A DNA stretch of 27,378 bases from a virus, in IMG/VR virus record IMGVR_UViG_3300044641_007044, positions 1 to 27,378 of that record. One strand, 5' to 3'. Made by a program: the position numbers and the translations under genes. The notes beneath the pieces are model-generated. The model saw only the letters and a list, made by a program, of their open reading frames with translations. It made no database searches and had not been told where the DNA came from. Positions 1 to 27,378 of this stretch are shown here, piece after piece (within the stretch, counting starts at the first letter, position 1; every line of letters starts with the position of its first letter).

Positions 1-2
1 AA

Positions 3-449
3 GACTTAATTGAAAGTTGCAATTCTCATATTGATTTAGCAAATGAATATGAAGTAAATCAAGAAGATTTTAAGAATATGATTGTTCAAAAAGTAGAAAA
101 GGATTCTAAAGACACTTATCAGTCAGCAAATAAATTTGCGAATAAATCTAATAAATTTTTTGATACGAGAACCTTTGATGATGATGTAGAAGTTGAATAT
201 GATTCAGAAAAGCGTTTAGAATCTGAAATTCATTCTATAAAAAATGGTTATGGTTTCATAACTTATCCCCCTAATAATATCTTTTTTCATGCTAAAGATT
301 TGTTAGAAAGAAGTTTTGATAATATTGAAGTTGGAGACGCTGTTGAGTTTCAAGTTTATAAGAAACCTGATGGTGACATCGTAGCAAAGCATGTCAAAGT
401 GCTTTTATCTGGTGATTATTCCTCAGTAAATAATTTCTCTTACGAATAA
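3..449 (+). CDS. Cold-shock-domain protein, 5' end outside window (partial)
   Basis: The reading frame is already open at the left edge of the window (first full codon at base 3), so the ATG at 78 is probably internal and the gene is cut by the window. The C-terminal part (about 70 residues, from the segment RLESEIHSIKNGYGFI) reads as a cold-shock/OB-fold domain: GYGFI, then NNIFFHAKDL, then VGDAVEFQV and DIVAKHVKVL, following the usual strand order with the aromatic RNP-like motifs. The part before it is charged and Asn/Lys/Asp-rich, with no fold I recognise. Cold-shock domains bind single-stranded RNA or DNA; a role as an RNA chaperone or regulator is inference. A terminator follows at 475-505. 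Confidence 0.75.
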   Translation, partial: DLIESCNSHIDLANEYEVNQEDFKNMIVQKVEKDSKDTYQSANKFANKSNKFFDTRTFDDDVEVEYDSEKRLESEIHSIKNGYGFITYPPNNIFFHAKDLLERSFDNIEVGDAVEFQVYKKPDGDIVAKHVKVLLSGDYSSVNNFSYE

Positions 450-474
450 TTTTCATCAAAATTTCTAAATTTGG

Positions 475-505
475 AAGCCCATCGTAAAATATGATGGGCT
501 TTTCA
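475..505 (+). terminator. Intrinsic terminator after the cold-shock-domain gene
   Basis: A 9-bp perfect inverted repeat, AAGCCCATC / GATGGGCTT, with a 9-nt loop is followed by a short T run. It lies 26 nt after the stop codon at 449. A RATATATA element follows directly at 507-513. Confidence 0.85.
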
Positions 506-506
506 A

Positions 507-513
507 ATATATA
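507..513 (+). promoter_or_regulatory. Candidate phage promoter element (ATATATA) before the 536 gene
   Basis: ATATATA sits just after the terminator and 22 nt before the ATG at 536. The same arrangement (terminator, then RATATATA, then 20-30 nt, then ATG) recurs at 1688 and 11700, which is why I call it a promoter element and not chance AT richness. Confidence 0.4.
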
Positions 514-535
514 CCTATGTAAAATGATTTAGACT

Positions 536-844
536 ATGCCAATATTTAAGAATTATAAAGAATATCTTGATAAAACAAACAAAACAGATTTGAAGAATTG
601 GGGGTTTGATAATGATAAAATCTACCGAGTTTTCAAATTTGAAGACTTTGATTCTGCTATTTTATTTATTAATAGTATAGCAACTCTATCAAATAAAATT
701 GATCATCACCCAGATATATCATTATTTGACTACAAGTTTGTCAAAATATCTTTTAAGTCTCATGATGAAAATGCTGTAACTACAAATGACTATAAATCAG
801 CGCATCTTGTAGATAAGATTTACGCAGGCGAAGATTTATGGTAA
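536..844 (+). CDS. Pterin-4a-carbinolamine dehydratase (PCD/DCoH family)
   Basis: The 102-residue product matches the small PCD fold in length and motif. It carries the signature DHHP (residues about 56-59), then a Tyr (FDYKFV), a His (SFKSHDE) and TTNDYKSA with the Asp, spaced as in the family active site. The family dehydrates 4a-hydroxytetrahydropterin during pterin recycling for aromatic amino acid hydroxylases; some members have other roles such as molybdopterin-linked functions or transcription coactivation. The residue four before the first active-site His is Asn, where the signature usually has an acidic or basic residue. No pterin-dependent hydroxylase lies in the window, so the substrate is open. 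It is preceded by a terminator and an ATATATA element, so it probably starts a transcription unit. Confidence 0.85.
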   Translation: MPIFKNYKEYLDKTNKTDLKNWGFDNDKIYRVFKFEDFDSAILFINSIATLSNKIDHHPDISLFDYKFVKISFKSHDENAVTTNDYKSAHLVDKIYAGEDLW

Positions 845-879
845 TTTTTCAACTATCCTTTAAGTTCTCGTAAGTAATT

Positions 880-1131
880 ATGTTTAAGTTTAATTACAAA
901 AAAACCAATCGAAGAATTTACCCTTTGATATTGGAAGATGATGGAATTGCACATGGTTTGATTAGTCCAAACTCTATACAAAATGAAATATTAGTATATT
1001 CTGAATATGAACATTTTTATAGATTTAGTGGATTTACAGAAAATCAACCTATTGTAATTGAATATGAAGAAACATCAGAAAATAATTACCCAACTCTTCT
1101 AATTGATAGAGTTTCTTCCATCACAAAATAA
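880..1131 (+). CDS. Hypothetical protein, 83 aa
   Basis: The product has no motif I recognise. The N-terminus is basic (FKFNYKKTNRR) and the rest looks like a small beta-rich domain with alternating hydrophobic residues (EILVYSEYEHFYRF, QPIVIEYEE). It lies 35 nt after the PCD gene and 31 nt before the likely start of the SLOG gene, with no terminator on either side, so the three are probably cotranscribed. Confidence 0.6.
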   Translation: MFKFNYKKTNRRIYPLILEDDGIAHGLISPNSIQNEILVYSEYEHFYRFSGFTENQPIVIEYEETSENNYPTLLIDRVSSITK

Positions 1132-1162
1132 CTATATAGTTACGCAAAAATTATTAAGATTT

Positions 1163-1591
1163 ATGATAAAATTCCAAGAGGATTCTTCAATACAATTAAA
1201 TTTAGGAGTAGTAGGTTCAAGAACTTTCAGCGATAGAGATTTAATTTTTGCATGGCTTGATAGACTTCATAAAGAACTTGGACCATTTGATAGAATTATA
1301 GCAGGAGATTCTATTGGACCCGATATGATTGCTCAAAAATGGGGTAAAAATAATCAGTTAGATGTTAAGGTATGTTATGCTGATTGGACTAATAAAGGTA
1401 AAGAAGCAAGTTATTTAAGAAATATAAATGTGATAGATGGTTCAGATTTAATTGTAGCATTCTGGGATGGGGATTCTAAAGGAACTGCTCACGCTATAAG
1501 AATAACGAGAATGGCAAATAAGCCTTTACTAGTTATTTCAAAATCTGGTACAAATTATGAATTACTTTCTACTATTAAATTTCAAGATTGA
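1163..1591 (+). CDS. DUF2493/YspA-like SLOG-family protein
   Basis: The product has a Rossmann-like SLOG fold signature: LNLGVVGSRTFSDRD near the N-terminus, then RIIAGDSIGPDMIAQKW, then a YADWTNKGKEASYLRN segment and GSDLIVAFWDGDSKGTAHAI, ending in PLLVIS. This order (GSR, G-x-GPD, aaGxxRN, D-x-x-x-x-F-W-D-x-x-S-x-G-T) is typical of the DUF2493/YspA group related to DprA and LOG proteins, which bind nucleotides or nucleotide-derived ligands. I use the ATG at 1163 because the longer frame from 1103 would overlap the upstream gene by 29 nt and add residues before the conserved domain. Its biochemical role is unknown. A terminator follows. Confidence 0.8.
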   Translation: MIKFQEDSSIQLNLGVVGSRTFSDRDLIFAWLDRLHKELGPFDRIIAGDSIGPDMIAQKWGKNNQLDVKVCYADWTNKGKEASYLRNINVIDGSDLIVAFWDGDSKGTAHAIRITRMANKPLLVISKSGTNYELLSTIKFQD

Positions 1592-1641
1592 CATTTAATA
1601 AAAATTGATTATATTTGTTCTCCTTTTTATTACATCATGCT

Positions 1642-1687
1642 AATGCGGTTCAAATCAGATTTACTCTTGAAATAAACCGCATTTTTA
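1642..1687 (+). terminator. Intrinsic terminator after the SLOG gene
   Basis: AATGCGGTT / AACCGCATT form a 9-bp stem around a 24-nt loop, followed by TTTT. The loop is longer than usual but the GC-rich stem plus T run fits Rho-independent termination. It ends at an ATATATA element at 1688. Confidence 0.75.
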
Positions 1688-1694
1688 ATATATA
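1688..1694 (+). promoter_or_regulatory. Candidate phage promoter element (AATATATAGG)
   Basis: ATATATA follows the terminator stem directly and lies 28 nt before the ATG at 1723. It is one of the three clearest terminator-then-element cases. Confidence 0.4.
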
Positions 1695-1722
1695 GGATAT
1701 AATTTTAAAATTATTCCTCTCA

Positions 1723-2070
1723 ATGAACTCTATATTTTACAATGAATTAGAGATTATTATACTAAAGAATCTATGTTTTGTGATTGGAATAGAGTATGAA
1801 AGGAGATTCTTCTCAAACCTTAATTGGAACACTTTACATACTTGGAGTATTTATGAAAGAGATTGCTTTAATTTATGGTTATGTTTCTTCTTAAGAAAAC
1901 ATTTACACCTAAACAAGATTGAATCTGAATTTGCTTCCTCATATTTTATAGATAAATATGGATGGAAGATAGGAATGAGACCTGAAATCGCACATGGATT
2001 TATACCACTACCTGCAAAACAATATAAAAAGATTGCATTAAGGAGATATACCAATGTTAAAAAGACCTGA
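1723..2070 (+). CDS. Hypothetical protein, 115 aa
   Basis: I recognise no family. The protein is rich in aromatic residues (NWNTLHTWSIYERDCFNLW) and ends in a basic tail. Its last 17 nt overlap the start of the dCMP deaminase gene in a different frame, and the deaminase ribosome-binding site lies inside it, so translational coupling is likely. The segment IGMRPEIAHGFIPLPAKQYK looks like a conserved small-domain end, but I cannot assign it. Confidence 0.55.
   Translation: MNSIFYNELEIIILKNLCFVIGIEYERRFFSNLNWNTLHTWSIYERDCFNLWLCFFLRKHLHLNKIESEFASSYFIDKYGWKIGMRPEIAHGFIPLPAKQYKKIALRRYTNVKKT
2040..2045 (+). promoter_or_regulatory. Strong Shine-Dalgarno site of the dCMP deaminase gene
   Basis: AAGGAG lies 8 nt before the ATG at 2054 and inside the upstream gene. 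It fixes the deaminase start and is stronger than most ribosome-binding sites in this window. Confidence 0.7.
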
Positions 2071-2470
2071 ATGGGAAGATTATTTTTTAGATATAGCAGA
2101 AAAAGTAGCAAGTCGATCTACATGCTTACGATTAAATGTTGGATGTGTTTTAGTTGCTGAAGATAATAGAATCCTTGCAACAGGATATAATGGCTCACCA
2201 AAAGGTATGCCTCATTGTATAGATGAAGGATGTCTTAAAAATGAAGAAGGAAGATGTATAAGAACAGTTCATGCTGAAATTAATGCAATACTTTCTGTTG
2301 ATCCTTCACTTCGTAAAAATTCCACTTTATATTGCACTCACGAGCCATGCGAACATTGTACTAAATCTATTATTCAGGCAGGAATAATCAAGGTGGTTTT
2401 TAAGAATGAATATCCGAATTCAGTAAATAAGCATTTTAGTCAATATATTGAATGGATACACAAAAAATGA
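2054..2470 (+). CDS. Deoxycytidylate (dCMP) deaminase
   Basis: This 138-residue zinc deaminase converts dCMP to dUMP, feeding dTTP synthesis during phage replication. The family hallmark TGYNGSPKGMPHC is at residues 43-55, HAEIN at 73-77 (His73 zinc ligand, Glu75 proton shuttle) and PCEHC at 98-102 (Cys99 and Cys102 zinc ligands), so the active site is complete. Length fits the dCMP deaminase/ComEB group, and T4-like phages commonly encode this enzyme. No thymidylate synthase or other nucleotide gene is in the window. It ends at a strong terminator shared with the convergent clpC gene. Confidence 0.93.
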   Translation: MLKRPEWEDYFLDIAEKVASRSTCLRLNVGCVLVAEDNRILATGYNGSPKGMPHCIDEGCLKNEEGRCIRTVHAEINAILSVDPSLRKNSTLYCTHEPCEHCTKSIIQAGIIKVVFKNEYPNSVNKHFSQYIEWIHKK

Positions 2471-2507
2471 TAATCCATACTATTAAATAAGAATGTTATT
2501 GTTATAA

Positions 2508-2548
2508 AAAATCCCCTTAGAAATCTCAAGTAAATCTAAGGGGATTTT
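2508..2548. terminator. Bidirectional terminator between dCMP deaminase and clpC
   Basis: A 14-bp perfect inverted repeat (AAAATCCCCTTAGA / TCTAAGGGGATTTT) with a 13-nt loop has A-run and T-run ends. It can therefore terminate transcription from both converging genes. Confidence 0.9.
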
Positions 2549-2564
2549 ATCATATGGGAACTAA

Positions 2565-5069
2565 TTATTCTGTTTCTACTTTTTCTGCTGAATAACTAAA
2601 GACAAGATTATCATTTTTCTTATCAATTTTAACCTTTATGTTTGAACCATCTTTAGCATTTCCGAGTAGTATTTCTTCTGAAAGAGGATCTTCGAGATAT
2701 TGTTGAATCATTCTACGGAGAGGTCTTGCTCCATATTTATCGTCAAAACCCTTTTCAACCAAAAACTCTTTAGCATTTTTAGGAATTGATAATTTGATAT
2801 TTTTTTCTTCCAAACGCTTTTCAAGTTTGGCAATTTGAATATCAATAATATTAATCATCGATTCCTTATTCAATTTCTTGAAATAAACAATTCCGTCCAA
2901 ACGATTAATAAATTCAGGAGAGAAGTTCAATTTAATCGCACTATCAATAGTTTCTTTAATGTGTGCATCATTACTCTCATCTTTATTGGTTGAGAATCCT
3001 AAACTTCCACCTGCTTTAATGTCTCTTTGACCTACATTTGAAGTCATAATGATAATCGTATTTCGGAAATCAACCTTTCTTCCAAGACCATCTGTCAAAT
3101 GACCATCATCAAACACTTGTAACAATGTATTCAGAGCGTCTGGGTGTGCTTTTTCAACTTCATCTAAAAGAACAACGCTGAATGGTTTTCGTCTTACCTT
3201 TTCAGTTAATTGACCACCTTCTTCATATCCTACATAACCTGGAGGTGCTCCAATCAATTTACTTACGGAGAACTTTTCCATATATTCGGACATATCGACA
3301 CGGATTAAAGATTCTTCGGAGTCAAATAGATGTTTTGCCAAAGTTTTTGCAAGTTCTGTTTTTCCAACACCAGTAGGTCCAGTGAATAGAAATACACCAG
3401 TAGGTCTTGATGGGTCTTTTAACCCTGCTCTTGAACGCTTTACTGATTTAGAGAGGACATCAATCGCTTCATCTTGACCGATAACTCGTTTTTTCAATTC
3501 GTCATTTAATGTTAGCAATCTTTTGGCTTCATCTTGAGAAACTTTGCTTACTGGGATTCCTGTCATAATGGATATAACTTTCGCTACTTCATCTTCAGTA
3601 ACTACTTGTCTTTCTTTATCCATTGATTTTTCCCATTTCTCTTTTAATACATCAGCTTTAGATTGAAGATTTCTTTCTTTATCTCTCAATTCAGCAGCCT
3701 TTTCAAATTTTTGTTCTCTTATAACTGCATTTTTACTTAAACTGATTTCAGAAAGTTCCTTTTCAATTTCTAAAATTTCAGTTGGTATTTTGACATTAGA
3801 CAATCTTACTCTTGCTCCAGATTCATCAAGAACATCAAATGCTTTATCAGGGAAGAATCTATCAGTAATATATCTATCTGCATATTTTACACAAGCAGTA
3901 ACAGCTTCATCAGAATAACTTACTCCGTGATGGCTTTCGTATTTTTCTTTAACACTATTAAGTATTTCAAGTGTTTGTTCTAAAGTTGGAGCATCAACAA
4001 TTATTTTTTGAAATCTTCTATCCAATGCACCATCTTTTTCAATATGTTCTCTATATTCATCAAGTGTAGAAGCACCTATACATTGAACTTCTCCTCTTGC
4101 TAATGCTGGTTTTAACATATTTGCTGCATCAAGAGAACCCGAAGCACCTCCCGCTCCAACAAGAGTATGCAATTCATCTATAAAAAGAATTACATCTTCT
4201 GATTTTTCCAATTCTTGAACGATAGATTTCATACGCTCTTCAAATTGACCTCTATATTTGGTTCCTGCAACCATTGAACCTAAATCAAGAGAAACGACTC
4301 TTTTATTGAATAGTGCTCTTGGAACTTTCTTTTCTACTATTCTTAAAGCAAGTCCTTCAACTATCGCTGTTTTACCTACACCAGGCTCTCCTATTAAAAC
4401 AGGATTATTCTTTTTTCTACGAGCAATAACTTGAACAACTCTTTCTATTTCATTTTCTCTTCCAATTACAGGATCTAACTTTCCTTCAATAGCTAACTTT
4501 GTTAAATCTCTACTGTAAGTGTCTAATACTTGAGTTTTACTTTTAGAATTGCTAGTATTCGACTTACCTTTTTGATATTTAGAACTATATGATGGCTTTG
4601 TATTGCTATTGTCATATAATGCACCGCTATCATCAGAACTAACAAAATTATCAAGTTCTTTTCTAAAAGTCTCATAATTTACATCTTGATTATAAAGACA
4701 TTTTGTTGCCTCATTATCTTCATCTCTCAAAATAGAAAGAATCAAATGCTCACTACCTATTTTTTCAGATTTATAGAGTTTTGATTCTAAATAAGTTACT
4801 TTCAAAACTTTTTCTGCATTTTTAGAAAGTGGAATATTTGTTATAGATATATGTATTGGGGTATCGTTTAGTTCTTTTTCAAGACAATTTTTAAGTTTTT
4901 TAAAGTCAACTTGAAGTGCTTTTAATACATCTACACCTACACCTTCTCCTCTACGAAGAATACCTAATAATAGATGTCCAATATAGATTGTATTATGACC
5001 CAATCGTAATGCTTCTTCTTTAGAATATCTGATTACTTCTTGAAGTCCTGGTGTGAAATTTCCGTCCAT
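2565..5069 (-). CDS. clpC: ClpC-type AAA+ ATPase unfoldase (class I Clp)
   Basis: The product is 834 residues, full length for ClpC. The Clp N-domain double repeat spans about 1-145, followed by a Ser/Lys/Asn-rich linker (about 145-180). D1 has Walker A GEPGVGKT at 227-234 and Walker B LFIDEL near 295-300. The middle domain at about 430-485 holds a UVR-like segment ([15 protein letters not shown]), which marks ClpC and not ClpA or ClpB. D2 has GPTGVGKT at 564-571 and VVLLDEVE at 632-639. The LGF tripeptide at 690-692, in the loop after TSNVGQ, fits the ClpP-docking IGF/VGF loop. ClpC unfolds proteins and feeds them to ClpP, whose gene lies just upstream on the same strand. AAGGA lies before the ATG. 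ClpC normally needs adaptors (MecA-like or phospho-Arg); none is visible here. Confidence 0.95.
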
Positions 5070-5140
5070 ATATGGTCCTTATGATTTATGTCTTTATTAA
5101 AGTTTTAATATGTAATTTAACATATACATATTGTATAGAT

Positions 5141-5147
5141 TATATAT
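5141..5147 (-). promoter_or_regulatory. Possible phage promoter element (TTGATATATAAT) upstream of clpC
   Basis: On the minus strand, TTGATATATAAT lies in the 102-bp gap between clpP and clpC, about 71 nt before the clpC start. The gap to the start is longer than for the other copies of this motif, so support is weaker. clpC may also be read through from clpP. Confidence 0.25.
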
Positions 5148-5171
5148 CAAATCAAAGATAATTGCACTTAA

Positions 5172-5750
5172 TTATAGAATTTTATCTATTATACCATATT
5201 TAAGAGCTTCTTCACTTGACATCCAGTTGTCTCTATCTGCATCACTTTTTATCTTTTCCATACTTTGACCTGTATGTTTAGAGATAACACTATAAAGAGA
5301 CTCACGGATTCTAATCATTTCTTTTGTGTAAATTTCAATATCAGATGCTTGTCCTTGTGTACCACCTAATGGTTGATGCATCATTACTCTTGAATGAGGT
5401 AATGCAAATCGTTTTCCTTTTGCACCAGCAGTAAGTAAAACTTGCCCCATAGATGCAGCCATACCTACGCAAATAGTAGATACATCTGGCTTAATATATT
5501 GCATAGTATCATAAATTGCCATACCTGCACTTACGCTACCACCTGGAGAATTAATATAAAGGAATATATCCTTTGTCGGATCTTCGGATTGTAAAAATAG
5601 AAGTTGAGCTATGACAATAGATGATACATCATCATCTATACCAGTTCCTAAAAAAATAATTCGTTCTTTCAATAATCTGGAGAAAATGTCATAAGAACGT
5701 TCTCCTCTTGAACTTTGTTCAATCACATAAGGGATTAAGTGAGATTTCAT
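5172..5750 (-). CDS. clpP: ATP-dependent Clp protease proteolytic subunit ClpP
   Basis: This 192-residue serine peptidase is a true ClpP and not a phage head-maturation relative. The triad is complete: Ser100 in GMAASMGQ, His125 in MMHQP and Asp174 in DRDNWM, with the same spacing as in bacterial ClpP (25 and 49 residues). [18 protein letters not shown] precedes the active site and the product ends in [13 protein letters not shown]. ClpP forms a tetradecameric chamber that degrades proteins unfolded by Clp ATPases; the ClpC gene lies 102 bp downstream on the same strand. The start [20 protein letters not shown] fits the family, whose N-terminal loops gate the pore. The upstream 190-bp divergent gap would hold its promoter, but I see no clear host-type -7 box on this strand. 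Confidence 0.96.
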
Positions 5751-5854
5751 AAGTATTTATTATTATTAGTAAATATATTTTTTAATATTGGGATGTGCTT
5801 ATTTGGTTTCACAATATCGTAAATTTAACCATTACAAACAAGATTTTTTTTTAA

Positions 5855-5886
5855 TTTGGTAAATTAATTTTTTATTGTTAACTTTG
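5855..5886 (+). promoter_or_regulatory. Bacteroidota-type promoter before the 5943 gene
   Basis: TTTG (5855-5858) and TAACTTTG (5879-5886) are separated by exactly 20 nt, matching the Bacteroidota -33/-7 consensus (TTTG, about 19-21 nt, TAnnTTTG). The 193-bp region between clpP and the 5943 gene is otherwise very AT-rich with poly-T runs, and I see no gene in it. Confidence 0.7.
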
Positions 5887-5942
5887 TATAGTTATTGTAA
5901 CGCAAATAAGAAAAAAAATTTTAGTATTAACTAATAAAAATT

Positions 5943-6215
5943 ATGAAAAGATACTCGGATGAAGTCGTTGTATTAGAAGCATTTAACACAAGTGACTACA
6001 AAGTTCTTGAAAAATCTTCAAGAAAAGAGATTGGATTTATGTTAAGAAAAGCAAATGCTATGCAAGGTTTTGACTTGCATGCTTTTTTTGAAATACCTAA
6101 TGATGTAAAATTTCCTGATTCAGCAAAAACTATAATGGAGGGTTGGGCAATATTCAATAGAACATTTATTGATAGCCAAATTAATAATCGTCTCCAAAGT
6201 AGAAAATCTCTTTAG
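5943..6215 (+). CDS. Hypothetical protein, 90 aa
   Basis: No family is recognised. The protein is mixed helical with a central MLRKANAMQGFDLHAFFEI segment. It starts about 57 nt after a clear host-type promoter, so it may be expressed early by host RNA polymerase. Its 3' end overlaps the convergent DUF3293-like gene by 35 bp, leaving no room for a terminator between them. Confidence 0.6.
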   Translation: MKRYSDEVVVLEAFNTSDYKVLEKSSRKEIGFMLRKANAMQGFDLHAFFEIPNDVKFPDSAKTIMEGWAIFNRTFIDSQINNRLQSRKSL

Positions 6216-6783
6216 GATTTTTCATTTGTCGAGAATAAACATTAGGCTTATTGAATTTCTTATATTCTTTTGTTTCTTCTTCTTTTTCAACTTTTTCAAA
6301 GAAAGGGATATAGAATTTGCGACCTTTTACCCAAGTATAAAAATCTTCTCGACTTTGAGCATCAATGCCTAAAAATACTTCTTCAACAGTATCAGCAATA
6401 GCACCATCATTATTGATGAAATAGAATTTTATCGTCTTATCATCTACTCTTTCTCCCCATATAACTGATTCTTGATTAAATTGCTGACATAAGTGCATCA
6501 TTAGATTTTTACTTATGTTCGGTATGATTATAGAATTTTCGTAATTACCATACTTTCCAAGAACTTCGTGGAATCCATAATTCTTCTCACGAAGTACGGA
6601 TTTTAGTTTAGATTGCATATAATCGTTATATTCTTTAGATGCTTTTTCACCCATAGGGTTTTCTGCACTCATGATACCAATAGAACTTATTGATTCAACA
6701 TTCCCCTTGATAGCCCTTGCAATTCTTGGAAAATTCGTTTCACTCAAATTATGAAACTCTTGGAATAACTTAATTTTTCCCAT
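6181..6783 (-). CDS. DUF3293-like protein, 200 aa
   Basis: The middle resembles the DUF3293 pattern: GIMSAENPMG, then a stretch of spaced Lys/Leu residues (YMQSKLKSVL), then GKYGNYENSIIIPNI and LCQQFNQESVIWGE. In that family the order is an (S/T)AxNP motif, an N-x-x-L-x-x-x-L helix, an E-x-S segment and FxQxSxIxG. The function of the family is not established as far as I know. The C-terminal 60 residues are charged (KVEKEEETKEYKKF). It is read toward the 5943 gene and overlaps its end. The family link rests on pattern reading only. Confidence 0.6.
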   Translation of the reverse strand: MGKIKLFQEFHNLSETNFPRIARAIKGNVESISSIGIMSAENPMGEKASKEYNDYMQSKLKSVLREKNYGFHEVLGKYGNYENSIIIPNISKNLMMHLCQQFNQESVIWGERVDDKTIKFYFINNDGAIADTVEEVFLGIDAQSREDFYTWVKGRKFYIPFFEKVEKEEETKEYKKFNKPNVYSRQMKNPKEIFYFGDDY

Positions 6784-6820
6784 TATTTAAAATTATTTTT
6801 CTAACCAACCAAAATCAGCA

Positions 6821-6832
6821 TTGTATATACAA
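6821..6832. promoter_or_regulatory. Palindrome in the divergent gap 6784-6870
   Basis: TTGTATATACAA is a perfect 12-bp palindrome inside a longer imperfect one (GCATTGTATATACAAATGC). It lies between two divergent genes. It could be an operator, but AT-rich palindromes arise by chance, so support is modest. Confidence 0.25.
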
Positions 6833-6842
6833 ATGCACTTCA

Positions 6843-6849
6843 ATATATA
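6843..6849 (+). promoter_or_regulatory. Candidate phage promoter element (AATATATATCC)
   Basis: ATATATA lies 21 nt before the ATG at 6871, the same distance as the other copies of this element. Confidence 0.35.
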
Positions 6850-6870
6850 TCCGAAACTGAACACAATTTT

Positions 6871-7278
6871 ATGTTTAAAGTTGTTTCTATATGTTGGAGC
6901 GATAGACAGAGAGGTTGGAATATAACCTCTAATGTTTGTAAAATTAAATCTGATAAGAAGAATATTCTTGAAATTTCTGTAAATGGATTTAAGGATAATA
7001 TTTATATTCACAAAAATATATTTGATTTTTTACACATATACTATAAAGCAGATGAAAATGAAAATAATTACACTAATATAGATTGGGCAGCTTATTCTCT
7101 TGAGGAATGTATATTTTTTATACAAAATGATGCTGATTTACATAAAGGTGTATCTTATTTTTATAGAACTTTGGAAAAAATTGAAGAGAATGAAGAACTT
7201 AGAGGTAATAAATTAATTCATTTCATAAATAGAAGTCAGTTATCTCATGGATTCTTTTATTCTTTTTCAAAAAAATAA
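6871..7278 (+). CDS. Hypothetical protein, 135 aa
   Basis: No known domain is seen. The product looks globular and mixed alpha/beta, with aromatic-rich segments (DFLHIYYKA, DWAAYSLEECIFFIQ, YFYRTLEKIEEN). It has no signal peptide or membrane segment. It ends just before the tmRNA promoter, whose TTTG box overlaps the last base of its stop region, so the two loci are tightly packed. Confidence 0.6.
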   Translation: MFKVVSICWSDRQRGWNITSNVCKIKSDKKNILEISVNGFKDNIYIHKNIFDFLHIYYKADENENNYTNIDWAAYSLEECIFFIQNDADLHKGVSYFYRTLEKIEENEELRGNKLIHFINRSQLSHGFFYSFSKK

Positions 7279-7310
7279 TTTGGATAATTCAAAAAGTTTT
7301 ATTATGTTTG
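7279..7310 (+). promoter_or_regulatory. Bacteroidota-type promoter of the tmRNA gene
   Basis: TTTG (7279-7282) and TATGTTTG (7303-7310) are 20 nt apart, matching the -33/-7 consensus of Bacteroidota primary sigma. Transcription would start near 7317, giving a leader of about 40 nt before the mature tmRNA 5' end at 7356, which host RNase P could remove. The spacing is identical to that of the promoter at 5855-5886. Confidence 0.75.
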
Positions 7311-7355
7311 TAATGAATTAGTTAATCATTTAACTATGAACTTGTTCTTTGATAT

Positions 7356-7748
7356 GGGGGTGTCATTGGTTTCGATTGGCTTTTGACGCACTAAGAAGCA
7401 ACCCGTGCTGATACTCGGTGGAGCACGATAATACAACTGAGTAAATTATAAGTGGCAATAATAGCACACATATTTTCAACCTTTATCCAATGGTTGAAAG
7501 TACCCAGAATCAATACGCAGTAGCGGCTTGATTCCAAGTGATTTAATTTGTGGCTATTCTCATTATATCACTTGTCGCCTATAATAGCATATACTATAAG
7601 ATGCTTTCGGCTTATAGAGAACTTTAGAAAGCAAAAGAATTATCGGCTGTCCTTTGTCTAAATAATTCTTATTAAAAAAGGACTATGGTTGTAGTGGTCT
7701 AGTAACTTGGAAGTTAAGACAGGGGTTCGACTCCCCTCACCTCCACCA
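7356..7748 (+). ncRNA. ssrA: tmRNA (SsrA), complete, one-piece
   Basis: The ends GGGGGUG and CACCUCC-A-CCA pair as a 7-bp tRNA-like acceptor with G3-U, the alanyl-tRNA synthetase identity pair, and CCA is encoded. The T arm is AGGGG-UUCGACU-CCCCU. Four pseudoknots can be drawn. PK1: CGUGCU/AGCACG (7404-7409, 7422-7427) with UACUC/GAGUA (7412-7416, 7439-7443). PK2: CAAGUGAU/AUCACUUG with GCUAUU/AAUAGC. PK3: AUAAG/CUUAU with UGCUUUC/GAAAGCA. PK4: AAGAAUUAU/AUAAUUCUU with GUCCUUU/AAAGGAC. A helix 2 (GACgCACUA/UAGUGGUC) also forms. The reading frame begins 10 nt after PK1 and ends in YAVAA. It would rescue stalled ribosomes and tag proteins for degradation. No smpB is in the window, so host SmpB or one elsewhere in the genome is needed. 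Confidence 0.95.
7454..7531 (+). other. tmRNA tag reading frame, 25 codons plus stop
   Basis: The resume codon is GGC at 7454, with the upstream U and A at -5 and -4 seen in other tmRNAs and the normal distance from PK1. The peptide begins GNNSTHIFNL and ends QNQYAVAA, followed by UGA. The end matches the degron pattern YAxAA of bacterial tags; the GNN start resembles Bacteroidota tags as I remember them (G-E-x-N-Y-A-L-A-A type). At 25 residues it is much longer than that form. The extra codons hold a 10-bp hairpin (7472-7481 with 7492-7501, one G-U pair, 10-nt loop). Confidence 0.85.
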
Positions 7749-7792
7749 ATTTTATATTATTTTATTTGATGTTTTATTTTTGTTAGGATTTT

Positions 7793-8590
7793 ATGAATAT
7801 TACTTATGATGCATCTGCTTATGAATTGCTTAAGATGTTTTCAGAACTTGAATCACACTCTTCTTTTGATAGGTATGCTCCAACTTGGACTCCACGTCTT
7901 TTGAAAATTAAAGAACTATTAGATACTTATAAGATTCCTTATAGGATTAAGCACTATGTAGTACCTGGATATGAGCAAAGATATTTTACTAATTTCTATG
8001 TGTCATTTAATCAGGATAGTGAAGAAGATGGGCTATTATTTTTAGCACATCACGACATTAATAATGAACGCTCTCAAAATTGTCAAGACAATACTGCATC
8101 AATATGTCACTTAATTGCTATGATGAAAACCTTAAAAAATGCAGAACTTTCAAGACCTATTCATTTTGCAATCGTTGATTCAGAAGAACATGTAAATATA
8201 CATTGTTGTGGTAGTCAAGTGTTATCAGAAGATATACATAAAGGTGAATTTGGAAATATAGAAGTTTGTATAAATCTTGAACTTACAGGATTAGGTGAAC
8301 ATATTTGGGTAAGCTCTTTTGAAAAATTCCCTGATAATTGCGAACCTATTATTAAAAAAATAAATGCTCATAAAGTATCAACTCCATATAATGATGCTTA
8401 TGTTTTATCTATGCACGGAGTCCCTGCTATGTGCATTGGTATTTTAGATGATGAAGATATTCAGACGGCAACTATGAGAACAGGCTATCCAAAAATTTGG
8501 GGATTATGTCATAATATGGAAGATACATTTGACAAAATCTCAAAAGAAGATATGAAACTATTTCATAATACACTTTTGTCTCTTTGCTAA
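7793..8590 (+). CDS. M28-like zinc metallopeptidase
   Basis: This 265-residue protein has the M28 ligand series in order: LLFLAHHDIN (His86, Asp88), QDNTAS (Asp99, bridging), VDSEEH (Glu131 base, Glu132 ligand), NLELTG (Glu163 in the place usually held by Asp) and CHNMEDTFDKI (His240). PYNDAYVLSMHGVPAMCI fits the segment before the last His. M28 proteins are aminopeptidases or glutaminyl cyclases. No signal peptide or lipobox is seen, so it is probably cytoplasmic; most M28 enzymes of this type are exported, so that is unusual. It starts 45 nt after the tmRNA and ends 1 nt before the RmlB-like gene, so those two are probably cotranscribed. The substrate is unknown. Confidence 0.8.
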   Translation: MNITYDASAYELLKMFSELESHSSFDRYAPTWTPRLLKIKELLDTYKIPYRIKHYVVPGYEQRYFTNFYVSFNQDSEEDGLLFLAHHDINNERSQNCQDNTASICHLIAMMKTLKNAELSRPIHFAIVDSEEHVNIHCCGSQVLSEDIHKGEFGNIEVCINLELTGLGEHIWVSSFEKFPDNCEPIIKKINAHKVSTPYNDAYVLSMHGVPAMCIGILDDEDIQTATMRTGYPKIWGLCHNMEDTFDKISKEDMKLFHNTLLSLC

Positions 8591-8591
8591 T

Positions 8592-9572
8592 ATGAATCAC
8601 ATTTTAATTACTGGCGGATTGGGATTTATCGGTAGTCACTTTGCGAGACTATTGCTTCGCTATGGAAAAAAGGTAACAATATTGGATAATTATAGTTATG
8701 CTGCGGATGAAAATAGAGTAGATATAACTAACCCCAATCTTACAATTCTCAATCATGATATTTGTAATAAAGATTCTTACGATTCTCTTTCAGATGATAT
8801 AGATTCTATATTTCACTTTGCAGCAGAAACTCATGTAGATAAATCAATCAAAAATCCTGATATATTTATTGAATCTAATATTATTGGAACTCAAAGGGTT
8901 TTAGAATATGCTAAAAGCATAGGAAAAAGAATTATTCTTATTTCTACGGATGAAGTGTATGGTTCTGCTCCCGAAGGAATAAGATTTACTGAAAATGATA
9001 TTTTAAATCCAAGTTCTCCGTATTCAGCATCTAAAGCATCTTCGGAAATGTTAGCAAAAGCATATCACACGACATTTGGTGTTGATGTTATTACAACTCG
9101 CTGTTCTAATAACTATGGAGAATATCAAACTATTGAAAAATTAATTCCTCTTTCAATCTATAACATTCTCAATGATAACCCTATATCCATTTATGGAGAT
9201 GGAAAACAACAAAGAGATTGGATTCACATAAACGATCATTGTTTAGGAATACTTTATGCCTTTAAGCATGGAACTTCAGGTGAGGTTTACAATATAGGAA
9301 CTGGAGTAGAAACTCCAAATATAACTCTTTTAGAAATGATTGCAAAGGAATTAGGGAAAGAACCCAAATTTCACCATATAACTGATAGACAAGGACATGA
9401 TGTTCGTTACGCTATTGATAGTACAAAGTTAATTAACTTGGGATGGAAACCGAAATTTAATTTAGAGCAAGGAATATCAGAAATTGCTTATTGGTACAAG
9501 AACAATTTTGATTGGCTTGAAAATAATAAAAAGAAAAATGAAGATTGGTTAAAGGAACGCTATGGAAAATAA
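8592..9572 (+). CDS. RmlB-type dTDP-glucose 4,6-dehydratase (extended SDR)
   Basis: The protein is 326 residues, as expected. NAD-binding GGLGFIGS is at 8-15; the active site has STDEVYG at 118-124 (catalytic Asp120-Glu121) and YSASK at 144-148 (Tyr144, Lys148). RCSNNYG, YGDGKQQRDWIHINDH and YNIGTG follow as in RmlB. It would make dTDP-4-keto-6-deoxyglucose, the precursor of rhamnose and other deoxysugars, or a closely related sugar nucleotide. Such genes in phages may alter surface polysaccharide or supply sugars for glycosylation. RmlA and RmlC are absent from the window; a degenerate RmlD-like protein is at 21645-22460. The gene overlaps the next small ORF by 11 nt. Confidence 0.9.
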   Translation: MNHILITGGLGFIGSHFARLLLRYGKKVTILDNYSYAADENRVDITNPNLTILNHDICNKDSYDSLSDDIDSIFHFAAETHVDKSIKNPDIFIESNIIGTQRVLEYAKSIGKRIILISTDEVYGSAPEGIRFTENDILNPSSPYSASKASSEMLAKAYHTTFGVDVITTRCSNNYGEYQTIEKLIPLSIYNILNDNPISIYGDGKQQRDWIHINDHCLGILYAFKHGTSGEVYNIGTGVETPNITLLEMIAKELGKEPKFHHITDRQGHDVRYAIDSTKLINLGWKPKFNLEQGISEIAYWYKNNFDWLENNKKKNEDWLKERYGK

Positions 9573-9741
9573 AAATGCCTTTAGACCTATGAAGCAACCT
9601 AAAATTGATCTTAAAGAAGATAGTATAAATCCTATTCTAAAAAAACTTATTGATAATATGAATAAAGAAGGATTTATGCTTGAAGAAAATAATATTTTGG
9701 TACGATTAGAAGCATACAAAAGAAAAAAACATATTGATTAA
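9562..9741 (+). CDS. Small hypothetical protein, 59 aa
   Basis: The ATG lies inside the end of the RmlB-like gene (11-nt overlap, other frame) and is followed by an open frame of 59 codons, charged and Lys-rich, ending KRKKHID. The middle (INPILKKLIDNMNKEGFML) could form a helix. Overlap with the upstream gene suggests translational coupling. It is short, so support is moderate. Confidence 0.5.
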   Translation: MENKNAFRPMKQPKIDLKEDSINPILKKLIDNMNKEGFMLEENNILVRLEAYKRKKHID

Positions 9742-9758
9742 ATCGCATTTTAATCGGG

Positions 9759-9765
9759 ATATATA
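9759..9765 (+). promoter_or_regulatory. Candidate phage promoter element (GGGATATATAC)
   Basis: ATATATA lies 29 nt before the ATG at 9795, after the end of the small ORF, in the spacing seen at other starts. Confidence 0.35.
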
Positions 9766-9794
9766 CTTTTTACCTTAAAAATAACGATATATTT

Positions 9795-10151
9795 ATGTCA
9801 TTTTTCGTATTTACTATATCAATTTTTATAATTGGTTCAATTTATTTCTTTTTAAAAGATTATCTTCATATCTTTTCAAAGGCATCAGAGATTTCAAATG
9901 CAGAATCAACTCCTGCTTCAAGTGTTCCAGTCGTTGAAGAAAAAACTTCAAAAACTAAAAAGACTAAAAAAGAGAAATCACCTGTTAAATTTTTGAAAGA
10001 AGTTGAAACTGTTGGTAAAAAAAGTGCTAAAAAAGTATCAACAGAAAAAGAAATAACTGTAAAGAAGAGAGGAAGAAAACCCGCATCTGCTTTACCTAAA
10101 TCTACCGATGGTGATACAAAACCATCAAAAAGAGGCAATAAAAAGAAGTAA
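9795..10151 (+). CDS. Membrane-anchored, Lys-rich AT-hook-like protein
   Basis: This 118-residue protein starts with one hydrophobic segment (FFVFTISIFIIGSIYFFL, about residues 3-20) that looks like an uncleaved signal anchor. The rest is low-complexity and very basic, with many Lys, Ser, Thr and Pro. KKRGRKPAS near residue 90 matches the core of an AT-hook (RGRKP), and SKRGNKKK ends the protein. It reads as a membrane-tethered nucleic-acid-binding tail. That function is inference: histone H1-like tails in bacteria look similar. It has its own ATATATA element and a strong terminator. Confidence 0.65.
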   Translation: MSFFVFTISIFIIGSIYFFLKDYLHIFSKASEISNAESTPASSVPVVEEKTSKTKKTKKEKSPVKFLKEVETVGKKSAKKVSTEKEITVKKRGRKPASALPKSTDGDTKPSKRGNKKK

Positions 10152-10154
10152 TAG

Positions 10155-10181
10155 AATGCCCTCTTTTGAGGGCATTTTTTT
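10155..10181 (+). terminator. Intrinsic terminator after the AT-hook-like gene
   Basis: A 9-bp perfect stem AATGCCCTC / GAGGGCATT with a TTTT loop is followed by a T run. It begins 3 nt after the stop codon. Confidence 0.92.
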
Positions 10182-10254
10182 GATTACTTTGTTTTTTGAA
10201 CAAATTTGCGGAATTGCATATAATAATTGCAAAAATTCGTAACAAAGAAATCCA

Positions 10255-10476
10255 ATGATTACAATCGAAGATTTAATTCGGTTAAGTGATATCGTCAAGA
10301 TTAAAAAGATTTGCGAAGAGTGTAATATCAACTATTCAACAATCATGGCGAAAATCCAAAGAAAGACAGAACTATCTATCAAAGAAAGTGAGTTAATACA
10401 AACTTTTCTTTTAGGGCATGGTTTGAAATTTCAGGATGTAAGTCAGTTGAATATTGAAGAATTAAAAAAACAATAA
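10255..10476 (+). CDS. Small putative helix-turn-helix protein, 73 aa
   Basis: The segment ICEECNINYSTIMAKIQRKT followed by ELSIKESELIQTFL reads as an HTH-like unit (helix, turn around N-I-N, recognition helix with S-T-I-x-x-K), as in small phage repressors or Cro-like proteins. No other domain fits in the length. DNA binding is inference. It is followed 2 nt later by the next gene, so they are cotranscribed. I see no clear promoter in the 73 nt between the terminator and this start. Confidence 0.5.
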   Translation: MITIEDLIRLSDIVKIKKICEECNINYSTIMAKIQRKTELSIKESELIQTFLLGHGLKFQDVSQLNIEELKKQ

Positions 10477-10478
10477 CT

Positions 10479-10721
10479 ATGAGAATTAAAGAACTACGAG
10501 ATTTTTTTAACAAAGTACCTGAATCTATGGATGAGTTTCAAATCGTATACAGAAGATTTGAAGATGAAGAAGACAATGTTCTTTTTTTAGATTATCCTAT
10601 AACAACTTTATACATCGATGAAGAAAATCAGGAAGGTGTATTTTTAGATGAAGATGGATGGGATTTTTTTAATAATAATCTTCTCAGCCATGAAGATGAT
10701 GAAACTGATTCCGATATTTAA
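10479..10721 (+). CDS. Acidic hypothetical protein, 80 aa
   Basis: The protein is strongly acidic (FEDEEDNVLF, HEDDETDSDI at the end) with no recognised domain. The central part (FQIVYRRFEDEEDNVLFLDY) could be a beta hairpin. Acidic small phage proteins are sometimes DNA mimics, but nothing here proves that. It directly follows the HTH-like gene. Confidence 0.55.
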   Translation: MRIKELRDFFNKVPESMDEFQIVYRRFEDEEDNVLFLDYPITTLYIDEENQEGVFLDEDGWDFFNNNLLSHEDDETDSDI

Positions 10722-10743
10722 TTTAATTTACTTTAAATCCACT

Positions 10744-10821
10744 ATGAAAACTAAAAAATCAATATCTGATTTAATTATTTCAATTAGCATTATTTTGTCT
10801 ATTATTCACATTTTCATCTAA
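10744..10821 (+). CDS. Tiny membrane peptide, 25 aa
   Basis: ATG at 10744 opens a 25-codon frame with a basic N-terminus (MKTKKS) followed by a single hydrophobic helix (LIISISIILSIIHIFI). It could be a membrane peptide. Its size makes it uncertain, but the next small membrane gene follows after 4 nt. Confidence 0.35.
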   Translation: MKTKKSISDLIISISIILSIIHIFI

Positions 10822-10825
10822 TACT

Positions 10826-11002
10826 ATGAAAAACTTTATAATCCCCATTTTTATTGTATTATGTCTTGTTGGGTTGCATTTTATTCTCAATACTTTAGTC
10901 ACATATTGGAAATATCTTTTACCAAGTAAAAAGTATACCTATATCTCATATTGCATCATTATTATTTTATCTATGATTACAGTTTTAGGTATATTTTGCT
11001 AA
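10826..11002 (+). CDS. Small protein with two membrane segments, 58 aa
   Basis: The frame encodes an N-terminal hydrophobic helix (FIIPIFIVLCLVGLHFIL), a short basic loop (WKYLLPSKKYTY) and a second helix (ISYCIIIILSMITVLGIF). This is the layout of a small two-helix inner-membrane protein. Holins can look like this, but no endolysin is adjacent, so I do not assign that. It is 4 nt after the 25-aa membrane ORF. Confidence 0.5.
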   Translation: MKNFIIPIFIVLCLVGLHFILNTLVTYWKYLLPSKKYTYISYCIIIILSMITVLGIFC

Positions 11003-11029
11003 ATGACTAAAAAATAATAATTATTTTTG

Positions 11030-11036
11030 ATATATA
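11030..11036 (+). promoter_or_regulatory. ATATATA element before the repeat/hairpin region
   Basis: TTGATATATAAT, the same form as at 5141 and 16187, sits in a gene-free stretch. No start codon of a real gene lies within 30 nt; instead the first copy of the 24-nt repeat begins 27 nt downstream. See the possible small RNA at 11045-11187. Confidence 0.3.
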
Positions 11037-11062
11037 ATTTTCTATTTGCTTAAAGGGAAATC

Positions 11063-11086
11063 TAAATCCTCATAGTTGATTACAAA
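11063..11086 (+). repeat. Direct repeat copy 1 (24 nt identical)
   Basis: This 24-nt sequence (begins TAAATCCTCATAG, ends GATTACAAA) recurs exactly at 11144-11167. Similarity extends upstream (TTAAAG, then AAA before the core). Here AAATCCTCA (11064-11072) can pair with TGAGGGTTT (11092-11100) using one G-U pair. Confidence 0.85.
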
Positions 11087-11143
11087 TTTTTTGAGGGTTT
11101 AATATTAAAGATGGTTGAATTTCATATTACATTAAAGAAAATT

Positions 11144-11167
11144 TAAATCCTCATAGTTGATTACAAA
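11144..11167 (+). repeat. Direct repeat copy 2 (24 nt identical)
   Basis: This is the second copy, 81 bp after the first. Its left arm forms a much longer hairpin with a different right arm than copy 1 does. Confidence 0.85.
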
Positions 11168-11187
11168 ATCAACTTGAGGATTTTATT
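11145..11187 (+). terminator. Long AT-rich hairpin with T-rich end
   Basis: AAATCCTCA (11145-11153) pairs with TGAGGATTT (11175-11183), and AGTTGATT (11155-11162) with AATCAACT (11167-11174). One bulged T and an ACAA loop give a 17-bp stem followed by TATT. It may terminate transcription or protect a 3' end. Confidence 0.6.
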
Positions 11188-11273
11188 CAGAAAGTTAGTA
11201 GATTTAATTATGTATATGAATAAGAGTATTTTCTTGAATCCTTGAGCGTAAAAAATTATTAAAATTACTTGTT

Positions 11274-11651
11274 ATGGTTGCTTTAGCAGCTTCTGAATCT
11301 TTTGAGGATAGGACTAATATTGAAGAATTAACAAATGTTATTACAAGTTCTACTGAAAAAATTGAAAATATAAAATTCAACTTTGATACGCTTCTTAATG
11401 AAATGTATGATAAAATGATGGATAAAGATAAGACCTTCGTTTTTATTTTATCTGAAAAATTTAAAAAAGAAGTTGAAAAACTCCCAGACTTTGTGGATTT
11501 ATACAATATTTTCGTTGAATTAGATTTTCAAAACACAACCCTCAGAACAACTCAAGATTCTTCAACTTTGATTGAAATATGCGAAGAACAAGGAGAAGTA
11601 TTTGAAGAATACTTGGAACTACAAAAAATCCTCATAAATCTTTATAGTTAA
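11274..11651 (+). CDS. Hypothetical helical protein, 125 aa
   Basis: The sequence reads as mostly alpha-helical, with heptad-like spacing in TNVITSSTEKIENIKFNF and KFKKEVEKLPDFVDLYNIFV and an acidic C-terminal half. No known family is recognised. It precedes the structural cluster and is separated from it by a terminator. Confidence 0.6.
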   Translation: MVALAASESFEDRTNIEELTNVITSSTEKIENIKFNFDTLLNEMYDKMMDKDKTFVFILSEKFKKEVEKLPDFVDLYNIFVELDFQNTTLRTTQDSSTLIEICEEQGEVFEEYLELQKILINLYS

Positions 11652-11654
11652 AAT

Positions 11655-11676
11655 GCCCCGATAAGGGGCTTTTTTA
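11655..11676 (+). terminator. Intrinsic terminator before the structural cluster
   Basis: GCCCC / GGGGC with a GATAA-type loop is followed by six T. It begins 4 nt after the stop codon at 11651. Confidence 0.85.
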
Positions 11677-11699
11677 TTTCCATTCTTTATTTAATTAGG

Positions 11700-11706
11700 A
11701 TATATA
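11700..11706 (+). promoter_or_regulatory. Candidate late promoter element (GGATATATAG)
   Basis: ATATATA lies after the terminator and 25 nt before the ATG at 11732, the first gene of the virion structural cluster. This position makes it the best candidate for a late promoter. Confidence 0.45.
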
Positions 11707-11731
11707 GAATAAATTAACATAATCTTTAACT

Positions 11732-12463
11732 ATGACACTCGATGAACTTGTAGAACTCACACAAGATGAATTGACAGTTTCAAGTGGTTTGCCAAATTCT
11801 ATATCCCCAAGAGAAATTGAGCGTATCATAAAAAATGCTGAAAGATGGTTTTATATCAATTATAAATTTGCAGTTGAATCTGATTATTATATCATACCTC
11901 ATTCTTATTTCGGAACTAAAGAATTTACAGATAGAAGATATATTCAGATGCCAGACTGTGTGATGACTATTCAGGATTTTAGAGAAATCCGTGGTGGTTC
12001 AAGAATTGGTATAGTTGACCGAGATATTACAGAAAATAAAATTATAGCATCTGAACTCTTTCTTTCGCCTATTATTGGTGATGATTTGGTATTAAGAACT
12101 GCTCAATATGCTTATTGGGATATAACAAAAGCATACTTTTTGGATACCATCGCTTATTCTTTTAACCCTAATAGCAAAAGAATTAAAGTAACAGGTCGTA
12201 ATCCAAGAACTAGTTCTATTGTTAAATGCTATTCAAAGGTTTCACAAGATAGTCTTTATGATGACGATTTATTTATTAGATGGGTTTTTGCTAAAAGCAA
12301 AATTCAGTTAGGATTTATGTATAGTTTGTATACCTACCAACTCCCATCAGGAGTAACAATAAATGGTAGTCTGTTAAAAGATGCTGGTGAAAGAGAACTT
12401 CAAGAAGTAAAAGAACAGATTGATAAAGAAGCACCACCAAGTTGGTTTATCCAATTTAATTGA
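11732..12463 (+). CDS. Putative virion structural protein, 243 aa (neck/head-completion-like)
   Basis: It is the first gene of the structural cluster. The N-terminus is helical (TLDELVELTQDELTVSS, REIERIIKNAERWFYINYKF) and the rest beta-rich (YIQMPDCVMTIQDFREI, RIKVTGR, SIVKCYSKV) before a C-terminal helix. Neck or head-completion proteins of T4-like phages (gp13 type) have a comparable helical-then-beta layout, but I see no diagnostic motif, so the role rests mainly on location. A RATATATA element and terminator precede it. The following gene starts 37 nt after its stop. Confidence 0.5.
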   Translation: MTLDELVELTQDELTVSSGLPNSISPREIERIIKNAERWFYINYKFAVESDYYIIPHSYFGTKEFTDRRYIQMPDCVMTIQDFREIRGGSRIGIVDRDITENKIIASELFLSPIIGDDLVLRTAQYAYWDITKAYFLDTIAYSFNPNSKRIKVTGRNPRTSSIVKCYSKVSQDSLYDDDLFIRWVFAKSKIQLGFMYSLYTYQLPSGVTINGSLLKDAGERELQEVKEQIDKEAPPSWFIQFN

Positions 12464-12478
12464 TGTAAAATATCAAGG

Positions 12479-12485
12479 ATATATA
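12479..12485 (+). promoter_or_regulatory. ATATATA element before the DUF3008-like gene
   Basis: GGATATATAA lies 15 nt before the ATG at 12501, closer than usual. It may be a secondary promoter. Confidence 0.3.
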
Positions 12486-12500
12486 AAAAAAATCAAAATT

Positions 12501-13067
12501 ATGCCTGCAAAATCTCAAGCTCAATTAAATCTAATGAGACTAGCCCTCGCTTATAAGAAAGGTTATATTAAAAGCGAGGAAGTATCTCAAGATGTTAAAG
12601 ATATTGCCAAATCAATGACTTATAAAGAATTGGAAGATTATGTTAAAACCCCGAAAGGAAAGAAACTTCCAAAACATGTTGATGAGCAATTTTCAACTTT
12701 AAGTTCTACACCTGGAATGGGTGCTGTTACTCCACCAACTGCAACATCTGCTGGAAGTGGAGATGTGTTTAATGCTTATGGAGTGTTTACTCAAGGTTTT
12801 CTCAAAAAGGCTAAAAAAGATAGAAAGGCAAAGAAAACCGATCCAATGAAGCATTATCATCCTGAAAAAGGTATAACCCATTTCCAACCTCATGGAACAA
12901 TTCTGCATTTTGAAGATTTTATTAAAAACCTTCAATTAAAAAATCACGATCAATTTAGCGATCATAATGATACAAAGGATAGTGAAGGTAGCATAACTTC
13001 TATGGGTCGCTACGAAGCACCATTTACTCTTGATGGTAGTATGGATGGTGGAGATGGTGGCGAATAA
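12501..13067 (+). CDS. DUF3008-like phage protein, 188 aa
   Basis: The start MPAKSQAQLNLMRLALAYKK, followed by VKDIAKSMTYKELEDYVKTP and KGKKLPKHV, follows the pattern of the small DUF3008 family found in phages (PAKS-Q-x-x-M, an AKSM helix, then K-x-LP-x-HV). The C-terminal part is longer than in that family and carries Gly/Thr/Pro-rich linker and HYHPEKGITHFQPHG. I use ATG 12501; the longer frame from 12420 would run into the upstream gene and adds residues before the conserved start. Its function is unknown; a virion-associated role is inferred from position. Confidence 0.65.
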   Translation: MPAKSQAQLNLMRLALAYKKGYIKSEEVSQDVKDIAKSMTYKELEDYVKTPKGKKLPKHVDEQFSTLSSTPGMGAVTPPTATSAGSGDVFNAYGVFTQGFLKKAKKDRKAKKTDPMKHYHPEKGITHFQPHGTILHFEDFIKNLQLKNHDQFSDHNDTKDSEGSITSMGRYEAPFTLDGSMDGGDGGE

Positions 13068-13085
13068 AGTAACAAAAAGTAATTT

Positions 13086-16000
13086 ATGGTATACGCAGCA
13101 GATGCTTTTTTAAGAAAATTTTTAGGGATATCAAGTGTTAGAGACCCAGGTATTCTTAATAATTATAATTATGAAGACCCTACATATCCTATATTTCATT
13201 TGAAGTTTGAATTTGTTCCAAGAGATTCAAAACATCCTGATTATGTATCTAATAGACTTTTAACAAGTGGTCCTGAATCTGCTGTTCAATTTCTTTATTC
13301 TGTTGGAGAACCTGAAAGAGCAAGAATGATGGAAAAATTCATCGAAATGCTCAAATCAATTAGTGAAAAAACTCCATGGTATTTTCAAAGTGTAGATGGT
13401 TTAGGAAGTTTATATTCTCAAGGATATCCATCAAAATTTTCCTCTAGAGGAGGATCAGAAGCAACTATTACTATTAAAACTCTTGAAAGTATAGATTATA
13501 AAATCCACGCTTTGAAGGATTTATATCGTAAGGCCGCATACGATAGGAAATATAGAAGATGGATTTTACCAATTAATATGCGTAGATTTAGAATGAGCAT
13601 TTTAATTGGAGATTTCAGACAACTTGCAGTCACAGAAGACAATTACTCTATAAATCCAAGACAAGCACTTGATGCTTTAAGAGATATAGATGTTTTCAAT
13701 GGTAGTAATATTGGTGGTAAACTATTAGGTAGAGTTAATGATGGTGCTCTTTCTTTCGTAAAACGACTACAATGGTGGGACAATCATTATTCATGCCTAT
13801 TATTTGATTGTCAAGATTGTGAATTTGATATGTACAATAGTTCTAGTATTTCAAATCTTAGTCATTCAAATATAAAAGCATTTGACTCTGAATTTACTAT
13901 AAATATCGGTAGAGTTTTAGAAACAAACACATATAGTTTGTTAAAATATGCTTTAAGTGATAATCTTTTAGAAAACCTTTTAAAATCTAGTGATGAAAAT
14001 GGAGTAGCAAAATTATCAGAAAATTTGAAGAATGTTGCTAAACCTATACTTCCTTCTTGGAAAGAATTTCAAAATCTTGAAAGAGAGAAAGGTGATAATA
14101 AGCGTGTTATTTTAGAAGATAATGGTTTTGGAAATGTTTTGGGTGCTGGTATTAGCGAAGGTGTGAGTGCTTTACCATTTGGAATAGGTGGGGTATTATC
14201 AGGTGGAACAACTAGTGATGGATTTTTAGGTTCAGTAGGTGATTTCTTTGGAGATACAGCATCTGAACTTGCTCAAGAAGCATTAAGTATGGCTACTGAA
14301 AATATAGCAAAAAATGTTTACGGAAACGAACTATATCGTTCCGCAGCTGGAGTAGGGTTAGGTATATTAAATGGTGACTTGAATCAAGTTGCTCAAAACT
14401 TTTCAAATCCTGCTTTGGCTGGTGCATTAGGTATTAATGTTGAAACATCAGGAAGACCTACTCCTCCTAATTTAAGAGATGGTATTCCTTCTAATATTCA
14501 ACTATCCGCTCCAAGTGTTCAACGTTCTTTAAGTGATGTTCAAGCAAATTTAACAGGAGAAGGATCTGATCCTAGATTCCAAGCTATCGGTAGACCTGGA
14601 CAAAGTTTATTCTTAAATCCTGATCCTTTAAATAAATTATTTGACCAAAAAAATATAGAACTTGAAAAGCCAAGAGTAGAAACAACAATGCCTGATAATG
14701 TTGAATTTTCAGAAGTTCGGAAAGAAACAAAACTAAATCCAATAAAAGAAAATCTGACTGGCTCCACTCCTAAAACTTCGTTTGATGAAACGAATGCTAA
14801 TTTACAAGGAGCTGGAAAGAAAACAGATTTAACACCAAGTAATGCTGATTTAACAGGGGCACAACCTTTAAAGGATTTAGTTCCAAGTAATGCTGATTTA
14901 ACAGGGGCACAACCTTTAAAGGATTTAGTTCCAAGTAATGCTGATTTAACAGGGGCACAACCTCTAAAGGATTTAGTTCCAAGTAATGCTGATTTAACAG
15001 GGGCACAACCTTTAAAGGACTTAGTTCCAAATCAAGCCAATTTACAAGGAGCACAACCTTTAAAGGATTTAGTTCCAAGTAATGCTGATTTGACAGGAGC
15101 AGAAGCTCTAAAGGATTTGATTCCAAGTAATGCTAATTTAGTAGGTACATCTTCTCTAAATAGATTTAATAACAATAATGTATCTTTAACTGGTAATGAA
15201 TCTTTAAAAGAATTAAACCCTTCAGGTATTGATTTAGTTGGAGCATCACCTCAAACATCTTTTAATTCTCAAAAAGAAAATCTTATATCTCCAAATGTTG
15301 CTACATCTTTTGAAAGTCCAAATGTAGATTTAGTTGGAATTTCTCCGATTCGCTCTTTTGATGAAAAAACTATTGATTTAGCATCACCTTCTATACAAAG
15401 AACATTGACAGAAACGAATGCTAATTTAGAAGGGAATACCCCTGTAAATAAAATGGATGCTAATATTGAACTCGAAGGTTCTTCTCCACAAAGAGATTTA
15501 ATAGAAACTAATGCCAATTTACAAGGATTTACTACTCGTCCTAATAATAATTTGGGTGTTGAGACACTTGAAGGTAAAGAACCTATGAGAAATTTTTCAT
15601 CTCCTAATGTTGGTAATATGACATCAACACAATCTGATGTTAAAGATTTAGGAAAAGAAACTTTATTAGGAGCAAATCCACTTCGTGATTTAACTGAAAC
15701 AAATGTAAAACTTCAAGGTAGTGTTCCTCAAACTAATATTTCTACTCAAAATGTTGAACTAAAAGGTGTTCAAAATTCTATAACTATGCAAAAGAATGTA
15801 GAATTATCTGGTAAAACACCACAAACTTCTATGGATAAAAACGTAAATTTACAAGGAAGTGAAGTTAATTCAACATCTTTTGGTAATGTTAATTTAACAG
15901 GACAAGGAAGTAAAGGATCATTTGATGTGAAAAATGTTGAATTACAAGGTTCTTCTCCTTTAACTAATACTCCATTGAAAAATATAGGATTAGTAGAAAA

Positions 16001-16151
16001 GCCTACAATAGGAGTTATAAGAAATCAATCTACACAAACTAAAATAGAATTAGAAGGTTCTACAAATAGAAATACAATTCAAACTAGAATTGAATTGGAA
16101 GAACCTAATATTAATAATACAGCAAGTCCTAAAAATATAGGATTGAGGTAA
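13086..16151 (+). CDS. Large baseplate/tail protein with 16-residue repeats, 1021 aa
   Basis: Residues about 1-300 look like a tail or baseplate structural domain: RYRRWILPINMRRF-like core (RKYRRWILPINMRRFRMSIL), LLFDCQDCEFDMYNSSSISN and FDSEFTINIGRVLETNTYSL. This resembles T4-type tail-tube/baseplate tube-cap proteins (gp48/gp54 group), though only by pattern. About 300-470 is Gly-rich and helical. From about 470 to the end the protein is built of degenerate 16-residue repeats with a core like NADLTGAQPLKDLVPS, almost perfect in the middle (see the 48-bp array). No membrane segment is seen. The gene starts 18 nt after the DUF3008-like gene and precedes the gp5-like spike gene. Confidence 0.75.
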   Translation: MVYAADAFLRKFLGISSVRDPGILNNYNYEDPTYPIFHLKFEFVPRDSKHPDYVSNRLLTSGPESAVQFLYSVGEPERARMMEKFIEMLKSISEKTPWYFQSVDGLGSLYSQGYPSKFSSRGGSEATITIKTLESIDYKIHALKDLYRKAAYDRKYRRWILPINMRRFRMSILIGDFRQLAVTEDNYSINPRQALDALRDIDVFNGSNIGGKLLGRVNDGALSFVKRLQWWDNHYSCLLFDCQDCEFDMYNSSSISNLSHSNIKAFDSEFTINIGRVLETNTYSLLKYALSDNLLENLLKSSDENGVAKLSENLKNVAKPILPSWKEFQNLEREKGDNKRVILEDNGFGNVLGAGISEGVSALPFGIGGVLSGGTTSDGFLGSVGDFFGDTASELAQEALSMATENIAKNVYGNELYRSAAGVGLGILNGDLNQVAQNFSNPALAGALGINVETSGRPTPPNLRDGIPSNIQLSAPSVQRSLSDVQANLTGEGSDPRFQAIGRPGQSLFLNPDPLNKLFDQKNIELEKPRVETTMPDNVEFSEVRKETKLNPIKENLTGSTPKTSFDETNANLQGAGKKTDLTPSNADLTGAQPLKDLVPSNADLTGAQPLKDLVPSNADLTGAQPLKDLVPSNADLTGAQPLKDLVPNQANLQGAQPLKDLVPSNADLTGAEALKDLIPSNANLVGTSSLNRFNNNNVSLTGNESLKELNPSGIDLVGASPQTSFNSQKENLISPNVATSFESPNVDLVGISPIRSFDEKTIDLASPSIQRTLTETNANLEGNTPVNKMDANIELEGSSPQRDLIETNANLQGFTTRPNNNLGVETLEGKEPMRNFSSPNVGNMTSTQSDVKDLGKETLLGANPLRDLTETNVKLQGSVPQTNISTQNVELKGVQNSITMQKNVELSGKTPQTSMDKNVNLQGSEVNSTSFGNVNLTGQGSKGSFDVKNVELQGSSPLTNTPLKNIGLVEKPTIGVIRNQSTQTKIELEGSTNRNTIQTRIELEEPNINNTASPKNIGLR
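14835..15170 (+). repeat. Seven tandem 48-bp units in the large tail gene
   Basis: Units begin at 14835, 14883, 14931, 14979, 15027, 15075 and 15123, exactly 48 bp apart, each encoding 16 residues (core ADLTGAQPLKDLVPSN). The first four are nearly identical at the nucleotide level, which suggests recent expansion; later units diverge and continue as degenerate 16-mers to the end of the protein. Confidence 0.95.
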
Positions 16152-16186
16152 TATTTAGATAAAATTTTCAAGTTATATTTTTTTTG

Positions 16187-16193
16187 ATATATA
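16187..16193 (+). promoter_or_regulatory. ATATATA element directly before the gp5-like gene
   Basis: TTGATATATAGG lies only 6 nt before the ATG at 16200. If it works like the other copies as a -10-type element, the transcript would be nearly leaderless. Confidence 0.3.
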
Positions 16194-16199
16194 GGACTT

Positions 16200-16949
16200 A
16201 TGGAAAGAACTCAAACTTATTTTGGAAAAGTTGTGATTAACGATGATCCTGAAAGGATAGGTCGTTGCAAAATTCGGATTTTAGGTGTGTTCGATGAACT
16301 ACTTGATGAAGAATTACCATGGGCATTTCCTGCTTATAATACGACATTTGCAGGCGGTGAATCTAAGGGGTTTGGTTCTATAAGTATTCCTAAAATTGAT
16401 ACGATAGTTAGGGTTAAATTTGAGAATGGAGATTCTTATAGTCCTGTTTATTGGAGCATCCCAATAGCAAATCAGGCAATGAGTGCTGAATTAGATGCTT
16501 CGTACTTGAATTCACATGTCGTTACTTATGATGAAGATGAGAAGATGAAACTCCTCTATAGTCCATCAATTGGTCTTAAATACCACTTAAATGGCTCACA
16601 TTTAACGATAAATCCAGATAAGTCTATAACGATAGAACATGACGCTACGCAGTCTGTAATCGAATTAAACGGCTCAAATATAACTATTGTAGCAAATAAT
16701 AAGATAGAAGCAACTGCTCCTACTAAAATTGAAATTAATAGTTCTAATGTCCATGTAAATGGCGTAAAGACTGAATTGGGTGCAGCACCTGTATTTTCTA
16801 ATATATGTGCAGAACCATTGTGGGTATTTCTAAAAGCACTCGCTGCTGCAACAGATGCTAAGTGGCCACCTTCACCAGGTGTGTTGACTAGTCTCGCTGC
16901 AACGGCAGAGGTTGCAAGTACATCAAAAACAGTAAAAACTTCACTCTAA
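16200..16949 (+). CDS. Baseplate central spike protein (gp5/gpV OB-fold type)
   Basis: The first about 95 residues form the OB-fold domain of T4 gp5 and baseplate assembly protein V: FGKVVINDDPERIGRCKIRI, LPWAFPAYN, SISIPKIDTIVRVKFENGD and SPVYWS. After a linker, a stretch from about 125 to 200 has short repeating strands (SHLTINPDKSITIEHD, VIELNGSNITIVANN, PTKIEINSSNVHVNG), typical of the triple-stranded beta-helix that extends the spike. The C-terminus is Ala/Ser-rich. No lysozyme domain is inserted, unlike T4 gp5. The protein would be the membrane-piercing device at the centre of the contractile-tail baseplate. Confidence 0.88.
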   Translation: MERTQTYFGKVVINDDPERIGRCKIRILGVFDELLDEELPWAFPAYNTTFAGGESKGFGSISIPKIDTIVRVKFENGDSYSPVYWSIPIANQAMSAELDASYLNSHVVTYDEDEKMKLLYSPSIGLKYHLNGSHLTINPDKSITIEHDATQSVIELNGSNITIVANNKIEATAPTKIEINSSNVHVNGVKTELGAAPVFSNICAEPLWVFLKALAAATDAKWPPSPGVLTSLAATAEVASTSKTVKTSL

Positions 16950-16950
16950 A

Positions 16951-19900
16951 ATGGCAAAATCTTTACTTCAAATATCAAACTATGCATTAGTAGAATTAGA
17001 TTACGATGTAACAACTATATCTACAAATACTCAGTCTTTTTTGTTAATAGATTCTTCTTATACAAATGAAAGACAGATATTAAATGTAACCAAAGGAAAT
17101 AATCCTACTTCTAATATTTTAGATAGATCTGCCGTTAGATTAACTGATATAAGGTCTTGGGCACATTTAGACCAAGATAGAGCCATTCCATATAATGTAT
17201 ATGATGCTTCAAATCTTTCTCAAGAACTTTTAGGGAATTTAACTTCTACGCAATGGCCAGTTGAATATGAAACTTTAAAACTTCATCTTTTATCAGGATA
17301 TAATTTAGAAGATTTAGATGGTTTGCTTTTGAGTGTTGAATATCCTGAGGTTTCAGGTAAAAAATGTACAATAGCTCAAATAGCATATTTAAAGGGCGAT
17401 GAATATATTAAATTCAATGCTCGTCCTATAGTAATTGCAGGAAGAAGTTATGATAGATATATTGAAGTTTTAATCCCTTCCCTTTTCTATTTGAATGAAG
17501 AGTATTACTCTAATCCCACAAGCGGAGCTTTAGCATATTGGTTATCCTCTGATAATCAAGGTTTTGAAAAGAATGGTCTAATTTCTATTACTCTTAGAGA
17601 AATTTCTACAAGTAATGATAATGGAACTGTTCTTAGTTTAACTACTGGGAATGTTACCGATGTTACCTATAAACAACAAGATTCTTTTAGTCTTCTTAAT
17701 GCAGTAATTGTTGAGAATGATGAAGAAGATTGTTTTGAATATTATCCTTCATGGCAAGGTGGTTTCGTTGAAGATTTAGTCACTAATCTTAATGGTATTG
17801 GTGGAGACTATTATGTTTTCCACGAATTGTATATTTACGAGCAAGTAGGTTTTAGTCAAGTTCAGAGTGATTATTTTGTATCTATACAGGAAGGAGACTT
17901 TAATGCTCCAAAAAGATTTAGACCCATCTTGAAAAATGCAGATTCTGCATATTCCTTTAGTATAGATTATGTGATGAGACTTACTGATAAAGATACAGGT
18001 TCACAAATTGTGAGAACTGCATCAGTAACTTCTTTTGAACCAAAACGCTATGGCAGAAAAATTGAAAAGGTTAATTTAAATACCGATGTACGTTCTTTTA
18101 AGATTTATAATAAAATTATAGAAGAGACTAAACTTCAAGTTAATAAATCTAATATAGAAAAGAAGATTGAAAAACTATACACTCCTACATTTTTTGATTT
18201 TAATGAAATTGCTGTAAATACATCTAATGTTATTTTAAAAAGTGACGGAACATTTACAACGGAATCTGTTTGGAATTGGGATGTTATTTTCGGTCAAGGT
18301 GAAGCAATTCTTCTCATTCACCCTTATGAGAATTATGTCAAATTCAAAATGCATAGATATTTAGAGGGAAATCAAACAACAAGTCTTGATTTACGATATG
18401 ATGTTGATTTATTCCTTGTAATAGAATATGATAATAAAAGAGTTAAATTCTCAAAAATAGAAGGGTTTTACTCTACTAATTTAGCAGAAGGTGAAGTTAT
18501 TTTTAAAATACCTGCAAAAGAAGCATCCAATATTTATGCTATCGAAAAGGGTATTTTTTACATCACATCAAAAGTACCTTCCTTTATAAAAGTAAAAGTT
18601 AGCGATACTTATGTTGGAGCAGTAGCAAATAAAGAATTTAATATTATTTCAAAAGAATATTATTCAAAAGGGGATACAGATAATTTTGAATTGATTTTTG
18701 ATGGTGTAAGTTACTTTGTAGCTAAAAGTATGCTTCAAGTTATTCAAGTTATTCCAACTGGTTCAGGTGTAAGTGAAACAACGCTTTATACAGGTAAATG
18801 GAGAAGAATGGAAGATGCTGATAAAGTTAAAGATGATATTGAAAATATAAGAAAAGCTGAATTAGAAAGAATTCTTAATAAGATTCGTACTGGGCAATTA
18901 TCTCTTAATTCAAGACAATCTGAATTGGATCAAAGAGCGTCTGAATTGTTGGCACTTGAAGCAAGATTAAATGCTCAAAAACTTGCTCAAACAAATCAAT
19001 CCAATTTACTTAATACATTACAGAATGATGTCAATAGTCGTGAAAAAATTCTCAATCAAAGAGAAAGAGATTTAAGAGATCAAGCTAAAAAAGCAGCTGA
19101 GGCAGAAAATGCTAATATAGCTGCATTTCAAGACCAACTTAATAAAATATTAAAATCTATTGAAGATTTAGAAAATGCGACACCTACAGATACAGGAACT
19201 GGAAACCAAGGTAATCAAGGAACTGGTAATCAAGGAACTGGTAATCAAGGTACGGGCAATCAAGGAACTGGTAATCAAGGTACAGGCAATCAAGGAACTG
19301 GTAATCAAGGAACTGGTAATCAAGGTAACCAAGGAACTGGTACACAAGGAACACAAGGAACACAAGGGAGTAGAGTTAGAGCATCTGATATTTTGAATAG
19401 AAACATTGGTATAAATAATAATAACAATGTGACTATTACAAATTTAGCAAGTAAAATTAATTATGTAGATTTCGCAGGTAAATCAGGTAATGATTTAGGC
19501 GTATTGCCATCAACTGGCTTTAACCCAATAACTATTGATGCTGGACTAGATACTTCAAAGAAAGGTTTCCAACTTGCTGGATCGGGTTCTTCAGTTGGTA
19601 CTAATGCTAATTCAAATGTTAATGCAACACTGAATAGACTGATAGGTGGTACAACAAATACAGCAAGTGGAAATAATAATTTTTCAGATCCACAATATAA
19701 TCTTACTCCTATTGCTAGAGAAAGAAATAGAAATGTAAGAAATAATACAGGATCTAATTCAGGTACAGGTACTAACCCACCTTCTGAAAACACGGACAAA
19801 ATTGTATACGGTAAAGTTATTGATTGGGATAGTCAAGTAAGAAATGAATTAACTTTTAAGAATTTATCAAACGGAACAACTGAATCGTTCTATAAATTTA

Positions 19901-20271
19901 CACCATTTACATACGATGGTTTTAAGACAAATAATAGAAGAGTTATTGTTCAAGTAGATACAATTCAGTATTTAGTAGTAGGTGATATTATTTATTCACA
20001 ATTAACTGAAAAAGGACAATCTCTTTTGAGTGGGGGTAATAATACTTTTGATATTAGATATGTTAAAATAGAAATTAAAAACATCATTGCACCAAATTTA
20101 GTAGAAGGTGTGTATCTAATGACAGATACAGGTGGAATAGGAAGCAATCGATTTTTGAACATAAAAACTAATCCTTATGAACAAAGACATAAATGGGATA
20201 TAATAAAGAAAGCTGTTCCAGGTGGTACTGGTGGTGGTGGTGGCAATAGTGGCACAAGAATACCATTATAA
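16951..20271 (+). CDS. Large virion structural protein with coiled coil and GNQGT repeats, 1106 aa
   Basis: Residues about 1-620 are beta-rich and Asn/Ser/Thr-rich with no recognised family; the neighbourhood suggests a baseplate or fibre-associated protein. About 625-745 is a long charged coiled coil (RKAELERILNKIRTGQLSLN, QKLAQTNQSNLLNTLQND, REKILNQRERDLRDQAKKAA). About 750-805 is a pentapeptide repeat (GTGNQ/GNQGT) forming a flexible linker. The last about 300 residues hold Asn/Thr-rich sequence and a more ordered C-terminal domain (DKIVYGKVIDWDSQVRNELT onward) before a Gly-rich end. It starts 1 nt after the spike gene stop, so they are translationally coupled. Confidence 0.7.
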   Translation: MAKSLLQISNYALVELDYDVTTISTNTQSFLLIDSSYTNERQILNVTKGNNPTSNILDRSAVRLTDIRSWAHLDQDRAIPYNVYDASNLSQELLGNLTSTQWPVEYETLKLHLLSGYNLEDLDGLLLSVEYPEVSGKKCTIAQIAYLKGDEYIKFNARPIVIAGRSYDRYIEVLIPSLFYLNEEYYSNPTSGALAYWLSSDNQGFEKNGLISITLREISTSNDNGTVLSLTTGNVTDVTYKQQDSFSLLNAVIVENDEEDCFEYYPSWQGGFVEDLVTNLNGIGGDYYVFHELYIYEQVGFSQVQSDYFVSIQEGDFNAPKRFRPILKNADSAYSFSIDYVMRLTDKDTGSQIVRTASVTSFEPKRYGRKIEKVNLNTDVRSFKIYNKIIEETKLQVNKSNIEKKIEKLYTPTFFDFNEIAVNTSNVILKSDGTFTTESVWNWDVIFGQGEAILLIHPYENYVKFKMHRYLEGNQTTSLDLRYDVDLFLVIEYDNKRVKFSKIEGFYSTNLAEGEVIFKIPAKEASNIYAIEKGIFYITSKVPSFIKVKVSDTYVGAVANKEFNIISKEYYSKGDTDNFELIFDGVSYFVAKSMLQVIQVIPTGSGVSETTLYTGKWRRMEDADKVKDDIENIRKAELERILNKIRTGQLSLNSRQSELDQRASELLALEARLNAQKLAQTNQSNLLNTLQNDVNSREKILNQRERDLRDQAKKAAEAENANIAAFQDQLNKILKSIEDLENATPTDTGTGNQGNQGTGNQGTGNQGTGNQGTGNQGTGNQGTGNQGTGNQGNQGTGTQGTQGTQGSRVRASDILNRNIGINNNNNVTITNLASKINYVDFAGKSGNDLGVLPSTGFNPITIDAGLDTSKKGFQLAGSGSSVGTNANSNVNATLNRLIGGTTNTASGNNNFSDPQYNLTPIARERNRNVRNNTGSNSGTGTNPPSENTDKIVYGKVIDWDSQVRNELTFKNLSNGTTESFYKFTPFTYDGFKTNNRRVIVQVDTIQYLVVGDIIYSQLTEKGQSLLSGGNNTFDIRYVKIEIKNIIAPNLVEGVYLMTDTGGIGSNRFLNIKTNPYEQRHKWDIIKKAVPGGTGGGGGNSGTRIPL
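19194..19368 (+). repeat. 15-bp tandem repeats encoding GTGNQ units
   Basis: GGAACTGGTAATCAA-type 15-bp units repeat about ten times with synonymous changes (GGTACGGGCAATCAA, GGTACAGGCAATCAA). A few end as GTQ units (ACACAAGGAACACAAGG). The frame is kept throughout, so it is a protein linker and not a DNA site. Confidence 0.9.
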
Positions 20272-20285
20272 CATTCTTATAGATT

Positions 20286-20831
20286 ATGATATTAAATGCT
20301 AGACAAAATTTATTTGACTTCAGATTCCCAAAAGGATTCTTCTTTCCACAAATTGAAGAAAAATATAGGGCATATATTAGAGCTCTGCCTTTACCTATAG
20401 ATAATGTTTCAGATTTCATTAATCATACCATACAATCATTTCGTTTGCCTGAAATAAGTGTTCCTTCAAGTGAACAATATTTGAGTGCTAGAAAGACTAT
20501 TTGGAGAGGACATTTACCTCAACATTTACTTACAAATCAAAAATTTACAGTAACCTTCAAATTAACAGAGGGATACATAAATTACTTTATTCTTTACGAC
20601 CAATTACGATTGTTTTTAGAATACGATAATGAGATTGAATACCTACCGACTTGTAGATTAAGACTCTTGGATTATGGTGGAAGGGAGTTTGTTGCCATTA
20701 AATTACAACAAATTACTATGACCACTATGAGCACTTTAGAATTGAGTTATACATCTGCTTTACCCCAACAAACCTCATTTAATTGTGATTTTACTTTCAA
20801 TATTTTCGAATTATTGAAGGAAAATCAATAA
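20286..20831 (+). CDS. Tail-tube/baseplate-tube-like protein, 181 aa
   Basis: The product has features of the tail-tube fold family of T4-like phages (gp19/gp48/gp54 type): a start RFPKGFFFPQIEEKYRAYIR, then INHTIQSFRLPEISVPSSEQ, then FTVTFKLTEGYINYFILYDQ and a long beta-rich end (VAIKLQQITMTTMSTLELSY). The motif "f-x-V-t-f-k-x-x-x-G-x-i-N-Y-f-i" is what I rely on. It starts 14 nt after the large structural gene, with no terminator between. Whether it is the main tube or a baseplate initiator cannot be told from the sequence alone. Confidence 0.55.
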   Translation: MILNARQNLFDFRFPKGFFFPQIEEKYRAYIRALPLPIDNVSDFINHTIQSFRLPEISVPSSEQYLSARKTIWRGHLPQHLLTNQKFTVTFKLTEGYINYFILYDQLRLFLEYDNEIEYLPTCRLRLLDYGGREFVAIKLQQITMTTMSTLELSYTSALPQQTSFNCDFTFNIFELLKENQ

Positions 20832-20846
20832 TTTTTCTTATCTTTG
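20814..20846 (+). promoter_or_regulatory. Bacteroidota-type promoter before the exonuclease gene
   Basis: TATCTTTG (20839-20846) matches the -7 box TAnnTTTG, and TTG at 20814-20816 lies 22 nt before it. Transcription would start about 30 nt before the ATG at 20884. Confidence 0.6.
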
Positions 20847-20883
20847 TAGTATAATTAGTTTTTAATACTATAAGGATGTGTTT

Positions 20884-21594
20884 ATGCAAACGCTAAATTA
20901 TGTGCAAAATTGTTTATTTTTTGATATTGAAACTACAGTTAGGCACAACACTTTTGCCGAATATCAAGAGAATGAATCAGAAGTGGCAAATATTTGGTTA
21001 GACAAATGTAAAATGAACGATGCCTATAAGAATGAGCCCGAATCTATGCTTGAAAAATATGGCTCTCTATATCCTGAATATGGCAAGATTATTTGCATAT
21101 CTTATGGATATTTTGATGTAGATACAAAAAAGTGGAAGGTTGAATCTTTGAATGATTCTACAATGAGTGAAAAAGAAATGCTTATGGAATTTGGAAAATT
21201 ATGTAATACAAAGTTTCATAAACATATTTTATCAGGATATAATATAAAGCGATTTGATATACCTTATGTCTATCGTAGAATGCTTGCAAATCATATTTTA
21301 CCACCATCTCATTTTGATGTTATTGATAAAAAGCCTTGGGAAATTGCTGCATATGATTTGTATAGAGTTTGGACTGATGCCTATACTATAAATGGTATGT
21401 GTAATTTTGATGTAGTTTGTCAATTAATGGGCGTACCTTCTCCGAAGCAAGGTGAAGTCAAAGGTGAAAGCGTTAAGGAATTTTATTATGATGGAAAAAT
21501 TGATGAGATTACTGAATATTGTAGAAGAGATGTTCAGGCATCAATTAGATTGGCTTTATTATGGACTATTGAAAAATTAACAGAGCCAGTATAA
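20884..21594 (+). CDS. 3'-5' exonuclease of the PolB exonuclease-domain type (DnaQ-like)
   Basis: The 236-residue product has the three exonuclease motifs: FFDIETT near the N-terminus (ExoI, Asp and Glu), GYNIKRFDIPYVYRRML (ExoII, Asp) and EYCRRDVQASIRL near the end (ExoIII, with the last Asp). This is the layout of the predicted stand-alone exonucleases related to the PolB proofreading domain (PF10108 type); no polymerase domain follows. It would remove nucleotides 3' to 5' in phage DNA replication or repair. I take the ATG at 20884, with AAGGA 7 nt before it; GTG at 20878 is the only other option. Confidence 0.85.
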   Translation: MQTLNYVQNCLFFDIETTVRHNTFAEYQENESEVANIWLDKCKMNDAYKNEPESMLEKYGSLYPEYGKIICISYGYFDVDTKKWKVESLNDSTMSEKEMLMEFGKLCNTKFHKHILSGYNIKRFDIPYVYRRMLANHILPPSHFDVIDKKPWEIAAYDLYRVWTDAYTINGMCNFDVVCQLMGVPSPKQGEVKGESVKEFYYDGKIDEITEYCRRDVQASIRLALLWTIEKLTEPV

Positions 21595-21614
21595 TTTACA
21601 ATCCATATCAAAAT

Positions 21615-21641
21615 AAAAGGGCAGATTATTTCTGCCCTTTT
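21615..21641. terminator. Bidirectional terminator between convergent genes
   Basis: An 11-bp perfect stem AAAAGGGCAGA / TCTGCCCTTTT with a 5-nt loop is flanked by T on the right and A on the left. It lies between the exonuclease gene and the minus-strand 21645 gene. Confidence 0.93.
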
Positions 21642-21644
21642 TTG

Positions 21645-22460
21645 TTATACTAACTCTTGAGTGATTTCATCAAATAATTCTTTGAAATTTGGTATTTCAG
21701 GATAACCAGCAAAATCCCAAATTTTAGAAAGTTCTCTCTTTTTACAAGTTTTAAGAACATTATTAATGGGAACTATCGAAGATGATCTTTCAATATATCC
21801 TTTTGCATTTTTAGACCATGCTATGTAATGCAATAACTCATATTCAGTCTGTGTATTATTTGGAATAATATGATATGTATCTGCTTTTAATTCTGCATGA
21901 TTATCAATAATTCCTTCTATTATTTTATTGGCAGCATTATTCGTTATTAAAGAGTATTTTTTATCAATTTCTCCATAATATACTTTACCTTCGGAAAATT
22001 CTCTATTTAATAATTCATCGTCAAAAACATCAAATCTTAAATTCCATGTTCTATCACTCTTTTGTTCTCCAATAGAGATTGATTTTGAAAAATAATTTTC
22101 AGGAGAGTGTTTATCTATTTCAGAAGAATTGTTCCAATTATCATTCCCAAAAACACTACCTTTTGTAATATGTATAAATTTCAAATTTGGATATTTATTA
22201 TGGAGATATAATGGGAGGTAAGCATTGAACATTAACATATTCTCTTGACTATCACTTTCTAATTGAGCATCAAAGATAAACCATTCTATATCTTTATGTT
22301 TTGAAATGGTATCTTCAATTAAATGAATTGTAAATTCAATAAATGAATTAGAAGAATCAGAATTTTTATATTCTTTATCTTTCAAACCAAGCATAATTAT
22401 AGAGTTCTTAATAACTCGTTCTTCATTATTAGTTAAGAGAAAAGAGGTAGCGGTTTTCAT
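21645..22460 (-). CDS. RmlD-like protein, probably without NAD-binding and catalytic motifs
   Basis: The segment YLPLYLHNKYPNLKFIHITK followed by GSVFGNDNW, then DKHSPENYFSKSISIGEQ and NLRFDVF, follows the RmlD/extended-SDR order (P-x-L-a, K-f-I-h-i-S-T-d-x-V-F, E-x-D-x-x-P-x-n-x-Y-x-x-S-K, G-E, l-R). The N-terminus lacks a GxxGxxG Rossmann loop, and the YxxxK pair is replaced by YFSKS, with Lys at +3 and not +4. It is therefore likely a non-catalytic or altered relative of dTDP-4-dehydrorhamnose reductase. AAGGA lies before the ATG. It is possibly linked with the RmlB-like gene at 8592, though 12 kb away. The assignment is pattern-based. Confidence 0.5.
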   Translation of the reverse strand: MKTATSFLLTNNEERVIKNSIIMLGLKDKEYKNSDSSNSFIEFTIHLIEDTISKHKDIEWFIFDAQLESDSQENMLMFNAYLPLYLHNKYPNLKFIHITKGSVFGNDNWNNSSEIDKHSPENYFSKSISIGEQKSDRTWNLRFDVFDDELLNREFSEGKVYYGEIDKKYSLITNNAANKIIEGIIDNHAELKADTYHIIPNNTQTEYELLHYIAWSKNAKGYIERSSSIVPINNVLKTCKKRELSKIWDFAGYPEIPNFKELFDEITQELV

Positions 22461-22509
22461 TAAAAAATCCTTAATAAATCTATTTGTATTCTAATACAAT
22501 ATAAGAAAT

Positions 22510-23208
22510 TTATACAGAATTTTCGTTATCTGAATTATTATTTTCTTGATATTTTAACCTAACAATATCAATTTTTTCTTCTGTGGTATCTTTGAGTTTT
22601 TCTTCTTCCTCTAAAGTTTTTCTACTATCTTCTATTTCTGAGGCATTTTTGATAGCCATAAGAAGATTACGAGTTCCCCTAAATTTCATAGAATTGGCAT
22701 TAACACCTTCAATATCATCTATCGGTAACTTACTCTGCTCAAATAGTTCACTCTTCAAATCTTTATAGTTTTTTTCAAGAACCATAATTGTCTGAAGTAG
22801 TTCTTTTGGTAAATTATTTTTAGAACCTAATAATGAAGCAAGTGCTGTATACATTTTGAAATCATCATCACCAGAATCAATTCTTTCCATAATTTGAATT
22901 AAAGCAACATCACTTACTGCTTTTTTCCATAATATTTCAGAAAGAGCAATTGAATCAACATTAAGTCTTTGTTGAACTCTTGGATTTAACATATTTTCAG
23001 TTGAAACATATGACTCACAAAATGCTTCAACTATGGGTCTTACACTTTGATTGGTTTCATCTAATATTTTACGAAAATCTGTAAAACCAGTTTTAGGCTT
23101 TGTAACAGACTGAAGTATTTTTGGATCATTTTGTATTCTGCCTTGAATCTCATTATTGACTTTTTCAAGTTCTCTTAGAATATCTAAATCTTGACTCTTT
23201 GAATCCAT
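22510..23208 (-). CDS. Hypothetical mostly helical protein, 232 aa
   Basis: Nearly all of the sequence reads as alpha helix, with a coiled-coil-like C-terminal half (ELLQTIMVLEKNYKDLKSEL, EDSRKTLEEEEKLKDTTEEK) and an Asn/Ser-rich acidic tail. No family is recognised. It lies between the RmlD-like gene and the large structural gene, all on minus, so it may be a virion or packaging protein; a small-terminase-like role was considered but no motif supports it. Confidence 0.55.
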   Translation of the reverse strand: MDSKSQDLDILRELEKVNNEIQGRIQNDPKILQSVTKPKTGFTDFRKILDETNQSVRPIVEAFCESYVSTENMLNPRVQQRLNVDSIALSEILWKKAVSDVALIQIMERIDSGDDDFKMYTALASLLGSKNNLPKELLQTIMVLEKNYKDLKSELFEQSKLPIDDIEGVNANSMKFRGTRNLLMAIKNASEIEDSRKTLEEEEKLKDTTEEKIDIVRLKYQENNNSDNENSV

Positions 23209-23240
23209 AATTATTTCCTAAATTATAAAATTATAGAATT

Positions 23241-25214
23241 TTACAATAATTTGTTTGGATGACCACCGACATAAGGTAGTCGCATTCTTGGGATAGCATT
23301 ATCAATAATAATTGATTGATCGGAATCTGCTACTATTGATTCATTTAAAAATTTAACCATTTTTTCAGGTTCAATGGTAACAGACATTAAACGAAGATTA
23401 GTCATCTTCATATAACTAGCCAATACTTTATATTTATATGGATGAGATACATCATTTATTTCAATATTATTATAGATATATTCATAAACTACATCCATTT
23501 CTGTAGTCGTTGGTGTATTTGTATTCGGATTCCACTTTCTCTTTAATATGGTTAAAGAAAGTTGCTTATATTTTGCAGAATAGTTGAATACCAAACAATA
23601 CCAAGTATCCAAATTTAAGTTATTCGGTAAAATAAAATCATAAATATCACTACCGACTGTTGCCTTAAAGAATCTTCTATCATGGTTTTCTAAACGAAAT
23701 CCTTGACTATTATACAACCCATCTATAAAAATTCTTGGATAATTTTTTCTAACTTTCAAACCTACACAATTACATGACCAATCTGGATATGTGTTATTTA
23801 AATATTGTTGCACAGAATCAGTTATCTGAACTCTTATCTTTGTAGCGTTTATTTTTTCCAAAACTGTCGCATAAAATGTAAGTTCAGAATTTGTTTTAGA
23901 AAATGTTACCGTATCTCCAACAGAAGCCCCAACATCAGCATTGGTAGTTATTACCAATTCTGTTCCATATTCTTCAAGAATAGTAACAGAACGAATTAGA
24001 GATGTTGGATTTCTTAATAAGAACCAACATGTTAAAGCTCTTTCACTTGTTTCATCCCATGTTACAGGAACTAAATAATCAACCATAGTTCTTACAACAT
24101 TATTGCTATCTGTGATAGAAGCACTCAAATCATAACGATAATGTGATATAAGTGTATGATAATTTACTAAATCTCTTTCTTCAATAAGAAGGTTGCTATC
24201 AATATAATCTCTTACTTTATCAGATTTTCTTGTAGCAACAGTAAATTGTTGGGTATTATTTATCTTCTTTAATTCTTGGTCAATCTTATTATCAAAGAGT
24301 TCTGCCGTAGAATTTGATAATTCATCCAATTCACTCATAATAGTTTCATCTTTCAAAACATTTGCTTTATCTGCATATTTAATCAAAGATACTTTATAAT
24401 AAAGGTCTTTGTACATTAAATCTCTATGTTGCGTTGAAGATGCAACTTCAAACAATCTATTTGCTATCGGTAAATAAATTATATCTCGCTTTTGAGGCCC
24501 AATTCCCTTTCCAAAGAATGATTCAAAATATCGTTTATCTATATGGACTTCAAAAGGTTCTTCATAATCAATATTAAATGGATTGAAATTTAATTTTGAA
24601 TCTGGGAATTGATTATTTGGGACTAATATTTTAACACATTTGTAATCTTTTGATGATTCATAGATTCCATATTCTCTTAGAATGACATCTAATGATCGCA
24701 TTTGTGGTGTAACTCTGATATAAGCAGCTTTATGACCAAATATGAGGTTTACATTGTAGGAGAGTTTTCTTTGTAGTTCTACGGCTAAATTAACCGCATA
24801 TGGATCAAAATAGAAATTATTTAAAAATGCTGCACCCCTATGATTACCAGATGTATATGCGTTAGATGGAGGTTGAATTACATTATCATCAGTACTTTCA
24901 GGTATCGTAATAATTAATGGTTCAATGCTATTGATTGTAAGAGGCGAACCTGATATGAGAGTGTATCTTATTTGAAGATAAAGAATTGTTTGATTAGTTA
25001 AAGATACATTTTCAACATTAGTTTGATTTAACTCAACCCATGAAGAATAAGTTTCTTGGTCGTAACTCCAACGAAAGACTTTTTCAACAGTGGTATTATC
25101 AACATCATCATAATCAACATTTTCTACAATCTGATAACTACTAACCCTTGATAAATTAGTAATAGATTGACTTATGATGGCATAATCACCATTTAGAGAT
25201 AAATAAGAACTCAT
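23241..25214 (-). CDS. Putative virion structural protein, 657 aa (neck gp14-like segment, possible LamG-like end)
   Basis: Residues about 230-300 (FFGKGIGPQKRDIIYLPIAN, then RLFEVASST and YKDLYYKVSLIKYADK) resemble the T4 neck protein gp14 pattern in which a YxPxxxxLFEI strand is followed by a Y-x-L-x-x-E-L-x-x-Y-S type strand. The C-terminal third (about 400-657) has a jelly-roll look with NLNLDTWYCLVFNYS and KYKQLSLTIL, as in concanavalin-like LamG domains. Which domain is real is uncertain. On the minus strand, ATATATA lies 26 nt before the start. The large size and Tyr/Asn-rich beta sequence fit a virion protein. Confidence 0.55.
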   Translation of the reverse strand: MSSYLSLNGDYAIISQSITNLSRVSSYQIVENVDYDDVDNTTVEKVFRWSYDQETYSSWVELNQTNVENVSLTNQTILYLQIRYTLISGSPLTINSIEPLIITIPESTDDNVIQPPSNAYTSGNHRGAAFLNNFYFDPYAVNLAVELQRKLSYNVNLIFGHKAAYIRVTPQMRSLDVILREYGIYESSKDYKCVKILVPNNQFPDSKLNFNPFNIDYEEPFEVHIDKRYFESFFGKGIGPQKRDIIYLPIANRLFEVASSTQHRDLMYKDLYYKVSLIKYADKANVLKDETIMSELDELSNSTAELFDNKIDQELKKINNTQQFTVATRKSDKVRDYIDSNLLIEERDLVNYHTLISHYRYDLSASITDSNNVVRTMVDYLVPVTWDETSERALTCWFLLRNPTSLIRSVTILEEYGTELVITTNADVGASVGDTVTFSKTNSELTFYATVLEKINATKIRVQITDSVQQYLNNTYPDWSCNCVGLKVRKNYPRIFIDGLYNSQGFRLENHDRRFFKATVGSDIYDFILPNNLNLDTWYCLVFNYSAKYKQLSLTILKRKWNPNTNTPTTTEMDVVYEYIYNNIEINDVSHPYKYKVLASYMKMTNLRLMSVTIEPEKMVKFLNESIVADSDQSIIIDNAIPRMRLPYVGGHPNKLL

Positions 25215-25240
25215 GTAGTTATCGTTAATTATTATCTTGG

Positions 25241-25247
25241 TATATAT
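25241..25247 (-). promoter_or_regulatory. Candidate phage promoter element (GGAATATATACC)
   Basis: On the minus strand ATATATA lies 26 nt before the start at 25214. GGAATATATACCAAG contains the same core as the plus-strand copies, so the element is strand-specific and used by a minus-strand structural gene too. Confidence 0.4.
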
Positions 25248-25302
25248 TCCAATTTTAGAAAGGAAAAAGCAAGATTTGAAATTAAAACGAAATAGTCCTT
25301 AT

Positions 25303-25761
25303 TTAGAATAATCTTCCTATCTTTTTACTCTTGAATATTTCAAAATCAACATTTAATTCATTAAGGAGTTCTTCTTTGAATTTTACAGGTATAGCATTGA
25401 AAAATTGAGAAAGATTGATTTTAAGGATTTCTGCCGTTTTATCAATCAATTCAACTCTTGTCCACTCCATAGTAGATGTATTTGTGTGAACAAGAACATA
25501 AAGGTCTGACAAGAAATTTTTAGGAAATTTCCTTTGCTCAATAAGATAATGAGCAAATTCAGAATGTTCTAAAACTTCAACAATATGAGTTTCAAGTCTT
25601 GACCTACGATCATACTCTTGAGGATTTTTACAATAATCTAAATATTGACTTACATAGACTTCATCTAGATTATTAGTTTGGACAGCATTAAATTCAATAT
25701 TATTTTGATTAAAATCATTATCTAATATTTTATCTCCACGCTTATATCGTGAATTGCTCAT
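25303..25761 (-). CDS. Hypothetical protein, 152 aa
   Basis: No domain is recognised. The N-terminal 50 residues are polar (Asn/Asp-rich) and the rest helical (ETHIVEVLEHSEFAHYLIEQ, FKEELLNELNVDFEIFKSKK). It starts 16 nt after the helicase gene stop and is probably in the same transcript. Such small genes next to a helicase can be loaders or regulators, but nothing here shows that. Confidence 0.5.
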   Translation of the reverse strand: MSNSRYKRGDKILDNDFNQNNIEFNAVQTNNLDEVYVSQYLDYCKNPQEYDRRSRLETHIVEVLEHSEFAHYLIEQRKFPKNFLSDLYVLVHTNTSTMEWTRVELIDKTAEILKINLSQFFNAIPVKFKEELLNELNVDFEIFKSKKIGRLF

Positions 25762-25777
25762 ATTTTTTTGTTTATTT

Positions 25778-27097
25778 TTATTCTATATCCTGAGTTATAG
25801 GAGATTCAGCATCTTCTTCAATTCTCATTAAATTGTATCTGACATTGAATTTCTTTCTATAATTTTTCGCTTGAGCATGTCGTGTTAAAAGTGCTTTAAT
25901 GACATAACTATTTTCACTATACATTAATGGATCTTGAATAATCGCACCCATAAAATCAACAGTATGAGCTAAAGAAGAACCTTCTGCAATATTAGTGATA
26001 TTGATATTTGAAGCGGCAAATGCACCTCTATTTACTTGCATTGCAGTCACAACGCACCATTTATTTTTTTGACCCATTGCTCTTAGGTCTTCTGAGATGT
26101 GTTTAATTTTCATATAAGTATTTTCTGAATTTGGAACTCTCCAATTCTTTACGATACCTATATAGTCAATAATGACAACATCAAATTGTATTCCATGCAC
26201 TTCTTGTTCTTTTTTCAAATATGCTTCAAAGTCAGGAACAGCAGCAGTGGACATTGGAAATTCTTTAATGAATAATTGACCAGGAACTACAAATTCTGAT
26301 GTTGAATTTTCAAATTTGAATTCTTTCAATTTTTGTTTCATTTCTATTGGATCTTCTGCTGAAACAGAATATTGATCCATAGAAAGATTCAAAAGATTAG
26401 CACCACATCGCTGTGTGATTTCAAAATCTTGTAATTCTAGTGTTATATAGCAAACATTATGTCCATTTCTTACAGCATTACATGCTAAATTTACAAGCCA
26501 TACGCTTTTTCCAACTTTTGGCTCTCCAAGTAATACAACTAAATTTCCATAGCCATAACCACCACCAAGAACAGCATCAAAGAATGGATAACCTGTAGAG
26601 AATCTTTCAATTCTTTTAGATTTATGAGATTCAGCATTATAAAAGTCAAGACCTCCATTAAAGTCAAGTCCTAGACTTTCACTATCCATCAATAATTTCT
26701 TAATAGTAAAAACGAAATCATTTACATTTTCACTATTTACTTCTGTGGTTTGAGCATATTCAACACCACTTTCAAGAGCAATCAATATATTCCTATATTC
26801 TAAGAATGTATGAAAATTGACTCTTAACCATTCTTGGTCGTATTCATTAATATCAGTATCATAAACTGAATCAACTGCTTCAGAACTTACTTTATCCGTA
26901 AGTTTCTTTTCTATAAGCAAATGCTCAAATTGCTTTTTTGTTGGAATCTTACTAAAACGCTCAAAGAATCTTTTCACGATGGAAAACATCCTCTGATATT
27001 CTTTAATTCTGAAAAACTCTATCTTAATTTTTGTAAGATAATCTGGATTCTCCAGAACATATTTTAAATATAAGCGTTCAAACTGCGTTGATTCCAT
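25778..27097 (-). CDS. Replicative DNA helicase, DnaB/gp41-type
   Basis: The protein is 439 residues. A helical N-terminal domain (about 1-140) resembles the DnaB N-domain. The RecA-like core has FSTGYPFFDAVLGGGYGYGN, Walker A GEPKVGKS at about 191-198, ITLELQ, Walker B FDVVIIDYIG and the later VVTAMQVNRGAFAASNI with the conserved Gln motif. T4 gp41-type helicases have the same order. It unwinds the fork 5' to 3' as a hexameric ring and recruits primase. No primase is in the window. The gene starts 6 nt after the small upstream gene, so they are coupled. Confidence 0.88.
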   Translation of the reverse strand: MESTQFERLYLKYVLENPDYLTKIKIEFFRIKEYQRMFSIVKRFFERFSKIPTKKQFEHLLIEKKLTDKVSSEAVDSVYDTDINEYDQEWLRVNFHTFLEYRNILIALESGVEYAQTTEVNSENVNDFVFTIKKLLMDSESLGLDFNGGLDFYNAESHKSKRIERFSTGYPFFDAVLGGGYGYGNLVVLLGEPKVGKSVWLVNLACNAVRNGHNVCYITLELQDFEITQRCGANLLNLSMDQYSVSAEDPIEMKQKLKEFKFENSTSEFVVPGQLFIKEFPMSTAAVPDFEAYLKKEQEVHGIQFDVVIIDYIGIVKNWRVPNSENTYMKIKHISEDLRAMGQKNKWCVVTAMQVNRGAFAASNINITNIAEGSSLAHTVDFMGAIIQDPLMYSENSYVIKALLTRHAQAKNYRKKFNVRYNLMRIEEDAESPITQDIE

Positions 27098-27103
27098 TAT
27101 TTT

Positions 27104-27376
27104 TTATTCCCAACCATGCTTTAATAAATTAAAAGTTGAATCATCAACTTGTTCAATAAATTGTTTTTTTTGTAAAGTTTTGATAATTAAATCTAACTTA
27201 TCTTCATCATTAGAAACGATTTCTAATAACTTTTTCTTTTTAATCTCTGTTGAATCTTGAAACTCTAAATAACGAGCCATTTCATACAAGACTCCTTCGG
27301 CATCAGGCCAATTTTTCATTTTTCTATGAACTTTCAATTCATATTTTAAGGGGAGTTTTTCAGGGTTAATTTTAAT
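27104..27376 (-). CDS. Small winged-helix-like protein, start outside window (partial)
   Basis: The frame stays open to the right edge of the window, so the start may lie outside; TTG at 27337 and ATG at 27319 are possible internal starts. The product is about 90 residues, ending LLKHGWE. The pattern of two helices, a basic stretch (EIKKKKLLEIV), then DKLDLIIKTLQKKQFIEQVD resembles a winged-helix domain, seen in replication or regulatory proteins. It lies 6 nt before the helicase gene. A role as helicase loader is possible but unsupported by any motif. Confidence 0.5.
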   Translation of the reverse strand: MKINPEKLPLKYELKVHRKMKNWPDAEGVLYEMARYLEFQDSTEIKKKKLLEIVSNDEDKLDLIIKTLQKKQFIEQVDDSTFNLLKHGWE

Positions 27377-27378
27377 TC

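Follow-up and report, generated by a model that had tools for sequence, protein, structure and literature searches.

For two decades, catalogues of phage genes have included tmRNAs, whose function is still not settled. Mycobacteriophages and phage G have them (PMC4131195), huge phages carry them together with SmpB (Al-Shayeb et al. 2020, PMC7162821), and earlier papers name Clp genes alongside tmRNA in one phage (PMC11242549; PMC13120357). Most phages lack the gene, as the first-pass annotation of our locus had stated: 402 of 18,146 phage genomes, about 2%, carry one (PMC9004378). Among the long-known cases, the mycobacteriophage Bxz1 group and Bacillus phage G (PMC4131195), phage G is complete and has no smpB; its clpP lies at 187.8 kb and its tmRNA at 412 kb, and its tag has 13 residues. 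The Sinorhizobium jumbo phage AP-J-162 combines a tmRNA with six Clp-like ORFs (PMC11242549), but no link between them was reported and its host belongs to another phylum. The Chryseobacterium phage MA9V-3 (PV245944; PMC13120357) has a Bacteroidota host, and its tmRNA is separated from a Clp gene by about 4 kb; this Clp gene is, however, clpX, we found no clpP match in the phage, and its tmRNA (L332 2767–3125) is permuted according to ARAGORN, with a tag of 17 residues, GNVIDINKYVAKLEVAA, whereas tmRNAs of Bacteroidota hosts are one-piece. The Lak phages and the uncultured huge phage LR756500 resemble our locus in having a large-phage tmRNA; Lak-A1 differs in that its clpP is 56 kb from the tmRNA and in having smpB, and LR756500 in its 10-residue tag. 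The main text of PMC7162821 does not mention Clp, and in the open-access literature we found no report of clpP–tmRNA linkage or of long phage tags, the novelty of both being provisional.

The locus studied here lies in an IMG/VR virus contig, all 27,378 bases of which were analysed (the window). ARAGORN reports a single tmRNA, a one-piece ssrA gene at 7356–7748 on the plus strand with the tag GNNSTHIFNLYPMVESTQNQYAVAA followed by a stop, and the Rfam model RF00023 agrees on these bounds, matching over model positions 1–374 with 138.3 bits (E 2e-54; gathering score 47). The features that the first-pass annotation had read from the letters of the gene largely held up: the acceptor ends match in seven of seven pairs, the G3–U pair (7358 with 7742) is invariant in relatives, the T arm is present and shows one compensatory change among relatives, all four pseudoknots can be drawn in the window sequence, and the resume codon, GGC, stands at the normal distance, 11 nt past the helix of pseudoknot 1 (PK1). 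In E. coli tmRNA, 11 nt likewise separate the PK1 helix from the resume codon. The encoded CCA fared differently, being present in the window but reading CAA in six of six relatives; we therefore rejected it as a maintained feature, and in the relatives CCA is presumably added by enzyme. With its covariance-model match, tRNA-like domain, PK1 followed by resume codon and tag frame, and PK2–PK4, the gene belongs to the one-piece tmRNAs (RF00023) and is predicted to give a functional phage tmRNA that would be charged and would tag.

To follow the fold through the clade, we built a manual fold model comprising the acceptor stem, part of helix 2, the T arm and the four pseudoknots, and tallied its pairs on an alignment of seven relatives, five of them distinct. 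Pairing is possible in 96.6% of the alignment cells, and 16 of the 94 pairs show two-sided compensatory changes among the five distinct relatives, a number reached in none of 500 shuffles, with slid versions of the fold giving 0–1. The compensatory support is located in PK2 (7536–7588, both stems), PK3 (7594–7633, stem 1), PK4 (7635–7683, both stems) and the T arm. PK1 (7404–7442) is almost invariant and can form in every relative; the acceptor stem and the G3–U pair form in all five distinct sequences. These patterns indicate that the tmRNA structure is maintained by selection. They also bear on the idea that the tmRNA acts against the host, either competing for SmpB or diverting host proteins for amino-acid recycling. 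Such roles have been considered for other phages, the tmRNA of phage DS6A, which consists of the tRNA-like domain only, being discussed as a possible SmpB titrator (PMC4131195) and selective tagging of host proteins being proposed for phage Melnitz (PMC9004378). Here, however, the mRNA part, the tag frame, the stop codon and the pseudoknots are all kept, with compensatory changes, and would be needless for a mere decoy; we regard an anti-host role as improbable.

A host ssrA on a fragment of bacterial chromosome, or an attachment-site remnant, would be a simpler source for the gene, as ssrA often serves as an integration site and the tmRNA is similar to Bacteroidota ssrA. The surroundings contradict this. 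Downstream, at 11732–27097, PHROG and Pfam searches identify phage structural and replication genes (head-tail adaptor, baseplate, tail tube, head closure and a DnaB-like helicase), and most structural proteins are 82–94% identical between relatives. The tmRNA locus recurs in six further phage contigs of up to 79.6 kb, and the tmRNAs of the clade share 87–92% identity with one another but no more than 67% with the sampled bacterial tmRNAs. The gene is complete and sits inside a phage gene cluster in a virus record, and no integrase was found among the proteins scanned. On gene content and relatives we rejected the host-chromosome reading, and a prophage or island attachment copy as well, and we give the two together hardly any weight. 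The closest named phages of the helicase are the Lak phages and LR756500, and the locus probably belongs to a large, T4-like phage.

The promoter reported by the first-pass annotation is real and is conserved in every relative, but is of the Bacteroidota sigma-A type: a sigma-70 scan found no site upstream of the gene, and the sequence TTTG-N20-TATGTTTG at 7279–7310 (plus strand), 45 nt upstream of the tmRNA, follows the pattern TTTG-N20-TAnnTTTG, TAnnTTTG being the consensus of the Bacteroidota sigma-A −7 box (PMC9723704). Every relative has TTTG, 19–20 bases and TAnnTTTG or a close variant, 8 to 45 bases before the gene. Shine–Dalgarno-like sites are scarce, found at 6 of 24 genes and mostly as a four-base match. 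The clpC-like gene described below tells the same: its product scores 941–1142 bits against the ClpC of 40 sampled Bacteroidota genomes but does not exceed 877 bits against Bacillota ClpC, is 56–62% identical to most Bacteroidota ClpC, and in a FastTree phylogeny falls beside Bacteroidota sequences and away from other viral ClpCs. Because of the conserved promoter type, the scarcity of Shine–Dalgarno sites and the ClpC kinship, the host is likely a member of Bacteroidota. In another phage, L051, whose ClpC groups with Bacillota, a tmRNA with the tag EAEYIFNNADEILAGAEEFSLAA (3259–3722) borders a tRNA array and is 4.3 kb away from clpC.

The Bacteroidota chromosomal ssrA genes (e.g., L228, with the tag GESNYALAA) resemble the phage gene in being one-piece, in their ends and in the initial G and the end N(x)YA-x-AA of the tag, with identities of up to 67%, but they differ in tag length. 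The tags of the window clade (GNNSTHIFNLYPMVESTQNQYAVAA and variants) have 24–25 residues and end in (Q)YA[V/I]AA, whereas those of 48 Bacteroidota tmRNAs with canonical tags have 9–10. Aligned to the latter, the phage tag reads like a host-type G-N-N...N-Q-Y-A-V-A-A with an extra stretch that folds into a hairpin (7473–7500), missing from Bacteroidota tmRNAs and conserved in the clade with one-sided changes only. A helix 5-like hairpin at 7507–7534, taken from the drawn fold and the relatives' alignment, contains the final tag codons and the stop. The frame as a whole (7454–7531, plus strand, stop included) survives a 3-nt indel in relatives. In the middle of the tag, nonsynonymous and synonymous rates are about equal and there is no clear amino-acid constraint; as amino acids there vary freely and synonymous sites change little, RNA structure may partly explain the conservation. 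The other phage tmRNAs encountered here, which do not adjoin clpP, have shorter tags, of 10, 13, 10, 17, 21 and 23 residues.

The tmRNA has protease genes for neighbors. A clpP gene on the minus strand (5172–5750) encodes a Clp protease subunit with a PF00574 domain (1.6e-86) and the Ser-His-Asp triad, which aligns with the catalytic residues of solved ClpP structures (PDB). It is followed on the same strand by a clpC-like AAA+ unfoldase gene (2565–5069), whose product matches Pfam, has Clp_N, two ATPase modules, UVR and an LGF loop for ClpP, and aligns to Bacillus subtilis ClpC structures at the Walker motifs and the (LIV)GF loop. With dN of 0.04–0.13 against dS of 1.8 or more for clpP, and about 0.2 against 1.3 or more for clpC, both genes are under purifying selection, with their active sites intact. 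Directly upstream of the tmRNA is a 135-aa ORF (6871–7278, plus strand) without Pfam or PHROG match, present wherever a clade contig covers this position, and downstream an M28 peptidase gene (7793–8590, plus strand; PF04389, 5.7e-12). The order clpP, small ORF, tmRNA, M28 peptidase is kept in every clade contig reaching the place, and clpP and tmRNA occur together in all that span the region (the window, G002, G003, G044, G045 and L210), while other genes between clpP and the peptidase vary. One relative alone, L003, has a gene for an ankyrin-repeat-like protein (5888–6562) between tmRNA and clpP. Within the clade, clpP and tmRNA point away from each other across 1.6 kb and therefore do not form one transcript.

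Of 80 viral clpC loci, just 4 include a clpP at a distance of up to 8 kb, and three of these 4 belong to the window clade. In an ARAGORN scan of 80 viral loci with bacterial-type ClpP, the tmRNAs within 3 kb all belonged to the clade, the other ~75 loci having none, though divergent tmRNAs can escape ARAGORN. Named phages with similar ClpP (LR745206, LR756502, Lak-B5 and XaC1) have no tmRNA within 4 kb of clpP. The first-pass annotation had proposed that the phage keeps trans-translation running, perhaps because host mRNA is degraded in infection and many ribosomes stall. This proposal stands insofar as the locus is a phage's and the tmRNA is maintained by selection, but the clpP–clpC neighbors and the long tag had been overlooked, and because the neighbors are conserved and the tag unusually long, they suggest that the phage carries a degradation arm as well as ribosome rescue.

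Starting from clpC-bearing virus records, which we searched for tmRNA and ClpP, we identified a second family with the same pairing. The huge phages G037, G038, G040 and G041 have clpP followed directly by tmRNA, and in G017 the two are 600 nt apart; the ClpPs of these phages are only 38–45% identical to that of the window. We surveyed 80 viral loci with huge-phage-type ClpP, and in 45 of these a tmRNA that reaches the Rfam cut-off lies no more than 2 kb from clpP. The tmRNA was downstream of clpP on the same strand in all 45, with a median gap of 304 nt and a gap within 700 nt in 40. An additional huge-phage locus, L451, has a tmRNA of 44.4 bits. As the 45 loci share ancestry, they represent one linkage event and not 45, and this event is independent of that in the window clade. 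Tags were read from the frame after PK1, two loci having no clear tag. The family has 32 distinct tags of 25–26 residues with the pattern [DG]N-x-F-x-[VI]-x-ENFL...GE[VL]A-x-A, e.g., DNDFIVSENFLDEA...GELAVA. The 380-kb virus record G017 contains two different tmRNA genes (82619–82990 and 327939–328335), of which one adjoins clpP and the other, elsewhere, has a 21-residue tag.

Searches for the partner gene smpB gave no match in the window and nine clade records, all of them fragments, and none next to clpP in the surveyed phage loci. Bacillus phage G and Enterococcus phage 21C1, both complete tmRNA phages, have no smpB, so borrowing of host SmpB is plausible and is the simplest reading for our clade; Lak-A1 carries both genes, and across 42 clpC-bearing records tmRNA and smpB did not clearly travel together. 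In the huge phage G026 (121965–122372 and 123283–123846) the gene close to clpP, about 1 kb away and on its strand, is smpB and not tmRNA.

The explanation that fits best, and which we hold with moderate confidence, is ribosome rescue by the phage using host SmpB, possibly feeding the tagged proteins to the phage's own ClpCP. In this picture the phage is a large one of lytic type that infects a member of Bacteroidota, and the tmRNA gene would be read from a host-type promoter of its own. Processing by RNase P, CCA addition by the CCA-adding enzyme, charging with alanine by AlaRS and loading by EF-Tu and SmpB would presumably all fall to the host. The tmRNA would then rescue ribosomes stalled in infection and append the 24–25-residue tag, and the tagged fragments would be destroyed, probably at least partly, by the ClpC–ClpP encoded 1.6 kb away. 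The last step is proposed because of the gene linkage, its independent recurrence and the selection on clpP. Alternatively, the tmRNA could only top up host rescue, with tagged proteins going to host ClpXP and the phage clpC and clpP serving unrelated roles, e.g., degrading host regulators or defence proteins or aiding capsid maturation. The host-like tag end would fit this, as would the tmRNA of phage 21C1, which comes without a ClpP match, and the many phage clpP loci without tmRNA. It would leave unexplained, however, why the adjacency is conserved in the window clade, why clpP and tmRNA were paired independently in a second family and why the tags are far longer than those of the likely host, and we consider it unlikely, if still a serious competitor. 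Under rescue combined with phage ClpCP, the virus may come equipped with a complete pathway for tagging and destroying proteins. We extend this only tentatively, as a possibility short of probable, to the claim that large phages at least twice built their own tag-and-degrade pathway, consisting of a clpP-linked ssrA, a phage-specific degron of ~25 residues and a turnover separate from the host's. The protease linkage in two unrelated lineages and the unusually long tags nevertheless give a concrete hypothesis, that phages may provide the tag as well as the protease that destroys what it marks. If true, protein quality control would join the host processes taken over by large phages, and such phages would be a source of new degron–protease pairs.

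Some other proteins of these phages have features of their own. The window encodes, at 6181–6783 on the minus strand, a protein matching DUF3293 and the S-adenosylmethionine (SAM) lyase family, and a SAM synthetase gene is present in the related contig G002 (79.6 kb); one relative possibly has a SAM-degrading anti-restriction enzyme and another a SAM producer. Many unrelated proteins, the 6181–6783 protein among them, have in common an N-terminal motif (e.g., MKYIKLFEQWELN, MGNVLKFEDYVLNE or MGKIKLFQEFHNLSE) that recalls the capsid-targeting sequences of T4. We observed it further in L003 (1732–2634, 15031–15921 and 15927–16208) and at several sites each in G002 and L004, and by analogy these proteins may be packaged in the head. 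In the tail region of the window, two large proteins (13086–16151 and 16951–20271) contain tandem LTGAQPLKDLVPSNAD-like and GNQGT-like repeats.
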